From NCBI RefSeq assembly GCF_003073135.1, contig NZ_PGDQ01000011.1, forward strand, positions 62,001 to 126,000: a DNA stretch of 64,000 nucleotides, given 5' to 3'. Position 1 is the first letter of the stretch. Every line of letters starts with the position of its first letter. A model generated the notes under the pieces. That model was not told where the DNA came from. It saw nothing but the letters and a program-made list of their open reading frames with translations, and made no database searches. Shown piece after piece: positions 1 through 64,000 of the stretch. The DNA is from Euzebya rosea (GTDB lineage Bacteria > Actinomycetota > Nitriliruptoria > Euzebyales > Euzebyaceae). Made by a program: the position numbers and the translations under genes.

Positions 1-430
1 TGTCGAGGGCGGCCCGACCAGCCCGGTCGAAGGCTGCGTCGACGTCCTCGGAGGTGTGTAGGGTGCTGGCCACCGCCACGTCGTCGGGGGTGAACAACAC
101 CACCGTGTCGGCGGCGACGACCCGGAGGAGGTCGTTCGCCCGGTCCTCCGGGGTGGGGGACAACCCGGCGGCGAAGACGGCGATCACCAGGCGCTCCTCG
201 TCGGCGAAGTCGGCCACCACTCCCCTGAGCGCACCGGGGTCCTGCCCGGTGCCCGACGCCACGTACACCCCGTCGTTCAGGTTCTCCACGGCGTCGCCGA
301 TGGTGGAGGCAAGGGCCGTGCCCCCGTACCCGAACACCCCGCCCAGCACGAACAGTCCGTGCAGGAGGACGAGCCCACCCAGGACGACGACGGGCTGGGG
401 AACACGATGCACACGGGCACGGCGGATCAT
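1..430 (-). CDS. Membrane-anchored hypothetical protein, 3' end outside window
   Basis: A reverse-strand frame opens at the ATG complementary to 428-430 and stays open to base 1, so the C-terminus is missing. The product starts with a basic stretch (MIRRARVHR) followed by one hydrophobic helix (about residues 12-36, VVVLGGLVLLHGLFVLGGVF). A soluble extracytoplasmic part follows, with LVIAVFAAGLSPTPEDRAND and a short beta-alpha pattern. An AGGA stretch lies about 10 bases upstream of the start. It is divergent from the MarR gene. The fold vaguely recalls small TPM-like actinobacterial membrane proteins, but I do not recognise a family. That it is a gene is fairly sure from the codon pattern; its function is unknown. 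Confidence 0.7.
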   Translation of the reverse strand, partial: MIRRARVHRVPQPVVVLGGLVLLHGLFVLGGVFGYGGTALASTIGDAVENLNDGVYVASGTGQDPGALRGVVADFADEERLVIAVFAAGLSPTPEDRANDLLRVVAADTVVLFTPDDVAVASTLHTSEDVDAAFDRAGRAALD

Positions 431-550
431 CAGTCCGACATCCTGCCAGACCGCCCGGTCCGGCCCTCGACGGGGAGTTGTATCGTCGGAGGAACACGGC
501 GAGGGGAGAGCCAAGATGGTAAGAATCAGAACGATCCATAGAGTGGCGTC

Positions 551-1036
551 ATGAGCAACACGACCACCGAGACGCGCTGGCTGACCGCGGAGGAACAGGC
601 GTCGTGGCGCGCGTTCGTCACCGCGATCACGATGTTGTCCCGCCAGCTCAACGCCGAGATGCTCAGCGCCCACGACCTCTCGATGGATGACTACGCCATC
701 CTGGCGATGCTGTCCGAGGCCCCCGAGGGGCGGCTGCGCTTCGGGGAGCTCGCCGACGTGCTGCGCGTCGCCAAGGCCCACATCACCTACCGCTTCCGTC
801 GCCTCGAGGAGCGCGGACTCGTCGAACGGCAGGCATGCGCAACCGACGCACGCGGCGCCTACGCGGCGCTGACCGCCGACGGCCGAGCCCGGATCGAGGT
901 GGCCGCACCGACCCACGTCGAGTCCGTCCGACGCCACCTGCTGGACCACCTGACCCCCGAGCAGCTGCACGTGGTGGGCGAGGCCATGACGGCCGTGGTC
1001 GAGGCCGAGTGCGCCGAGACCCCCCACCGCCACTGA
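551..1036 (+). CDS. MarR family winged-helix transcriptional regulator
   Basis: The 161-residue product has the usual MarR length. Helices precede a winged helix at about residues 55-115: the recognition region reads LRVAKAHITYRFRRLEERGL and is followed by the wing sequence VERQACATDARGAYAALTADG, in which the D-R-G pattern typical of MarR wings is conserved. MarR proteins are dimeric repressors that sense small phenolic or oxidative ligands. No cognate operon is obvious: the next gene downstream is an unknown protein and then an ABC exporter, which is a plausible but unproven target. The ATG at 551 fits the start of the family alignment. Family call is firm, ligand and regulon are unknown. 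Confidence 0.9.
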   Translation: MSNTTTETRWLTAEEQASWRAFVTAITMLSRQLNAEMLSAHDLSMDDYAILAMLSEAPEGRLRFGELADVLRVAKAHITYRFRRLEERGLVERQACATDARGAYAALTADGRARIEVAAPTHVESVRRHLLDHLTPEQLHVVGEAMTAVVEAECAETPHRH

Positions 1037-1211
1037 GCCCGACGGCCGCGTCCGGCCGCGCCGTCCATGGTCCGAGGCATCGCTCACGAGGCCCGACGAC
1101 AAGGGCCTTCACACCTCGCACTTTTCACACTACGATCCGTAACGTATCCGGTGCCTGCCTCGTTGGGTGGGATGTCACCCCGGAACCCCGATCGTCCAGC
1201 GAGGCCCAACG

Positions 1212-1616
1212 ATGTCGACCGCACTCCTGCGTCCCTACATGCGTGGCGCGGTGCACACCGTCCCGCGTACGGGCGAGTGGCCCCGTTCCTTCGTCGTCAC
1301 CCTGACCGATGACCACGGCCAGCGCTGGCGGGCCGAGTACACGCTGCACACCGAGGGCAGCGCGCTGTTCACGTTGGAGTCCACACGTGACAACGCGATG
1401 GTCGACCCGCCGGTGGTCGGCTGGGTCAGCTGGAGCGACGGAGAGGTCGTCTGTGCCTTCCGCGACGCGGCCAGCGGTACGCACGGCGGCGGGTACCTGC
1501 CGGGCTGCGCCCCCGTGGAGGACGGTCCGTTCCAGACGGCGAGCTTCGACGTCGGTCGGTGGATCGCGCTGGCCCAGGAGCTGCTGCGCACCATCGAGGA
1601 CAGCCGGCCCAGCTGA
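1212..1616 (+). CDS. Hypothetical soluble protein
   Basis: The chosen ATG at 1212 (MSTALLRPYMRGAVH) has a GCGAGG stretch upstream; a GTG/ATG further upstream at 1167 would add 15 residues that look non-coding. The 134-residue product is soluble, rich in Trp and small residues (VGWVSWSDGEVVCAFRD) and ends in an amphipathic helix (WIALAQELLRTIEDS). I do not recognise a family. It sits 90 bases upstream of the ABC exporter on the same strand and may be co-transcribed with it. Confidence 0.7.
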   Translation: MSTALLRPYMRGAVHTVPRTGEWPRSFVVTLTDDHGQRWRAEYTLHTEGSALFTLESTRDNAMVDPPVVGWVSWSDGEVVCAFRDAASGTHGGGYLPGCAPVEDGPFQTASFDVGRWIALAQELLRTIEDSRPS

Positions 1617-1706
1617 CGTCGGGCCCGGCGGTCAGCCGGACGCCCGGCCCCGACCGACCGACCCGGACCCGAGCCCGCGAGTACCGGGACCGGCAGACTG
1701 GCCGGG

Positions 1707-3479
<1,773 letters not shown>

Positions 3480-3483
3480 CCCG

Positions 3484-3520
3484 TGTCGGGTGACGGGCCG
3501 CCCGCCGTGATCACCCGACA
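3484..3520. repeat. 37-bp palindromic element, copy 1 of 3 (REP-like)
   Basis: The element begins TGTCGGGTGACGGGCC and ends GTGATCACCCGACA, with arms TGTCGGGTGA and TCACCCGACA. It lies between the converging stops of the ABC exporter and the CWB2 gene. Near-identical copies occur at 44234-44270 (inverted, two differences) and inside a gene at 58414-58450. Here it could also act as a bidirectional terminator hairpin. Confidence 0.8.
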
Positions 3521-3530
3521 ACCGTGGCAA

Positions 3531-6500
3531 TCAGCGGCAGATGGCGGCGACCGCGTCGCGCACCGAGGACGAGACGACGTCGGTACCGCCGACGAACTCC
3601 ACCGGGGGCTGCTGGCGGGCGTCGCACATCGCGGTGGCCGTCTCCTCGGGCAGGCGGTCCTGCTCGACGAGCAGCAACGGCTGGTTCGTCGCCGCCGACA
3701 GGCCCGCGGCCGCGAGGCCGTAGGCCCAGCCGAGCTCTTGGTCGCCGGCCGTCACCAGGTACCCGGCGGGGTCGTCCCACCGTCGCTCGGCGATCATCGC
3801 CGCGGTCTCGTACCGGTTGGCGCCGGCATGCCGCAGGTGCGGGCCGAGGGCGCCGGCCACGTCGGCCGACACGGCCGCCTCGCCGCCCATGACGATCGGG
3901 ATGGCGTTGCCGCGTTCGGCCAGCCACGCCTCGACCGCCGGGTGCAGGTCATCGGTCGGTGTCAGCAGGATCGGCTGCGCCGTCCGTGCGGCCCAGCCAC
4001 CGGCGGTGACGGAGTCCGCCCATGCCGCCGTCGGGTTGTCGGCCGGACCGTCGGCACGGGCGATACCGACCTGGCGCGGTTCGGCATGGCGGCGCTCGAC
4101 CTCCTCGGCGATGGCGACGGACGTCTCGACCCGGCTGGGTCCGGCGAGTCGCCTGACGAGGTAGCCCATGTCGGCGAGCTCCTCGGCGACGGCTGCGGAC
4201 AGGGCCGCTTCGCCACCCAGCACCATGACCTCGCCCTCGGGCGGCAGAACCCGACGGATCTCCTCGGCGGTCGCGTCGTCCAGACGAGCCGGGTCGGTGA
4301 ACAGGAGCGGGGCGTCGCCGGTCAGCGCCGAGCCGGTGAGCGAGTCGGCGAACGCATCGTCACGGGACAGCACGACGGCCGCGGCGCTGCGTCGGTCGAC
4401 GCCGCGTGTGTCGTTGGCATCGCGGTAGAGCCGCTGCGACAGCTGGATGGCGAGCGCCGCCGGGGTGATGGCCTCCTCGCCCCCGGTCTGGGCGTCGAAG
4501 GTGCTGAACGTCGCCGAGGCGATCAGGTCGTCCGGGGTCGGGTCGACCACGTCTGCCACGACGGCCGTGCCGTCCACCGTGTGGGTGCCGGCGGAGGCCG
4601 AGGACAGCGCCACCTCCATCTCGTGGGACTCACCCGCGGCCAGGCGGATGGCCTCGCACGACAGGCGGGCGTCGACCACACGACAGTCCTCGGGTGCCTC
4701 GACCAGGTCGAGGTCACCGATCTCGAGGGCGAGGAGGACCGGGGCCTCCGCGGGGCCGTCGTTGTGCACCCGGGTGGTGACGACCACGGGCTGGTCGACC
4801 GCGGTCTCCCGGGGGGACGCGGCCATGTTGATCGAGACGTCGGCCTGCTCGGGTTCGGGCTCGATGGGCAGCCCACCGCCACCGCCGCCACCGCCGCCGC
4901 CACCACCGCCGGGGTCGCCGCCGCCACCGCCCGGGGCGGGGTCGGTCACGGCGATGCGTGCCACGGCCCGACCATCGAGCCCCGTGGCGTCGGAGGTGAC
5001 GCGCACGGCGACCTCGTGGATGCCGACGGCGAAGCCGGTGGTGTCGAGGGTGGTCTCGGGGCCGGTCGCGTCGTCGAACGCGCCGTCCTCGTCGAGGTCC
5101 CAGGCGAAGGCCAGCGTCCCGCCGTGCGGATCGATGGACGTGGAGGCGTCGAGCGGGACCTGCTGGCCGACCTCGTAGGGGCCCTCGGGGTCGTCGATGA
5201 CGGCCGTCGGCGGCGTCCGGACGCTGAGCACCCGTGTTGCCGTGTCCTGCAGGCCGCTCGCGCCCGACGTCACCCGGACGGTGATGTCGTGGTCGCCGGC
5301 CCCCAGGGTGCTGGTGTCGACCGGGTTGATCGCCGTCGTCCCCTCGTCGGTGTCGAAGGCGCCGTCGTCGTCGACGTCCCACGCGAATGCGAGCGGGCCG
5401 CCCTCCGGGTCGGTCGAGGCCGAGGCGTCCATGTCGACGACGGTGCCGACCGCGACCGCCGGGCCGGGGTCGGCCAGGGCGGCGACCGGCGGGTCGGCCG
5501 GTTCGACGGGTTCGGTCACGGCGACCGATGCGGTTGCCGTGTCGTCGAGGCCGAAGCCGTTGGTCACGCGGACCGCCACCGGGTGGCTGCCCGCGGGGAA
5601 GCCAGTCGTGTCGAGGGTGGTCGTCGGGCCGGTGGCGTCGTCGAAGGCGCCGTCGTCGTCGAGGTCCCAGGCGAACGTCAGCGCCGAACCCTGCGGGTCG
5701 GTCGACCCGGAGGCGTCCAGCGGGACGGGCGTTCCGCGCTCGACCGCGGGGCCGGGGTCGGCGATGGCGGCGACCGGCGGCTGGGGTTCGGCCTCGACCT
5801 CGATGTCCGCCGACGCGGTGGCGAACTGGCCGTCGCCGTCGGTGACGGTCACGGTGACGGTGTGGGTCCCTCCGGTGAGGCCGGTGGTGTCCAGCGTCGG
5901 GGTCGCGGCGGACGGGTCGTCGAAGGCGTCGCCGGTGCCCCCGTCGAGGGTCCACGAGTAGGTCAGGGGTGTCCCGTCGGGGTCGATCCAGCCAACGGCG
6001 GTGACCGACACGGCGGCGCCCTGCGGGATCGTGCCGCTCGGCGCGGTGATCCCACCGACCGGAACGCGGAGCGGCCCGGCGATGACCTGGACCTCCGACA
6101 TGACGAGCTCACGTCCCGGGCCCTCGAGCAGGATCCGCACGTACCGGGCGCGAACGCCCTCGACGAACGCGGTCGGCCGTCCGATCGTGGCGGTGAACGG
6201 CGTGGTGGTGATCGTGGGGTCCGCCAGCAGCTGGGTCAGCGTGCGTGAGCCGAACGGCGTGGGGGACGCCATGACGTAGCCGTTGGAGAGCCGGTTGAGG
6301 GAGTGCTGCAGCCAGTTCCAGACCCGCACCTCCTCCACGAGGAGCGTCGTGCCGAGGTCGACTTCCCACCACTGGTCGGTCCCCCACGAGGTGTGGCTGA
6401 CCGAGCAGTCGTCCTCGTAGCCGGCGATGCTGCCGTCGATCGCCCTGTCGGCGGAGTGCACCCCGCACGGTGCGTAGGGGTGCGTCGTCGACTGGCGAGC

Positions 6501-8897
6501 GGTGCCGGTCACCGCCTGGTTGGTCGGCGGAGCGGTGTCGCGGTACCGGGCCACGATCGCCTCGGGTGCGTTGCCCCCCACGATCTGGCGGCTGCGGGCG
6601 CGGCCGCTGGTCCAGCCGACGAAGGACAGGCCCCCCTGGACGAGCGGAGCGGAGACCGTGACCTTCTGGTTCTCGTACAGGGTGAAGGGGGTGGCCTCGG
6701 TGATCTCGGCGCTGCCGAGGGTCACGGGCAACCCCGGCGGGTCGGAGGAGACGACGTACTCGTACTCGTTCATGCGCAGGTCGATGCACTCGACGTCACG
6801 GAACCCGCTGCTGTCGGTCGCGGTGAGGCAGCCGACCATGTACCAGTCCGACCCGTGGTCGGGGATCCAGAACGGCGCCAGGCTGCCGCCACTCCCCGAG
6901 GCCTGGTCGGGATGCACGTGGTCGTTGTGGTTGATCTGCACACGCCACTGCAGGGATGCCCCGGTGAGCTGGCCGTCCTCGGCGTCCGTTGCCTCACCCG
7001 TCATGGCGACCATGTCGCCGATCGCGTAGCCGTCCTCGACCGTCGGACTGGTGATCGTGACCTGCGGCGCGTACGTGGTCGCCACGGTCCAGCGGAAGGT
7101 GGTCGTGCCCTGACGCTCGCCGTCGCTGGCGATCACGGTGACGTCGTAGGTCCCGGGGGTCGTCGGCTGGCCCGTGATCAACCCGGTGGCGGAGATGCTC
7201 AGTCCCGGGGGCAGGGGCGCGGACGGATCCACGGCGAACGTCACCGGTTGGCCGTCGGGGTCGCTGGCCAGGACCTGCAGGTTGACGTCCCCACCCAGGC
7301 CGCTGGACTGGTCGACAGGACGAGACACGACCGGGGCGCGGTTGGGGTCCTCGCCCACGTAACGGATGCGGGTGATCCGGCTGGCCACGATGTCGAGCAT
7401 CCACATCGTGCCGTCGGGGCCGACCTGGGTGTCGACGATGTCACCGATCCCGGTCGCGAACAGCTGGGCATCCGGCGCGTTGCCGGTGGCGACCCCGCCC
7501 GAGTCCCTGACCGCCGGCAGGTACGACAGGGTGGCGTCGTTGAAGTCGGTGAAGAAGTAGCCGTCGCGATAGGTCAGCGGCCATCCGGTCCCGCGGTACC
7601 AGTCGCCACCGATGGCGGCCCCGCCGCCGGTCCCCTCGGCGCCGGGAGGCGAGTAGGCGTCCTGGCGGTAGGCGTGCAGGGCCGGTTCGATGACGACGGT
7701 GCCGTTGGCGACGTCGTCGTAGAGGGTCTGGCAGTCGGGTTCGGCGGTGTACTGGAACGTCGGGAGGTTCTGCCCCTGGCCGCCTTCGTAGCACGGCCAT
7801 CCGTGGTTGCCGCCGAACCCGGTGTTGATCTCCTCCCACGTCGAGAAACCGACGTCGCCTGCGGTCAGGTCACCGCGGTCCGGGTGGATGGCGAACCGGA
7901 AGGGGTTGCGAAGTCCCGCGGAGACCACCCGCGACCGGTTGTCGGCACCGTCACCGCTCCACCAGGGGTTCTGCGGCACGCCGAGACCAGTGACGGGGTC
8001 GACGCGCAGGATCTTGCCGTTCAGGCTGTCGGGGTCACCGGATCGGAACGCCCGATGGTCCGCACCCGTGGCGGACGCGCCGTCACCGTGTCCGACGTGC
8101 AGCAGGCCGTGGGGTCCGAACCGGATGGTCCCGGTGCTGTGCAGGGCCGCGTCGGAGGCGATGCAGTCCTCGAGGTAGCCCGCCCCGTCCCTGCAGGACT
8201 CCAGCGGGAGGCACTCGGCGTCGTTGGACGGGTCCCCGTCGTCGAGGCACCCCGGATAGCAGCCGTTGGTCGTGGTGCAGTCGGGATCCGCACCCAGGGC
8301 TGCGGTCAGCTCGGCGGGCGTGGGATCCATCGGATCGACCATCCCCGCCGCGCCGAGCACCACCGTCTCGCTGCCGGGCACGACCTCGTAGGACGGGATC
8401 TGGACCCCGAGCTCGGGCTCGAGCACGACCGGGGCGAGCTGGACGGAGGTCACCCTGGAGATGCGCCGGCCGCTGGTGTCGGGGGCCAGCGAGGCAGGGT
8501 CCCAGGTGTAGGCGAGGTACAGCAGCCGAGTGGAGGGGTCGGTCCGGTCGAAGTCGGGATGGAAGGCGATACCGGTCAGGCCGCGGTCGTGGTGGGCGTT
8601 GACCTGTCCCTCGATGTCGAGGAGGAGGCCGTGGGAGGTCCCGTCCTCGCCGTACAGGTCCACGTGGCCCCGCTTGTCGGCGACGGCAACGATGGCCTCG
8701 TCGGGCAGGAACGCCATCGCGTTGGCGCTGTAGGTGCCCCCGACGTCCATCACGGTCTCGATGACGAAGTCGGGCGGCAGGGTGGGCTGGGCCTGCGCCG
8801 CGGTGGGGACCGCGAGGAGCGTCGCCGCCACCATCGCCGTCATCAGCCCGACGACCGACAGCCGTCGACGAACGTCGCCACCGGTACTCCAACCCAC
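3531..8897 (-). CDS. Giant secreted sugar-dehydrogenase-like, discoidin, PKD and CWB2 protein
   Basis: About 1,788 residues. The GTG at 8897 was chosen because AGGGG lies 7 bases upstream and a signal peptide follows directly (VVGLMTAMVAATLLAVP, cleavage near AQA). A GTG at 8981 would add 28 residues ahead of the signal. Domains in order: glucose/sorbosone dehydrogenase-like propeller (about 35-530; GLTGIAFHPDF, LNGKILRVDP, GLRNPFRFAIHP), putative Ig (about 540-630), F5/8-type discoidin (about 790-935; WWEVDLG, ARYVRILLEG), about four PKD-like repeats (about 940-1318), a poly-glycine linker, a DUF11-like domain, and three CWB2 repeats (about 1500-1788; VLSRDDAFADSLTGSAL, VMVLGGEAALS). CWB2 modules tether proteins to the cell wall, so this is probably a wall-bound carbohydrate-oxidising or carbohydrate-binding protein. 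Enzyme activity is unproven. Confidence 0.9.
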   Translation of the reverse strand: MGWSTGGDVRRRLSVVGLMTAMVAATLLAVPTAAQAQPTLPPDFVIETVMDVGGTYSANAMAFLPDEAIVAVADKRGHVDLYGEDGTSHGLLLDIEGQVNAHHDRGLTGIAFHPDFDRTDPSTRLLYLAYTWDPASLAPDTSGRRISRVTSVQLAPVVLEPELGVQIPSYEVVPGSETVVLGAAGMVDPMDPTPAELTAALGADPDCTTTNGCYPGCLDDGDPSNDAECLPLESCRDGAGYLEDCIASDAALHSTGTIRFGPHGLLHVGHGDGASATGADHRAFRSGDPDSLNGKILRVDPVTGLGVPQNPWWSGDGADNRSRVVSAGLRNPFRFAIHPDRGDLTAGDVGFSTWEEINTGFGGNHGWPCYEGGQGQNLPTFQYTAEPDCQTLYDDVANGTVVIEPALHAYRQDAYSPPGAEGTGGGAAIGGDWYRGTGWPLTYRDGYFFTDFNDATLSYLPAVRDSGGVATGNAPDAQLFATGIGDIVDTQVGPDGTMWMLDIVASRITRIRYVGEDPNRAPVVSRPVDQSSGLGGDVNLQVLASDPDGQPVTFAVDPSAPLPPGLSISATGLITGQPTTPGTYDVTVIASDGERQGTTTFRWTVATTYAPQVTITSPTVEDGYAIGDMVAMTGEATDAEDGQLTGASLQWRVQINHNDHVHPDQASGSGGSLAPFWIPDHGSDWYMVGCLTATDSSGFRDVECIDLRMNEYEYVVSSDPPGLPVTLGSAEITEATPFTLYENQKVTVSAPLVQGGLSFVGWTSGRARSRQIVGGNAPEAIVARYRDTAPPTNQAVTGTARQSTTHPYAPCGVHSADRAIDGSIAGYEDDCSVSHTSWGTDQWWEVDLGTTLLVEEVRVWNWLQHSLNRLSNGYVMASPTPFGSRTLTQLLADPTITTTPFTATIGRPTAFVEGVRARYVRILLEGPGRELVMSEVQVIAGPLRVPVGGITAPSGTIPQGAAVSVTAVGWIDPDGTPLTYSWTLDGGTGDAFDDPSAATPTLDTTGLTGGTHTVTVTVTDGDGQFATASADIEVEAEPQPPVAAIADPGPAVERGTPVPLDASGSTDPQGSALTFAWDLDDDGAFDDATGPTTTLDTTGFPAGSHPVAVRVTNGFGLDDTATASVAVTEPVEPADPPVAALADPGPAVAVGTVVDMDASASTDPEGGPLAFAWDVDDDGAFDTDEGTTAINPVDTSTLGAGDHDITVRVTSGASGLQDTATRVLSVRTPPTAVIDDPEGPYEVGQQVPLDASTSIDPHGGTLAFAWDLDEDGAFDDATGPETTLDTTGFAVGIHEVAVRVTSDATGLDGRAVARIAVTDPAPGGGGGDPGGGGGGGGGGGGGLPIEPEPEQADVSINMAASPRETAVDQPVVVTTRVHNDGPAEAPVLLALEIGDLDLVEAPEDCRVVDARLSCEAIRLAAGESHEMEVALSSASAGTHTVDGTAVVADVVDPTPDDLIASATFSTFDAQTGGEEAITPAALAIQLSQRLYRDANDTRGVDRRSAAAVVLSRDDAFADSLTGSALTGDAPLLFTDPARLDDATAEEIRRVLPPEGEVMVLGGEAALSAAVAEELADMGYLVRRLAGPSRVETSVAIAEEVERRHAEPRQVGIARADGPADNPTAAWADSVTAGGWAARTAQPILLTPTDDLHPAVEAWLAERGNAIPIVMGGEAAVSADVAGALGPHLRHAGANRYETAAMIAERRWDDPAGYLVTAGDQELGWAYGLAAAGLSAATNQPLLLVEQDRLPEETATAMCDARQQPPVEFVGGTDVVSSSVRDAVAAICR
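4870..4938. repeat. GC-rich triplet microsatellite encoding a poly-glycine linker
   Basis: The run of CCG/CCA triplets encodes two glycine tracts broken by one Asp-Pro, between the last PKD repeat and the DUF11-like domain of the giant CWB2 protein (around residues 1320-1342). Triplet repeats of this kind can change length by slippage without breaking the frame. Confidence 0.75.
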
Positions 8898-8980
8898 GGT
8901 CCCACCCCTGCTCGTGTCGCTGATCGCCCCCGTGCGTCGCAGCGTAGTGCTGTCGGGAGCCGACTTCAGCAGTTCATTCA

Positions 8981-8994
8981 CTCACCGTAGTGAG
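8981..8994. promoter_or_regulatory. Inverted repeat upstream of the giant CWB2 gene, possible operator
   Basis: CTCAC-CGTA-GTGAG is a perfect 5-bp inverted repeat about 85 bases upstream of the chosen GTG. A TTGACT hexamer (9012-9017, minus orientation) lies just upstream, but no convincing -10 is placed 17 bases from it, so the promoter itself is not assigned. Confidence 0.35.
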
Positions 8995-9013
8995 ACGTAA
9001 CGCGCCGCCCAAG

Positions 9014-10273
9014 TCAACCCCTGCCGTGGAGGAGGGGATGCCAGCGCACCCGCCAGGCCTGTGCGGCCGTCAGCTCCCGGCCGCCCTCGGCCCAGAACAT
9101 CAGGTTGTCCGCACCGAGGTCGGCGCACTCGTCGGCCCTGACGCTGCCGTCCAGGTCGGTGTCGGCCGCCGCGGTGCACTCGGGCGTGTCGTCCACGCTG
9201 TCGTGGGTCCGGCCGTCGTCCTCGCTGGTGTGCACCGGCAGTCCGGCGACGTGCAGCAGCTCGTGCAGGGCGACGGTCCCCTTCGCGGCCGCATCCCCGC
9301 TGGCCGAGACCAGCACGCACGCGTGGGACGGCGGACCGATCACCGGGGTCCCTGGGGCGGCCACGGCGAACCCGCTGATGTCCCCGTCGGGGTTGCGGTA
9401 CGCCACGCGCAGGTCGTCGGCGGCGTCGACCGACGCGGTCAGCACGCCCTCACCGATGCGTTCGGCGAGGACGACCACCGCGGTCCCGGGTGTCGGCTGC
9501 AGCGCCCTATGGGCGGCGGAGCAGGCCTCGTGGCCGTCGCCGGCGAGCCCGTCGACCCCGAGGACCCGGTGGCTGGCACCGGCGTCTCCCGCGGCGACGA
9601 CGTCCAGCGACCCGATCCCGAGTCCGTGTGTGGCCAGCACCGCGTCCATGTCCGCACGCCACCGTTGGGCGACGGCAGGGATGTCGACGTCGACGGTCGC
9701 CCAGACCGCGATGTCGAGTCGTGGCGGGTCCAGGTTCCCGTCGTCGTGGCTGACGGCGGTCGCCACGGTCGCGGTGGTCCCGTTGGTTGCCACGCGGACG
9801 CGCCACTCCCCCTCCGTCAGGGGGTGGTCGGGCGCCGAGGCGACGTACAGGCCGACCGCACCCTCGTCGGCCAGGACCCGTGGGTGGAGGTCGTCGACGA
9901 GGAGCAGGCCGGCCCTGAGGTCCGCGGCGTAGCGCACCTCGCCGGCGGGGTCGGTGACCCTGGTGATGCCGACGAGCTCAGCAGGCTCCTCCCCCTCCAC
10001 CGAGAGCAGCCACGCACGGTCCCGTGCCCCGACCGCCACCACGACCTCGTCACCGTCGGTGACTGGCGCGCTGGTGATCCTGAGCCGCTCGGGCGTCGTC
10101 GGCGTGAGGGTGGGCACGGTGGTCGGCCCCGGGGTCGCCATGGACGCGGCCGGCTCGGCGGTTCGCAGCGCGAGCGGGGGCAACGTGGGCGCCGGGGTGG
10201 GCGCGGCGCTGGTGCACGCGGACACGAGGACCGCCACCAGGGCCGCGAGCAGCATGGCCGACACGGTCCTCAC
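9014..10273 (-). CDS. Pappalysin-like (M43-type) metallopeptidase lipoprotein
   Basis: The product of about 419 residues opens with a lipoprotein signal (MLLAALVAVLVSAC, lipobox VSAC), then a Pro/Thr-rich linker. The C-terminal part holds HELLHVAGLPVH (about residues 337-348), then DSVDDTPEC and a Met-turn-like NLMFW. HExxHxxG, a downstream D-DTP segment and a Met-turn are known features of metzincins of the pappalysin (M43) family. The third zinc-ligand histidine lies one residue further away than in the classical HExxHxxGxxH. The protein should be lipid-anchored outside the membrane. Starts at 10264 and 10255 are also possible; 10273 keeps an Arg before the hydrophobic core. Substrate unknown. 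Confidence 0.7.
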   Translation of the reverse strand: MRTVSAMLLAALVAVLVSACTSAAPTPAPTLPPLALRTAEPAASMATPGPTTVPTLTPTTPERLRITSAPVTDGDEVVVAVGARDRAWLLSVEGEEPAELVGITRVTDPAGEVRYAADLRAGLLLVDDLHPRVLADEGAVGLYVASAPDHPLTEGEWRVRVATNGTTATVATAVSHDDGNLDPPRLDIAVWATVDVDIPAVAQRWRADMDAVLATHGLGIGSLDVVAAGDAGASHRVLGVDGLAGDGHEACSAAHRALQPTPGTAVVVLAERIGEGVLTASVDAADDLRVAYRNPDGDISGFAVAAPGTPVIGPPSHACVLVSASGDAAAKGTVALHELLHVAGLPVHTSEDDGRTHDSVDDTPECTAAADTDLDGSVRADECADLGADNLMFWAEGGRELTAAQAWRVRWHPLLHGRG

Positions 10274-10356
10274 ACGCGGTCGAGGGTATGCCGAGGGGCG
10301 GATCCACGGCCGGAGGCAGCCCCCGAACCGGTTCGCCGCATCGACCCCCGGGATTG

Positions 10357-10396
10357 ACAACGCCTCCAGCCCGGGCGGCGGACGTGGAGGCGTTGT
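10357..10396. terminator. Perfect 12-bp stem-loop between DM13 and metallopeptidase genes
   Basis: ACAACGCCTCCA and TGGAGGCGTTGT form a perfect 12-bp stem with a 16-base loop. It lies downstream of the DM13 gene and upstream of the metallopeptidase gene, both on the minus strand. There is no T-run, so it may be a terminator, an attenuator or a palindromic repeat. Confidence 0.5.
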
Positions 10397-10445
10397 GATT
10401 CATACTACACCAGTCCTACGACCATGGTGGTAATCCCGCCCCGGC

Positions 10446-11066
10446 TCAGCCGAGCGCGGCGGTGGCGAAGGTCACCTGGAACGGCTGGCACCAGATCACG
10501 ACCGCCAGCTCCTGGCCAAGGTCCAGGTCGTCGGGCACGTCGTAGTTCTGGTTGCCGACGTTGCCCTTGAGGCTGCCGAGGTCCACCGCGTCGGCGTTGA
10601 TCTGGGGCGTGCCGTCGACGACGGGGGCCAGGTAGACGTGCAGGTCGGGCCCGTTGGTGACCTCGAAGTCCTCCAGCCGCAGCACGCGGCTTCCGTCGGC
10701 CAGCTCGTAGACCGTGGCCGACCCCGACCCCTGATGCACGCTGTCCGCCCCGACGAAGGACCCGTTGACGATCGCCGTGGGCTCGCCGTCCGGCATGTCC
10801 TCGACCTCCTCGACGGTCTCGGCGGCCGCGGCCTCCATCTCGGCCTCGACGTCCTCCTGGGTCATGTCGTCGGGCACGACGGCCCCGTCGGAGAGGGGGA
10901 AGGCCTCGCCGACGGCGTCCGCTCCTGACTCCGCGGTGACGTCGCCACCGGGGAAGGCCTCGTCGACGACCTCGTCGACGAAGTAGGGACGGATCAGGTA
11001 GAAGGCGACGGCCAGCACGACGACGACCACCGCGGCGATGCCTGCTCGGATGACGGGCTTGCTCAT
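10446..11066 (-). CDS. DM13 domain protein, membrane-anchored
   Basis: The 206-residue protein has an N-terminal signal anchor (about 8-26) and an acidic, helical linker rich in Glu and Asp (about 70-95). A DM13 domain fills the rest: GSFVGADSVHQGSGSATVY, a DLHVYLAP strand and the closing VVIWCQPFQVTFATAAL. The single Cys in IWCQPF matches the conserved cysteine of DM13 domains, which have been proposed to bind haem or take part in extracytoplasmic electron transfer. It stands alone between the metallopeptidase and the divergent DUF4191 gene. The domain call is firm, the role is inferred from the family. Confidence 0.85.
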   Translation of the reverse strand: MSKPVIRAGIAAVVVVVLAVAFYLIRPYFVDEVVDEAFPGGDVTAESGADAVGEAFPLSDGAVVPDDMTQEDVEAEMEAAAAETVEEVEDMPDGEPTAIVNGSFVGADSVHQGSGSATVYELADGSRVLRLEDFEVTNGPDLHVYLAPVVDGTPQINADAVDLGSLKGNVGNQNYDVPDDLDLGQELAVVIWCQPFQVTFATAALG

Positions 11067-11194
11067 GGGTTCCTGCCTCGCTCGGATCGGTTGCTCGGGG
11101 ATGGGGGATGCGTGGCTGGCGACAACCGGCTCGCACGTCTGGATCCTCCCGGCACGGCTAGCATGCGGGACACCGTAAGGAGTTCGAAAGAGCC

Positions 11195-11842
11195 ATGAAC
11201 CAGATCAAGCAGATCATCCAGACGTTCAACGTCACCCGCCAGCACGACCCGAGCGTCGTGCCCGCCGTTGCGCTCGGGGCCGGTGGGGCGCTGGTGCTCT
11301 GCCTGGTGCTGGGCTTCGTCCTCGGCCCGTTGCTGCTGTGGATCCCCCTGGCCCTCTTCGCCATGGTCGCCACGGCGCTGATCATCCTGGGTCGCAAGGC
11401 GCAGGCAGCCAGCCTGGCGGCGATCGAGGGACAGGCCGGTGCCGCTGCCGCCGTGCTGCAGTCGATGCGTGGCGCGTGGGAGGTCACCCCGGCGGTGGCG
11501 TTCAACCGGCGCGAGGACATGATCCACCTGGCGGTCGGCCCGCCCGGTGTCGTGCTGGTCGCCGAGGGCACCTCCCCTGCCCGGGTGAAGCAGCTGATGG
11601 CCAAGGAACGTCGCCGCTTCGAGCGTGCCGCCGGTGAGGTCCCCGTGACCGAGGTCCTGGTCGGCGACGGTGAGGACCAGGTCGAGCTCAAGAAGCTGGC
11701 CTTCCACATGGCGAAGCTGCCGCGGGCGATCAAGCCCAAGGAGGTCGGGCCGCTGAACCGCAAGCTCAGCGCGCTGAAGGCGTCCGCACCGCCCATGCCG
11801 AAGGGCCCCCAGATGCGACGCGCACCCAAGAAGTACCGCTAG
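11195..11842 (+). CDS. DUF4191 family membrane protein
   Basis: The 215-residue product has two adjacent transmembrane helices (about 25-65) after a short cytoplasmic N-terminus (MNQIKQIIQTFNVTRQHDPS) and a basic C-terminal domain ending GPQMRRAPKKYR. This matches the actinobacterial DUF4191 layout, a conserved family without known function. An AAGGAG lies 11 bases before the ATG. The TAG stop overlaps the Shine-Dalgarno sequence of the next gene (TAGGAG), so the two are probably translated from one mRNA. Confidence 0.85.
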   Translation: MNQIKQIIQTFNVTRQHDPSVVPAVALGAGGALVLCLVLGFVLGPLLLWIPLALFAMVATALIILGRKAQAASLAAIEGQAGAAAAVLQSMRGAWEVTPAVAFNRREDMIHLAVGPPGVVLVAEGTSPARVKQLMAKERRRFERAAGEVPVTEVLVGDGEDQVELKKLAFHMAKLPRAIKPKEVGPLNRKLSALKASAPPMPKGPQMRRAPKKYR

Positions 11843-11851
11843 GAGCACGTG

Positions 11852-12298
11852 ATGAGGGACCGTCGGGCACCGTCGTTGTCGGGCCTCGACGGGTGGCTGC
11901 AGTCACCGCCGCGGAGCCTGGCGCAGCACCGGGGGCGGGTCGTGCTGGTCTGGTTCTTCTCGTTGTCCGCACCGGGGTGCACGGCGATGGTGCCCGGCTT
12001 GCGGGCGCTGTGGGAGGAGCACCGCGGCGACCTCGACGTGATCGGCGTGCACGCCCCCGACTACGCCGAGGACGCCGACCCCCAGCGCATCGCGCTCGGC
12101 ATCGCCCGGGCCGGGGTGCCCTGGCCGGTGGCGATGGACCACCGCAGGACCGTGTTCACCCGGTGGCACGGCGATCGGTCACGACAGGGCTGGCCCAGCA
12201 CCCATGTGGTGGACCAGCGCGGCCGCGTGGTGGCCATCCACGACGGCGATGACGTGGCGGCCATCCGCACGACGGTCGAGGCGTTGCTGGCCACCTGA
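11852..12298 (+). CDS. Thioredoxin-fold (TlpA/redoxin-like) protein lacking the first active-site cysteine
   Basis: The 148-residue protein has the thioredoxin-like pattern: VVLVWFFSLSAPGC, then LRALWEEHRGDLDVIGVHAP, and GWPSTHVVDQRGRVV with the expected cis-proline. The usual CxxC is here APGC (about residues 41-44), so only the second cysteine remains. No signal peptide is present, which points to the cytoplasm. Without the N-terminal cysteine it cannot do ordinary dithiol exchange; peroxiredoxin-like monothiol or binding roles are possible. ATG 11852 has AGGAG 6 bases upstream, inside the end of the DUF4191 gene. Confidence 0.78.
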   Translation: MRDRRAPSLSGLDGWLQSPPRSLAQHRGRVVLVWFFSLSAPGCTAMVPGLRALWEEHRGDLDVIGVHAPDYAEDADPQRIALGIARAGVPWPVAMDHRRTVFTRWHGDRSRQGWPSTHVVDQRGRVVAIHDGDDVAAIRTTVEALLAT

Positions 12299-12336
12299 GC
12301 AGGCGCCGACCACGGTCACCGCTCGGGGGCTCGAGT

Positions 12337-12364
12337 CACCGGGCAGCCCACGGACCGCCCGGTG
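12337..12364. terminator. Hairpin between convergent genes
   Basis: CACCGGGC and GCCCGGTG form an 8-bp stem with a 12-base loop between the converging thioredoxin-fold and CWB2 genes. No T-run is present. Confidence 0.45.
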
Positions 12365-12377
12365 GCCGGCGCGATGA

Positions 12378-13778
12378 TCAGGTGCCGGGCGGGGGCACGC
12401 AGGGGAAGGGCGCCGGGAAGAGGCACTCCTCCTCTGCGGGAGGGTCCTCGCCGTCGGCAGGCGGGTCCTCCTCGTCGGCGGGCGGGTCCTCCTCGTCGTC
12501 GGCGGGCGGGTCCTCCTCGCCGTCGCCACCGGTGATGATGTCGATGATGTCGCCGACCGGCAGCGGCGTCATGCCGAGCAGGTCCTGCACCTCGGTCAGC
12601 GCACCGAGCAGCAGCAGGGCCGCGGCCTCGCAGGCGAGCAGGTTGACGAAGGAGGTGCAGATGACCGGGGCACCGCCGAGGTCGGCCAGCGTGTCGGGCA
12701 GCCCCTGCACGAGGTAGGCGATGGTCTCCGTCGGGAGGATCAAGCCGTCGGTGAGCAGGATCGGGCCGTTGTAGAGCCCGCCGTTGGCCGCGGCGGCGAA
12801 GCCGGGCACCCAGACGTCGTCGCGGCCGTCGACCTCCGCGAGCAGCAGGCGGTCGAAGTCGGAGACCGACAGGTAGCCGCGTGCGGCGGCGACCGCGACG
12901 GCGGTGGCGAACCGGTTGACGCCGGCCACCCGCTCGACGGTGATCCCGAGGCCCTCGAGCTGTGTGACGACGGCGGGCGAGATGGCCTCCTCACCACCGA
13001 TGACGGTCACCGTGGTGATGTCGGCACCCTCGAGGTAGGTCCGCAGCGTCGGGGTCAGGACCTCGGTCTGGGTCAGGAGGATCGGGATGCGGTCCTCCGC
13101 GGCCCAGGGCCCCACGGAGAGGCTGTCGACGTAGGCCTGTGCGTCGTCCCCGCCATCTCCCGGGTAGGCCCGGGCCACGATGGCACTGGTCGCGTCGGGC
13201 ATCAGGCCGGCGGCCACCTCGACGGCGGTCTCGATGCGGGTGGGGCCACCGAGGCGGTCGACCCGCAGGTCGAGCCCCTCCAGCTGGGCCACCACGTCAT
13301 CGGATATGGCGGAGGTGTTGCCGAGGACCACGACCTGGGTGACGCCGAGCCGCTGGAGCTCCTCGACCACGCGAGGGTCCAGCTCGTCCTCTGCGGTGAC
13401 CAGCAACGGCGCCTGGAGGACGCCCTGGGCCCCACCGCTGGACAGCGAGTCGGGGAAGATGGTCGACCGGCTGATCATCGCCACGGGCGACATGCCGTCG
13501 GGGAAGGTCGCCTTGGACAGGTTGATGGCGGCCTCGACCCCGTCGTTGCCGAGCAGCTGCACGGCGTTGTCCAGCGGGATGTCGCCGATGGCCCCGACCA
13601 CGCCGTCCTCGACCTGGTCGATGATGTCGGTGAGCGGGTCCTCCAGCTCCGGGGGCAGGTCCGGGATGGGGATCTGGCCGACGACGTCACCGATCTGAGC
13701 GCTGGCCGCTCCCACGGGGCCGAGCACGGTGACGGACAGGACGAGGAGGATGCTGAGCGCGCGGAGGACTGGCTTCAT
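12378..13778 (-). CDS. Secreted CWB2 protein with acidic Pro-rich tail
   Basis: The 466-residue protein starts at ATG 13778 (MKPVLRALSILLVLSVTVLG, signal cleavage near ASA). An N-terminal segment with IPIPDLPPELEDPLTDI is followed by three CWB2 repeats (about 75-400; VVVLGNTSAISDDVV, VTVIGGEEAISPAVV, and the linking V-R-L-G-G-P-T-R-I-E-T motif). The C-terminal tail repeats D/E-E-D-P-P-A four to five times and ends in a Cys-containing FPAPFPCVPPPG. No catalytic domain is present, so the CWB2 units plus tail are the whole mature protein, suggesting a structural wall component. It is divergent from the helicase gene. Confidence 0.87.
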   Translation of the reverse strand: MKPVLRALSILLVLSVTVLGPVGAASAQIGDVVGQIPIPDLPPELEDPLTDIIDQVEDGVVGAIGDIPLDNAVQLLGNDGVEAAINLSKATFPDGMSPVAMISRSTIFPDSLSSGGAQGVLQAPLLVTAEDELDPRVVEELQRLGVTQVVVLGNTSAISDDVVAQLEGLDLRVDRLGGPTRIETAVEVAAGLMPDATSAIVARAYPGDGGDDAQAYVDSLSVGPWAAEDRIPILLTQTEVLTPTLRTYLEGADITTVTVIGGEEAISPAVVTQLEGLGITVERVAGVNRFATAVAVAAARGYLSVSDFDRLLLAEVDGRDDVWVPGFAAAANGGLYNGPILLTDGLILPTETIAYLVQGLPDTLADLGGAPVICTSFVNLLACEAAALLLLGALTEVQDLLGMTPLPVGDIIDIITGGDGEEDPPADDEEDPPADEEDPPADGEDPPAEEECLFPAPFPCVPPPGT

Positions 13779-13864
13779 CCTGGGGCCCCTTCGGGTCGTG
13801 GTGGACTGCGACGGACTGATACCCCGCCGATGATGGAGTGACGCACGTACACGACGACGTGGCA

Positions 13865-13885
13865 ATGGTCCCTCCTGACTGGTCA
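13865..13885 (-). promoter_or_regulatory. Shared motif upstream of CWB2 genes, copy 1
   Basis: Read on the plus strand this is ATGGTCCCTCCTGACTGGTC followed by A. It lies about 90-105 bases upstream of the CWB2 start at 13778. The 21-bp sequence matches 19 of 21 positions at 40459-40479, upstream of another CWB2 gene, and is partly conserved at 17467-17499. Confidence 0.5.
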
Positions 13886-13987
13886 ACGGCCGGTGACCCC
13901 TGGACGAACATCCACAGCCGACCGGTGCGGTCGGTTGGGAAGGACTCTCGGGGATGGCATCCTTGCCCATCCGCTGTGCCTGCACTG

Positions 13988-15589
13988 ATGCTCCGCCCCT
14001 GGCAACGACGCGCCCTCGACGCGCTCGCTGACCACCCGCACCCCGATTTCCTCGCCGTGGCCACGCCAGGGGCGGGAAAGACGACGTTCGCGCTCGTGGC
14101 GATGATCCGTGAGCTCAGCCGTCAACCCGGCCCGGCCGTCGTCGTCGCACCGACCGCGCACCTCAAGATCCAGTGGGCGGAGGCGGCAGCACGTCTGGGC
14201 CTGCACCTGGACCCGTCGTGGAGCGCCGGGCAGCCGTTCAGCCCCGACATGCACGGCATCGTCACGACCTACCAGCAGGTGGCGTCGGCGGCCGTCGACC
14301 TGGCCCAGCGTGTCGCCCACGGGGTGGTCGTGCTCGACGAGGTCCACCACGCCGGCGACGACCGTGCCTGGGGGGACTCCGTCGCCACGGCCTTCCAGTT
14401 CACCCGGCGACGCATCGCCCTGTCGGGCACGCCGTTCCGGTCCGACACCCAGGCCATCCCGTTCGTCCGCTACGACTTCGACGAGGCACAGCCCGACGTC
14501 GAGTACGGCTACGGCGACGCCCTGGCCGACGGCGTCGTCCGGCCCGTCTACTTCCCCCGGATCGACGGGGACATGGAGTGGGTGTCGGCCGACGGCTCGC
14601 ACCACCAGGCCTCCTTCGGCGATGCGCTGGACCGGACCCTGACCGCCCAGCGGCTGCGCACGGCGCTGTCGTTGCACGGCGAGTGGCTGCCGTCGGTGCT
14701 GGTGCGGGCCAACAGCGCCCTGATGAAGGTCCGTCGGACCCACCCGGACGCGGGCGGGCTGGTCATCGCCATCGACACCGAACACGCCTCGGGCATCGTC
14801 CGGCTGCTGCGCGAGCGGTGCGGCATCCGTGCCGTCGTGGCGACCTCCGACGACCCCGACGCGTCGGACCGGATCGCCAGGTTCGCGCAGTCCGCCGACC
14901 CGTGGATCGTGGCCGTGCGGATGGTGTCGGAAGGTGTGGACATCCCCCGACTGCGTGTGGGGGTGTGGGCCACGACGACGGCCACCGAGCTGTTCTTCCG
15001 CCAGGCCGTCGGTCGCCTCGTGCGCGTCACCCCCGACACCCGCGGTGCCCGGTCGATGATGTTCCTGCCCGACGACCCCCGGTTGCGCGCCCACAGCATG
15101 GGCATTTCCGAGGCGCGTCGTCACCTGCTGAAGCGCAAGGAGGAACAGGAGGACGATCCGCTCGCCGACCCGCTCGAGGCGATGATGGTGGAGGAGGGCG
15201 AGCAGATCTCGCTGTTCCAGGCCGTCGCCGCGACCGCGTCGGACAACGGCCCGTCGGAGGAACCCGAGTGGTTCACCGCCGATCCGTTCCCGGCGGCCGA
15301 CCAGGAGGGCGTGCCCCTCACGCTGTTCCCCCCGCCCACGGTCGGCGGGCACATCCCGACCTTCGAGGCAGACGGCACGCCGACCCAGGTGATGCACGTC
15401 ACCAAGGCCACCCTACGCAAGCGCAACGCCGACCTGGTCCGGCTGCTGGTCCGGCGGGCCAACATGGACCACAAGGCCGTCAACCTGGAGCTCAACCGGA
15501 TGTCGGGCATCACCCGCATCTCCGAGGCCACCGCCGCGCAGCTCGAGCAACGCCTCGAGGCCGGCGAGAAGTGGTTGACCCGCCTCTAG
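13988..15589 (+). CDS. DEAD/DEAH superfamily II helicase
   Basis: About 533 residues from ATG 13988 (MLRPWQRRALDAL, the usual Q-motif-like opening); a GTG at 13976 is an alternative and neither has a clear ribosome binding site. Motifs in order: Walker A ATPGAGKTTFA, DEVHH as motif II, SGTPFR as motif III, VSEGVDIP as motif V and QAVGRLVRV as motif VI. This is the compact type III-restriction/RAD25-like class of SF2 helicases or translocases common in Actinobacteria. After motif VI come a charged, probably linker region (KRKEEQEDDPLADPLE) and a helical C-terminal domain. Substrate is unknown. The C-terminus lies just before a 38-bp direct repeat and a strong terminator. Confidence 0.85.
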   Translation: MLRPWQRRALDALADHPHPDFLAVATPGAGKTTFALVAMIRELSRQPGPAVVVAPTAHLKIQWAEAAARLGLHLDPSWSAGQPFSPDMHGIVTTYQQVASAAVDLAQRVAHGVVVLDEVHHAGDDRAWGDSVATAFQFTRRRIALSGTPFRSDTQAIPFVRYDFDEAQPDVEYGYGDALADGVVRPVYFPRIDGDMEWVSADGSHHQASFGDALDRTLTAQRLRTALSLHGEWLPSVLVRANSALMKVRRTHPDAGGLVIAIDTEHASGIVRLLRERCGIRAVVATSDDPDASDRIARFAQSADPWIVAVRMVSEGVDIPRLRVGVWATTTATELFFRQAVGRLVRVTPDTRGARSMMFLPDDPRLRAHSMGISEARRHLLKRKEEQEDDPLADPLEAMMVEEGEQISLFQAVAATASDNGPSEEPEWFTADPFPAADQEGVPLTLFPPPTVGGHIPTFEADGTPTQVMHVTKATLRKRNADLVRLLVRRANMDHKAVNLELNRMSGITRISEATAAQLEQRLEAGEKWLTRL

Positions 15590-15593
15590 CCGG

Positions 15594-15660
15594 TGGTCAC
15601 CGGCACGATCGGGGCCCAACCCACCCCCGCGTGGTCACCGGCACGATCGGGGGCCAACCC
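15594..15660. repeat. Two direct repeats, 38-bp period
   Basis: A 29-bp unit starting TGGTCACCGGCACGATCGGG occurs at 15594-15622 and again at 15632-15660 with one difference. It lies immediately after the helicase stop codon. Confidence 0.75.
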
Positions 15661-15689
15661 GCCCGTCCCGACGTCCCCCGGACGAACCA

Positions 15690-15724
15690 CAGCCCGGTAC
15701 CGACGGGGGGTGCGGTACCGGGCT
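15690..15724. terminator. Strong bidirectional hairpin
   Basis: CAGCCCGGTACC and GGTACCGGGCTG form a perfect 12-bp stem around an 11-base loop, between the converging helicase and CWB2 genes. Confidence 0.75.
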
Positions 15725-15767
15725 GCGGCTGTGCTGACGTTACGCCTGTGCGATGGACTCCGTGTGG

Positions 15768-17351
15768 TTAGTTGCCGCCACCGAGCACGCCGCCGACGAC
15801 ATCGGTGACCGGGTCGAGCCCGCCGGCACCGCCGCCGGTGACGCCGTCGACCGCGCCGAGCGGGTCGCCCAGCAGGCCCTCGACGTCCGGCAGCTCGACG
15901 CCGGTGACCTGCTCGATGACGTCGAGGAGGTCGCCGACCAGCGGCAGGTCGGTCAGGTCCAGGTCCAGCAGGTCGACCGCGTCCAGCAGGTCACCCAGGA
16001 GCAGCAGGCCGGCGGCCTCGCAGGCGATCGGGCTGACGAAGCTGGCGCACACGGTGGCCGGGCCGCCGTCGGTCAGGTTGGCCTCCAGGCCCTCGGTGAT
16101 GAACGACATCGTCTCGGCCGGCAGGACGTCACCGGCGGTCAGCAGGACCGGGGCCCGGTGGGTGGCGCCGTGGGCGGCGCTGGCGAAGCCGGGGGCCCAC
16201 ACGTCGTTGCGGGAGGAGGTGCCCTCGGCGAGGATCAGCCGGTCGGCGTCACCGGAGTTGGCGAAGCCGCGCTCGTTGGCGACGGCCACGGCGGTGGCGT
16301 AGCGGTTGGAGCCCGAGACACGACGGGTGGTGATGCCCAGCGCCTCGACGGCCTGCTGCGTGGCGCCCGACACCGCGGTCTCGCCGCCGATGATGACGAC
16401 CTCGGTGATCGCGGAGTCGGTCAGGTAGCTGGCCACGGACGGGGTGAGGGTGTCGGTCTGGGTCAGGAGGACGGGCCAGTCGTTCTCGGCGGCCCACGGG
16501 CTGACGGCGAGGAGGTCGGCGTAGGCCTGGGAGTCGTCACCGTCGGCGGAGTACGCGCGGGTCAGGACGGCCGTGGTGGCGTTCGGCGCGGTCTCCGCGG
16601 CGGCCAGGGTTGCGGTCTCGACTCGGCTGGGGCCGCCGACGCGGGTCACGTCGAGGCCGGCGATCTGCAGCTTCTGGACGACGAGCGGGTTGATGGCGGA
16701 GTCGGCCCCGAGGATGACGAGGCGCTCGACACCGAGGCGAACGAGCTCGCGGGCGGTGCGGCTGTCGAGGTCACTGGAGCCGGTGAGCAGCAGCGGAGCG
16801 TCGAAGATCCCCTGCAGGGCGCCGGTGGTCAGCGCGTCGGCGAAGACGTCGTCACGGGCGATGATCGCGGTGTCGGAGCTGTCGTAGGTCGCCTGGCTGA
16901 AGGCGATGGAGGCGTCGACGGCGTCCTCGCCCTGGAGTGCCAGCAGGTTCGGCAGGATCACGTCGGCAAGGACGTCGGTGATGATCCCGTCGAGCTGGTC
17001 GATGATGCCGGTGACGGTGTCGAGGATCGGGTCTGCCGGGTCCAGGATCGGGCCGAGGCCGTCGAGGATGTCGGTCAGGTCGTCCAGGATGCCGGTCGGG
17101 TCATCGATCACGTCGGTCGGGTCGGTGGGCAGGTCCGGCAGGCCGGGCACGAGCGGGTCGACGACGTCCTCGATCGGATCCAGGACCGGGTCCAGCGGGT
17201 CGAGGACCGGGTCCAGCGGGTCGAGGACGGGATCCACGATCGGATCGACGATGGGCAGGTCGGGGATGATGGGGAGCTGGGCCGACACCGGCCCGGCGAT
17301 CAGGGCAGCGCCGAGGACACCGGCGAGGAGAGACAAGCGGGAACGCGTCAT
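15768..17351 (-). CDS. Secreted CWB2 protein with Asp-Pro repeat domain
   Basis: The 527-residue protein starts at ATG 17351 with a signal peptide (LSLLAGVLGAALIAGPVSAQ). Residues about 25-120 are a low-complexity region built on V/L-D-P units (VLDPLDPVLDPLDPVLDPIE) that also contains ILDDLTDILDGLGPILD. Three CWB2 repeats follow (about 150-430; LVILGADSAINPLVV, VVIIGGETAVSGATQ, RVGGPSRVETATL). A glycine-rich tail closes the protein. The architecture parallels the 12378-13778 protein, and paralogy is likely. The D-P repeats may bind cations or form an extended wall stalk; this is inference. Confidence 0.87.
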   Translation of the reverse strand: MTRSRLSLLAGVLGAALIAGPVSAQLPIIPDLPIVDPIVDPVLDPLDPVLDPLDPVLDPIEDVVDPLVPGLPDLPTDPTDVIDDPTGILDDLTDILDGLGPILDPADPILDTVTGIIDQLDGIITDVLADVILPNLLALQGEDAVDASIAFSQATYDSSDTAIIARDDVFADALTTGALQGIFDAPLLLTGSSDLDSRTARELVRLGVERLVILGADSAINPLVVQKLQIAGLDVTRVGGPSRVETATLAAAETAPNATTAVLTRAYSADGDDSQAYADLLAVSPWAAENDWPVLLTQTDTLTPSVASYLTDSAITEVVIIGGETAVSGATQQAVEALGITTRRVSGSNRYATAVAVANERGFANSGDADRLILAEGTSSRNDVWAPGFASAAHGATHRAPVLLTAGDVLPAETMSFITEGLEANLTDGGPATVCASFVSPIACEAAGLLLLGDLLDAVDLLDLDLTDLPLVGDLLDVIEQVTGVELPDVEGLLGDPLGAVDGVTGGGAGGLDPVTDVVGGVLGGGN

Positions 17352-17466
17352 GTACGGGCACACCTTCAGGGGATCTTGAGTGACTGCGGACCACGCAGCC
17401 GACCGTCGCCGACCGCGTGTCACCCCATGGTGTTGGAGCCGCACGTAGAGTCATATCCTCACTTCC

Positions 17467-17499
17467 GACCATCTTTGGGGGGCCTGAACGGACTAGTCA
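17467..17499 (-). promoter_or_regulatory. Shared motif upstream of CWB2 genes, copy 2 (diverged)
   Basis: Contains GACCATCTTT (17467-17476) and GACTAGTCA (17491-17499). Both blocks occur at nearly the same spacing at 40446-40479, upstream of another CWB2 gene (start-to-start 24 versus 25 bases). It lies about 116-148 bases upstream of the CWB2 start at 17351, in the divergent region shared with the SDR gene. Confidence 0.45.
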
Positions 17500-17584
17500 C
17501 CGCTCCTGGACGTCCCTCTGCGGTTGGGTCGCGGGCGGGTCGTCGTGCGATCCTCCACCGCAGCCGAGGACGAGGAGCAACGTC

Positions 17585-18433
17585 ATGAGCAAGCTGCAGG
17601 ACCGCACCGTGCTGATCACGGGTGGAGGGTCGGGGATCGGTCGTCAGATGGCGCAGGTGTTCGCGGCCCGTGGCGCGACGATCGTCATCTGGGACATCGA
17701 CCTCGAGGCCGCCCGGACCGTGACCAAGGACCTCGAGGCCAGCTCCGGCGGTGTCCACCACGCCTTCCGCGTGGACGTGTCGGACCGGGAGATGGTTGCG
17801 CGCACCGCTGAGGAGGTGCGTGACTCGGTGGGCGCGGTCGACGTCGTGGTGAACAACGCCGGCATCGTGGCCGGCAACCGTCCCCTCACCGAGACCAGCG
17901 AGGAGGAGATCGAGCGGACGTTCGCCGTCAACACGCTCTCGTTGTTCTGGGTCACCAAGGCCTTCCTCGGCGACATGGTGGCGCGCAACGACGGCCACGT
18001 CGTGACGATCGCCTCGGCGAGCGGCCTGCTCGGGGTGTCGCGAATGGTCGAGTACGCGTCCTCAAAGCACGCAGCGGTCGGCTTCGACGAGTCCCTGCGC
18101 ATGGAGCTCGCCGAGGTGGCGCCCGGGGTGAGGACCACCGTCGTCAACCCCTTCTTCATCGACACCGGCATGTTCGAGGGGGTGCGCAGCCGGGTGCCCT
18201 TCCTGTTGCCGATCCTGGCCGAGGCCGAGGTGGCCAAGGCGGTGGTGACCGCCGTCGAGCGCAACCGCCAGGTCGTGAACCTGCCGCGGATCGTCGGCCT
18301 GCTGTCCCCGATGCGGATCCTGCCGGTGAAGGCGTTCGACGCGGCCATCGGCCTGCTCGGGGTCAACGACACCATGAAGACCTTCCACGGCCGGGCCCCG
18401 CGCCCGACGCCGGTCGACGCCGCGACGGACTAG
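17585..18433 (+). CDS. Short-chain dehydrogenase/reductase (SDR)
   Basis: The 282-residue protein starts at ATG 17585 with AGGAG upstream. It has the classical SDR signatures: cofactor loop TGGGSGIG (about 12-19), an Asp ending strand 2 (VIWDID), which favours NAD(H), NNAG (about 90), the catalytic Ser in IASASG and YASSK (about 157-161). The C-terminal extension (RIVGLLSPMRILPVKAFDAA) resembles membrane-associated retinol or 17-beta-hydroxysteroid dehydrogenase-like SDRs. The substrate is therefore likely lipophilic. Its TAG stop overlaps the TAG of the converging PspC gene in a shared CTAG. Confidence 0.92.
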   Translation: MSKLQDRTVLITGGGSGIGRQMAQVFAARGATIVIWDIDLEAARTVTKDLEASSGGVHHAFRVDVSDREMVARTAEEVRDSVGAVDVVVNNAGIVAGNRPLTETSEEEIERTFAVNTLSLFWVTKAFLGDMVARNDGHVVTIASASGLLGVSRMVEYASSKHAAVGFDESLRMELAEVAPGVRTTVVNPFFIDTGMFEGVRSRVPFLLPILAEAEVAKAVVTAVERNRQVVNLPRIVGLLSPMRILPVKAFDAAIGLLGVNDTMKTFHGRAPRPTPVDAATD

Positions 18434-18729
18434 GCGCCGCTGGGGTCGGTCGGCGCGGACCAGTCGGTGCCGGAACCGGTCGAGGAGGGGTCGGCCGACG
18501 GGTACTGCACGGGCTGGGCCGCGAACGCCTCCTCGTCGGTGGGCAGCACGATCCAGGCGATGAAGTAGGCGAGGAACTGCGGACCGGGCAGGAGGACCGA
18601 CAGCGCCGCGATCAGGCGGACGGTGGTCGGGTCCCACCCCATCGACTCGGCGATGCCGCCGCAGACGCCGGCGATCCTCTTGTCGCGGGTGGAGCGGTAC
18701 AGGCGGGTGGGGGCGGTGGCAGTGCTCAC
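18430..18729 (-). CDS. PspC domain membrane protein
   Basis: The 99-residue protein contains a PspC domain (LYRSTRDKRIAGVCGGIAE, then GWDPTTVRLIAALSVLLPG) and one or two membrane helices (about 38-62, ending AWIVLPTDEE). A Ser/Asp/Pro-rich tail follows. PspC-type proteins associate with the cytoplasmic membrane and in some bacteria take part in the phage-shock envelope-stress response. It stands alone here. Its stop codon overlaps that of the SDR gene by 4 bases, tail to tail. Confidence 0.88.
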   Translation of the reverse strand: MSTATAPTRLYRSTRDKRIAGVCGGIAESMGWDPTTVRLIAALSVLLPGPQFLAYFIAWIVLPTDEEAFAAQPVQYPSADPSSTGSGTDWSAPTDPSGA

Positions 18730-18860
18730 GGGTGGTTCTCCTGGCGGCTGATCGAGCGGGTGCGCCGCAGGACTGCGACGACATCGATCACGCTAGGCCC
18801 GAGGCCGGGGCCGGTCTGCTGGGGTTCTCCCCCACTGTCCCCTGTCAGGGGTCGCCCGGA

Positions 18861-21563
18861 TCAAGGGCTGGCGAGCGTGCCGAGGGTGCCGTCCACACGG
18901 ACCTCGCTGCCGTACTTCAGCCGCAGCAGCGACCCCCTGGCGGTGCGGATCAGCGCGCCCTCCTCGGTGACCGATTCGATCGTCCCGGCCAGCCCGCCGG
19001 GTGCCTTCACCTCCAGGCCGACCGAGGCCCGGAAGCGGGGCGCGGAGGTCGTGGCCCTTCCCGGCGTGCGGGCTGGTGTGCGGGCCTTCCGGGTGGTCAC
19101 CGCCCCCGCGGACGGTCGCGGCGCGGCGGATCGTCCGACCAACGCCGGCTTGCCCTCCATCTCGGCGACGAAGCGCGAGGTCCCGGTCGTGGGTGCGACC
19201 ACGACGAGCTGCTGGCTGGCCCGGGTGATGGCGACGTGGAAGACCCGCCGTTCCTCCTCCAGCTCGGCGGCACCGGTTGCCAGCCGGTGGGGGGAGATGC
19301 CCTCGGCCGCACCGACCACGATGACCTTCGGCCACTCGAGGCCCTTGACGCTGTGGATGGTCGACAGGGTGATGGCCGGTCCGTCGGGGTCGGGCTGGGC
19401 CACGACCTCGCGCAGGAACTCCGGGAAGCGGGCCGCCTCGGTGCAGTGGTCGGCCACCTGGATCAGGGCCTGCAGGTCATCGATGTGGGACGCCCCGGCC
19501 GCACCACCCCCGGCCACGGCATGGTGGTCCAACGACTCGGCGACGTCGCCGAGGCCGACGACATCGGTGATGTAGCGCAGGACCTCGGCGGTGGGCTGGC
19601 GCAGCGCCCGACGGCGCAGCACCTCGATGTCACGGACGAAGTCCTGCAGCGCCCGTCGTGGTCCACCACCGTCGAGCCCGTCGACGAACCGGCCGAGGGA
19701 CTCCACGGTCCATGTCCGGCGTCGCAGCGGATCCTTCAGCGAACCCGGGATCGGCCTGAGCGGCCGGTGGAGGACCTCCGCGAGGTCCTCGCCGGACAGG
19801 TGGTCGTCGCAGGCCAGCCGCAGGTAGGCCAGCGCTGCGCGCACGCCGGTGCGGGCGAGCAACCATTCCCCGATCGGGCTCCGGCAGGCGATCCCGCGCG
19901 TCGACAGCTCGGCCTGGGTCCCGAGCAGCGCCACGCGGACCCTCGCGAGGACGGCGATGTCGGTGGGGTCGACGTCGTCGTCGAGCCACCCCTGGACGGT
20001 CTCGCCGACGGTCCGCGCCTCGGCGTGCCGGTCCAGCCGGTGCACGGTCACCGGGGTGTCGGCGGCGCCCTCCCGGGGTCGGATCTCCTTGTCGAGGCGA
20101 ACCCTGTTGTTGCCCAGCAGCTGCACGGCCCCCTCGACGACGGGGGCGGGGCAGCGGTAGTTGACGGTCAGCGGGTGGTCCGTCGCGCCAGGGAACAGCG
20201 TGTCGAAGTGCAGCAGGTAGGAGGGCGTGGCTCCGGCGTGGCCGTAGATGACCTGGTCGTCGTCGCCCACCCCGAAGCACTGCAGCTGGGGGCTGGCGAG
20301 CAGGCGGATGTACAGCAGGTAGGCCGGGGTGAGGTCCTGGAACTCGTCGACCAGCACCTGGCCGACGCGGGCCTGCTCGGCGGCGCGAACCGCCGGGTCG
20401 GTCAGCAGCAGCTCGATCGCCCGGTGCACCATCTCGGGGAAGTCCACGGCGTTGCGGCGGGCGAGCTGCGCCCGGTAGGCGAGGAACACCTCGGCCAGCC
20501 CCTCGACCTCGTCGTGGTCCTCCTCGACCTCCTCCGGGTCGACCATGGCGATGCGGACCCGCTCGAGCGCATCGATCCATGCCTGCATCGGGTCGACGTT
20601 GGCGCGGCGCGGGACCTCGACGAGGCCGGAGAGGATGCGGCGGACGTCGCGGTCCCCGAGCACCTCGACGTCGCCGAGGTGGCGGCGCAGCAGCCCGAGG
20701 GCATGTGCGTGGACCGTGGCCACGCGCGCACCCGGGACGGGGCAGCGTTCGCGCAGCTCGGCGGCCGCCTTGGTGTTGTAGGCCAAGACCAGCACCGACT
20801 CGGCGGGGACGCCGCGGACACCCAGCACCTCCTGGATGCGGGCGCTCAGCACCCGGGTCTTCCCCGACCCGGCCGGCGCGGCGACCCGGACCGCCCCGCC
20901 GGGGGCGGTGACGGCCGCAGCCTGGTCGGGGGCGAGGCCTCGAGTCGGGTCCAGGGGGCGGTTGGTCGGCAGGGCCATGCGTCCGGCTTCGGTGTCGTCG
21001 CGGTGCAGCACGACGGCGTCGAGGTCGAGCGGTTCGCGGGGCCCGCCGTCGATCCATGCCGGCCTGCCGTCGGGCAGCGTCACGTCGGCCTGGCCCCCCG
21101 CCGTCAACGAGGGCAGGGCGCGGGTGGCCTTGACGGTGTGCCACCAGGTCGGCTCGTCGCCGCGACAGTCGACGGTGTTGGCCCACACCAGGTAGGCCAG
21201 CCGATCGAGGGCGAAGAGGAAGCGGGGGTCGTGACGGTGGACCGGCTCGGTGGACCTCGTCGGTGCCTGCAGCGCCCGGGGGTCGACCGCCAGCTCGACG
21301 ACGTAGGGCTGCCGGGTGACCCAGAGGCGGTGCAGCCGGTCGACCGTGGCTCCCGGATCGGCCACCACACGGTCGTCGACGACGACGCGTGGGGCGTCAC
21401 CGACCCATGCGGGCGGGCTCTGGCCGGGCCGGACGATGGCCCCCCGGCCGAGCAGCGCCGGAGCGGCCACCGTGGGCCGGTCGACGGCCCGGTGCAGGAC
21501 GGGCCGGGACGGTGCATGGCTGGGCGCGCCGCCGGGTTCGGCGGCTGGGGCAGGACCGGTCAC
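18861..21563 (-). CDS. UvrD/Rep-family superfamily I DNA helicase
   Basis: The 900-residue protein has the SF1A helicase motifs: Q-motif region LAPDQAAAV, Walker A APAGSGKTRVL, motif II VLVDEFQDLTPAY, motif III GVGDDDQVIYGHAGA, motif IV LTVNYRCPAPVV, motif V STIHSVKGLEWPKVIVV and motif VI VFHVAITRASQQ. The first about 240 residues precede Walker A and form an extra N-terminal domain not found in plain UvrD. The GTG start overlaps the nurA stop (GTGA, 4 bases), so it is the last gene of the sbcD-sbcC-nurA operon. A role in unwinding broken DNA ends with that set is a reasonable inference. Confidence 0.9.
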   Translation of the reverse strand: MTGPAPAAEPGGAPSHAPSRPVLHRAVDRPTVAAPALLGRGAIVRPGQSPPAWVGDAPRVVVDDRVVADPGATVDRLHRLWVTRQPYVVELAVDPRALQAPTRSTEPVHRHDPRFLFALDRLAYLVWANTVDCRGDEPTWWHTVKATRALPSLTAGGQADVTLPDGRPAWIDGGPREPLDLDAVVLHRDDTEAGRMALPTNRPLDPTRGLAPDQAAAVTAPGGAVRVAAPAGSGKTRVLSARIQEVLGVRGVPAESVLVLAYNTKAAAELRERCPVPGARVATVHAHALGLLRRHLGDVEVLGDRDVRRILSGLVEVPRRANVDPMQAWIDALERVRIAMVDPEEVEEDHDEVEGLAEVFLAYRAQLARRNAVDFPEMVHRAIELLLTDPAVRAAEQARVGQVLVDEFQDLTPAYLLYIRLLASPQLQCFGVGDDDQVIYGHAGATPSYLLHFDTLFPGATDHPLTVNYRCPAPVVEGAVQLLGNNRVRLDKEIRPREGAADTPVTVHRLDRHAEARTVGETVQGWLDDDVDPTDIAVLARVRVALLGTQAELSTRGIACRSPIGEWLLARTGVRAALAYLRLACDDHLSGEDLAEVLHRPLRPIPGSLKDPLRRRTWTVESLGRFVDGLDGGGPRRALQDFVRDIEVLRRRALRQPTAEVLRYITDVVGLGDVAESLDHHAVAGGGAAGASHIDDLQALIQVADHCTEAARFPEFLREVVAQPDPDGPAITLSTIHSVKGLEWPKVIVVGAAEGISPHRLATGAAELEEERRVFHVAITRASQQLVVVAPTTGTSRFVAEMEGKPALVGRSAAPRPSAGAVTTRKARTPARTPGRATTSAPRFRASVGLEVKAPGGLAGTIESVTEEGALIRTARGSLLRLKYGSEVRVDGTLGTLASP

Positions 21564-22567
21564 GACGGGTTGCTCTCCGCCGCCCGGGACGCGAGCAACG
21601 GACGGACCACGGCGGGGCGCCCGAGCAGGCGCCGCAGCTCGCGTTCGAGGCTGCGGATCGGCATCAGGTTCTGGGGAGCGCGGGGGTCGACGTGGGGTTC
21701 GGAGGCGAAGGGCGGCAGGGTCGCGGCCACCCGGTCGGCGAACGCGCTCGTGGCGCCCATGGTGGTGTCCGGCCCGACCGACAGCTCGATGCGGGCGACG
21801 CAGGACCCCGGGTCGGCGACGGCCGGGGGCAAGGGGTCGGACAGGGCCAGGTAGAAGGACAACCGTCGGCGCTGGGCGTCGGTGGTGAACAGGGGTGTGC
21901 GTTCACCACGTCGCAGCTGCCGCTGGATGCCCTGCAACGACTCGGGCAGGTAGACCCGATGGGCGCGCTTGGCCAGGCCGACAGCGGCAAGGGGTCGGGA
22001 GCGGGCGTGCAGGAGCCCGTCGTAGACGGTCAGCACGTCCCTCCCGTCGGGTGCGGGGAGGACTCCGATGCGATCCTCGAGGCGTCGGCGCGCGAGGCCC
22101 AGCCGTTCGCGGAGCGCCATCGGGTCGGGGTCGCGGATGACGTCGGCGGCGTCCCCCTCCTCCACCGGCGTCTCCGGCGCCTGTGGCCGCCAGGTCAGGT
22201 TGCCGGCGATGATCGGACCAAGGCTGCGGGCGTCGGAGAACACCCCACGTTCGAGGACGACCCGGTCGAGCACGGCGCCGTCGGCGCTGCAGCTGACAAC
22301 CCCCGCGGCCCACGACGCGACGAGCCCCGGGAGCGGCCGGTCGCGGTCGGGGTCGTTGATCCAGATGACGGCGTCGCTGGCCTGCACCCCGTCGATGAAC
22401 CGGACCGTCTCGAACGGCGGCGTGTCGGCGTGCGGGGTGATCGGCGCCCAGTCGTGGGCAGGCGCCTCGACCTCGACGTCGACCGCATCGACCGCATCGA
22501 CGTCCATCGGCTCGGGTTCGTAGGGGAAGGCGTAGTCCGACTGCCAGCTGTCCAGCCTGAAGCGCAT
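21560..22567 (-). CDS. nurA: NurA-like 5'-3' nuclease
   Basis: The 335-residue protein fits the NurA pattern: RFIDGVQASDAV (Asp about 59), VYDGLLHARSRP (Asp about 183), GLAKRAHRVYLPES (Lys about 200), ARIELSV (Glu about 261) and DPRAPQNLMPI near the C-terminus (Asp about 294), followed by the helical LERELRRLLG. NurA is the nuclease partner of HerA and, in archaea, works with Mre11-Rad50 in resecting double-strand breaks. The ATG lies one base after the sbcC stop and its own stop overlaps the helicase start, so it is embedded in an SbcCD operon. A HerA-like ATPase is encoded at 28912-30642. Confidence is limited by the divergence of NurA sequences. Confidence 0.75.
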   Translation of the reverse strand: MRFRLDSWQSDYAFPYEPEPMDVDAVDAVDVEVEAPAHDWAPITPHADTPPFETVRFIDGVQASDAVIWINDPDRDRPLPGLVASWAAGVVSCSADGAVLDRVVLERGVFSDARSLGPIIAGNLTWRPQAPETPVEEGDAADVIRDPDPMALRERLGLARRRLEDRIGVLPAPDGRDVLTVYDGLLHARSRPLAAVGLAKRAHRVYLPESLQGIQRQLRRGERTPLFTTDAQRRRLSFYLALSDPLPPAVADPGSCVARIELSVGPDTTMGATSAFADRVAATLPPFASEPHVDPRAPQNLMPIRSLERELRRLLGRPAVVRPLLASRAAESNPS

Positions 22568-22568
22568 G

Positions 22569-24983
22569 TCAGAGGTCCACCCGTTCGATGCGGCTGCCGC
22601 TGGCGGTCCGGTGGACCACGAACCGGGTCGGCAGGCGCTCGGCCATCTCTGCGACGTGCGTGACGACACCCACCGTCCGGTCGCCAGCGCCGAGCTGCTC
22701 GATGGCACCCGCCGCGATGTCAAGCGTCTCGGGGTCCAGCGCGCCGAACCCCTCGTCGATGAACAACGACTCCAGCGCCACCTGTCCGCTGGCGGACACG
22801 GCGATCTGCTCGGCGAGGGACAGGGCGAGCGCAAGGGAGGCGAGGAACGTCTCGCCGCCGGAGAGGGTACGGACGCTCCGCGGGGCACCGGCGCTGGCCA
22901 GGTCGGCGACGGCGATCGAGCCGTTCCTGCCGTCGAGCACCAGCTCGTAGCGACCGCTGGAGAGGGCACGCAGCTGCGTCGACGCACCAGCGACGAGCGC
23001 CCGGGTTGCCTCGTCGAGCAGCCAGCGCTGGAACTGGTCGGTCCGCAGCAGACGGGCGAGCTCACCACCGACCGCAGCCTGTTCACGGGCGTCGGCCTCG
23101 TCGGCGCGCAGGTTGTCGGCGAGCTCCAGCATCGTGGTCAGCCGGTCGCGTTCGGCGGCCAGGTCGGCCCGCCGCTGGACCGCCCGGTCACGCGGGTCCC
23201 CGGTGCCCTCGGGGATACCGGCGTCACGGCAGGCCTGCTCCATGCGGGCACGAAGGGCCGATCCCTCGACCTTGGCGGACTCCACGGCCTGCTCGGCCTC
23301 GGTCGCCTCCTCCCTGCGGGCCGGCAGCTCGGCGACGGCCCATTCGTGCAGGGCCGTCCAGTCGACCACGACGTCGCCGTCCAGCGCCGGTGGGTCGAGC
23401 TCGGCGACGGACAGCCGCAGCCGGTCGAGTGTGCCGGACAGCCCCTTGCCCTGGTCGGTCAGCTTGGTCCGATCCCTCGTCGCCCGCTCGAGGTCGCTGC
23501 GAGCCTCCGCCACGGTGCGACGCAGTCCGGCGAGCTGCTGCTCGACCTTCCGCGCCGTCTCGATCCGCTCGCGGGCCTCCGCCTCCGACGGCTTGCCGTC
23601 CAGCTGGGCGCGGTGGGCGGCGAGCCGGTCCTCCGCCGCCTTCAGGGCCGTCTCGGCCGCGGCGATGTCCTTGGTCGCCCGGGCGTGTTGCCCCTCCAGC
23701 GTGCCGACCGCTCGGTTGGCCTCGGTCATCCGGGTCGCGGCGGCCTGCAGGACGTCCTGCCCGGCGGCCGCGCCCCCAGCGAACGCCGGGGCGTCCTCGG
23801 CCAGCGTCGCCGCGCAGACGGGGCAGTCGTCGCCGGGAGCCAACCCGTCGACGGCCTGGACCGCCGCATGGTCCCGGTGCGCGGCCCGCTGGGCGGCCGC
23901 GGCCGCCTCGACCTCGCTCCGGGCACGGCCCAGCGCGGTCTCGACACGCGCAAGCTCGGCCCGGGAGTCGGCCAGCGTGGTCGTGGCCGTCTCGACCGCG
24001 GCGGTGCGCTCGGGGGTGCGCTGGTGCAACGCCACGACGGTGGACAGCTGCTCGGTCTCCGACGCCGACGGCAGGTCCGACTCGGCCTTCGCGAGGTCCG
24101 CTTCGGCGGCGGCGACCGCTGCGGTGGCCTTCTCCACGGCGAGGTCGGCGATGGACAGCCGTTCGCCGTGTTCGCGGACGGCCTCGGGCGGTTCGCCGAT
24201 CGCGGCCAGCCGCGCGACCCGGTCGGTGGCCCGCCTGGCGACCTCGGCGGCGTCGCGGAACCGGTCACGGATGTCCTGCAGCGTCTCGGTGTCCGCGGCG
24301 AGGTCGGCGACGAGCGTGTCCAGCGACTGCACCTGGGCGGCGAGGGCGGCAACGCGTTCGGCGTCGACCCGGCCGAGCTGGGCCAGCTGGTGGCTGGTCT
24401 GCTCGGCGCGTTCCTGGGCGCTGCGGGCGTGGGAGCCGGCACGTTGCTTGACGCGGTCGTAGATGCCGACGCCGAGCAGCCGGGACAGCAGGGCCTGCCG
24501 TTCGGCCGGCTGGGCCCGCAGGACGCGGGCGAACTCGCCCTGCGGCAGGACGACGGCCCGGGTGAACTCGTTGAAGGTCAGCCCGACGAGCCGTTCGACC
24601 TCGACGGTGACGTCGTCGGCGGTGCCGGCCAGGACGGCGACGACTGCCCCGTCGTCGTTGAGCTGCTCGAGCGCCGCTTCGAGGGTGCTGGCGCCGGTCT
24701 TGGTGCGACGCACGGTGCGGACGGCACGGTAGGGCCGTCCCCGGACGGTGAAGGTCAGCCCGACGGTGCACTCGTTGGCGTTGGTGGAGATGGCGGGTGC
24801 GATCTCGTTGGCGTGCAGCCGCGGGATCCGTCCGTACAGCGCCAGGGTCATGGCGTCGATGACCGACGACTTGCCGGCACCGGTGGGGCCGACGAGCGCG
24901 AACAACGACACGTCGTCGAATCCGAGGACCACCCGTTCCCGGAAGGCGGTCAGGCCCTCGATGATCAGCTCACGCGGCTGCAC
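22569..24983 (-). CDS. sbcC: SbcC/Rad50-like SMC-family ATPase of the SbcCD nuclease
   Basis: The 804-residue protein has Walker A GPTGAGKSSVIDAM at about 32-45 and the Q-loop segment VVLPQGEFARVLRA. Two long coiled coils (about 190-380 and 400-600) flank a zinc hook CPVC (about 387-390). The C-terminal half-site has LSGGETFLASLALALSLAEQ and the Walker B region LFIDEGFGALDPETLD. Rad50/SbcC dimerises through the zinc hook and controls the SbcD nuclease at DNA ends and hairpins. It lies 41 bases downstream of sbcD and one base upstream of nurA. Its length is shorter than E. coli SbcC but usual for actinobacterial forms. Confidence 0.95.
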   Translation of the reverse strand: MQPRELIIEGLTAFRERVVLGFDDVSLFALVGPTGAGKSSVIDAMTLALYGRIPRLHANEIAPAISTNANECTVGLTFTVRGRPYRAVRTVRRTKTGASTLEAALEQLNDDGAVVAVLAGTADDVTVEVERLVGLTFNEFTRAVVLPQGEFARVLRAQPAERQALLSRLLGVGIYDRVKQRAGSHARSAQERAEQTSHQLAQLGRVDAERVAALAAQVQSLDTLVADLAADTETLQDIRDRFRDAAEVARRATDRVARLAAIGEPPEAVREHGERLSIADLAVEKATAAVAAAEADLAKAESDLPSASETEQLSTVVALHQRTPERTAAVETATTTLADSRAELARVETALGRARSEVEAAAAAQRAAHRDHAAVQAVDGLAPGDDCPVCAATLAEDAPAFAGGAAAGQDVLQAAATRMTEANRAVGTLEGQHARATKDIAAAETALKAAEDRLAAHRAQLDGKPSEAEARERIETARKVEQQLAGLRRTVAEARSDLERATRDRTKLTDQGKGLSGTLDRLRLSVAELDPPALDGDVVVDWTALHEWAVAELPARREEATEAEQAVESAKVEGSALRARMEQACRDAGIPEGTGDPRDRAVQRRADLAAERDRLTTMLELADNLRADEADAREQAAVGGELARLLRTDQFQRWLLDEATRALVAGASTQLRALSSGRYELVLDGRNGSIAVADLASAGAPRSVRTLSGGETFLASLALALSLAEQIAVSASGQVALESLFIDEGFGALDPETLDIAAGAIEQLGAGDRTVGVVTHVAEMAERLPTRFVVHRTASGSRIERVDL

Positions 24984-25024
24984 GGGGACCCCCCTCGCGT
25001 GCGGTCGTGGACGGCCAAGTCGGG

Positions 25025-26200
25025 TCAGGCGGCGGCATGGCTGCCCTCCTCGAGTCCGAGCTCGTCCTCGAGCAGCTCGGCGAACAACGCCGGGATCCGC
25101 TCGTCCTCGACCTGCCGTTCCTCGAGGAACGCGGCGAACAGCTCCTGCGGCGGGCGGCCGATGCGTTCGGTGGCATCGACCCGGAGGTCATCGGCACGTG
25201 TGTCGAGCCGGACGTCGACCACGTGTTCACCGAGCCGGTCGCGCACGGTGTCGGCCACGCCGGCCGGGACGGCACCGGTCAGCAGGACGCGAAGCCACGG
25301 GTCGTCGTCCGGGACGTCGATCGCCATGACCTCCTCCAGCGTCCCCCTGAACGTGCGCAGCGGCCGGCCAGCGACCAGCGGCACCTCCTCGACCCGGACC
25401 GGCTTGCCGGAATCGAGCTCGGCGATGGTGGCCGAGCAGGGCTTGTCGGACTCGCCGAAGTCCATCATCAGCGGCGCACCGGCGTACCGAACGGGAGGCG
25501 CCGACCCGACCTGCTGGGCCACGTGCAGGTGCCCGAGGGCGACGTAGTCCAGCACCTGCGGGAACGCCCGGGGGTCGACGCAGTAGCGCTCGATGGTGTG
25601 GGCCTCGCGCTCGCCCCCGCCCCTGAGGCCACCGAACGCGGTGACGTGGCCGACGAGGACGTTCAGCTCGGTCGGGTCCATGTCGCGGCACAACCCCTCG
25701 GTGAAGCGGGTGTACAGCCCGGCGTACTGGGCGCCGTACTCGCCGTCGGCCTTGTCGCCGTCGAGCAGGTCGGCCGCGCGCACGGCGGCACGGTGGTGCA
25801 GGAACGGCAGCATGGCGACGTTGACGGGCGTGCCGTCTGCCGCCTCGACACGGACGACCCCCCCGTCGTCGGGGCGGCGCATCGACCCGACGGCGTGGAT
25901 GGCGTTGGCTGCCAGGAGCTGGCGGACCGCTTCGAGCCGGCGGGGGTTGTCGTGGTTGCCCGCGATGGCCACGACCGGGGCGACGGCGGCCAGGTCCTGC
26001 ATGGCCTTCCACACGATCTGCTCGGCCTCGGGCGACGGGGCCTGCACGTCGAACTGGTCCCCGGCGACGATGACCAGGTCGACCTCGCGTCGTGTGGCGA
26101 CGTCCACGATCTCGGCGAGGACCGCACGATGTTCGTCGGCGCGGGACCGCCCCCTGATGGTGCGACCCACGTGCCAGTCGGCCGTGTGGAGGATCTTCAT
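25025..26200 (-). CDS. sbcD: SbcD/Mre11-like exonuclease
   Basis: The 391-residue protein begins MKILHTADWHVGRT, the first metallophosphoesterase motif (D-x-H). Motif II is VIVAGDQFD, motif III IAGNHDNP (GNHD), then VLVGHVTAFGG and DYVALGHLHVAQQ supply the remaining metal ligands. A capping domain follows at about 280-391. Mre11/SbcD cuts DNA ends in an Mn-dependent manner under control of SbcC. It is the first gene of a minus-strand operon sbcD-sbcC-nurA-helicase. The ATG at 26200 starts exactly at the conserved domain; upstream codons look non-coding. Confidence 0.95.
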   Translation of the reverse strand: MKILHTADWHVGRTIRGRSRADEHRAVLAEIVDVATRREVDLVIVAGDQFDVQAPSPEAEQIVWKAMQDLAAVAPVVAIAGNHDNPRRLEAVRQLLAANAIHAVGSMRRPDDGGVVRVEAADGTPVNVAMLPFLHHRAAVRAADLLDGDKADGEYGAQYAGLYTRFTEGLCRDMDPTELNVLVGHVTAFGGLRGGGEREAHTIERYCVDPRAFPQVLDYVALGHLHVAQQVGSAPPVRYAGAPLMMDFGESDKPCSATIAELDSGKPVRVEEVPLVAGRPLRTFRGTLEEVMAIDVPDDDPWLRVLLTGAVPAGVADTVRDRLGEHVVDVRLDTRADDLRVDATERIGRPPQELFAAFLEERQVEDERIPALFAELLEDELGLEEGSHAAA

Positions 26201-26410
26201 GCCAACACGGTAGGGCGTGGGTGCGACATCGCCGCTGACCGTCCGGCGACCGATGGTCGGGCGTCGGCAGGTCGACACGGGGTCGACCAATTCGATGAAT
26301 CACGTTCATGAAAGCTTCACGGGCTGTACGGTCCGAATGGCGTTCACACCGCGCCGGTGAACCCGGCAGCCCTGGCGGACACGGTGGGCGGACTGACGGA
26401 GGGTCAAGGC

Positions 26411-28771
26411 ATGGTCAACGAAACCCGAAGGCCGCGAGCGCTGAGCGTGCTCGCCATGCTCGCGATGACGGCTGCGTTGCTGGTCGTCGTCCCGGCGCTG
26501 ACGAGCGCCCAGACACCACCCGATCGACGCCTCGCCAACACCACCGACCCGGTGCAGGCGTCCATCGACATCTCCACTGAGTTCTTCACCGCCAACGACA
26601 CGCGTGTGAGCAGCATCATCGTCGGTCGCTCCGACGTCTTCGCCGACAACCTCGGCGGCTCGTCGCTGGCCGGCGTGCTCGGCATGGGCCCGCTGCTGCT
26701 GAACCCGACGACGATGCTGGACAGCCGCATCCAAGCGGAGATCACCCGCGTCCTCCCTGCCCCACGTCCCTGCGCCGGCGCGGGCGACCGTGGCCAGGTC
26801 ATCCTCCTCGGCGGCGTCGCCGCCCTGTCGCAGCAGGTGGAGAACTCCATCCGCGCGCTCGGGTACTGCACGACCCGCTTGGCCGGCGCCGGACGCGTCG
26901 AGACGTCCGTCGAGATCGCCAGGCTGTTCACGCCGACGTTGACCAGCCCCCGCACCATCTTCCTGGCCCGCGACAACAACCCCGCGGACTCCGCGGCCGC
27001 CGGTGGCCTCGCCGCGCGCCGCGGCGTGCCGATCCTCGTCAACCCGGTCGCGACCCTCCATCCCGCGATCGAGCAGTTCATCCGTGACTTCCAGATCACC
27101 AACGTGGTGCTGCTCGGCGGGACCGCCGCCCTGTCGCAGGACGTCGAGAACCGACTGAACGCGCTGGGTGCGACCGTGAGCCGGCTGGCGGGCGCGACGC
27201 GAGACGACACCTCTGCGGTGATCGCCCGCGAGTTCACCAACCCGACGCCGACCACGGTCGGCCTGGTCAACGGGTTCAACGACGACGGCTGGACCTACTC
27301 CCTGACCGCCGGCGCGGTCGGTGCACGGGAGAACCTCCCGGTTGTCTACGTCAACACCACCGGCGTCGGCACGCCCGTCGGCAGCTACCTCTGCGACACC
27401 GCACCCGGCGAGATCATCAGCGTCGGTCCGACCGCGGCCATCCCCTCGACGACCAGCGACGCCGCACGAACCCAGGCGAACTGCGCCGGGACGCCTCCGC
27501 CCCCGCCGCCCACGTGCACCGCGTTCACGCCGGTGCCCACCGTGATCCACGCCGAGGACTTCACCGTCCCCGCAGGCTTCAACGCCATCAACCGGATCGT
27601 CCAGCTGCACGCCGGTGACGTGGTGACCATCACGGCCAGCACGAACAACGGCCAGGACCCGTTCCTGCTGCTGGAGGACCCGGCCGGCAACAACATCGCG
27701 ACCAACGACGACGTCGCCCCCGGCGACGTGACGGCCCAGATCAGCCTGCAGGTCCGTCGGACCGGCGGATACCTGATCGAGACGACCGACCTCAACGGTC
27801 AGTCCAACGACGTGTCCCTCCTCGTCGAGTCGGCGCCCGGCCCCGGCGCGATCGAGCTCGCCAACGAGGTCCGGACCATCGCGCCCAACGCGACCCAGGA
27901 CCTGTCGTTCCCGGTCACACGTGGCGAACGGCTGCGGGTCAACGTGCTCAACCTGTCCACTGTCGACCCGGTCGTGGACATCCTCGACCCGAACGCGGCG
28001 CTGCTGGCCACTGATGACGACAGCGGGTTCGAGCTCGAGTCCCTCGTCTCCACACCCATCTTCGATGACGGAACCCACGTGGTGTCGGTCAGCGACCTCA
28101 CCCAGGCCGGCGGTTGTGTCCAGGTCGTGGTGCACGTCTACCCGACGCTTCTGGCCGCGTTCTCCTCGCGCGTGCTGACCCTCCCCCCGAACGCGAACGG
28201 CCCGATCGGCGACGCCGTCGACCTGCTCCCCAGCGAGCGCGTCACGTTCGTCTCGTTCGACCAGAACGGGACGACCGACCCCACGATCGAGCTCCTCGAC
28301 CCGGCCAACAACTCTGTCGGCTTCGATGACGACGGCGGCGGGTTCCCCAACTCGTTGCTCCAGCTGATCCTCAACACCGACGGACTGCACATGGTGGAGT
28401 TCGGCAACCTGACCCCGAACACCGGCTCGGCGCTCACCGAGATGTTGGTCGAACACCGACCCGGTGCGTTCAACGTCATCATCGACTCCGTCACCCTGAC
28501 GGGCGTCACGCCGACCAGCCGCACCGTCGAGCTGCGGGCCGGCGAGCTCTTCGTGCTGGACACGACCGCGGACGACCAGGACGCCGTCGACACCATCGTC
28601 GACATCTTCGACCCCAACGGCAACCTCGTCAGCAATGACGACGACAGCGGATTCTTCCTCGACTCGAGGAACGTGCTGCAGGTGCTCCAGACCGGCACCT
28701 ACCGGATCGACGTCCGTGACCTGAACGGCAACGGCGGCGGCGTGTCGCTGACCGGGTCCGTCCTGTCGTGA
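26411..28771 (+). CDS. Secreted CWB2 protein with PPC-like beta-domain repeats
   Basis: The 786-residue protein starts at ATG 26411 with GGAGG upstream and a signal peptide (SVLAMLAMTAALLVVVPAL, cleavage near TSAQ). Three CWB2 repeats span about 50-350 (IIVGRSDVFADNLGGSSL, VILLGGVAALSQQVE, VVLLGGTAALSQDVE). A Pro run then leads to three or four repeats of about 120 residues with the pattern D-P-x-x-x-L/I-L-D-P/E-x-x-G/N and LYDDDSGF-like turns (TDDDSGFE, FDDDGGGFP, SNDDDSGFF). These resemble bacterial pre-peptidase C-terminal (PPC) beta-domains, which usually bind carbohydrate or collagen. It is divergent from sbcD and sits inside the DNA-repair block without an evident functional link. Confidence 0.87.
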   Translation: MVNETRRPRALSVLAMLAMTAALLVVVPALTSAQTPPDRRLANTTDPVQASIDISTEFFTANDTRVSSIIVGRSDVFADNLGGSSLAGVLGMGPLLLNPTTMLDSRIQAEITRVLPAPRPCAGAGDRGQVILLGGVAALSQQVENSIRALGYCTTRLAGAGRVETSVEIARLFTPTLTSPRTIFLARDNNPADSAAAGGLAARRGVPILVNPVATLHPAIEQFIRDFQITNVVLLGGTAALSQDVENRLNALGATVSRLAGATRDDTSAVIAREFTNPTPTTVGLVNGFNDDGWTYSLTAGAVGARENLPVVYVNTTGVGTPVGSYLCDTAPGEIISVGPTAAIPSTTSDAARTQANCAGTPPPPPPTCTAFTPVPTVIHAEDFTVPAGFNAINRIVQLHAGDVVTITASTNNGQDPFLLLEDPAGNNIATNDDVAPGDVTAQISLQVRRTGGYLIETTDLNGQSNDVSLLVESAPGPGAIELANEVRTIAPNATQDLSFPVTRGERLRVNVLNLSTVDPVVDILDPNAALLATDDDSGFELESLVSTPIFDDGTHVVSVSDLTQAGGCVQVVVHVYPTLLAAFSSRVLTLPPNANGPIGDAVDLLPSERVTFVSFDQNGTTDPTIELLDPANNSVGFDDDGGGFPNSLLQLILNTDGLHMVEFGNLTPNTGSALTEMLVEHRPGAFNVIIDSVTLTGVTPTSRTVELRAGELFVLDTTADDQDAVDTIVDIFDPNGNLVSNDDDSGFFLDSRNVLQVLQTGTYRIDVRDLNGNGGGVSLTGSVLS

Positions 28772-28779
28772 CCCACCGG

Positions 28780-28803
28780 CCGCCCGGCACCCCCGCCGGG
28801 CGG
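28780..28803. terminator. 9-bp GC hairpin after CWB2 gene
   Basis: CCGCCCGGC and GCCGGGCGG pair around a 6-base loop, starting 9 bases after the CWB2 stop codon. Confidence 0.55.
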
Positions 28804-28861
28804 TCCCACGGCCTCGACGGGAGCCGCCCGTCGGACCGAACACCCCGTTGGACCGACACCT

Positions 28862-28888
28862 CGACGCCCGGACAGTGTCCGGGCGTCG
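28862..28888. terminator. 12-bp hairpin between convergent CWB2 and herA genes
   Basis: CGACGCCCGGAC and GTCCGGGCGTCG form a perfect 12-bp stem with the 3-base loop AGT. It lies 23 bases beyond the stop of the HerA-like gene and can act in either direction. Confidence 0.65.
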
Positions 28889-28911
28889 CTCGTCGGCGGC
28901 TTCGGTCCGGG

Positions 28912-30642
28912 TCAGCCGCGGGTGAAGATGTCGCTGTCGAAGGGGTCCTCGTCGCCGTCGAGGGTGACGTCGTAGGCGACCTCCTCGGCGCGGGTCGCCC
29001 AGGCCGGCATCGGGAAGTTGACGACCAGCGGCGCCGGTACGCGGGGCTGCTTGAGGATCATCGTGCCCGGGTTGATCAGCATCGCCCGGTCGCGCTGGCT
29101 CTCGGGCATCCAGCGGTACTCGTTCTTGGTGCCCTCCGCCGGGTCGAGGCGGCCGACCACCTTGATGGCGGCGTTGGACACGATCGCTTCGTCGACCGCC
29201 GACGCGGTCTGCTGGGCGCCGATCAGGATCATGCCGAGCGACCGGCCGCGCTCGGCGATCTCGGTCAGCGTCGACTTGATGGGGCTGTTGCCCTGCCGCG
29301 GGGCGTACTTGTTCAGCTCGTCGAGCACGACGAACAGCAGCGGGTCGCGGGTGCCACGGGCTTCCTTGGCCTGGAACTCCTGCTGCAGCAGCGCACCGAC
29401 CACGAAGCGCTGGGCCCGGCCCGACAGCGGGGTGAGGTCGACGACGTTGACCTGCTCGTCGGAGTCCATGACCTTGACGCGATGGGACCGCCATCCCTCC
29501 TGGTCGCCGCGGATCAGATGGGCGACGTGGTCCGCCGCGGAGTCCAGACGGCGCATGAACGCCCCGATCGACCCGGACGTGGCGAAGCGGCCGACCCACT
29601 GCGGGTCCTCGTCCTCGCAGTAGTCACGGATGATCCGGACGAGGTCGGCGAAGGTGGTGGCCTGCTCGACCCCGATCTGCACTCCGCCCTGCTGCAGCGG
29701 CGTGGCGTGCCGTTCGAGCGCGATCGCGACGTTGCGGGCGACCGCGGTGTACTGCTGCCGTTCGTCGTCGGTGTCGGCGAACAGGAGGCTGAGCATGCCC
29801 TCGGCACAGAAGTCCGCCAGCGACCACCAGTACCCGCGCACCTTGTCCTTGCGGGCGCTGGAGGGCATCGGCGAGACCGCCCCCTTGACGGGCGGCGACC
29901 AGAACGCGACGGACCCGAACGGTTCGGCCGGCAGGCCGACCTCGGCCCAGCGGGCCCGCTGCTCGACGGTCAGCCGGGCGTTGGGCTGGTCGAGGTACAG
30001 CAGGTCCTGGCCCTTGACGTTGAAGATCAGCGCCCGCGCGTGCTTGGCGCTCTTGCCGAGGACCGTCGACCCCCGGTGGAACAGCGCGTGCAGCAGGAAC
30101 GTCGCGTAGCTGGTCTTGGTGGCCACGCCGGAGACACCGGAGATGTTGACGTGGGCGCCGCTGGTGCCGTCGAGGAAGTCCGCGTCGACGTACACGGGCC
30201 CGCCGGCCCGGTGCAGGCCGGCGGCGAGGCGCCTGCCCGGCTCGATCTTGTCGAGGAACATGGCCCGGTCGCGCTTGATCCCCGCGACCTTGCGGACCTC
30301 GTTGCCGGGGACGGGTGGCAGGAACACCTCCGGCTCGAGTCGGGTGGTCAGCACGGTGGCGACCTCCGACGTGCGGCCGTACATCACGCCCGCGGAGACC
30401 TTCTCGACGTCGGAGTGGTACTCGACCCCCTCGTGGAACCCGCGGACCTGTGTGACGACGCCGTAGATGTCGATCGCCCCCTGACCGGGGACGGGACGGG
30501 TCACCGACACGATGTCGTCGAGCTGCAGGAACTGGTCGGCGGCGACGTGGACCTGGAACTCCAGCGGGGTTGCGGCCTCGGTGCCGATCACCCGGCCGGC
30601 GACGGGCATGTCGTCTGGGCTGTCGAGGGGCGAGGTGGTCAT
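28912..30642 (-). CDS. herA: HerA-like hexameric DNA translocase ATPase
   Basis: The 576-residue protein starts at ATG 30642. Residues about 13-110 form the N-terminal beta-barrel (HAS) domain. Walker A is the variant GVSGVATKTS (about 169-178, Lys 176) with Thr where Gly normally precedes Lys. Walker B is LLFVVLDELNKYAPR (Asp-Glu about 441-442), followed by a sensor-like ILIGAQQTASAVDE and an Arg in NEYRWMPESQRDR. HerA-FtsK family ATPases pump DNA and pair with NurA. nurA is encoded 6.3 kb downstream on the same strand, with a CWB2 gene on the other strand between them. The family call is firm; partnership with this NurA is inference. Confidence 0.85.
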   Translation of the reverse strand: MTTSPLDSPDDMPVAGRVIGTEAATPLEFQVHVAADQFLQLDDIVSVTRPVPGQGAIDIYGVVTQVRGFHEGVEYHSDVEKVSAGVMYGRTSEVATVLTTRLEPEVFLPPVPGNEVRKVAGIKRDRAMFLDKIEPGRRLAAGLHRAGGPVYVDADFLDGTSGAHVNISGVSGVATKTSYATFLLHALFHRGSTVLGKSAKHARALIFNVKGQDLLYLDQPNARLTVEQRARWAEVGLPAEPFGSVAFWSPPVKGAVSPMPSSARKDKVRGYWWSLADFCAEGMLSLLFADTDDERQQYTAVARNVAIALERHATPLQQGGVQIGVEQATTFADLVRIIRDYCEDEDPQWVGRFATSGSIGAFMRRLDSAADHVAHLIRGDQEGWRSHRVKVMDSDEQVNVVDLTPLSGRAQRFVVGALLQQEFQAKEARGTRDPLLFVVLDELNKYAPRQGNSPIKSTLTEIAERGRSLGMILIGAQQTASAVDEAIVSNAAIKVVGRLDPAEGTKNEYRWMPESQRDRAMLINPGTMILKQPRVPAPLVVNFPMPAWATRAEEVAYDVTLDGDEDPFDSDIFTRG

Positions 30643-30706
30643 GTGTTCACAATACGGAGGACGTGTGACATCAGCGACGACCCGCCCCGACGGAGGTGAC
30701 CTGCCA

Positions 30707-32155
30707 GTGGCCGACCCGTTCGCGCTCGGAGTCGCCTTCGAGCAGGCGCAGGACCCCGACGACCGGACCCGCCGGGGGGCGTGGTTCACACCCGCACCCG
30801 TGGCCCGCCTGCTGGTCGACCGGGCCCTCGCGGCATGGGCGGGCAGCCGTCCGCCCCGGGTCGTGCTGGACCCGTCGGTCGGTGGCGGGGCGTTCCTCCT
30901 CGCCGCCCACGAACGGCTTCCCGATGCGCGGCTCGTCGGCATCGACATCGACGCCGGAGCCGTCGCCGTGACCCGCGAGGCCCTCGCGCGGGCCGGCGCC
31001 ACCGACGTGGCGCTCGTGCACGGCGACGGGCTGGACCCCTCCTCCTGTCCCGAGGAGGTCGACCTGGTCGTCGGCAACCCGCCGTTCCTGTCGCAGCTGC
31101 GGGCGGCGACCACCCGTGGCGAGGACCGTCGTGCGCGGCTGCGTGGCTGGTACGGCGAGGCGGCCGAGGGCTACGTCGACGAGGCCGGCCTGTTCGTGCT
31201 GGCGGTCAGCCGGCTGCTCGCGCCCGACGGCGTCGCGGTGCTGGTCGTGCCCGAGGCGCTGCTGGCCACCGAGTCGGCGGGGCGGGTGCGCGAGGAGGTG
31301 TCGACGCACTGCGCCGTCGACGTGGTCTGGCGCGACACCGAGGGCGCGTTCCCCGGCGTGCCGACGTGTGCCCTCCAGCTGCGACGGCAGGGACCGGGAT
31401 GGACGGGACCGCCGGGATCGCCGGGGTCGGGCACGGCGTCGTGGGCGTCGTTGCTGGCCGACGACGTCCCGGCGGTGGTCGACCCCGTGGTCGGGGCGAC
31501 GCGGACCGTCGGGGACGTGGCGACGGCGACCGCCGACTTCCGGGAGGCCTACTACCTGGTCGCCGAGCACGTCCGGGAGGCCCGGCCCGGTCACGACGAC
31601 CCCCGCCTCACCCCCGTCGGCCTGATCGACCCCGCCCACCATCGTTGGGGGGCCGCCGCGGTCCGGTTCGCCAAGCAGCGCTGGGACCGGCCGGTCGCCG
31701 TCGGGCTGCCCCCGGCGTTCCTGGCCGCTCGGCTGGGCACCAAGCTGCTGGTCGCCACCCAGACGAAGGTGCTGGAGGCGCTGGTGGACACCGAGGGGGA
31801 CATGCTGCCAACCACCCCGGCCATCACCGTGCGGACCGACCGGCCGTGGCACGTCGGGGCGGCGTTGACCAGCCCGCTGCTGACGGCGCTCGCCGCCCGT
31901 CGCCATGCCGGTGCCGCACGGACGAGGACGGCGCTGAAGCTGAGCGCCGCCCAGGTCCTCGCCCTGCCGCTGCCCGCCGACGGGCCTGCCTGGGACGACG
32001 CGGCCGATGCGTTCCGGGCCGCGCACGGGGCGTCCGCCGTGGCCGACCGGACTCAGCTGCTCCGACGCTGCGGGGAGTCGATGTGGTCGGCCTTCGACCT
32101 TGAGGCCGATCCGGTCGCGTCCGGTTGGTGGGCCCAGCGCCTGCCACGCCGCTGA
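30707..32155 (+). CDS. N6-adenine DNA methyltransferase-like protein
   Basis: About 482 residues. GTG 30707 was chosen because GGAGGTGA, a full anti-Shine-Dalgarno match, lies 7 bases upstream; GTG 30665 would add 14 residues. Motifs of gamma/type I-like adenine methylases are visible: RGAWFTPAPVARLLV (motif X region), LDPSVGGGAFLLAA (motif I, SAM binding) and VVGNPPFLSQL (motif IV, NPPF catalytic). The C-terminal half includes a probable target-recognition part ending in LRRCGESMWSAFDLE. No restriction endonuclease is adjacent. The gene is divergent from herA, the two starts being 64 bases apart. It may be an orphan regulatory or protective methylase; the recognition site is unknown. Confidence 0.82.
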   Translation: MADPFALGVAFEQAQDPDDRTRRGAWFTPAPVARLLVDRALAAWAGSRPPRVVLDPSVGGGAFLLAAHERLPDARLVGIDIDAGAVAVTREALARAGATDVALVHGDGLDPSSCPEEVDLVVGNPPFLSQLRAATTRGEDRRARLRGWYGEAAEGYVDEAGLFVLAVSRLLAPDGVAVLVVPEALLATESAGRVREEVSTHCAVDVVWRDTEGAFPGVPTCALQLRRQGPGWTGPPGSPGSGTASWASLLADDVPAVVDPVVGATRTVGDVATATADFREAYYLVAEHVREARPGHDDPRLTPVGLIDPAHHRWGAAAVRFAKQRWDRPVAVGLPPAFLAARLGTKLLVATQTKVLEALVDTEGDMLPTTPAITVRTDRPWHVGAALTSPLLTALAARRHAGAARTRTALKLSAAQVLALPLPADGPAWDDAADAFRAAHGASAVADRTQLLRRCGESMWSAFDLEADPVASGWWAQRLPRR

Positions 32156-32195
32156 CCGACCTGCCCACCTAGGCCGTCCCCGCTCCTTGACCGTC

Positions 32196-32320
32196 TCGTG
32201 CACTCCCGCGGCCGTCCCGCGGCTGACCGTCTCGTGCACTTCAGCGTCTGACGCGGCCGAGGTGCACAACCGACCGCCGGCCTCGTGCACCTCCAACGTC
32301 CAGCCGGCGAAGGTGAACAA
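32196..32320. repeat. GTGCAC-ended 38-bp palindromic repeats, cluster 1
   Basis: Two 38-bp units (32232-32269 and 32283-32320) run from TCGTGCAC to GTGCACAA or GTGAACAA, with GCGGCCGA or GCCGGCGA near the right arm. A lone TCGTGCAC left arm lies at 32196. Together they fill most of the gap between the convergent methylase and GNAT genes. The same type of unit recurs at 58228-58316. Confidence 0.7.
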
Positions 32321-32358
32321 TTCGGTGGAGGGGTGGGCCAGCGGGCCGGCGGCAGGCG

Positions 32359-33051
32359 TCAGCCGGGCTGGCCACCCCAGAGGCCGTGCAGGCGCCAACC
32401 GCGGTCGGGGAAGCCGGCGGAGACCGCCACCCTGGCGCTGGCGGTGTTGGTGGGGTCGTGCAGGTACGTGGGAACGGCACCCTCGGCGAGGATCCTGCGG
32501 GCCGCGGTCACGACCAGCCGTCGGGCCAACCCGCGACCCCGTGCCGCGGGCGTCGTGCCGACGGCGATCTCGTGGCCGAAGTCGTCGTGCACCTTGCGGC
32601 CCACCCCGGCGAGGTAGGCCCCGCGCGCGTCGAAGGTCGCCAGCACACCACCGTTGAAGGGGTGCAGCCACTCCGGCAGCCGGGGATCCCGGGCGTCGAC
32701 CCAGGTGCCGAGCGGCTCCAGCGGGGCGGGGGCGGTCGACCAGCGGAAGATCGCGTGGCCGAACGCCGCGCCGGGCCGGTCGAGGATCTCCCCGAGTCGG
32801 CGGCCGAGGTCCTGCCGGGGAACTCGATGGTCGAACAGCGCGGGATCGAGGACACGTCGGACCTCGTCCTCGGTACCCGGCGGCACCCCCACGACCGTGC
32901 GCACTCCATCCGAGAGGCCGCGCAGGGGGGACACCCGACCGTCCCAGTCGGGCTCGGTCCGGCGGTCGGTGCCGATGATGCGCAGGCCGGGATCGTCCGC
33001 GGGCCACTCCCCCAGCCAACGGCGGAGGTGTTCGGTGAGAGGGTCAGCCAC
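32359..33051 (-). CDS. GNAT family acetyltransferase
   Basis: About 230 residues from GTG 33051; a GTG at 33087 would add 12 residues. The N-terminal half (LTEHLRRWLGEWP, RLGEILDRPGAAFGHAIFRW) is specific to this protein. The C-terminal half holds the GNAT core: EIAVGTTPAARGRGLARRLV (motif A, the pyrophosphate-binding R-G-R-G-L-A) and NTASARVAVSAGFPDRG (motif B). GNAT enzymes transfer acetyl from acetyl-CoA to amines; the acceptor is unknown. It stands between the GTGCAC repeat cluster and the divergent DUF3179 gene. Confidence 0.82.
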   Translation of the reverse strand: MADPLTEHLRRWLGEWPADDPGLRIIGTDRRTEPDWDGRVSPLRGLSDGVRTVVGVPPGTEDEVRRVLDPALFDHRVPRQDLGRRLGEILDRPGAAFGHAIFRWSTAPAPLEPLGTWVDARDPRLPEWLHPFNGGVLATFDARGAYLAGVGRKVHDDFGHEIAVGTTPAARGRGLARRLVVTAARRILAEGAVPTYLHDPTNTASARVAVSAGFPDRGWRLHGLWGGQPG

Positions 33052-33126
33052 GACCCGGCAGCATGCCACGTGTGGCAGCGCGCGCACGTCCGGGCACGGT
33101 CCGTCATCACGACCCGAGGGACCGTA

Positions 33127-34578
33127 ATGAAGACACGAGCCCCGTCGCGGTGCTGGAGGGGGATGCTGGGCAGCGTGCTGCGCATCCTCCTCCCGATCCT
33201 GGTCCTCGCCCTCGTGGCGGCCGCGTGCAGCCCGGCGGAGGACGCGACGACCGCGGAGTCCGACGCCGCCCGCACGCCACCCCCCGGGTCCGTGGGCGTC
33301 GACAGCGACGGCGTGCCCTTCCCTGCCTCACCGGACGTGCCCGACGGGCCGCTGCCCCCGGCCACGCGACAGGCGCTCGACACGGTCTTCGACACGCCGC
33401 TGATCCTCGACCTCGAGGCCGTCGCTTCTCTGGCCGACAGCGGCGACCCGCGCGCGCTGTGGCCGGTGTCGGACCTGATGCGCTTCGTGCAGTCCCGCGA
33501 CGAGCAGGCGGTGCTGCGCGACACCGCCGAGGCGCTAGCCGGGATCGACCTCGGCGACCGGGACTTCCCGTGGGGACCGCTGACGGACCACCTGATCGCG
33601 TGGGACCTGCCGGCCTACGACGGGTACGTCGACCACAAGGCCGCGCTGTTCACCTCCATCGAACCCGGCTGGGCGCCGTTCTTCGACGACCCCGACGCAA
33701 CGATCGACTGGCGCCAGGTGTCCTGGGGAGGGGTCTTCATCGACGACCGCCCGCTCGGCGACACCCAGCCGTGCGCCGGCGGGTGCATCCCCGGCCTGGA
33801 CGACCCGCCGTTCGTCCCGGCCGAGGAGGGGGCCTACTACCCCGACGACCGGATCGTGTTCGGCGTGATCATCGGCGAGGACGTCGTGGCGTTGCCCCGC
33901 AACATCATGGAGGTCCACGAGATGGTCAACGCGACCATCGGCGGGCGGCGGGTGGCCATCCCCTACTGCACCCTGTGCGGCGCGGCGCAGGTCTTCTTCA
34001 CCGACGTCGAGGGCGGCGGCACCGACCAGATCGTGATGCGCACGTCGGGCCTGCTCCGACGGTCCAACAAGGTGATGTACGACCTGACCACCGCGTCGGT
34101 GTTCGACACCTTCACCGGACAGGCGGTCACCGGGCCGCTGCGCGAGATGGGCGTCGAGCTGCAGCAGGCCCCGGTCGTCACCTCCACCTGGGGGGACTGG
34201 AAGGACGAGCACCCCGACACCTTGATCCTGCACGGCAACGGCGGCATCGGACGCACCTACCCGCTGGACCCGCTGCGCGGCCGCGACGACAACGGCCCCA
34301 TCTTCCCGGTCGGGGTCGTCGACGACCGCCTCGGCGTGCACGACCAGGTCCTGGGCGTCGTCCTCGAGGACGGGTCGGCGGTGGCGTTCGACGTCATCCG
34401 GGCGCTGGAGGCGCTGGAGGAGGGAGAGGAGGTCGTCCTGGACGGCATCCGTGTCCAGCAGGACGCCGGGGGCCTGACTGCCGAGCTCGACGGCCAGCAG
34501 CTGCCCACCCACCAGGCGTTCTGGTTCGCCTGGTCGCAGTTCCACCCCGACACCGCGCTCTGGCCGCACGATCGCTGA
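33127..34578 (+). CDS. DUF3179 family lipoprotein
   Basis: The 483-residue product starts at ATG 33127 with a lipoprotein signal (LRILLPILVLALVAAAC, lipobox VAAAC). The DUF3179 domain shows IPGLDDPPFVPAEEGAYYPD, VIIGEDVVALPRNIMEVHEM and the diagnostic PYCTLCGAAQVFF with its CxxC, then GLLRRSNKVMYDLTT. The family is widespread in halophiles and actinobacteria, is predicted to be extracytoplasmic and has no established function; the CxxC suggests metal or redox chemistry. About 50 bases separate it from the GGDEF-EAL gene, so co-transcription is possible. Confidence 0.88.
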   Translation: MKTRAPSRCWRGMLGSVLRILLPILVLALVAAACSPAEDATTAESDAARTPPPGSVGVDSDGVPFPASPDVPDGPLPPATRQALDTVFDTPLILDLEAVASLADSGDPRALWPVSDLMRFVQSRDEQAVLRDTAEALAGIDLGDRDFPWGPLTDHLIAWDLPAYDGYVDHKAALFTSIEPGWAPFFDDPDATIDWRQVSWGGVFIDDRPLGDTQPCAGGCIPGLDDPPFVPAEEGAYYPDDRIVFGVIIGEDVVALPRNIMEVHEMVNATIGGRRVAIPYCTLCGAAQVFFTDVEGGGTDQIVMRTSGLLRRSNKVMYDLTTASVFDTFTGQAVTGPLREMGVELQQAPVVTSTWGDWKDEHPDTLILHGNGGIGRTYPLDPLRGRDDNGPIFPVGVVDDRLGVHDQVLGVVLEDGSAVAFDVIRALEALEEGEEVVLDGIRVQQDAGGLTAELDGQQLPTHQAFWFAWSQFHPDTALWPHDR

Positions 34579-34630
34579 ACGCAACTCAGGCTTCAAGTTC
34601 GGGACACGCGGTGCCGATCTTCCCGGGGAC

Positions 34631-37132
34631 ATGTCCCATGCAACGCCCGACGCGCAGTCCCGCCGGCCAACCCTGGGCCTGCAGCGTCAGGTCATGCTCG
34701 CGATGGCGTTCGTCGTGGCCCTCGTCGCAAGCGTCCTCTCCTGGTTCTGGATCACCCAGCAGGACGAGGCGTATCAGGAGCTGGTGCTGACCGGGGCCCG
34801 GACCATCGGGGAGGGGGTCGCGGCCGACATGGCCGCCCAGCTGGAGGACACGGGCACCCTGGACATCGGGGAGCTGCTCGACCGCCTCCGGGACGAGGCG
34901 GCGGTCGAGGACATCCGGCTCGTCCCCGCCGCCCTCGCCGGCCCGATCGACGAGAACTCGGTCGTGCACCTGGACCGTCATGGCGACCTCGGCGACTTCG
35001 TCGTGAACAACATCAGCCGAGCCGACGACGGGGCGATCCGGATCAACCAGCCGATCGCCTACGACGGCATCACCCTCGGGACGATCCAGGTCACCCTCAA
35101 CAACCAGCAGGTCCTCGAGCGCCAGCAGGCGGCGCGACGGCAGACGATCCTCGTGACCGTCGTCGTCTCGGTGCTCGCCGCCCTGATCGGCGCGCTGCTG
35201 ACCCGCCGGATGATGCGGGACCTGGCCACGTTGTCCAGCGTGGTCGAGCAGTCCGGAACCGAGGAGATCCCACGGGTCCTGGAGTCCATCCGCGACGGCG
35301 AACCGATCCCGCGACTCGGCGAGGACCTGTCGTCGCTGCGGCGCTCCAGCCTCGAGGTCCGTCGCCTGAGCGACGCCTTCGAGCTGCACCACGACGCGGT
35401 CACGGTCCTGGCCTCGGAGCTGGCGGGACGGCTCGGCGCCAGCGACGACCGGTTCCGCGTGGCCTTCGAGCAGTCGCCGGTCGGCATGGCCCTGGTCCGC
35501 TCCACCGGCGAGATCGTGCGCGCCAACGACGCGCTGGGCGACCTGCTGGGGCTGACGCCCGCACAGCTCGTCGAGGTCCGGCTGACCGACTTCGCGAGCG
35601 CCGACAGCGCAGGGCTGGTGGAGGAGGCGATCAGCAGCACCGACGACACCGTCCGGGGTCGGGTGCAGGAGGCGGAGTACCGCACCGTCGACGGTGACCC
35701 GCTGTTCGTGCTGCAGTCGGTCGCAACCCTCGACGACGGTGAGGGCGGGCTGCTCCGCTCGGTGCAGGTCCAGGACATCTCCGCCGCCAAGCGGGCCGAG
35801 CAGACCCTGCAGAGCCTGGCGTTCGGCGACCCGTTGACGGGGCTCGCCAACCGGATGGCCTTCGAGCAGCACCTGGCCCGCACGCTGACACAGGGCGGAC
35901 CCTGCGCGGTGGTCATGCTCGACCTCGACCGGTTCAAGCTGGTCAACGATTCGTTGGGTCACCTGACCGGCGACCGCCTGCTGCAGGCCGTGGCCACCCG
36001 CCTGCGACGGACGTTCCCCGGATGCGTCGTGGCCCGGTTCGGTGGCGACGAGTTCGTGCTGCTGCTGGAGGGACTGGACGCCGACGCCGTCGAGGCGGAG
36101 GCAGGGCGGCTGCTGGACACCATCGCCGAGCCGTTCGTCGTCGGTGACCGGCGCTTCTACACCACCTGTTCGGTGGGGGTCGCGGTGTCCGAGCCGGGAC
36201 TTGAACAGGCCGACCTCATCGCGTGTGCCGACGCCGCCACCTACGCCGCCAAGGCCGCGGGCCGGGGCCGTGCGCACAGCTTCGTGCCGAGCATGCGCAC
36301 GCAGGCCGACGACCGCCTCCAGCTGGAGGCCGACCTGCGCGATGCGATCGGGACCGACCAGATCCGCGTGGCCTACCAGCCGATCGTGTCCACGCTCACC
36401 GGCCGCTTGGCCTCCCTCGAGGCGCTGGCGCGCTGGGACCACCCCCAGCGAGGGCCGATCAGCCCGGCGGAGTTCATCCCCATCGCCGAGGAGACCGGGC
36501 TGATCGACGACCTCGGCCGGCAGGTGCTGCGGATCGCCTGCCGGGAGCTGGCCGACCACCTCAACGACGTGCGCTACGGCGACGGATGGAGCCTGAGCGT
36601 CAACGTCTCCGGCGCCCAGCTGCGCCACCCGGACGTGGCCACGCAGTTCGCCGACGACGTGCAGGAGGCGGATGTGCCGACCAGCCGCGTGGTGCTGGAG
36701 GTCACCGAGTCGGTCCTGCTGGACGCCGACGCGGTTCGGTCCCTCGAAGCGCTCCGTGCGGAGGGGTTCCGTCTGGCAGCCGACGACTTCGGCAAGGGCG
36801 AGTCCTCGATCGGGCAGCTGATGCGGTTCCCGCTGGACGTCCTGAAGATCGACATGTCGTTGCTGCGGATGTCGCGCGAGAGCCCCGAGACGGCCAGCAC
36901 CACCGTGATGGAGTCGGTGACGATGCTGGGGCACGCGCTCGGTGCGGTGGTCGTCGCGGAGGGGGTGGAGACCGAAGCCGACCTGGTCATCGCGCAGGAC
37001 GCCGGGTGCGACCATGCGCAGGGGTGGCTGTTCGACCGTCCCGTTCCCGTCGTGGCGCTGGGCAGCATGCTGCAGCAACGAGCCGTGGTCATCCCCAGCG
37101 AGGTGACGACCCCGATAGTCTCCGGCGGGTGA
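34631..37132 (+). CDS. Membrane GGDEF-EAL cyclic-di-GMP enzyme with PAS domain
   Basis: The 833-residue protein has transmembrane helices at about 21-43 and 172-193 bracketing an extracytoplasmic sensor of about 125 residues. A PAS domain (about 270-385; FEQSPVGMALVRSTGEIVRA) follows, then GGDEF with intact RFGGDEF (about 469-475), then EAL (about 575-830). EAL catalytic residues are kept: SLEALARW, NVSGAQL, VLEVTES, DDFGKGESS, LKID, AEGVET and AQGWLF. Both synthesis and breakdown of cyclic-di-GMP are thus possible; which dominates cannot be read. The TGA stop overlaps the GTG of the following ABC ATPase gene. Confidence 0.94.
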   Translation: MSHATPDAQSRRPTLGLQRQVMLAMAFVVALVASVLSWFWITQQDEAYQELVLTGARTIGEGVAADMAAQLEDTGTLDIGELLDRLRDEAAVEDIRLVPAALAGPIDENSVVHLDRHGDLGDFVVNNISRADDGAIRINQPIAYDGITLGTIQVTLNNQQVLERQQAARRQTILVTVVVSVLAALIGALLTRRMMRDLATLSSVVEQSGTEEIPRVLESIRDGEPIPRLGEDLSSLRRSSLEVRRLSDAFELHHDAVTVLASELAGRLGASDDRFRVAFEQSPVGMALVRSTGEIVRANDALGDLLGLTPAQLVEVRLTDFASADSAGLVEEAISSTDDTVRGRVQEAEYRTVDGDPLFVLQSVATLDDGEGGLLRSVQVQDISAAKRAEQTLQSLAFGDPLTGLANRMAFEQHLARTLTQGGPCAVVMLDLDRFKLVNDSLGHLTGDRLLQAVATRLRRTFPGCVVARFGGDEFVLLLEGLDADAVEAEAGRLLDTIAEPFVVGDRRFYTTCSVGVAVSEPGLEQADLIACADAATYAAKAAGRGRAHSFVPSMRTQADDRLQLEADLRDAIGTDQIRVAYQPIVSTLTGRLASLEALARWDHPQRGPISPAEFIPIAEETGLIDDLGRQVLRIACRELADHLNDVRYGDGWSLSVNVSGAQLRHPDVATQFADDVQEADVPTSRVVLEVTESVLLDADAVRSLEALRAEGFRLAADDFGKGESSIGQLMRFPLDVLKIDMSLLRMSRESPETASTTVMESVTMLGHALGAVVVAEGVETEADLVIAQDAGCDHAQGWLFDRPVPVVALGSMLQQRAVVIPSEVTTPIVSGG

Positions 37133-37926
37133 GCACGGCGATCCACATGTCCGGGGTTCGCGTGGCCTACGGGAACGCGATCGCGCTGGACGACGTCCAC
37201 CTCGACCTGCCGATCGGCGCGGTCACGGCGCTGATCGGCCCCAACGGGTCCGGCAAGTCCACGCTGCTCGGTGCGGTGTCGGGCCTGCTGCAGCCAGCCG
37301 CGGGCACGGTGACGGTGCTGGACCAGTCGCCCCGTCGCCTGGGCCCTCGGCTGGCGTACGTGCCCCAGCAGACCGAGTCCAACCGGCTGCTGCCCGTGAC
37401 CGTCCGCGAGGTCGTCACGATGGCCCGCTACGCCCACCGTCGGGGCCTCCGCTGGTTGACCCGCGAGGACCGCGACGCGGTCGACCGTGCGATGACGCGC
37501 ATGGAGGTCGACCACCTGGCCGACCGCCACCTGAGCACCCTCTCCGGCGGGCAGCGCCAGCGTGTCCTGGTCGCGCAGGGCCTGGCGCAGGATGCCGAGG
37601 TGCTGCTGCTGGACGAGCCCGTGACGGGGCTCGACCTGCCCTCGCAGCAGCTCATCCTGCAGGCCATCACCGTCGAGAAGGCGGCTGGTCGGACGATCCT
37701 GCTGACCACCCACGACCTGGCCGACGCGCAGCGCGCCGACCACGTCGTGCTGCTGGCCGGCCACGTCGTGGCGGCCGGCACGCCGGCGGAGGTGCTGGTC
37801 CCCGAGGTGCTGCGCGAGGGGTACGGCAGCCGACTGGTGGACCTCGAGGGCGGGACCCTGCTGGAGGACGTGCACGGCCACCACGGCCACGTCCACCGCT
37901 ACGGCGAACACGACCACACGCACTGA
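37129..37926 (+). CDS. ABC transporter ATPase of the metal (Zn/Mn) type with His-rich tail
   Basis: GTG 37129 overlaps the GGDEF-EAL stop (GTGA). The 265-residue protein has Walker A GPNGSGKST, a Q-loop VPQQTESN, signature LSGGQRQR, Walker B VLLLDEPVTG and switch THD. The TVREVVTMARYAHRRG segment is typical of ZnuC/MntB-like ATPases. The C-terminus is unusually His-rich (HGHHGHVHRYGEHDHTH), consistent with metal binding. No permease or solute-binding protein gene is adjacent: the next gene is on the other strand and a terminator follows. Its partners must be elsewhere, or it has been recruited to another task. Confidence 0.88.
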   Translation: MSTAIHMSGVRVAYGNAIALDDVHLDLPIGAVTALIGPNGSGKSTLLGAVSGLLQPAAGTVTVLDQSPRRLGPRLAYVPQQTESNRLLPVTVREVVTMARYAHRRGLRWLTREDRDAVDRAMTRMEVDHLADRHLSTLSGGQRQRVLVAQGLAQDAEVLLLDEPVTGLDLPSQQLILQAITVEKAAGRTILLTTHDLADAQRADHVVLLAGHVVAAGTPAEVLVPEVLREGYGSRLVDLEGGTLLEDVHGHHGHVHRYGEHDHTH

Positions 37927-37949
37927 CCCGGGCCGGTCCTCGGCCCGGG
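37927..37949. terminator. Hairpin terminator after ABC ATPase gene
   Basis: CCCGGGCCG and CGGCCCGGG form a 9-bp stem with loop GTCCT, directly after the TGA. A pyrimidine-rich stretch (CCTCCTCTCT) follows, so this looks like a usable intrinsic terminator. Confidence 0.75.
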
Positions 37950-37961
37950 CCTCCTCTCTGG

Positions 37962-40358
37962 TCAGGCCGGCGAACCCGACCACTGCACGTCACCGGTGAC
38001 GCAGTACGACCCGTTGCCGGCGACGGAGTAGCTGAGGGTGCCCTCCACCGTCGTCGCGCTGGTGAACGTGCCCGTCCACTGCTCGCGGTAGGTGTTGCCC
38101 TGTCCGTCGTTGTACTCGTTGTCGACGGTCCACGACCCCCCGCTCACGGGGATCGGCTGTCCCTCCGGGTAGAAGGTGGTGTAGGTCGAGTAGGACGAAC
38201 CGTCGCAGTACCACAGGAGGGTGCCGTCGACGTCGCTGATCGTGGCGCCGTCGTAGGTGAACTCCAGCTCGGCGACGAGCGAGCGCGGTTCGGCCGCCCA
38301 GCGACCGACCTGCCCGGCCCCGCCCGACCCACCGCCGTTGCTGGGAGGCGGGGTGCCGCCCGACCCCCCGCCATCGCCCGGCGGCGGTGTGCCACCGGTG
38401 TCGCAGCCCGCCCCGTCGAGGCGGTCGAGCTCGTCGGCCACCCCTCGGCTGATGATGGTGCTGTCGCCGACCAGCAGCAGGTCCACTGCAGGGGCACCAC
38501 AGGCCGACACGAGCCCGGCCGTCGCCGGGGAGACCTGGTCCCCGACGATCACCACGGGGGCCTCGGCGTCCGACGCGATCCCGGCCGCAGCCAGCCCGAA
38601 CGCCCAGCCGTCGGGACGGAACCCGTTGACGACCACGAACTCGCGACCTTCCTCGTCGGGCCACAGCTCCGCGGCGATGGCCGCCGCCGTGGCGGTGCGG
38701 TCGGCCCCGGCGACGCGAAGGGGACCCGGCACGCCCTGCTCGACGGCCGCGGACAGGGCTGCGGTGCCACCGAGCAGGACCGAGCGGGTCGGGGCGTCGG
38801 CCTGCAGCCACGCGGCGACCGCCGGATGGATGCTGTCGGTCGGGGTGATGATGATCGGCACGCCGCCGTACGCTGCGATGGCCCCGCCGCTGACGCTGTC
38901 GGCCCACCCGGCGGTCGGGTTGTCGGCCGGTCCGGAGGCGCGGGCGATCAGCACCGTGCCGTTGTCGGCGAAGCGGGCCCGGACCTCCGTGGCCACGGCG
39001 AGCGCGGTCTCGACGCGGGAGGGACCTGCCAGGCGTCGGACGTCGTAGCCCGCCGAGCGCAGCTGGGACTCGATGTCGGCGCTGATCGCGCCGGTGCCAC
39101 CCAGCAGGAAGACGGTGCCCTGCCCACCCAGGACCCGCTGGATCTCTGCCTGCGTCGAGGGGGTCATGGCCTGGCTGTTGGTGAAGAGCATCGGGCCACC
39201 GGCGGTCAGCGCCGCCCCGGCCAGGGAGTCGGGGAAGGTGTCGTCGCGCGACAGGACCACCCACTGGGCGCGGGCGCCGGCCTGCGCGAACCCGTTGGCA
39301 TCGGCGAACCTGGCCCTGGCGATCTCGATCGCGGCCCCGACGGGTTCACCCCGCTCGATGACGGCGGTCGTCGCCGGGTCGTCGTCGAACGCCACGACCG
39401 GCGGGGTCGTCGGCCCCGGCGGGGTGGGTGCGGGGGGCGGGGTCGGCGTCGGCGCGCCACCTCCTGCGGCCCCCCAGTCCGGGAAGCGGTCGGTGGCCGG
39501 ACCGGACGTCACACGCTCGGGCTGGCCCGCGGCCACCCCGGCGGCGGGGATGCGCCAGATGTCGTAGTCGCCGCTGCTGGTCCCCGGTCCGGTGCCCGCG
39601 TAGATGACGAAGCGTCCGTCGGGTGAGTACTGCGGGTGGGTGGTGACCCCGACCTCGGTCAGGCGCTGCCAGTCCGTCCCGGTCGACGAGGCCGAGCACA
39701 TGCCGGTGTCGCAGGTGAAGACGATGCGGCTGCCGTCCGGCGACCACTCGGGGTCATCGACGAGCTCGGGGCCGTCGGGGGCGTCCTCGTAGCGGATCAG
39801 GATGCGCTCGGTGCCGGTGTTGGCGTCCACGGCGTAGAAGTCGCCGGCGACGCGGACGACGATCTCGCCGTGCACGCCCCAGTCGGCCTGCTCGGTGGTG
39901 TAGCCGGTCGTCAGGGGGAACCCACCCCCGCCGTTGGCGTCGGCGACCCACAGGACGAACCGTCCCTCGGCGCCGTGGTAGCCCTGGAAGGCGATCTCGG
40001 TCCCGTCCGGGGACCAGGTCGGCTGTTCGGCGCTGCCGAGCACCTCGTGGCCGATCGGGTTGGAGACCTCCGTGACCTGGGTGCCGTCGATGGTGGACGT
40101 CCAGATCTCGTCGTAGATCTCGGTGCGGGTGTAGGCGATCCGGGTGCCGTCCGGCGAGACGACGGGGTGCTTCTCGACGTTGGTCGGGGTGTTGGTGACG
40201 TTGCGGGGGTTGCTGCCGTCGGCGTCGACCACCCAGATGTCGCCCCCACGTTCGAAGGCGATGACCCCGTTGGCCCCCGGGTAGGCGGCCCGTGCCGGTG
40301 GCGCCAGCATCCCGAGCACCAGGAGGACCGGCAGGATCGACGCAAGTCGGCGCAGCAT
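37962..40358 (-). CDS. Secreted TolB-like propeller plus CWB2 protein
   Basis: The 798-residue protein starts at ATG 40358 (MLRRLASILPVLLVLGML, cleavage near ARA). Residues about 30-330 hold PD40/TolB-like beta-propeller repeats: WVVDADGSNPRNVTN, PVVSPDGTRIAYTR, PTWSPDGTEIAFQG, PQYSPDGRFVIYAG. A Pro-rich linker leads to three CWB2 repeats (about 380-680; WVVLSRDDTFPDSLAGAAL, VFLLGGTGAISADIE, SVLLGGTAALSAAVE). A Gly/Pro linker and a C-terminal beta-rich domain with two Cys (WYCDGSS, GSYCVTGD) end the protein. The propeller may sense or bind a wall or external ligand. It converges on the ABC ATPase gene and is divergent from the membrane protein at 40523. Confidence 0.9.
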   Translation of the reverse strand: MLRRLASILPVLLVLGMLAPPARAAYPGANGVIAFERGGDIWVVDADGSNPRNVTNTPTNVEKHPVVSPDGTRIAYTRTEIYDEIWTSTIDGTQVTEVSNPIGHEVLGSAEQPTWSPDGTEIAFQGYHGAEGRFVLWVADANGGGGFPLTTGYTTEQADWGVHGEIVVRVAGDFYAVDANTGTERILIRYEDAPDGPELVDDPEWSPDGSRIVFTCDTGMCSASSTGTDWQRLTEVGVTTHPQYSPDGRFVIYAGTGPGTSSGDYDIWRIPAAGVAAGQPERVTSGPATDRFPDWGAAGGGAPTPTPPPAPTPPGPTTPPVVAFDDDPATTAVIERGEPVGAAIEIARARFADANGFAQAGARAQWVVLSRDDTFPDSLAGAALTAGGPMLFTNSQAMTPSTQAEIQRVLGGQGTVFLLGGTGAISADIESQLRSAGYDVRRLAGPSRVETALAVATEVRARFADNGTVLIARASGPADNPTAGWADSVSGGAIAAYGGVPIIITPTDSIHPAVAAWLQADAPTRSVLLGGTAALSAAVEQGVPGPLRVAGADRTATAAAIAAELWPDEEGREFVVVNGFRPDGWAFGLAAAGIASDAEAPVVIVGDQVSPATAGLVSACGAPAVDLLLVGDSTIISRGVADELDRLDGAGCDTGGTPPPGDGGGSGGTPPPSNGGGSGGAGQVGRWAAEPRSLVAELEFTYDGATISDVDGTLLWYCDGSSYSTYTTFYPEGQPIPVSGGSWTVDNEYNDGQGNTYREQWTGTFTSATTVEGTLSYSVAGNGSYCVTGDVQWSGSPA

Positions 40359-40445
40359 GACAACCCCATTCGGACGGACGCCCCCCCAATGGAGCGTGAC
40401 CGTCGCAATGTACGACAGGACGTCGCTGCGACGCTTCACTTTTCG

Positions 40446-40479
40446 GACCATCTTTCGGATGGCCCGTCCTGACTGGTCA
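40446..40479 (-). promoter_or_regulatory. Shared motif upstream of CWB2 genes, copy 3
   Basis: Contains GACCATCTTT (40446-40455) and a 21-bp block (40459-40479) beginning ATGGCCCGTCCTGACTGGTC, which matches 19 of 21 bases at 13865-13885. As RNA of the CWB2 gene, 40445-40465 could fold into an 8-bp stem with a CGAAA loop. It lies about 90-120 bases upstream of the start at 40358. Confidence 0.5.
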
Positions 40480-40486
40480 CGATCAC

Positions 40487-40515
40487 TTGCGAAACCGGAA
40501 ACTCACTCATACGCT
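40487..40515 (+). promoter_or_regulatory. Promoter for a probable leaderless transcript
   Basis: TTGCGA (40487-40492) and TACGCT (40510-40515) are separated by 17 bases. The ATG of the next gene begins 7 bases after the -10 and has no Shine-Dalgarno sequence, so transcription would start at or next to the A of the ATG. Confidence 0.6.
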
Positions 40516-40522
40516 TTCCGAC

Positions 40523-41005
40523 ATGGAAAACGAACTCGACGGGCCGTACCCGTCACGACCGTCCCACGACGAGGCCACGGACGCGCTGGCGATGCTGGAG
40601 GCAGATCGTCACCGCCTCGCCGATCGCACCCACGTCCCGTGGAACCTGCTCGCCGGCCTCGGCGGGGTCGGAGCATGGTGGGTCGGCGCCGCGGCCTTCA
40701 CCACCCCCGGCGCGGACTACGAACCGCCGACCTCGATCTGGCTGGCCCTCGGCGCGGTCTTCGTCGTCCTCCACCTGATCCGTCGCGAGACCGGCATCCG
40801 GTTCTCCACGATGGGCGCCTCGGCTCGCTGGGCGGTCGGGGGCATCGTGGCGACCTGCACGCTGCTGTTCAGCGTGTCGCTCGGGCTGGTGTCCTTCGGC
40901 CTGCAGTGGGCGGTCGCGCTCACCAGCCTGGTCGGCTTCGTCGCCACGACCTGGCTTGCCGGGGTTGCCTACCGCTCGGCCGTCCAGAGCCTGCGTCGTG
41001 GCTGA
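40523..41005 (+). CDS. Membrane protein coupled to a winged-helix regulator
   Basis: The 160-residue product starts at ATG 40523 (MENELDGPYPSRPS). A cytoplasmic helix (DEATDALAMLEADRHRLADR) precedes four predicted transmembrane helices in two pairs (about 40-60, 72-90, 100-122, 126-148). The N-terminal segment resembles that of unknown actinobacterial membrane proteins paired with ArsR/MarR-type regulators. The stop lies inside the beginning of the regulator gene (8-base overlap), so the two form a translationally coupled pair. Function unknown; a toxin-like, sensor or transporter role cannot be told apart. Confidence 0.8.
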   Translation: MENELDGPYPSRPSHDEATDALAMLEADRHRLADRTHVPWNLLAGLGGVGAWWVGAAAFTTPGADYEPPTSIWLALGAVFVVLHLIRRETGIRFSTMGASARWAVGGIVATCTLLFSVSLGLVSFGLQWAVALTSLVGFVATTWLAGVAYRSAVQSLRRG

Positions 41006-41303
41006 GGCGGCGTTCGACGAGACGATCCACGCCCCTGTGCGGCTGCGGATCTGCGGGCTGCTCCGGCCGGTCGACCGGCTGGAGTTCGCCGTGCTGCGCG
41101 ACACCCTCGACGTCTCCGACGCGACCCTCTCCAAGCACCTCAAGACCCTGGCCACCGCCGGCTACGTCGTCGCCGACAAGGCCGCGTCCGAGCAACGACG
41201 CGACGCACGGCGGCTGACCTGGTTGTCCCTGACGTCGGCCGGTCGGACGGCGTTCGACGCACACGTCCGCGCGCTTCGGGCCATCACCGCCCCTGCCGGG
41301 TGA
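40998..41303 (+). CDS. Winged-helix transcriptional regulator (ArsR/MarR-like)
   Basis: The 101-residue product from GTG 40998 is a single compact winged helix: HAPVRLRICGLLRPVDRLEF, then the recognition part DTLDVSDATLSKHLKTLATA and a wing (SEQRRDARRLTWLSLTSAGR). This is the 'winged helix DNA-binding domain' type (close to PadR/MarR/ArsR) often encoded beside a small membrane protein, as here. The overlap with the upstream gene means it depends on translation of that gene. It may repress its own promoter at 40487. Confidence 0.87.
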   Translation: MAEAAFDETIHAPVRLRICGLLRPVDRLEFAVLRDTLDVSDATLSKHLKTLATAGYVVADKAASEQRRDARRLTWLSLTSAGRTAFDAHVRALRAITAPAG

Positions 41304-41313
41304 GTCCGGTACG

Positions 41314-42816
41314 TCAGATCCGCTTCCGGTGGCGGCGCAGGCGTCGCCACGCCGCCGGCCAACGGCCAGCGGCGCGATCACGCCGACGCCCCGCACGGGC
41401 GGCCAGCACCCCGAGCAGGTAGGCCACGCCGGGATCGACCTCGTCCCGCAGCGTCCGGAACATCTCGATGGCCACGACGGCGTCCTGCCAGGCCCCCAGC
41501 ACGTCCTGGACACGGCCAGCAGCCCTCGACAGGTCCGCGGCGGGCTGGCCGAGCGCCGGCTGGACCGCGTCGGCGGCGTATCGCAGGCGCTTGGTGCGCA
41601 GCCGGACGTCGTGCAGGTGGTCGTCGGGGTGCTGGTCGTCGGCGGGCTGGTCGTCGCCCGCCGCAACGGCGCGGCGCACGCCCTTCCAGGCCTGCCTGAC
41701 CAGCGGGGCGAGGGTCGGCCCGGCGGGCGCGTCGGGCTCCAGCACACGGGGGGTGGTCGCCGCGGCCAGCAACCGATCGAGCAGCTCCCCGTAGCCGGGG
41801 CCCTCCAGCTGCTCGAGCAGGACCCCGCGGGCCCGGTCACGACGCAGCTGGAGCAGGGCGCAGAGCTCCGGGCCAGCCACCGCATCGGCCGGGTCGAGGG
41901 CAGCCAGGTCGGTCTCGACCCGCGCGACCAGCACGTCCAGGTCCCGGACCGCCCCCAGGGCTGCCGCGAGGGGTCGGAGGTCGTCACGAAGGCTGTCGGC
42001 CCATTCGCGGTCCAGGACCGGACGGTAGGTCCGCAGGGTCGTCCGCAACCGGCGGGTGGCGACGCGCATCTGGTGCAACGCCTCGACGTCCTCGCCCAGC
42101 CTCGTGCCCGGGTCGAAGCGGATCATCCGGTCGAGGTCCACGAGCATCGCCCGCGACACCACGTCGACCACCGGCACGCGCGTGCTCGGTGTGGGCAGCT
42201 CGGGCACGACCAGGTCGGGCGGGGCCTCGGCTGCCGGCCCGAGGGCCCGGACCAGCTTGGGCCGGTTGCCGGACCGTGAGGCCCCTGCGTCGACCAGTCG
42301 GTCCACCACCTCTCGGCGGATCCGGTCGTGGTCGCCCTCGACCTCCAGCTCGCGGAACCGGGCAACGAGCCGGCCGTCGACGTGCGCCTCGACGTCGTCG
42401 TCGGTGACCTCCACGGCCACCTGCCCGTCGGCGTGCACCCGCACGCGAGTCCGTTCCGTCAGGAGGGTGGCGACCGGGACCAGCGGTGCCCCGCGGGTGA
42501 GCGCGGCCACGGCGCTGGTGACGGCTGCCGGCGGGCCCTCGTCGTTGCCCGGGTAGGCACGCTCGTCGCGCACGATGCCGTCGGTGTCGGCGTCGCCGAT
42601 GGGGTGCTTGACCTGCCACGGGTCGCTGTCGGCCTCCGGCCGGTACCGCACCGTCGCCCCGGCCCGGATCAGCCGCAGGTCGGCGGTGTCGAAGTACGTC
42701 GCGCGCAGCCGGACCGGGTCGACGTGCTCGACGTCGGCGCCCTCGATGTCCGACACCGGATCCCCCAGCTCGACGGTGGGGTGGAGGTCCAGCTTGACCT
42801 CGTGTTCAGCGGCCAT
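41314..42816 (-). CDS. CYTH-CHAD domain protein
   Basis: The 500-residue protein has an N-terminal CYTH domain (about 1-200; HEVKLDLHP in place of the canonical ExExK, RATYFDTADLRLIRAGATVR, LEVEG) and a C-terminal CHAD domain (about 225-490; HQMRVATRRLRTTLRTYRPV with the conserved His and basic residues, then DDHLHDVRLRTKRLRYAADA). CYTH domains bind or hydrolyse triphosphates; CHAD helical bundles bind polyphosphate. Here the first CYTH motif reads HEVKLD, retaining E-x-K. A role in polyphosphate metabolism or granules is inferred from the families. It converges on the winged-helix gene with 10 bases between the stops. Confidence 0.92.
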   Translation of the reverse strand: MAAEHEVKLDLHPTVELGDPVSDIEGADVEHVDPVRLRATYFDTADLRLIRAGATVRYRPEADSDPWQVKHPIGDADTDGIVRDERAYPGNDEGPPAAVTSAVAALTRGAPLVPVATLLTERTRVRVHADGQVAVEVTDDDVEAHVDGRLVARFRELEVEGDHDRIRREVVDRLVDAGASRSGNRPKLVRALGPAAEAPPDLVVPELPTPSTRVPVVDVVSRAMLVDLDRMIRFDPGTRLGEDVEALHQMRVATRRLRTTLRTYRPVLDREWADSLRDDLRPLAAALGAVRDLDVLVARVETDLAALDPADAVAGPELCALLQLRRDRARGVLLEQLEGPGYGELLDRLLAAATTPRVLEPDAPAGPTLAPLVRQAWKGVRRAVAAGDDQPADDQHPDDHLHDVRLRTKRLRYAADAVQPALGQPAADLSRAAGRVQDVLGAWQDAVVAIEMFRTLRDEVDPGVAYLLGVLAARAGRRRDRAAGRWPAAWRRLRRHRKRI

Positions 42817-42825
42817 GGCCGAAGA

Positions 42826-43665
42826 CTAGGTCTCCGCCGATCGCGCGGCGATGCCCTGCCGTCCGAGGTGTCGGGCGGTGGCGTCGTCGGCCGGATAGAA
42901 CAGCTCGATCATCAGCTCGTCGAGGGTGATGTCGCGTGGTGTTCCGAACGTCGTCAGCGTCGTGAAGAACGACAGGTCGGGATCGGCGATGTCGACGGTC
43001 AGGACCAGCGCCGGGTCGGACTCGGGTGTGCGCCGGGGGAGCGCGGCGACGTTGGGGTAGGTGCGCACCTCCTCCAGCAGGGCGGCCAGCGACTCGTCAC
43101 CGGACAACGCCAGCTGGCGCTCGAGCTGCCACACCAGGTAGCTGCCCCACTCCTCGAAGTTGCGGGTGCGGGCGGCCAGGCCGTCGGGGTGCAGGCTGAC
43201 GCGGAAGACGTTGAGGGTGGGCGCGGCCAGCTCCGGGGCCACCCCGTCGATCAGGGCCAGGGCGCCGGCGTTGGCGGCCACGACGTCCCAGCGTCGGTCC
43301 AGCACGACGCCCGGATAGGGGTCGTGCGCGTCGAGGATCCGCTGCACCGCGTCCCGTGCCCGGGCCATGGCGGGGGCGTCCAGCGGGGTCTCCTCGTAGC
43401 GCGGTGCGTAGCCGGCGGCGAGCAGCAGGTGGTTGCGCTCGCGGAGCGGGACGTCCAGCCCCTCGGCGAGCGCCAGCACGACCTCCGCCGAGGGGTTGGC
43501 CCGGCCCGTCTCGATGAAGCTGAGGTGTCGGGTCGACACCCCGACGTCCAGGGCGAGGTCCATCTGGCTGCGCCGCCGATGGCCACGCCACTGGCGCAGG
43601 AGCACGCCGACGGTCGGGGTGGGCGGGGTCGGTGTGGTCATGGGGCCAGCGGTGGAACCGGTCAT
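42826..43665 (-). CDS. XRE-family regulator with MmyB-like ligand domain
   Basis: About 279 residues from ATG 43665 (AGGG upstream); ATG 43641 is an alternative. An N-terminal helix-turn-helix (about 22-75; LLRQWRGHRRRSQMDLALDV, STRHLSFIETGRANPS) is followed by the MmyB-like PAS-fold domain (GVVLDRRWDVVAANAGALAL, then NVFRVSLHPDGLA, ending ITLDELMIELFYPADDATA). Such proteins are common in Actinobacteria and are thought to bind fatty-acid-like or small ligands. The divergent small membrane protein at 43790 is the likely target, with an inverted repeat between them. Confidence 0.9.
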   Translation of the reverse strand: MTGSTAGPMTTPTPPTPTVGVLLRQWRGHRRRSQMDLALDVGVSTRHLSFIETGRANPSAEVVLALAEGLDVPLRERNHLLLAAGYAPRYEETPLDAPAMARARDAVQRILDAHDPYPGVVLDRRWDVVAANAGALALIDGVAPELAAPTLNVFRVSLHPDGLAARTRNFEEWGSYLVWQLERQLALSGDESLAALLEEVRTYPNVAALPRRTPESDPALVLTVDIADPDLSFFTTLTTFGTPRDITLDELMIELFYPADDATARHLGRQGIAARSAET

Positions 43666-43702
43666 GGTCCCTGACCGTAGGCTCGCGCACGGCCGGTCGG
43701 CC

Positions 43703-43719
43703 ATTACCCGGGAGGTAAT
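43703..43719. promoter_or_regulatory. Inverted repeat, probable XRE operator
   Basis: ATTACC-CGGGA-GGTAAT is a perfect 6-bp inverted repeat with a 5-base spacer, AT-rich at its ends in a GC-rich region. It is midway between the divergent XRE gene (start 43665) and the membrane protein gene (start 43790), where a shared or overlapping operator would be expected. Confidence 0.65.
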
Positions 43720-43789
43720 CGACGCCATGACCGGCCGGCCCCATCGTCGGTGGCGTCATCCCTCACCCGACCGTGAAAGGGGTCCTCCC

Positions 43790-44188
43790 GTGACCGCCAT
43801 CTCCTCCCCTGCCTCCCGCCAGTCCGTCCAGTCCCGTGCGCTGCTGGTCGACGCCGTCGGCTCCGGCGCCACCGGCCTGCTGCTTGCCGCCGGCAACGCT
43901 GCCCTCGCCGAGCCCCTCGGCATTTCGTCGGGCTGGCTGCTCGGCTTGGGCATCTTCATGCTGGCCTACGCCGCCGAGCTGGCCGTGGTGGCCCGGATGT
44001 TGCCCCGGACCGCCGGCTGGGTTCGCCGGATCGGCCTTGCCAACGGCGGCTGGGTGCTGGCCAGCGTCGGCGCGGTCGTCCTGGGCGCCTGGGACCTGAC
44101 CGGCCTCGGCGTGGCCGTCGTGCTGGCGCAGGCCGCGGTGGTGGCCGGGTTCGTCGCGATGCAGCTCCGTGCCACGCCGACCGCCTGA
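43790..44188 (+). CDS. Small four-helix membrane protein
   Basis: GTG 43790 has AAAGGGG about 7 bases upstream. The 132-residue product contains four hydrophobic helices (LLVDAVGSGATGLLLAAGNA, GWLLGLGIFMLAYAAELAVV, ANGGWVLASVGAVVLGAWDL, GVAVVLAQAAVVAGFVAMQL) with short loops. This layout is common among small actinobacterial membrane proteins controlled by a divergent XRE/MmyB regulator. Function not recognised. It is followed by a 37-bp palindromic repeat and the convergent yaaA gene. Confidence 0.82.
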   Translation: MTAISSPASRQSVQSRALLVDAVGSGATGLLLAAGNAALAEPLGISSGWLLGLGIFMLAYAAELAVVARMLPRTAGWVRRIGLANGGWVLASVGAVVLGAWDLTGLGVAVVLAQAAVVAGFVAMQLRATPTA

Positions 44189-44233
44189 CACCCTCACCGG
44201 AGGTCGACGTCCCGGCGCACACCACGCCGCGCT

Positions 44234-44270
44234 TGTCGGGTGATCACGACGGGCGGCCCGTTACCCGACA
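44234..44270. repeat. 37-bp palindromic element, copy 2 of 3 (inverted)
   Basis: Starts TGTCGGGTGATCACGACGGG and ends CCCGTTACCCGACA. Its reverse complement differs from the copy at 3484-3520 at two positions only. Again it lies between two converging genes, here the small membrane protein and yaaA. Confidence 0.8.
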
Positions 44271-44276
44271 CGCGGA

Positions 44277-45059
44277 TTACTGGGCCGGGCGGATGAAGGT
44301 GGGCTCGTCGCTGGTGGAGCGGTCGGGGTCGTAGCGGTAGCCCGCCACGTCGAACTCCTGGATCGCCTTCATCGACCGGACGCGGTTGGTGACCAGCCAA
44401 GCGGCCATCTCACCCCTCGCTCGCTTGGCGAAGAACGAGACGATCCGGTAGCTGCCGTCCTTGCCCTCGTCGAGGAAGCGGGGGCTGATCAGCCGACCCT
44501 CCAGCCGGTCGGTGTCGACGGCGCCGAAGTACTCGTTGGAGGCGAGGTTGACGACGGCCTCGGGCCCCGGCGACTCGGCGAGGTCGGCGTTGAGCACGTC
44601 GGTGATCTCGCCGCCCCAGAAGTCGTACAGCGTGTCGCCACGGTCGGTCGTCAGCTTGGTGCCCATCTCCAGCCGATAGGCCTGCATCAGGTCCAGCGGC
44701 CGCAGCACCCCGTACAGCCCCGACAGGATCCGCACGGTCTTCTGCGCCTCGGTGTAGTCGCGTTCGCCGAACCGCCCCCGGGGATCCATCCCCATGTAGA
44801 CGTCACCGGTGAACGCCAGGACCGCCGGGCGGGCGTTGTCGCGTGTGAACGGCACGGTGAAGTCCTGGTACCGCTGCACGTTCAGCGCGGCGAGGTCGTC
44901 GGAGATGCTCATCAGCCGGGCGACCTCGTCGGGCGACTTGCGACGCATGACGTCGATCAGCTCCTGCGACCGATCCAGCATCCGCGGCTCGGAGTGCTTG
45001 CGGGTCGGCAGCGGCGTCTCGTAGTCGAGGGACTTGGCGGGGGACAGCAAGGTGATCAT
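44277..45059 (-). CDS. yaaA: YaaA-family peroxide stress / DNA-binding protein (DUF328)
   Basis: The 260-residue protein (E. coli YaaA is 258) begins with the family hallmark MITLLSPAKSLDYETPLPT. Other conserved parts are RYQDFTVPFTRDNARPAVLA, FTGDVYMGMD, ILSGLYGVLRPLDLMQAYRL, EMGTKL, LYDFWG and the C-terminal RARGEMAAWLVTNR. YaaA lowers intracellular iron during peroxide stress in E. coli and has a DNA-binding fold. The ATG at 45059 is chosen because homology starts there; open frame upstream is the 85-bp repeat region. Its leader therefore consists wholly of repeats that separate it from lysR. Confidence 0.93.
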   Translation of the reverse strand: MITLLSPAKSLDYETPLPTRKHSEPRMLDRSQELIDVMRRKSPDEVARLMSISDDLAALNVQRYQDFTVPFTRDNARPAVLAFTGDVYMGMDPRGRFGERDYTEAQKTVRILSGLYGVLRPLDLMQAYRLEMGTKLTTDRGDTLYDFWGGEITDVLNADLAESPGPEAVVNLASNEYFGAVDTDRLEGRLISPRFLDEGKDGSYRIVSFFAKRARGEMAAWLVTNRVRSMKAIQEFDVAGYRYDPDRSTSDEPTFIRPAQ

Positions 45060-45074
45060 GGCCCTCCCGAATCT

Positions 45075-45329
45075 AGCGGGGCAGCAGCCGACCGAGGACC
45101 CCCCGCAGCTCGCGAGGAGGCCCGCAGGGAGGCGTCTCGGCTGCCCCGCCCGGAAAGACAGCGGGGCAGCAGCCGACCGAGGACCCCCCGCAGCTCGCGA
45201 GGAGGCTCGCAGGGAGGCGTCTCGGCTGCCCCGCCCGGAAAGACAGCGGGGCAGCAGCCGACCGAGGACCCCCCGCAGCTCGCCCGAAGGAATCAGCGCA
45301 GCGGGGCAGCAGCCGACCGAGGATCTCCC
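45075..45329. repeat. 85-bp tandem repeat array with internal hairpins
   Basis: Units start AGCGGGGCAGCAGCCGACCG at 45075, 45160 and 45245 (85-base period); a truncated unit begins at 45300. The first two are nearly identical (one base change, GCCCGC versus GCTCGC). Within a unit, GCGGGGCAGC-AG-CCGA (45076-45091) can pair with TCGGCTGCCCCGC (45137-45149). The last units form the 3' end of the lysR reading frame, and the first ends within 16 bases of the yaaA start. Confidence 0.85.
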
Positions 45330-46210
45330 TGGCCGAGCAGCTCGCGGGTCAGCTCCAGCAGCGCTTCGGCCGCCGGGGGCATCCACCGATGGCGGTGCCA
45401 CAGCAGCTGCACCCTCACCGAGGGGCACTCGAAGGGCAGCACGACGAGCTGGCCGGCGTCGACCTCCTCGGCGCTGGCGAAGGCCGGCAGCGCCGTCAGC
45501 CCCATCCCGACCCGCACGCACTGCTTGATCGCCGCGACCGAGGAGAACTCCATGGGGTCGATCGGCACGACGCCGTCGGCGGCCAACCGCTCGATGAAGG
45601 CGCCGCCGTAGGAGACGTCGAGCTCGCTGAGGAGGAGGCGGAACGGCGCGAGGTCGGCGGCGCGGACTCGCCGGCGTCCGGCCAGCGGGTGGTCGGGCGG
45701 GGCCAGCAGCCACACCGCCTCCTCCCGCAGGGTCTCGGTGGCGAGGTCGGGGTGGGCGATCGGCCGGTCGAGGGTGATGGCGGCCGCCGAGTCGCCCTCG
45801 ACCACCCGGCTGACGAGGTCGGCGGGGTCGTGCGGGCGCAGGAACAGCCGCACGTCGGGGAAGCGTCGCTGGAACTCGCGCAGGACGTCGGGCAGCTGGA
45901 ACGTCGACAGGGTCTCGGTGGCGGAGATGGTCAGGTCGCCGTGCGGCTGCGCCCCGACGAAGGCCACGGTGGCGCTGGCCTCCTCGACGAGGTCCACGAT
46001 GCGCCGCGCGTAGGTCGCGAGCCGGTCCCCCGCCGGGGTCAGCACGACCCCCCGACCGACCCGGTCGAACAGCGGAACGTCCAGCTCCTTCTCAAGCGAC
46101 CGGATCTGGGCGGTCACCGTGGACTGGGCGTAGGCCAGCTCCTCGGCTGCCCGGGTGAAGTGCTGCAGGCGAGCGCAGGCGAGGAAGGTGCGGAGGTCAC
46201 GCAGTTCCAT
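45293..46210 (-). CDS. LysR family transcriptional regulator
   Basis: The 305-residue protein has the N-terminal LysR winged helix (MELRDLRTFLACARLQHFTR, then AYAQSTVTAQIRSLEKELDV and FDRVGRGVVLTPAG) and a C-terminal two-lobed inducer domain (about 90-290; GDLTISATETLSTFQLPDVL). This type is often linked to oxidative or metabolic responses, but the effector is not evident. The last 11 residues (GDPRSAAAPLR) are encoded by the 85-bp repeat, so the C-terminus was probably changed by repeat insertion. yaaA lies downstream on the same strand. A 12-bp palindrome lies 6 bases upstream of the start. Confidence 0.92.
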   Translation of the reverse strand: MELRDLRTFLACARLQHFTRAAEELAYAQSTVTAQIRSLEKELDVPLFDRVGRGVVLTPAGDRLATYARRIVDLVEEASATVAFVGAQPHGDLTISATETLSTFQLPDVLREFQRRFPDVRLFLRPHDPADLVSRVVEGDSAAAITLDRPIAHPDLATETLREEAVWLLAPPDHPLAGRRRVRAADLAPFRLLLSELDVSYGGAFIERLAADGVVPIDPMEFSSVAAIKQCVRVGMGLTALPAFASAEEVDAGQLVVLPFECPSVRVQLLWHRHRWMPPAAEALLELTRELLGQGDPRSAAAPLR

Positions 46211-46216
46211 CGGATC

Positions 46217-46228
46217 TACCGATCGGTA
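46217..46228. promoter_or_regulatory. 12-bp palindrome before lysR, possible autoregulatory site
   Basis: TACCGATCGGTA is a perfect palindrome starting 6 bases upstream of the lysR start codon, in the divergent region shared with the zinc-ribbon gene. It is shorter than a usual LysR T-N11-A site. Confidence 0.45.
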
Positions 46229-46312
46229 TGTTCAGAACCATTCAGGTGACATGATCGCACGAGCGAGGCACGCTGAGGTCACTTCTCCACCAGAGCCGAA
46301 ACGGAGCCAACC

Positions 46313-46477
46313 GTGCCCACGATCGCCACCGCCCGCTGCACCGCCTGCACCCAGGCCACCGCCGGCACCCGCATGTCCCGCCACACCGTCAGCGACGGAT
46401 GGCTGACCTACTACCGCTGCGGCGCCTGCCGAGGCGTCAGCGCGGTCCACACCCCCCGGATCACCTGGGTCGGGTAG
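46313..46477 (+). CDS. 54-residue zinc-ribbon-like protein
   Basis: GTG 46313 has ACGGAG 7 bases upstream; the frame ends at TAG 46475-46477. The product contains RCTACTQ near residues 8-14 and YYRCGACRG near 36-44, so two CxxC pairs are separated by about 24 residues, as in a zinc ribbon. Between them is TAGTRMSRHTVSDGWLTYY. A strong intrinsic terminator follows 49 bases later, which supports an expressed gene. It is divergent from lysR. Function unknown; nucleic-acid or protein binding is the usual role for such ribbons. Confidence 0.75.
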   Translation: MPTIATARCTACTQATAGTRMSRHTVSDGWLTYYRCGACRGVSAVHTPRITWVG

Positions 46478-46525
46478 CGGACCAGTCCACTCCGTGGCGT
46501 CGCCCGCAACGCCGCCACACCCCCA

Positions 46526-46556
46526 CGCGGCCGGATCCCCCTCGGATCCGGCCGCG
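46526..46556 (+). terminator. Intrinsic terminator after the zinc-ribbon gene
   Basis: CGCGGCCGGATCC and GGATCCGGCCGCG form a perfect 13-bp stem with loop CCCTC, followed by TTTCT. Confidence 0.85.
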
Positions 46557-46672
46557 TTTCTGCGATGAGGCGGGGACGGCCGCCAGCAACCGTGGACCGG
46601 CTGCCGGTGACCCCTGCCCTCACCTGCAGGCCTGGTGGTCCTGCCCGCGTCGGGCCGACCGAACCGGGTCGC

Positions 46673-48376
46673 TCACCGGCACGCCGCTGCGCGGGCAACG
46701 CAGACGACGGCGACATCGGCCTCGCCGAGGAAGGCCGCGGTGGTCGCCGGCATCGTCGTGCCGGTCAGCACCACGGGGGCCACCAGCGCGTCGGACGCCA
46801 GCGCCGCGGTCATTCCACCGGCCCAGTCGCTGCCGTCGACGACGATGACCGTGTCGACCAGCTCGGCCGAGGCCATGCCCCGACGCCGGTTGAGCTGCAG
46901 CGCCGTCTCGGTCCGGTCCGCGCCGCTGGCACGGTCGACGCCGAGCCCGATCTCCACGATCTCCTGGAGCACGGGGCGGTCGACCGCCGCCTCGCCCCCG
47001 GCGACGAGCACCGACTGCAGCCCGTTGTCCATGGTTTCGGCCTGCAACCAGGTGGCGACCCGCGGGTCGAGCACGTCCTCGGTGGTCAGCAGGACCGGTG
47101 CCTCGAGCCCTGCGGCGGTGGCGCCGGCGGCCAGGGCGTCGGCCCAGGCACGGCTGGGGTCGGACTCGTGGCCGTGGGCACGGACGAGCACGACCTGCTC
47201 GACCCGGGGGCCGATCATGTCGGCGATGGCGAGTGCGGTGGCGATGCGGTCCGACCCGCCGACACGCTCGACGGTGAGCGCGAGGCCGCGCAGCTCGGTG
47301 GCGATCTGTTCGGGCACCGCGGACTCGCCGCCGAGCACGATCGCTCGGACCGCGCCGAGGCGGCCGATCTCCGCGGCGACGCGCTCGTCGAGGTGGTCGG
47401 GGCCGGTCAGCAGCAGCGGGGCGTCCAGCGCCCCCTGCAGGCCGCCGGAGGCCAGGGCGTCGGCGAACTGGTCGTCACGGGCGATCAGAACGGCCTCGGT
47501 GCCGCCGTCCTCGGGGTGGGCCAGCTGGGACATGGCCACCGAGACGGCAACACGGTCACCGAGCGGGATGGTGAGGTCGTCGGCCAGCTCGGGGACGGGC
47601 CGGCTGCCCGGGCCGAAGCTGGACCGCGCGACCACCTGGGCGAGGATCGGGTCGATCTCGGACAGGCTGCCGTCGCGGAAGGGCTGGAGGCCCTCGTCGT
47701 CGACGCAGGCACCGTCGTTGATCTCCGTCGCGGCGACGACGTCGACGACGGCACCGTGGGTGGCCTGGCGGACCGTCATGAAGCCGATGACCTGCTCCAC
47801 GACACGCTCGCCGACGACCATCTCGAAGCCGTAGCGGATGCCGTCGAGACCGGCGACCGTCGCGCCGACGGTGGGTTCGGCGATGTAGGCCATGTCCGGG
47901 CAGACGCTTCCGCGGTCGGTGCGGATGGTCTCGTGGAATCGGGCGGCCTCGGCGGCCAGCGCCTGGCGGACCGGGATGCCGGCGTCGAGGTCGGCGGCGA
48001 GGTCACCCTCCTCCAGCAGCCATTCGAGGTGCTCGACGATGCCCTGGTCGGTGCCGTCGAGGGTGGTGCAGAGGAAGGGACCGTCGCCGTCGCAGGCCGC
48101 GCCGGCCCAGCCGCCGGTCAGGTCGACCGGTTCGGCGGGAAGGCTGGTCCAGTCCACGCCCGGGACCTGGGCGCGTGACGTGGAGGGGATGGTCACCAGT
48201 ACGAAGGCCGCGAGGACGGTGACGAGCATGGCCGCGCCGAGGCCGACACGACGGTGGCGGCGAGGCGACCTGGCCTGGTGGACGCGCCGGGGAGGGTCGG
48301 CACCGCGCCCGTCGTTGAGGGTCGCGATGGGGCGCTCGAGGGCGACGAGGGCGTTGAAGTGGTCGTGCGGGGTCAT
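46673..48376 (-). CDS. CWB2 protein with cytoplasmic N-terminus and membrane anchor
   Basis: The 567-residue protein is unlike the other CWB2 proteins here: it begins with about 45 cytoplasmic residues (MTPHDHFNALVALERPIATL, then RRVHQARSPRRHRR) before a single hydrophobic segment (about 46-66, GLGAAMLVTVLAAFVLVTI), so it is a signal-anchor protein or has an unusually long n-region. A domain of about 200 residues with several Cys (GAACDGDGPFLCTTL, RGSVCPDMAY) precedes three CWB2 repeats (about 285-567; AVLIARDDQFADALASGGLQ, AIVLGGESAVPEQIA, SVLVAGGEAAVDRPVL). The last repeat is short. It is downstream of the lipoprotein gene with a 69-base gap, probably one operon. Confidence 0.85.
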   Translation of the reverse strand: MTPHDHFNALVALERPIATLNDGRGADPPRRVHQARSPRRHRRVGLGAAMLVTVLAAFVLVTIPSTSRAQVPGVDWTSLPAEPVDLTGGWAGAACDGDGPFLCTTLDGTDQGIVEHLEWLLEEGDLAADLDAGIPVRQALAAEAARFHETIRTDRGSVCPDMAYIAEPTVGATVAGLDGIRYGFEMVVGERVVEQVIGFMTVRQATHGAVVDVVAATEINDGACVDDEGLQPFRDGSLSEIDPILAQVVARSSFGPGSRPVPELADDLTIPLGDRVAVSVAMSQLAHPEDGGTEAVLIARDDQFADALASGGLQGALDAPLLLTGPDHLDERVAAEIGRLGAVRAIVLGGESAVPEQIATELRGLALTVERVGGSDRIATALAIADMIGPRVEQVVLVRAHGHESDPSRAWADALAAGATAAGLEAPVLLTTEDVLDPRVATWLQAETMDNGLQSVLVAGGEAAVDRPVLQEIVEIGLGVDRASGADRTETALQLNRRRGMASAELVDTVIVVDGSDWAGGMTAALASDALVAPVVLTGTTMPATTAAFLGEADVAVVCVARAAACR

Positions 48377-48445
48377 GGTGAGGTGCTCCTTGGCGGTGGT
48401 GTCGTTGGGGGGAGTCGATGCGCTGCTGGGGACGGGGTCGGGCGC

Positions 48446-49270
48446 CTAGATGGCGACGAAGGACGCCACGATCCGGTCGAGGGCCTGGATGTCGCGTTCG
48501 GCGTTGACCTGGACCTGGACCTCGACGATCGGGTCGCTGCCGTCGGCCGGGCGTGCGGCGATGACGACGTAGACCGCCGTGGTGCCGCCGCAGGCGGTGT
48601 AGGTGTCGAAGGACCCGACGTACAGGCCGTCGGTGTAGGGCTCGCGATCCTGGAAGGTGCAGGTGGATCCGAGGGTGGTGCGTTCGTCGTCGAGGATCTG
48701 CTCGGGGGTGACGCCGGGGACGTCGCCGGCCGACACGATCACGCCGGGGGTGGTCCAGGTGCTGGCGAACGCCGCCAGGTCGTTGCTGGCCCGGATGTCG
48801 GCGACGGTGGTGCCGCTGACGGTGACCGGCGTGCCGTCGACGTCGACCCAGTCGGTCGGCACGTCAACGGAGATGCGGCCGGTGTCGTCGATGACCGTGA
48901 CGTAGGTGTCGTAGGGCGGCAGGTCGGCGCCGGTGGTCATGGGGACCTCCGACATGAAGACGGTCGGTTCCTGCGGCGGGGCGACGGGTGCCGGTGGCAG
49001 GGTCGCCGGTGGTGCCGGTGGACTGGTGGCCACGGACGCGTCGGGGGCGATCGGCACGGACGGCTTGTCGACGTCGTCGGTGGGTGCGTCCGGTGTGGCC
49101 GGATCGGCGGTGACGGCCGGCTCGGTCGCCGTGACCGGTGCGCTGGGAGAACCCTCCACGGTCGCGATGGCCTCGGCGATGCCGGGACCGTCGGTGCTGC
49201 AGGCGCCGGCGAGCGAGGCCAGCACGACGAGGACGAGGGCTGGCCTGCGGAAGGGACGGTCGACGGACAC
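48446..49270 (-). CDS. Lipoprotein with Pro/Ala/Thr linker
   Basis: GTG 49270 has TGGAG upstream. The 274-residue protein has a lipobox (VLVVLASLAGAC) and a long Pro/Ala/Thr-rich linker (about 30-110, ending PVAPPQEPTVF). The C-terminal domain of about 160 residues has strands such as ISVDVPTDWVDVDGTPV and GVIVSAGDVPGVTPEQILDD, with two Cys (GSTCTFQDREP, YTACGGTTAV) that may form a disulphide. The ISVDVP-DW opening resembles PsbP/LpqN-like lipoprotein domains of actinobacteria; this is tentative. Upstream (49404-49442) are heptamer repeats of the SARP type, so it and the following CWB2 gene may be targets of the regulator at 50365. Confidence 0.78.
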   Translation of the reverse strand: MSVDRPFRRPALVLVVLASLAGACSTDGPGIAEAIATVEGSPSAPVTATEPAVTADPATPDAPTDDVDKPSVPIAPDASVATSPPAPPATLPPAPVAPPQEPTVFMSEVPMTTGADLPPYDTYVTVIDDTGRISVDVPTDWVDVDGTPVTVSGTTVADIRASNDLAAFASTWTTPGVIVSAGDVPGVTPEQILDDERTTLGSTCTFQDREPYTDGLYVGSFDTYTACGGTTAVYVVIAARPADGSDPIVEVQVQVNAERDIQALDRIVASFVAI

Positions 49271-49403
49271 GGTGGCTCCAGGTGGTGAGGGGTTTCGCTG
49301 GGGGCTTGGCGTCGCCCTCCGGCCGGGCGGTGCAGGCCGGCTCGGATGGCGACGTGGGGGACCGTATGGAGCGACGACCCCCGGTTCGGCAGCCGGTTGG
49401 CGG

Positions 49404-49442
49404 CTGCAACGGCGGTGCAACCGCCCCACCATCGGCTGCAAC
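49404..49442. promoter_or_regulatory. Heptamer direct repeats resembling SARP boxes, site A
   Basis: CTGCAAC (49404-49410) and GTGCAAC (49415-49421) are 11 bases apart, and a further CTGCAAC lies at 49436-49442. SARP regulators recognise heptameric direct repeats with 11-bp periodicity. The site is about 135 bases upstream of the lipoprotein start (minus strand). Confidence 0.5.
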
Positions 49443-49461
49443 CGCATGGGCAGTCCCGGGG

Positions 49462-50124
49462 TCAGGCGCAGAGGTGGTCGAGCACCGCCAGCAGGGCGCG
49501 ACCGTCCCCGCAGTACCCCAGCGAGACGTCCATCGCGTCGTTGCGCCACAGGCCTGCGACGGCGAGGTCGTCCGCCCCGTGGCGGGCGGTGCCGGGCTCG
49601 GGCAGCCATCCGGTGCGGTCGCGGGCGGCGGCCCATTCCGCCGACCCGGCGAGTCGGGCCAGGTCGGTGGCGCTGGAGGTCCACCCCCGGTCCCAGCGGG
49701 TGGACGTCATGCCGAGGGGTTCGGTGACGGTCTCGGTGACCACGCGTCGCAGGCGCTGCCCCGACACGGCCGCAGCCACCCGACCGAGCAGGCTGCTGGC
49801 ACACGTCGACATCGGCGTGGCCGCGGGGTCCGCGACCGCGGACAGCAGCGAGGCGACGGTCCAGTCCGGGTCGGCGTCGCCGGGGAGCACTCGTCGTGCG
49901 ACGCACTCCCCGATCGTCGTCCCCAGCGACAGGAGGCCCTGCTCGGCCAGCGCGTTCACGACGACGACCAGCAGGACCCCGCTGACGTTGGAACCCAGCC
50001 GGACGGGCCCGGGGCCGTCGACCTCGACGAGGGTGCGGCCGGCGACCACCACCGATGCGCTGGGCGGCATGCGACGCCCCATGGCGGCGAGGGCAGGGGG
50101 CAGGTCGGTGCGCAGGACGGCCAC
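49462..50124 (-). CDS. Degenerate serine beta-lactamase-fold protein
   Basis: About 220 residues from GTG 50124 with CTGGAG upstream. The overall layout of class C/DD-peptidase-like serine hydrolases is clear: LGSNVSGVLLVVVVNALAEQ, then ASSLLGRVAAAVSGQRLRRV, VTEPLGMTSTRWDRGW and SSATDLARLA. However, the SxxK catalytic motif is replaced by S-N-V-S without lysine and the YxN region by CAS. It is also shorter than the family (usually 350 or more). There is no signal peptide. It is probably a pseudoenzyme that binds a ligand or protein. It is divergent from the SARP regulator gene. Confidence 0.68.
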   Translation of the reverse strand: MAVLRTDLPPALAAMGRRMPPSASVVVAGRTLVEVDGPGPVRLGSNVSGVLLVVVVNALAEQGLLSLGTTIGECVARRVLPGDADPDWTVASLLSAVADPAATPMSTCASSLLGRVAAAVSGQRLRRVVTETVTEPLGMTSTRWDRGWTSSATDLARLAGSAEWAAARDRTGWLPEPGTARHGADDLAVAGLWRNDAMDVSLGYCGDGRALLAVLDHLCA

Positions 50125-50220
50125 GGCAGCTCCAGTCTCCCGGGCCCCGACGACCCGGCTGCCGGGACTGTGCCTGACGGGTCCGCCGGTCTCGCCTGCG
50201 ACCGCTCCCCTCCCATCCGT

Positions 50221-50238
50221 CTGCAACACCGCTGCAAC
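50221..50238. promoter_or_regulatory. Heptamer direct repeats resembling SARP boxes, site B
   Basis: CTGCAAC occurs at 50221-50227 and 50232-50238, an exact 11-base period with a 4-base spacer. It lies about 130 bases before the SARP gene start. A possible promoter TTCGCA (50256-50261), 18 bases, TAGGAT (50280-50285) follows. Autoregulation by the SARP protein is an inference. Confidence 0.5.
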
Positions 50239-50364
50239 ACGTCCCGAAAATCCCCTTCGCACCCTCGGTTGCACCGTTCTAGGATCGAGGCGTCCGGCCG
50301 GTCCACGGCGGGCTGTCGTCCCACGACGGCAAGGGGTCCTTCGGGCGTCGTGCGAGGAAGCGCG

Positions 50365-53300
50365 TTGTCCACAACTGATCACGACCGTTCCGGGTCGGGG
50401 GCGGTGCGGGTGCACCTGCTCGGCCCGGTCATCGCCACCATCGACGGAACCGAGGTCGCCCTCGGCGGTCGGATGCCTCGTGGTGTCCTCGCAGCCCTGG
50501 CGCTGGAGGCCGGCTCGCCGGTGCCGGTCGAGCGCCTCGTCACCGGCCTGTGGGGCGAGCAGCCACCAGCGACGGCCGAGGGCACCCTCCGCGCCTACGT
50601 TTCGCGCCTGCGCTCGACCCTCGGACCGGCGGCCCTGCCGAAGGTGACCGGTGGCTACGTCCTGGATGCGTCAACGACCGTCGTCGACGCGCTGGAGGTC
50701 GCCGACCTCCTCCTGCTGGCGCGCACGACGATCGGCACGGAGCCGTCCGAAGCCGGTCGACTGGCCGACGCCGCCCTCGCACGCTGGCGAGGCGACGCGC
50801 TCGGCGACATCGTCGCGTTGCCCTTCGCCATCACCGCGGCGGAGCTGCTGCAGGCCCGCCGCCTGGAGCTGGAGGTGCTGCGCGGTCGCGCCCACCTGGC
50901 CGCCGGTCGCCACGACCTGGTCCGCGACAACCTCGCCGTGGTGGCCAACCGGACCCCGGCCGACGAGCAGGTCGCGGCCCTGCTGATGGTCGCCGCCTAC
51001 CGGGAGCAGCGACAGGCGGAGGCGCTGCAGCGCTTCGACACCCTCCGCGCCACGCTTGCCGACACCCTCGGCATCGACCCCGGTCCCGAGGTGCAGCGCA
51101 TCCACCGGCTGGTGCTGCAGCAGGATCCCGACCTGCTCGACGGCGATCCGCTGGCCCCGTCGCTGGACACCGACCGTGCGCTGTCCGTCAGCGTCCCCGA
51201 TGCCCCGGCCGGCGACTCCCCCGCCGGCGACTCCTCCATCGGCGTCGAGCTGTCCTCGGTCCTGCCGGTGCGTGCATCCGCGCTGGACCGATCGGCCGCA
51301 CGTGCCGTGCCCGTGCCGTTGACCACGTTCGTCGGTCGGACCACGCAGCTGGACCACGTGCAGCGGCTGTCGTCGACCGCCCGGCTGCTGACCCTCACCG
51401 GGGTGGGTGGTGCCGGCAAGACCCGCCTTGCCCTGGAGGCGGTGCGGCGACTTCGTCCCCGGCCGCCGGACGGCCCGTGGCTGGTCGAGCTCGCCGGCGT
51501 GTCCGACCCGGCGATGGTGCCGGCGACGGTCGCGCAGGCGATCGGCGTGGCGGCCGTGGCGACCGACCCGCTGTCGGCGGTCATCGCGGCGATGTCGGGC
51601 TGCCGGGCCGTGTTGGTGCTGGACAACTGCGAGCACGTGGTGGGTGGCGCGGCCACGGTCGCGGCCGAGCTGCTGGGCGCCTGCCCGGAGGTGTCGATCG
51701 TCGCGACCAGCCGCGAGCCGCTGGGCGTGCCGGGCGAACGGGTCCTGGTCATCCCGCCGCTGACCGCGGGCCTGGACGGTGAGGTGGGCGAGGCCGAGCT
51801 GCTGTTCGCCGACCGCGCCGCCCTCGTGGACCCCACCTTCGTGCTGGACGACACGACGAGGCCGGTCGTGCGCCGGATCTGTCGGGCCCTCGACGGCATC
51901 CCGCTGGCGATCGAGCTGGCGGCCGCGCGGCTGTCGGCGCTGTCCCTGGCCCAGATCGACGTCCTGGTGGAGGATCGCTTCGCGCTGCTCGGCGACGGCG
52001 GTCGGACCAACGCGCCCAGGCACCGGACGATGGCGGCGGCCGTGGACTGGTCCTACCGCCCCCTGACCCGCGACCAGCAGGAGGTGTTGCATGCCGCGTC
52101 GGTCTTCGGTGGCGGCTGCGACCTCGACGCCCTGTCCGTGGTGGCCGAGCGGCGGCTCGGGGCGACGGCGGCGCTCCTGACCCAGCTGGTCGACAAGTCC
52201 CTGGTCACCCCGGTCGACGTGGCAGGCGGCCGGCGCTTCCGGGTGCTGCAGACGATCAGGGACTACTGCCGCGAGCACGCCGGCGAGGCGGCCTGGGCGG
52301 CCCTCGCCGACCGCCACACCGCCTGGTTGGCCGACGTCGCGGCTCGCGTGGCCGACGCCTACCTGGGGAAGGAGACCCGCTGGGACGTCGCCATCGCCGA
52401 ACGCGACAACATCCGGGCCGCCCTCGCCCACTGCCAGGAGGTCGGCGACGTCGAGACAGCCCTGCGGATCTGCGGGGACCTCGCATGGGCCTGGTTCCGG
52501 CTCGGGCAGGTCACCGAGGGCAACCGCTGGTTGGACGGCCTGCTGGTCGACGACCCGGAGGCCCTCGACGGCGGCGCGGCTCGGGTGGGGACGGCGACGG
52601 TGGCGGCTGCCGACCTGGTCCAGGCGTTGATCGGCCGGTCGCTGGGGGCGTACCTGTCCGGGGACCTGCCCACCGCGCACCGGCGGATCACCCAGGCGGT
52701 CTCGATGGCGGCCCATGCCGAGCACGACGTCCTCGGCGCCCTGTCCCGCACGTACCTGGCCTACTTCGAGGCCGCGTTCGGCAACGCCGAGGTGGCCGAC
52801 CGGCTGCTGGACACCGCCGAGGAGCGGGACGTGCCGGAGTGGGTGCTGGCCGAGGTCGACATGGTCCGTGGGCAGGTCCGCCGGTCGCAGGGCCGCATCG
52901 AGGACGCCATCGCGGTGCTGGAACGCTCCCGCGAACGGGCGGACCGGTGGGACAACACCTATGTCTGGGCGTCCTCCGGCTGGATCCTCAGCAAGATCCT
53001 GCTGGACCAGCAGCGTCCGGTCGACGCCGGACGGGTCATGGCCGAGGCGCTGCGTCGGCTGGCCGAGCAGGGCGACCGCTCCTCCACCCTGGCCGGCCTG
53101 CACACGATGGCGTCGGTGGCGGGGCTGATGGGCCGCCACTACGAAGGAGGGGTGCTGCTCGGTGCGGTCGACCGGCTGGGGTCACGCGTCGGCTTCCATC
53201 CCGCCCGCATGGACCCCATCGACGGCCCTCGCCAGCGGGCGCTGGTCACCGACGTCCTGCCTGCCCCCGTGCTGGACCGCGCCCGCGCCGAGGGCCACGA

Positions 53301-53388
53301 GCTCGACTGGGCCCACGCCGTCGCCCTCGCCGTCCAGGTCGGCACCACTCCCCCTCGCCCCGTCGCCTCCGGCGCCGCCCGCCGCTGA
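50365..53388 (+). CDS. AfsR/SARP-type regulator with NB-ARC ATPase and TPR domains
   Basis: About 1,007 residues from TTG 50365 (GAGGAAG upstream); GTG starts at 50350 and 50404 are possible. The N-terminal winged helix (about 14-105; VRVHLLGPVIATIDGTEVAL, ATAEGTLRAYVSRLRSTLGP) is followed by the BTAD domain (about 110-260; RLELEVLRGRAHLAAGRHDL, GIDPGPEVQRIHRLVL). An NB-ARC ATPase (about 315-650) has P-loop TGVGGAGKTRLALEA (about 345), LVLDNCEHVVGG and GIPLAIELAAARLSAL. Helical TPR-like repeats fill the C-terminus. AfsR-like proteins activate secondary-metabolite or other regulons in response to signals and ATP. No biosynthetic cluster is visible here; flanking heptamer repeats suggest local targets. 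Confidence 0.92.
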   Translation: MSTTDHDRSGSGAVRVHLLGPVIATIDGTEVALGGRMPRGVLAALALEAGSPVPVERLVTGLWGEQPPATAEGTLRAYVSRLRSTLGPAALPKVTGGYVLDASTTVVDALEVADLLLLARTTIGTEPSEAGRLADAALARWRGDALGDIVALPFAITAAELLQARRLELEVLRGRAHLAAGRHDLVRDNLAVVANRTPADEQVAALLMVAAYREQRQAEALQRFDTLRATLADTLGIDPGPEVQRIHRLVLQQDPDLLDGDPLAPSLDTDRALSVSVPDAPAGDSPAGDSSIGVELSSVLPVRASALDRSAARAVPVPLTTFVGRTTQLDHVQRLSSTARLLTLTGVGGAGKTRLALEAVRRLRPRPPDGPWLVELAGVSDPAMVPATVAQAIGVAAVATDPLSAVIAAMSGCRAVLVLDNCEHVVGGAATVAAELLGACPEVSIVATSREPLGVPGERVLVIPPLTAGLDGEVGEAELLFADRAALVDPTFVLDDTTRPVVRRICRALDGIPLAIELAAARLSALSLAQIDVLVEDRFALLGDGGRTNAPRHRTMAAAVDWSYRPLTRDQQEVLHAASVFGGGCDLDALSVVAERRLGATAALLTQLVDKSLVTPVDVAGGRRFRVLQTIRDYCREHAGEAAWAALADRHTAWLADVAARVADAYLGKETRWDVAIAERDNIRAALAHCQEVGDVETALRICGDLAWAWFRLGQVTEGNRWLDGLLVDDPEALDGGAARVGTATVAAADLVQALIGRSLGAYLSGDLPTAHRRITQAVSMAAHAEHDVLGALSRTYLAYFEAAFGNAEVADRLLDTAEERDVPEWVLAEVDMVRGQVRRSQGRIEDAIAVLERSRERADRWDNTYVWASSGWILSKILLDQQRPVDAGRVMAEALRRLAEQGDRSSTLAGLHTMASVAGLMGRHYEGGVLLGAVDRLGSRVGFHPARMDPIDGPRQRALVTDVLPAPVLDRARAEGHELDWAHAVALAVQVGTTPPRPVASGAARR

Positions 53389-53438
53389 CGTCGAGGCCGA
53401 CTGCGGGTCGAGGCCGGGTCCGGGTCGGTCCCCCCCGG

Positions 53439-53573
53439 TTGACGGAATTCGACCCGTTCTGTGTCTCCGCGGCGCGAACTGGGTCCAAATCCGCCAGAGG
53501 CAGGGCACCGTTGTCGTGGTCGTGGCCGGAAGGTGGGTCAGCGCTCGTCACCGGGTGGGTCAAGATCCGTCAG
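53439..53573. repeat. Three 17-bp repeats in the 320-base gap after the SARP gene
   Basis: The gap 53389-53708 holds no gene that I can support. It contains GGGTCCAAATCCGCCAG (53481-53497), GGGTCAAGATCCGTCAG (53557-53573) and an inverted relative TTGACGGAATTCGACCC (53439-53455). Consensus GGGTCNAANTCCGYCAR. They may be binding sites or a degraded mobile repeat. Confidence 0.55.
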
Positions 53574-53708
53574 GGTTCGGTGGCGGTACAGTTCGACGGA
53601 TGCGGTGGGTCAGCCGGAGGGCACTGACGAACCGTTCGATGCGGTCGTGCGATGCACCTCTGCCGGGCACTGTCCCACCCCGCCGCCGACTTCGTCAGGA
53701 CCCGTTCG

Positions 53709-54635
53709 ATGAGTGACCGCTGGACCGCCGACGCCTTCGTGATGGTCGACTGGAGCGCGGCGTCGACCCGTGGGCCCAAGGGTGGAGGGGCCAACGGGCT
53801 GTGGGCGGCGATCGGGGAACCCGACCGGGCCGACCGCGTCGTCGCGTTCCGCACCCGCGCCGAGGCAGCCCGCTGGATGGAGGAGGAGCTGGGTCGCCTG
53901 ACCGCCGACGGCCGCCATGTGCTGTGCGGGATCGACGCGGCGTTCGGGTACCCCGCCGGCACCGCCGCGGCCCTCGGGATGCCGGCCGCCGAGGATCCGT
54001 GGACGTGGATGCGAACCCTGCTGGCCGAGCTGATTACCGACGACGATCGCAACGTCAACAACCGCTACGTCGTCGCCGACCAGCTCAACGCGCGCATCGG
54101 TGCCGAGGAGGGGCCGTTCTGGGGGCGCCCGGAGACCCAGCCCCTCCCGCACCTGCACCCCACCAAGCCGACCTTTCCCGTCGCCACGCCGCACGCCTGG
54201 CCGCTGGCCGAGCTTCGCCACGCCGAACGCCACTGGCGCGAGCGTGGCCACCAGCCCAAGTCCGTCTGGCAGGTGGCCTACACCGGGTCGGTCGGCGGGC
54301 AGACCCTCGTCGCCCTGCCCGTCATCCATCGGCTGCGCCAGGTCTTCGACGAACTGCAGCTGCTGGTCTGGCCGTTCGACACCGGCTACGACACCGGCCG
54401 GTTCCCGTCCCCCGGGGTGGTGGTCGCCGAGGTCTACCCGAGCCTCCTGCCGCACGATCCCTCCCTGCATCCCGTCCGTGATGCCGCCCAGGTCCTGGCG
54501 CTCGTCGCGGCCTACCGACGGATGGCCGAGGACGGCAGCCTGCTGACGGCGATCGGCCCGCCCGACCTGAGCGCCCTCGCCATCACGGCGACGGTCCAGG
54601 AGGAGGGGTGGATCCTGCCCGTGAACGGCGCCTGA
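53709..54635 (+). CDS. Conserved hypothetical protein, RNase H-fold (DUF429-like) candidate
   Basis: The 308-residue product starts at ATG 53709 (MSDRWTADAFVMVDWSAAST). The sequence shows an acidic first strand (MVDWSA), a second acidic strand (VLCGIDAAFGYPAG), a conserved WQVAYTGSVGGQTLVALPVI and LVWPFDTGYD, then VVVAEVYPSLLP. Acidic residues at the ends of strands in this order suggest an RNase H-like fold such as DUF429. Related proteobacterial proteins are sometimes labelled as cobalamin or molybdopterin biosynthesis proteins on weak grounds. Genome context gives no help. Real gene: sure; function: unknown. Confidence 0.75.
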   Translation: MSDRWTADAFVMVDWSAASTRGPKGGGANGLWAAIGEPDRADRVVAFRTRAEAARWMEEELGRLTADGRHVLCGIDAAFGYPAGTAAALGMPAAEDPWTWMRTLLAELITDDDRNVNNRYVVADQLNARIGAEEGPFWGRPETQPLPHLHPTKPTFPVATPHAWPLAELRHAERHWRERGHQPKSVWQVAYTGSVGGQTLVALPVIHRLRQVFDELQLLVWPFDTGYDTGRFPSPGVVVAEVYPSLLPHDPSLHPVRDAAQVLALVAAYRRMAEDGSLLTAIGPPDLSALAITATVQEEGWILPVNGA

Positions 54636-54708
54636 CCGGCGATCACGGGACACCTCGACCTCCCTCGCAGCACAGGTGACGCTTCGTCGGGGTCGAGTCA
54701 CCCGCGGG

Positions 54709-54734
54709 GGTTTGTCAGCCCAGCCATCGGGCAT
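54709..54734 (+). promoter_or_regulatory. SigF/SigB-type stress promoter before csbD
   Basis: GGTTT (54709-54713), 15 bases, GGGCAT (54729-54734). Mycobacterial SigF recognises GGTTT-N15-17-GGGTA and Bacillus SigB GTTTAA-N12-15-GGGTAT, so this is a one-mismatch fit. The ATG is about 48 bases downstream. Bacillus csbD itself is SigB-dependent. Confidence 0.6.
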
Positions 54735-54781
54735 CGCTTCGACGAGAGGGCAACACCCACCACACCAAGGAGCGAACCACC

Positions 54782-55021
54782 ATGGCTGACAAGGACACCG
54801 GACCGGAAGCTGGCGCCAAGGGCGTCATCGAGGACGCCAAGGGCAAGGCCAAGGAAGCCGCAGGCGTGCTGACGGGCAACGAGGACCTCGAGAACGAGGG
54901 CGAAGCCCAGCAGGACAAGGCCGAGGCCCAGCGCGACGCCGCCCAGAAGGAAGCCGAGGCCGAGAAGGCCCGCGCCGAGGCGAAGGCCGAAGAGGCCGAG
55001 CAGAAGTCGCACCAGAACTAG
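54782..55021 (+). CDS. CsbD family general stress protein
   Basis: The 79-residue protein begins MADKDTGPEAGAKGVIEDAK and continues GKAKEAAGVLTGNEDLENEG, the CsbD signature (K-G-K-x-K-E-x-x-G). An AAGGAGCG site lies 9-16 bases upstream. The C-terminal half is almost pure charged helix (Ala/Glu/Lys), typical of the family and of actinobacterial microaggregate-binding-like proteins. Function is not established, but expression under general stress is the rule. It is a single-gene unit: a stress-type promoter upstream and a hairpin terminator downstream. Confidence 0.9.
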   Translation: MADKDTGPEAGAKGVIEDAKGKAKEAAGVLTGNEDLENEGEAQQDKAEAQRDAAQKEAEAEKARAEAKAEEAEQKSHQN

Positions 55022-55077
55022 GCTCCCACCAGGCGAGCAACGGGTCAGGCCACCTGAGTCGGACCCAGCAGAACACT

Positions 55078-55111
55078 GCGCCCCCGAACCGTCTCGAACG
55101 GTCGGGGGCGC
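55078..55111 (+). terminator. Terminator after csbD
   Basis: GCGCCCCCGA and TCGGGGGCGC pair (10 bp), extended by CCGT/ACGG across a one-base bulge with loop CTCGA, then TGTTGTGTG. Confidence 0.8.
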
Positions 55112-55161
55112 TGTTGTGTGTCGAGCAGGCACACTCGGTGGTCCCTCGAAAGGCTTCTCCA

Positions 55162-56964
55162 GTGACACCCCCCGATCAAGAACACGACGTTCCCGACGCG
55201 GAACCCACCACCGACCCCACTCCCGAGTCCCCCGCGGAGGCGCCTGCTGACTCCGCGCCGGACGCGCACGTCGACCCGCCCGGGGACACCCCGCCCGCGT
55301 TCGCCGACCTCGGCCTGCGCGCGGAGCTCGTGACCGCCCTCGACCAGCTGGGCTACGAGGAACCGACCCCGATCCAGGCCGAGGCCATCCCGCCGCTGCT
55401 GGAGGGTCGTGACCTGCTCGGCCAGGCGGCGACCGGTACCGGCAAGACCGCCGCGTTCGCCCTCCCCCTGCTGCAGCGGATCCCCGACGAGGTCGACCGC
55501 GGTCGGCAGCCGATCGGCCTGGTCCTGGTCCCGACCCGCGAGCTGGCCATGCAGGTGTCGGAGGCCATCCACACCTACGGCAAGGCCATGGGCGCCCGTG
55601 TGCTGCCGATCTACGGCGGCCAGCCGATCTTCCGCCAGCTCAAGCAGCTCGACCGGGGCGTCGACATCGTCGTCGCCACCCCCGGACGTGCGATGGACCA
55701 CCTCGGCCGTGGCTCCCTCGCCCTGGACAGCCTCGAGGTCGTCGTCCTCGACGAGGCCGACGAGATGCTCGACATGGGCTTCGCCGAGGACATCGAGGCC
55801 ATCCTCGAGCAGGCACCGTCCGAGCGGCAGACCACCCTGTTCTCCGCCACCCTGCCGCGCCGGATCGCCGGGCTGGCCGACCGCCACCTGACCAACCCCG
55901 TGCGCATCCAGATCAAGCGGGAGGAGCCAGCCGAGGGCGAGGCACCCAAGGTCAAGGAGGTGGCCTACGTCGTCACCCGCCACCACAAGCCGGCGGCGCT
56001 GGCACGTGTCCTCGACGTCGAGGACCCCGACGCCACCATCGTGTTCTGCCGCACGCGCCTGGAGGTCGACGAGCTGACGTCGACCATGAACGGCCGTGGG
56101 TACCGAGCCGAGGCGCTGCACGGCGGCATGGACCAGGGCATGCGCGACCGGGTCATGAACCGCTTCCGCTCCGGCGCTGCCGAGCTGCTGATCGCCACCG
56201 ACGTCGCCGCCCGTGGCCTGGACATCGACACCCTGACCCACGTGGTCAACCACTCGTTGCCCTCGGCCGTGGAGTCCTACACCCACCGCATCGGCCGTGT
56301 CGGCCGCGCGGGCCGCGAGGGCATGGCCATCTCCCTGGTCGAGCCGCGCGAGCACCGCGCCATGAAGGCCATCGAGCGCCACACCGGCCGCAGGATGCAG
56401 GTCGAGACCGTCCCGACCGTCGCCGACCTGCGCGCCCGGCGCCTCGGCATGCTGCGTGCGTCCATGCGCGAGATGTTGCTGTCCGACGGCGACGACCTCG
56501 ACACCTTCCGCCCGGTCGTGGAGTCCCTGTCCGACGAGTTCGACCTGGTCGAGATCGCCCTGGCGGGCATCAAGCTCGCGCACGACGAGACCCACAGCGA
56601 CGCCGATGACGACGACGTCCCGCAGGCCTCGTTCAGCGGCAAGGGCAAGGGCGACAAGAGCGGCTACCAGGGCAAGAACAGCCGTGGCGGATCCGGCGGC
56701 GGCAAGTCCCGCGGCCCGTCCGGTCCCACGACCAAGCTGTGGATGAACCTGGGCCGCGAGGCCGGCATGCGACCCAAGGACCTCGTCGGGGCGATCGCCA
56801 ACGAGACCAGCCTGACCGGCCGCGACGTCGGCGCGATCCAGATCCACGGCCGCTTCAGCCTGGTCGAGGTGCCGTCGGCCGCGGCCGACGAGGTGATCAG
56901 CTCGCTGATGCGCACCAAGATCCGTGGCAAGAAGGCCAAGGTTCGCGAGGACAAGGTCACCTGA
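55162..56964 (+). CDS. DEAD-box ATP-dependent RNA helicase (DeaD/CsdA-like)
   Basis: About 600 residues from GTG 55162 (GAAAGG 8 bases upstream); GTG 55138 is an alternative. After an acidic, Pro-rich N-terminus come the DEAD-box motifs: FADLGLRAELVTALDQLGY (F and Q motifs, EPTPIQ), Walker A ATGTGKT, PTRELA, DEAD in VVVLDEADEMLDMGF, SAT, then ARGLDI and HRIGRVGRAGR. A Gly/Lys/Ser-rich linker (GKGKGDKSGYQGKNSRGG) leads to a DbpA-type RNA-binding domain (about 525-600; LWMNLGREAGMRPKDLVGAI). Such helicases help ribosome assembly and RNA turnover, especially in the cold. Transcribed as a single gene between two terminators. Confidence 0.95.
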   Translation: MTPPDQEHDVPDAEPTTDPTPESPAEAPADSAPDAHVDPPGDTPPAFADLGLRAELVTALDQLGYEEPTPIQAEAIPPLLEGRDLLGQAATGTGKTAAFALPLLQRIPDEVDRGRQPIGLVLVPTRELAMQVSEAIHTYGKAMGARVLPIYGGQPIFRQLKQLDRGVDIVVATPGRAMDHLGRGSLALDSLEVVVLDEADEMLDMGFAEDIEAILEQAPSERQTTLFSATLPRRIAGLADRHLTNPVRIQIKREEPAEGEAPKVKEVAYVVTRHHKPAALARVLDVEDPDATIVFCRTRLEVDELTSTMNGRGYRAEALHGGMDQGMRDRVMNRFRSGAAELLIATDVAARGLDIDTLTHVVNHSLPSAVESYTHRIGRVGRAGREGMAISLVEPREHRAMKAIERHTGRRMQVETVPTVADLRARRLGMLRASMREMLLSDGDDLDTFRPVVESLSDEFDLVEIALAGIKLAHDETHSDADDDDVPQASFSGKGKGDKSGYQGKNSRGGSGGGKSRGPSGPTTKLWMNLGREAGMRPKDLVGAIANETSLTGRDVGAIQIHGRFSLVEVPSAAADEVISSLMRTKIRGKKAKVREDKVT

Positions 56965-56985
56965 TCCCGGTGACCGGGTGAGGGA

Positions 56986-57026
56986 ACGCCGGGCCGGCTG
57001 AGGGGGTGGGGATGCCGGCCCGGCGT
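56986..57026. terminator. 13-bp bidirectional hairpin
   Basis: ACGCCGGGCCGGC and GCCGGCCCGGCGT form a perfect 13-bp stem around a 15-base G-rich loop, between the converging RNA helicase and cupin genes. Confidence 0.75.
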
Positions 57027-57078
57027 CACGGTCCAAGCGGGCAGCCCGAACCACGCTTGGGGTTTCGACGTCCGCCCC

Positions 57079-57525
57079 TCACATCCCTCCCGGAGTTGCG
57101 CCGGGTTCCCAGCCGGGCTCGGCCAGCACAAAGCCGTCGAAGGTGAACCCCGGCGCAACGACGCAGGTCACGAGGGCCCAGCCGTCGGTCGCCTCGGCCG
57201 CCTGCCAGTGGCCCTCGGGCACGACGACCTGCGGATCCTGTCCGGCCATGACGTCGCCGCCCAGCTGGTGCGCGGTCACCGCCCGGCCGTCGGCGCTCAG
57301 CAGGAGGCGCACCGGCGAGCCGGCGTGATGACACCAGACCTCGGCGGCGTCGACGGTGTGCCAGTGGGACCGCTGTCCCTCCTCCAGCAGGAAGTGGATG
57401 GCGGTGCTCGTGGCACGCCCGCCGTCCACGGTGGGTGCCCGCCAGGTCTCGGCGTACCAGCCACCCTCGGGATGGGGCTGCAGGCCCAGTCGGTCGATCA
57501 GCGCTCGTGCGGTCGGGTCGGTCAT
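57079..57525 (-). CDS. DUF985 cupin-fold protein
   Basis: The 148-residue protein starts at ATG 57525. The DUF985 pattern is clear: IDRLGLQPHPEGGWYAETWR, then STAIHFLLEEGQRSHWHTVD, AAEVWCHHAGSPVRLLL and the C-terminal VTCVVAPGFTFDGFVLAE. The HWH and HH residues lie in the cupin metal or ligand pocket. The family is conserved, of unknown substrate, and has a beta-barrel fold. It is divergent from the unknown gene at 57582 with a 56-base gap that must hold both promoters. Confidence 0.9.
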   Translation of the reverse strand: MTDPTARALIDRLGLQPHPEGGWYAETWRAPTVDGGRATSTAIHFLLEEGQRSHWHTVDAAEVWCHHAGSPVRLLLSADGRAVTAHQLGGDVMAGQDPQVVVPEGHWQAAEATDGWALVTCVVAPGFTFDGFVLAEPGWEPGATPGGM

Positions 57526-57581
57526 GCCCGCGAGTGTCTCGTGGGCGTGTGGGCCGGCACTCGGCGGGGAACACCCCGGAC

Positions 57582-58205
57582 ATGACCTCGCGCACCCCGA
57601 CCGACCCGCTGACGCCGCCGGACTCCCGCCTCGAGCGGGTGTGGGCGACCCTGCACCCGGCCCCCGAGCTGCCGCTGGAGGGACCGTTCGTCGCGGGGTT
57701 GGGTCCGTTGCTGGACGACCTCGGCCGCCGGGCCGGCGGGGTCCTCCACGGCCCCCGCGCACGCCGGGTCATCGCGGCGGTGGGCAACCGCTACAGCGTC
57801 AGGGTGGACCCGACGCGGGTGCAGAGCCGCGGGATCATCCGCTACCACACCGCCTGGTGGGAGGAGGTCGAGGCCGTCGAGCTCGAACCGATGGCGGCCA
57901 TGGCCGCTCGACGGCTGGTCGGGCGGACCGCCGGGACGCTGGTGGGCCGCTGGGTACCGATCCCCGGGCTGCGCTGGCTGGCCGGCAAGGTGGTCGACCG
58001 CCTGGCGGGTGTCGTGGCCGACGTGTCCACCACGGTGATCAACGACAGCCCGTCGGTGCTGGTCGGCGTGCGCACCCGGTCCGGAGACGGGGTCCGCTTG
58101 GAGGGTCCGCTGGCGCTGACCTCGTTGTTGTCGCGCGGGTTGACCGAGGCCGTGGTGGGTGAGGCCGTCCGCCGCGGCATCCCCGTCGAGGTCGCCCACG
58201 ACTGA
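57582..58205 (+). CDS. Hypothetical protein
   Basis: The 207-residue product starts at ATG 57582 (MTSRTPTDPLTPPDSRLERV). No signal peptide. A YSVRVDPTRVQSRGIIRYHT segment and VGRWVPIPGLRWLAGKVVDR precede a beta-rich part STTVINDSPSVLVGVRTRSG, ending in an amphipathic helix (LTEAVVGEAVRRGIPVEV). I do not recognise a family. The codon pattern and conserved-looking strand order support a real gene. Confidence 0.72.
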   Translation: MTSRTPTDPLTPPDSRLERVWATLHPAPELPLEGPFVAGLGPLLDDLGRRAGGVLHGPRARRVIAAVGNRYSVRVDPTRVQSRGIIRYHTAWWEEVEAVELEPMAAMAARRLVGRTAGTLVGRWVPIPGLRWLAGKVVDRLAGVVADVSTTVINDSPSVLVGVRTRSGDGVRLEGPLALTSLLSRGLTEAVVGEAVRRGIPVEVAHD

Positions 58206-58227
58206 CACCCCCTCACGGGGCCCCGCG

Positions 58228-58316
58228 TTGTGCAGGTCAGCCGGGTCACCGGCCGAGCTGCACAGCCCGGCGCGAGGGTGGTGCACGTGGGCCGACGGGC
58301 CGGGCGAAGTGCACAA
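58228..58316. repeat. GTGCAC-ended palindromic repeats, cluster 2
   Basis: One unit runs from TTGTGCA (58228) to TGCACAG (58265), the next from TGGTGCAC (58279) to GTGCACAA (58316). Both contain GGCCGA or GGGCGA next to the right arm, as in the cluster at 32196-32320. The second unit ends 8 bases before the DUF3293 start codon, so it also supplies the leader of that gene. Confidence 0.7.
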
Positions 58317-58324
58317 TCCGGGGG

Positions 58325-58771
58325 GTGACCCGGCCGGCCGAACCATCCCTCCACGACGTGCTCGAGGCGTACGCCGCCACCGACGTCGACGTGTGGTTGC
58401 CGACGCCGACGCGTGTCGCCGGGCGGGCCGCCCGTCGTGATCTCCCGACACGGTTCGTGGTGATCACCGGGTGGAACCCGGGCAGCCGGGTCACCGACGA
58501 GGCGACCAACCGGCAGGCCAACGCCGACCTGGCCGCCGTGCTGCTGGCGATGGGTGCCACCGTCCTGCCCGCCCGTGGGACCGCCACCGACGGCGGGTGG
58601 TCGGAGGACTCCTTCGCCATCCCGCTCGACGACGGTCGTCCGTCCCTCCACACCCTCCTGGCGGTCGGTCGGGCGTTCGGACAGCACGCCGTCTACGTGA
58701 TCGGCAACGACCACCTAGACATCGTCGCGTGCGCCGGCGGCCCGTCCCACCGGCTGCCACGCATCCGATGA
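58325..58771 (+). CDS. DUF3293 domain protein containing a palindromic repeat
   Basis: GTG 58325; 148 residues. The DUF3293 signature ITGWNPGSRVTDEATNRQAN is present, followed by VLPARGTATDGGWSEDSFAI and GRAFGQHAVYVIG. Family function is unknown. Residues about 30-42 (RVAGRAARRDLPT) are encoded by a copy of the 37-bp palindromic element (58414-58450). The element leaves the frame open, so it is either an insertion tolerated at the surface or a chance source of coding sequence. Confidence 0.85.
   Translation: MTRPAEPSLHDVLEAYAATDVDVWLPTPTRVAGRAARRDLPTRFVVITGWNPGSRVTDEATNRQANADLAAVLLAMGATVLPARGTATDGGWSEDSFAIPLDDGRPSLHTLLAVGRAFGQHAVYVIGNDHLDIVACAGGPSHRLPRIR
58414..58450. repeat. 37-bp palindromic element, copy 3 of 3, inside a coding sequence
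   Basis: Starts TGTCGCCGGGCGGGCCGCCC and ends GTCGTGATCTCCCGACA; same orientation and length as copy 1. The core GGGCCGCCCG, GTCGTGATC and the right arm are conserved; the left arm has diverged from GGGT to CCGG. Confidence 0.7.
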
Positions 58772-58953
58772 CGGCCAACGTCAGGCGTCAACGAGTCGAC
58801 GAACGCGGTCCCGGAGGCGACCCGTCACCGCCCCGGCCACGAGCATGACGTTGCGCGCGGTGCGCCGTGCGGGACAACACCGACTGACTCTCGATCGGTC
58901 GACATCGGCGGGCTTCGGGCGGAGCAGGCCCCGCGCCGTTCGTCCGGGGATCG

Positions 58954-59994
58954 TCAGATGGAGCGCTGCAGCTTGACCAGAACGTCGTCAGCGTTGCCGT
59001 TGCCAGCGGTGCGTTGCCGTCCGACACGCGTCGCGGCACGCGCCGGAAGTGTCAGGGGACCGTGCAGGACGCGGAACAGGTCGAACAGCGTGCGGGTCCC
59101 GCGGGCCACGACGGCGTCGCGCACCGGGGTGTCCGGCTGGTCCAGCAGGTCGCGCCACTGCGGCGGCAGGGTGGCCAGGGTGCTCCCCACGAAGACCCGC
59201 CAACCCGCCCGTTGGACCAGCGGCAGGCCAGGCGGGTCGAGCAACCACCGGAACGACCGCCGGCCGAGCTCACGCAGCTCCAGCTCGGGCTGCAGCTCTG
59301 CCAACCGTGCGGTCAGGCCGGCCACGTCGGTCGGCACCCAGCCCTCCACGATGAGGGGGAGGGGCACATCGCCGGCCCGCAGCCGGGCGCCTGCGTCGGG
59401 ATCGGCGCGCAGCTGGCCCAGGTCCACGCGCGGGTCCAGCAGGGCGTTCAGGACGGCCTGCTCGGCCACGAACCGGTCCGCGACGTCGAGCGCCGGAGGC
59501 CGGCCGAACGCCTCGTGCACCGCGAGGGTCGACTCGGTGAACGTCATGCCGACCCAGGCCAGGTAGTGCGGGTCGCCGGCCGAGTACGGCTCCCCCTGCG
59601 CGGTGCGGCCGACCACCCGGCGGTGGATCCGCTGCACGGTGGCGCTGATGTCGAGGGCCTGCCCGGTGCTGCCGAAGTTGGCCAGCTGCAGGTACAGGGC
59701 GGTGCGTTTCACGCGGCCCAGGAAGTCCTCGGCGAACGACCCGTGGGTGTGGACCGCCTCGAGCGCGATCGGATGGAGCATCTGGACCAGCAGCGCCCGG
59801 AACCCCATCGGCAGCACGCAGGGTTCGCCGAGCAGCTGCCACGTGGCCGACCCCGGCCCCATCAGCCCGGGGTCACCCGGGTCGACGGTCGCGTCGAACG
59901 GCTCCCCGAACATCGCATGCACACCCTGCTGCATGACCGAGCGGACGCCCGGCACGCCGCGGGGAAAGGTCCTGACGGCCAGGTCGCCGATCAC
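58954..59994 (-). CDS. MpaB-like oxygenase domain protein (DUF2236)
   Basis: About 346 residues from GTG 59994, which overlaps the TfoX stop (GTGA). The DUF2236 pattern is clear: LLGEPCVLPMGFRALLVQML, the His-rich HPIALEAVHTHGSFAEDFLG and then RIHRRVVG, DPHYLAWVGMTFTESTL and GWVPTDVAGL. The family is related to latex-clearing protein and the fungal membrane oxygenase MpaB; conserved His residues are candidate haem or metal ligands. The substrate is unknown. Translational coupling to the TfoX-like gene upstream suggests they are made together. Confidence 0.9.
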   Translation of the reverse strand: MIGDLAVRTFPRGVPGVRSVMQQGVHAMFGEPFDATVDPGDPGLMGPGSATWQLLGEPCVLPMGFRALLVQMLHPIALEAVHTHGSFAEDFLGRVKRTALYLQLANFGSTGQALDISATVQRIHRRVVGRTAQGEPYSAGDPHYLAWVGMTFTESTLAVHEAFGRPPALDVADRFVAEQAVLNALLDPRVDLGQLRADPDAGARLRAGDVPLPLIVEGWVPTDVAGLTARLAELQPELELRELGRRSFRWLLDPPGLPLVQRAGWRVFVGSTLATLPPQWRDLLDQPDTPVRDAVVARGTRTLFDLFRVLHGPLTLPARAATRVGRQRTAGNGNADDVLVKLQRSI

Positions 59995-60317
59995 CGGTCG
60001 AGGCCGTCGATCGCTCGCTTGGCCCACTCCCGCAGCAGGTCCTCGTCGTCGGCAACCTCGGCGGGCACCGACCAGTACGGCATGCGGTCGTGCGCGACCG
60101 CCCCTGCATCCTCGTACACCCGGCTGTGCTCACCCTTGGCCTTGAGGTGGACGTGCGCCCGGGAGTCGACCATGGCGAACATCGACCCGTCGTGGACGAT
60201 GCCGTGCCCGCCGAACATGGGCTTGCTCGTCACCGGTCCGAGGGACTGCCACTCCTCCACCAGCTGCGCGGCCCGCGCGGTCGACTCGGCGGTCAGCCGT
60301 GCACCCTTCTCGCCCAT
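59991..60317 (-). CDS. TfoX N-terminal domain protein
   Basis: The 108-residue product is a single TfoX-N domain: MGEKGARLTAESTARAAQLV, then VTSKPMFGGHGIVHDGSMFA and LKAKGEHSRVYEDAGA, with the closing helix LREWAKRAIDGLD. TfoX-N proteins without the C-terminal domain are common in Actinobacteria and are often stress- or acid-related; the competence role of the proteobacterial protein cannot be transferred. It is first in a two-gene unit with the DUF2236 gene. Confidence 0.87.
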   Translation of the reverse strand: MGEKGARLTAESTARAAQLVEEWQSLGPVTSKPMFGGHGIVHDGSMFAMVDSRAHVHLKAKGEHSRVYEDAGAVAHDRMPYWSVPAEVADDEDLLREWAKRAIDGLDR

Positions 60318-60363
60318 GTCGGCTCCTTGTCGGTCGGCTGGGACGAGCGTACGTCGGTCGGGG

Positions 60364-61164
60364 TCACCAGCGGAGGGAGAGGCAGGTCAGGCCGCCGTCC
60401 ATGCGCTCGAAGTCGCCCATGGGAACCTCGGTGATCGGGCCGTGGCGACCGACCAAGGCGGCAACGTCAGGGAAGCCGGCCGCCACCAGCGTGGTGTGGC
60501 CGAGGGGGACGACGTTGGCGGCGTAGGCATCGGCCGCGGCCACGACGTGCTGCAGCAGCCCGTCCAGCCCCGACGCATCGGTGATCTGCATCGTGGGGGC
60601 CAGCAGCAGCTGGCCCGGGACGACCTCGGTCGTGCCGGTCTTGAGGTGCAGCACGCCCGTGAACGGCACGAGGTGCACCGGCCAGCCGGCCCGGTGCTCG
60701 GCGACGATCGCGGCCAGCGCCCGGGCGCCCGCCTCGTTGGTCCGACGTGACACCCCGATCAGCATCCGGTCGTGGGCGACAAGCACGTCGCCGCCGTCCA
60801 GCGTCGCGTGGGGCCCGCCGAGGTCGGCCAAGGACACGACGGTCGGGTGTGGCAGTGCGTCGGCCAACCGGGCCGGTTCGTCTCGCCGCTCGGGCGCGCC
60901 GGGTCGGGTCAGGACGGCGACGTCCTCACCCAGCAGCACCGCCGCGTCCTCGACGTAGTGGGCGTCCGGCAGGTCCTCCTCCGCCGGCAGGACGGTCACG
61001 TCCAGGCCCGCGTCGCGCAACGCCGTCACGTAGGCCTCGTGCTGGGCCGCGGTCACCTCCGGGTCGGGGGCCCCGAGGTCGGCGTCGGTCAAGCCATCGG
61101 CTGCTCTGCTGGAGGGCAGGCGGACGATCGCGCGAGTGGGCGGTGGCAGCAACGGCGGGGCCAT
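60364..61164 (-). CDS. Dimethylarginine dimethylaminohydrolase-like amidinotransferase family protein
   Basis: The 266-residue protein starts at ATG 61164. DDAH family features: DLPDAHYVEDAAVLL (acidic pair about 72-73), VSRRTNEAGARALA, GVLHLKTGTTEV with catalytic His (about 173) and the near-C-terminal nucleophile Cys in GGLTCLSLRW (about 261). DDAH hydrolyses methylated arginines to citrulline and methylamine; related enzymes act on other guanidines. The C-terminal Cys and the His are both present, so it should be active. It is divergent from the unknown gene at 61243. Confidence 0.9.
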   Translation of the reverse strand: MAPPLLPPPTRAIVRLPSSRAADGLTDADLGAPDPEVTAAQHEAYVTALRDAGLDVTVLPAEEDLPDAHYVEDAAVLLGEDVAVLTRPGAPERRDEPARLADALPHPTVVSLADLGGPHATLDGGDVLVAHDRMLIGVSRRTNEAGARALAAIVAEHRAGWPVHLVPFTGVLHLKTGTTEVVPGQLLLAPTMQITDASGLDGLLQHVVAAADAYAANVVPLGHTTLVAAGFPDVAALVGRHGPITEVPMGDFERMDGGLTCLSLRW

Positions 61165-61242
61165 GCGGCCGGAGCCTACGCCGGTCCGGAGCGGTACGGT
61201 TCGGCGTTCGCGTGGACCTCCTGCGCGCTGCGAGGAGACGCT

Positions 61243-61944
61243 ATGGCATCCACCCACGTGACCGTGGCCGGCGACACCCTGTCGTTGGAGGCCGCCCAGT
61301 CCTGCATCGGCCGATACTGCGGGGCCCCCGCCGGTCGCTGGGAGCCCGACCGCACCCGGCCGGTCGACCCGGGCACGCCGGCGCCGATCTTCCGGGCGCA
61401 CGGCTACCGCAGCTTCGACTGCGTGCCGGCCGGTCCCGGACGGACCCTCGACCCCATCGACGTGCTGGTCGGCGCCGGGCTCGGCGACGGCATGGACCAG
61501 GACGCCGTCGACGCGGTCCTCGGCCTGCGCCCTGCGCTCGACGAGGCGCTGCTGGCGCTGCCCGATCCGGCCCCGGTGCTGTGGGAGATGTCCAGCGCCG
61601 AGCTGTTCGGCAAGGGCGGCATGGCCACCACCAACGGTGAGCTGTGGCGGCCGTGGGCGCTGCTGATGAACGTCCGCGGGGTCGGCATGCGGACGACCCA
61701 TGCGGTGCTGCACCACAAGCTGCCGACCGTCTATCCGCTGCTGGACCGGCGGACCGTGGGGCACTTCACCAAGCGGTCGCAGGCCTGGCAGCAGACCCAC
61801 CACGACCTGGTCGAGCAGGCCGAGGCGTGGACGTTGCTGGAGGACTGGCACCGCGAGACGATCGTCCCCCGGTCCGGTCCCGGTGCGGTGCCGTTGAACC
61901 GCCTGCGCCTGCACTCGGTGATCCTGGACGTCCGTACCACCTGA
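61243..61944 (+). CDS. Hypothetical protein, possibly DUF6308-like
   Basis: The ATG at 61243 has GAGGAG 5 bases upstream. The 233-residue protein has no signal peptide or membrane segment. Notable segments are ARYCGAP-like IGRYCGAPAGRWEP, DVLVGAGLGDGMDQDAVDAV, VLWEMSSAELFGKGGMATTN, GVGMRTTHAVLHHKLPTVYP and LLDRRTVGHF. The GVGMRTTHAVLHHK segment is reminiscent of helix-hairpin-helix-type DNA-binding turns (G-V-G-x-x-T/A-x-x-x-L-H/K), but I cannot place it with confidence. Confidence 0.68.
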   Translation: MASTHVTVAGDTLSLEAAQSCIGRYCGAPAGRWEPDRTRPVDPGTPAPIFRAHGYRSFDCVPAGPGRTLDPIDVLVGAGLGDGMDQDAVDAVLGLRPALDEALLALPDPAPVLWEMSSAELFGKGGMATTNGELWRPWALLMNVRGVGMRTTHAVLHHKLPTVYPLLDRRTVGHFTKRSQAWQQTHHDLVEQAEAWTLLEDWHRETIVPRSGPGAVPLNRLRLHSVILDVRTT

Positions 61945-61950
61945 GCGGGG

Positions 61951-62427
61951 CTACGCCTCCGCGGGACCACCCTGCACCGCCGCGACCATCTCCTCCATGG
62001 AGACCTCGCTCGTTCGGGTGTGCAGGCTCCACTGGTGGCCGAACGGGTCCTGGACGGTCGCCGCCCGTTCGCCGTAGAACTCGTCCTTCGGCGGTCGCAG
62101 CACGGTGGCTCCCGCCTCCTCGGCACGCGCAACGGCGGCATCGACGTCGGGCACGTAGCGGTGGAGGATCACCGACGTCGACCCCGTCCGGTCCGGACTG
62201 CGGGTCGGGCCGTCGTCCATCTCCGGGGACATGTCGGCAAGGTAGAACGGATGGCCGTCGATGGCCATCTCGGCGTGCCCGACCCGCCCGTTCGGCATCG
62301 CGAGCCGCATCCTCTCCTCCGCCCCGAACGCCGCGGTGTAGAAGTCGATCGCAGACGCAGCCCCCTCCACGATCAGGTAGGGGATGACGCCCTCGTGGCC
62401 CGGTCGGTCGTAGCGGATGTCGGCCAT
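61951..62427 (-). CDS. VOC superfamily (glyoxalase/PhnB-like) protein
   Basis: The 158-residue protein starts at ATG 62427. It has the VOC paired beta-alpha-beta-beta-beta modules: VIPYLIVEGAASAIDFYTAA, RVGHAEMAIDGHPFYLADMS, then VILHRYVPDVDAAVARAEEA and ERAATVQDPFGHQWSLHT. Metal-binding positions are partly present (E in HAEM, H in GHQW). PhnB-like proteins of this group are of uncertain substrate. Convergent with the 61243 gene, 6 bases apart. Confidence 0.9.
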   Translation of the reverse strand: MADIRYDRPGHEGVIPYLIVEGAASAIDFYTAAFGAEERMRLAMPNGRVGHAEMAIDGHPFYLADMSPEMDDGPTRSPDRTGSTSVILHRYVPDVDAAVARAEEAGATVLRPPKDEFYGERAATVQDPFGHQWSLHTRTSEVSMEEMVAAVQGGPAEA

Positions 62428-62586
62428 GCGCGTCACTCCTCGTGCTGAAGGCAGTTCAGTATCTCCGTCACTGGGCATCCTCCCACCGTCGCCGTGGTCC
62501 TTCCAGACCCACCGCCACGAAACTTTCGCCGCTCCGGACGGTCCAACGACCGTACGACCCACCCTCACGAACGGGAGCCACCTGCC

Positions 62587-62832
62587 ATGCCCATGACGTC
62601 CACGTCCTCGCCCGTCCGGCGCATCATCCAGACCGCCTCGCCGAACGAGACGGTCTACGGCATCGGCGACGGCTGGCGGATCTACGCCCAGACGGGTGAC
62701 GGCTGGCAACCGATCGGCACGATCATGGACCCGGTCCGGATCGGGGCCCGCATGACGATCATCAGCGACCACGTCGTGAGCTTCTCCTCCGTCGTGGTCA
62801 GCGACGACCCGGTCGCGAGCTCGGCCGCCTGA
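62587..62832 (+). CDS. Small hypothetical protein
   Basis: The 81-residue product starts at ATG 62587 (ATG 62593 possible) with GGGAG upstream. It contains RRIIQTASPNETVYGIGDGW and RIYAQTGDGWQPIGTI followed by MDPVRIGARMTIISDHVVSF, i.e. a small all-beta protein. No family recognised. It lies between the divergent VOC gene and the downstream RecB-like gene. Confidence 0.65.
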   Translation: MPMTSTSSPVRRIIQTASPNETVYGIGDGWRIYAQTGDGWQPIGTIMDPVRIGARMTIISDHVVSFSSVVVSDDPVASSAA

Positions 62833-62907
62833 CCCGCCGCCGCGGCACGGTCGCCGGACGGTCGTTGTCGGATCTGACGACGGGGAGGGGTCACACTCCC
62901 GGGCACG

Positions 62908-64000
62908 ATGAGCGCCGCCAAGCCCCTGTCCAACCGAGACGTCCGCCGAGCACCGCTGCTGGATGCGCGCGCCGCCACGCGCTGTCCGCTGCGCACCCAC
63001 CTGATGATCGAGCCGCCCGAGCACGTGGTGGAGCAGCCGCTGCCCGTCGACGTGCTCGTGCGCATCGAGGAGGGCCGGGCGTTCGAGGACCAGGTCATGG
63101 CCGAGGTCGCTGCGGCCGTGGGCGACCTGCCGGACCTGACGGGCGACGAGGCCGGCACCCTCGCCGCCATGGCCGAGGGCGTCCCCGTCATCGCACAGGC
63201 CGAGCTGCGTGACCACGCCGGACGCCGCACCGGCCGCCCCGACCTGCTGGTCGGGCTGCCCCACCCCACCACCGACGGGCGGACCGCCTACATGCCCGTC
63301 GAGGTGAAGGCCCACCTCGTCACCGCCGGCGGGAAGTCCGGGTCGCTCGGGCCGCTGCGGGCCTGCGCCCACACCGACGTGGCAGGTGGGATCGACCCCG
63401 CCACGGTCGCCGAGGTCGAGGGGCCGTGGACCCGGAAGCGTCCCGACGACCTGCTGCAGCTGGCCCACTACCACCGCCTGCTGGAGCACCACGGGCACGC
63501 CGGACCGGGATGGGCCGGCGTCATCGGCTCCGACCGCACCCTCGCCCTCGTCGACCTGACCGCGCCGACCTTCCAGTCATGGCGCAACGTGTCGGGTCGG
63601 TGGTCGACCCTGGAGAAGTACGACCGCGAGTTCGGGTTCCGCCTGGACGTTGCGGCGCTCGCGACCGACCGGGTGGACGGGCTGACCGACGAGGATCCGC
63701 TGGTCGTCCCGGCCCGCTCCAGCGAATGCGATCGATGCCGGTTCGAGGGTGTCTGCGCCCCGCGCATGGAGGACGCCGACGAGCTGACCCTGCTGCCGAA
63801 GGTCACTTGGGACGTGCGGCAGCGCCTCCATGCCTCGGGCCTGACGACGCGGTCGGCGCTGGCGCTCGCCGATCCGGTGACCCTGCCCACCAACGCCATC
63901 CGCGAGGCCGCCGACCATGCGCGGGTCCAGACCAGCGGGGTGTCCCTCGCCCGGGTGAGGGGTGCGGATCGGCTGTCGTTGCCCCGCGCCGACGTCGAGG
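62908..64000 (+). CDS. RecB-like PD-(D/E)xK nuclease with Fe-S cysteines (TM0106-type), 5' part
   Basis: The frame opens at ATG 62908 (MSAAKPLSNRDVRRAPLLDA) and is still open at base 64000, so the C-terminus is missing. The nuclease core is seen in GRPDLLVG (Asp about 111) and MPVEVKAH (Glu about 132, Lys about 134), then a Q-L-A-H-Y helix (DLLQLAHYHRLL), as in RecB/Cas4/AddB nucleases. A Cys near residue 26 (ATRCPLRTHL) and a C-terminal trio SECDRCRFEGVCAP can make a 4Fe-4S cluster of the Cas4/AddB type. The later LTLLPKVTWDVRQRLHASGL resembles TM0106-type proteins, which usually continue into a helicase-like or RNase H region. Confidence 0.8.
   Translation, partial: MSAAKPLSNRDVRRAPLLDARAATRCPLRTHLMIEPPEHVVEQPLPVDVLVRIEEGRAFEDQVMAEVAAAVGDLPDLTGDEAGTLAAMAEGVPVIAQAELRDHAGRRTGRPDLLVGLPHPTTDGRTAYMPVEVKAHLVTAGGKSGSLGPLRACAHTDVAGGIDPATVAEVEGPWTRKRPDDLLQLAHYHRLLEHHGHAGPGWAGVIGSDRTLALVDLTAPTFQSWRNVSGRWSTLEKYDREFGFRLDVAALATDRVDGLTDEDPLVVPARSSECDRCRFEGVCAPRMEDADELTLLPKVTWDVRQRLHASGLTTRSALALADPVTLPTNAIREAADHARVQTSGVSLARVRGADRLSLPRADVE

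Follow-up and report, generated by a model that had tools for sequence, protein, structure and literature searches.

In archaea, herA, mre11, rad50 and nurA are known as a single gene cluster (Constantinesco 2004, cited in PMC5448004 and PMC12977600). Bacterial HerA-NurA is described in the literature as rare and as present in few bacteria, mainly of the Deinococcus-Thermus group. For one of these, Oceanithermus profundus, a hepA (herA)-sbcD-sbcC cluster has been published, with SbcD and SbcC encoded downstream of HerA; in Thermales, nurA is described as preceding hepA (PMC5448004). In Deinococcus radiodurans, nurA and herA are described as an operon of their own, and the NurA-HerA complex (PDB: 7f6d, 7wrw, 7wrx; PMC9960219) is reported to resect 5' tails. 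One paper leaves open whether HerA-NurA is linked to SbcCD in this organism.

The window analyzed here, a stretch of 64,000 nucleotides from Euzebya rosea, encodes the same four functions as the archaeal operon. In contrast to the latter, its Rad50 and Mre11 are of the bacterial SbcC/SbcD type, and the cell also has RecBCD. When the structures are aligned, window HerA shares about 15% identity with archaeal HerA. It belongs to the same family as D. radiodurans HerA (42–43% identity, with the TKT Walker A in common). The gene order differs from those of both bacterial systems: nurA comes at the end of the set, after sbcD-sbcC, with herA upstream. The HerA fold is also common to the SIR2-HerA and HerA-DUF4297 anti-phage systems (Foldseek E about 1e-18), which have a different effector and whose HerA is only about 12–16% identical to window HerA; neither a SIR2 nor a DUF4297 gene was recognized among the scanned neighbors.

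Layout of the Euzebya rosea locus

The genes of the locus are listed in Table 1. The spacing of sbcD, sbcC, nurA and the helicase gene is as given in the original prediction, and the positions of herA upstream on the same strand and of the methylase gene divergent from it were likewise confirmed.

Table 1 Genes of the locus, with positions in the window
Gene	Positions	Strand	Remark
UvrD-type SF1 helicase gene	18861–21563	-	4-base overlap with nurA
nurA	21560–22567	-	1-base gap from sbcC
sbcC	22569–24983	-	41-base gap from sbcD
sbcD	25025–26203	-	start fixed from homologs
CWB2 (cell wall binding repeat 2) surface-protein gene	26357–28771	+	PF04122, E 8.1e-27
herA	28912–30642	-	start 6.3 kb past the nurA start
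DNA methylase gene	30707–32155	+	divergent, 64 bases from the herA start

The prediction had passed over the CWB2 gene, which occupies the 2.7 kb from herA to sbcD on the opposite strand. The four genes of the set are thus on one strand but not contiguous in the window, and herA and sbcD are probably transcribed separately here; judging from the gene order, their co-transcription is unlikely in this genome. The CWB2 gene was found at this position only in the window genome (G000) and in a close relative (G003). Another genome of the same genus (G002) has an unbroken herA-sbcD-sbcC-nurA array followed by the helicase gene, with no CWB2 gene there, and in a further one (G001) herA and sbcD are on separate contigs, at least 5 kb apart. 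Taken at face value, the separation in G000, G003 and G001 might mean that herA and the sbcDC-nurA-uvrD block work apart in this genus and that HerA drifted to another task, such as chromosome pumping, after the surface-protein insertion. We consider such a divergence highly improbable, given that G002 keeps the four genes together and that neither HerA nor NurA has lost its catalytic residues.

Identity of HerA, NurA and SbcCD

The herA product (576 residues) is a hexameric DNA translocase of the HerA/FtsK type and, within it, of the D. radiodurans type, with a HAS barrel and the RecA-like ATPase of the HerA/FtsK clade. Profile and fold agree on this assignment: the HerA profile matches D. 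radiodurans HerA (7f6d/7wrw) with an E-value of 1.5e-192 over positions 6–549, and the AF2 model (pLDDT 77) matches 7wrw_B with a Foldseek E-value of 4.9e-55 and a TM-score of 0.84 over the whole chain. The Walker A residues K176/T177, the catalytic D213, the Walker B residues D441/E442 and the channel residue R449 correspond to K175/T176, D220, D487/E488 and R495 of D. radiodurans HerA, and a basic residue, K506, is present in the TR motif. The TKTS Walker A, which had been singled out as unusual, turned out to be ordinary. Its TKT is invariant among 15 aligned relatives, the ATKT core does not vary across the family, and the lysine and threonine are the K175/T176 pair that in the crystal structure of D. 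radiodurans HerA with ADP contact the β-phosphate and the metal, respectively. This structure rules out a novel ATPase based on the TKTS P-loop. By analogy with the D. radiodurans complex, a hexamer of window HerA is predicted to bind a NurA dimer.

The nurA product (335 residues) is a bacterial-type NurA nuclease, although as a single sequence it has no match in Pfam or NCBIfam. The NurA model PF09376 matches 12 of the 17 aligned family members, and the family profile, searched against the PDB, retrieves just two proteins, D. radiodurans NurA (7f6d_H, E 5.5e-46) and Thermotoga TM1739 (E 1.9e-16). The AF2 model (pLDDT 86) has the RNase H-like NurA fold; its top four Foldseek matches are all NurA structures (7f6d, 1zup with two chains, and 2ygk), the best being the D. 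radiodurans NurA-HerA complex (7f6d_G, 1.2e-15). Residues W8, D59, E164, D183, K200, H292 and R296 are all present. According to numbering transferred by hand from the profile alignment, W8, D59, K200 and R296 are equivalent to W8, D53, K201 and R309 of the D. radiodurans enzyme, in which D53A, K201A and R309A each abolish nuclease activity; D59, K200 and R296 are invariant in the family alignment. The proposed NurA identity of this gene, including its fold, is therefore borne out by profile, predicted structure and essential residues, which are like those of D. radiodurans NurA. The homology suggests that window NurA would be a Mn-dependent nuclease stimulated by HerA.

SbcD, the Mre11 homolog (about 391 residues; TIGR00619, E 5.7e-49), carries the metallophosphoesterase motifs DWHVG, GDQFD, GNHD and GHLH. 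The Rad50 homolog SbcC (804 residues; TIGR00618, E 1.4e-73) has an ABC ATPase with the Walker A sequence GPTGAGKS and the signature TLSGGE, as well as a CxxC zinc hook (CPVC).

Linkage and co-inheritance of the four genes

The distribution of the genes was assessed in 41 related genomes and in a wider, even sample of 197 genomes across the phylum. Among the relatives, HerA is present in 20, NurA in 19 and both in 18, and the genomes in which they do not match (G021, G022 and G024) are 70–85% complete. SbcC, scored as present at E 1e-15, occurs in all 20 HerA genomes and in only three of the 21 others (20/0/3/18; Fisher 7.5e-9). Across the phylum, strong HerA was found in 37 of 197 genomes (19%) and NurA in 38; the two occur together in 35, with HerA alone in two and NurA alone in three (Fisher 7e-33, a value that ignores relatedness). 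Every NurA genome has a partner HerA, strong in 35 of the 38 and weaker in the remaining three. HerA, NurA and SbcC are thus co-inherited.

In a named genome collection, window-type HerA is encoded by at least 527 genome contigs. We examined the best 80 of these loci, 57 of which have room downstream, and in 55 of the 57 herA-sbcD-sbcC-nurA lie in this order on one strand; of the two exceptions, one has nurA first and the other lacks nurA. The named loci include Micromonospora, Actinoplanes, Nonomuraea, Longispora and Acidimicrobiia, and further loci come from metagenome bins labeled Gemmatimonadota, Dehalococcoidia, Gammaproteobacteria and others, labels that may be wrong. Across 57 loci and the window, the four proteins give pairwise distance matrices with correlations of 0.91–0.94 (Mantel p 0.001), to which shared organism history contributes. 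The claim that this linkage is uncommon did not survive the comparison: hundreds of bacterial genomes, among them many actinobacterial ones, have it as their standard arrangement.

The two other genes included in the original prediction behave differently. The helicase is a UvrD/PcrA-type SF1 enzyme (900 residues; PF00580, E 2e-41) whose N-terminal residues, about 205 in number, match no family and gave no match in a PDB search. Its gene adjoins sbcC in one bacterial family (f1), also in a member that lacks herA and nurA (G004, locus L097), and in other families (loci L098 and L099) it lies near a gene for a ResIII/XPB-type helicase. The methylase is an N6/N4-type DNA methyltransferase (482 residues; PF02384, 2.6e-14) with an NPPF motif and a match to the BseCI methylase (3.7e-10). 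Full homologs of it are present in six of the 41 relatives, and only in the genus of the window genome is its gene close to herA.

According to the original prediction, these two proteins may belong to a repair or defense complex that spares methylated self DNA, a scheme comparable to MADS. In its favor are the divergent methylase gene, the position of this gene at most a few kb from herA in four species of the genus, and superfamily-level matches of the methylase, SbcC and HerA to MADS mad2, mad3 and mad8. However, the methylase is missing from 14 of the 20 HerA-bearing relatives, occurs in G010 without window-type HerA and in G016 on a different contig from herA, and neither it nor the helicase was found near any of the 80 best named HerA loci. 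The methylase therefore does not belong to the conserved gene set, as it would in MADS, and no further MADS-type gene was recognized among the scanned neighbors. We regard this scheme as the least probable of those considered. The distribution rules out the methylase and the helicase as module subunits; both are local bystanders outside the conserved module. Fold, sequence, linkage and co-occurrence thus uphold NurA, HerA and SbcCD as one module, and the rarity of the linkage, the peculiarity of TKTS, the marking of self DNA by methylation and the UvrD subunit are not supported.

A probable second end-processing machine beside RecBCD

We propose that the locus is probably a bacterial herA-sbcD-sbcC-nurA module for DNA-end processing that acts beside RecBCD and yields a 3' strand for RecA or degrades the end completely. 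By analogy with the D. radiodurans and archaeal homologs, SbcCD would find DNA ends, including blocked ones, and nick or trim them. The HerA hexamer would then take over, grip the duplex and pump it into the NurA dimer, which would digest the DNA starting at its end and attack mainly the 5' strand, as the D. radiodurans enzyme does. This would leave a 3' single-stranded tail for RecA or, if nothing restrains the digestion, destroy the end altogether.

The genome also encodes RecC (G000:C11:44653, 16 kb ahead of the window), and in several relatives that carry HerA, two long frames with PDDEXK domains lie side by side, a pair that we infer to be AdnAB-like. HerA-NurA-SbcCD would therefore be an additional end-processing machine and not the sole one. 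A replacement of RecBCD or AdnAB by HerA-NurA is ruled out by the presence of RecC in the same genome and by the lack of anti-correlation between RecC and HerA.

The resection reading has to be weighed against the tenfold or so increase in UV and mitomycin resistance upon nurA/herA deletion in D. radiodurans, which counts against it, and against the archaeal complex of T. kodakarensis, which cuts both strands and whose authors argue against resection and prefer an antiviral role. The same complex might, accordingly, serve mainly to destroy incoming linear phage or plasmid DNA by uncontrolled end-dependent digestion, as a widespread second end machine beside RecBCD or AdnAB. The use of HerA folds in SIR2-HerA and DUF4297-HerA defense and the patchy spread of the module (37 of 197 genomes), alongside RecBCD or AdnAB-like enzymes, are consistent with this function. 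Furthermore, a copy on a Streptomyces linear plasmid adjoins a TIGR02680/TIGR02678/DUF2397 cluster, which we take to be Wadjet-like, and this neighborhood keeps the destruction reading alive.

In contrast, most copies of the four genes are chromosomal; the genes are inherited together and are rare on plasmids (6 of 72,556 records) and phages. The flanks of 27 loci share no common defense gene, with no family in more than four of 106 proteins. The neighboring genes in the window are surface-protein and housekeeping genes, which rules out a defense island there. PADLOC gave 95 model matches in the operon flanks versus one in 20 control stretches, although the control is taxonomically unbalanced and the top contributors inspected are two related SNF2 helicases and one UvrD-like helicase. 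On balance, we rank resection and repair first and the destruction of incoming linear DNA, which we consider rather unlikely as the main function, second.

The four-gene cluster of archaea and the herA-sbcD-sbcC cluster of O. profundus were known. The breadth and strict linkage of the bacterial module go beyond the accounts found in a search of the open-licence literature, although earlier reports may exist. Euzebya rosea thus carries the same four-gene DNA-end-cutting set, HerA, NurA, Mre11 and Rad50, as archaea. Hundreds of bacterial genomes have these genes as a single operon, conserved and inherited as a unit, a breadth that has been under-appreciated. Of the four, nurA is easily overlooked by automatic annotation, as illustrated by the window protein and by the Streptomyces copy, which is called a 'hypothetical protein'. 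The operon occurs in genera that are in culture, for example Micromonospora and Actinoplanes, which makes the partnership with SbcCD, and resection versus defense, testable there.

Further HerA-NurA-SbcCD clusters

A second, divergent HerA-NurA-SbcCD cluster is found in the close relative G003 (locus L076, G003:C1:324000-340000), where the genes are arranged in the order nurA-herA-sbcD-sbcC and identity is 29–39%. Similar clusters are present in two other related genomes, G016 and G017, and G003 carries a further SbcC copy at G003:C2:320407. The operon also occurs on a Streptomyces linear plasmid (NZ_CP134205.1, 413727-429382; L196), with nurA annotated as hypothetical and, as neighbors, ImmA/IrrE and a TIGR02680/TIGR02678/DUF2397 cluster that we take to be Wadjet-like.

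In one family of the phylum sample, f15 (G050, G064, G078, G087 and others), the HerA proteins form a divergent subfamily, with E values of roughly 1e-31 to 1e-56. A NurA-like partner was detected in only three of the 11 genomes with this HerA, the partners of which may be too diverged or different.

Helicase and RecBCD genes

RecC of E. rosea is encoded outside the window (G000:C11:44653-45639). Despite its presence, no PDDEXK_1 nuclease domain (PF12705) was found anywhere in the genome; the RecB nuclease may have diverged, been lost, or lie inside a sequence gap. In several families (loci L097, L098 and L099), a ResIII/XPB-type helicase gene is located near the gene of the UvrD-like helicase, whose N-terminal 205 residues are unassigned, and the two helicases possibly form a separate repair pair.

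Cell-wall-binding repeat genes

The load of cell-wall-binding repeats in the window is striking, with at least five CWB2 surface-protein genes within 64 kb. A PKD domain and a glucose/sorbosone dehydrogenase domain are encoded by one of these genes, and PD40 propeller repeats by another.

CWB2 (PF04122) surface-protein genes by window position
Gene	Position
CWB2 surface protein	3531-8843
CWB2 surface protein	12378-13778
CWB2 surface protein	15768-17351
CWB2 surface protein	26357-28771
CWB2 surface protein	37962-40358
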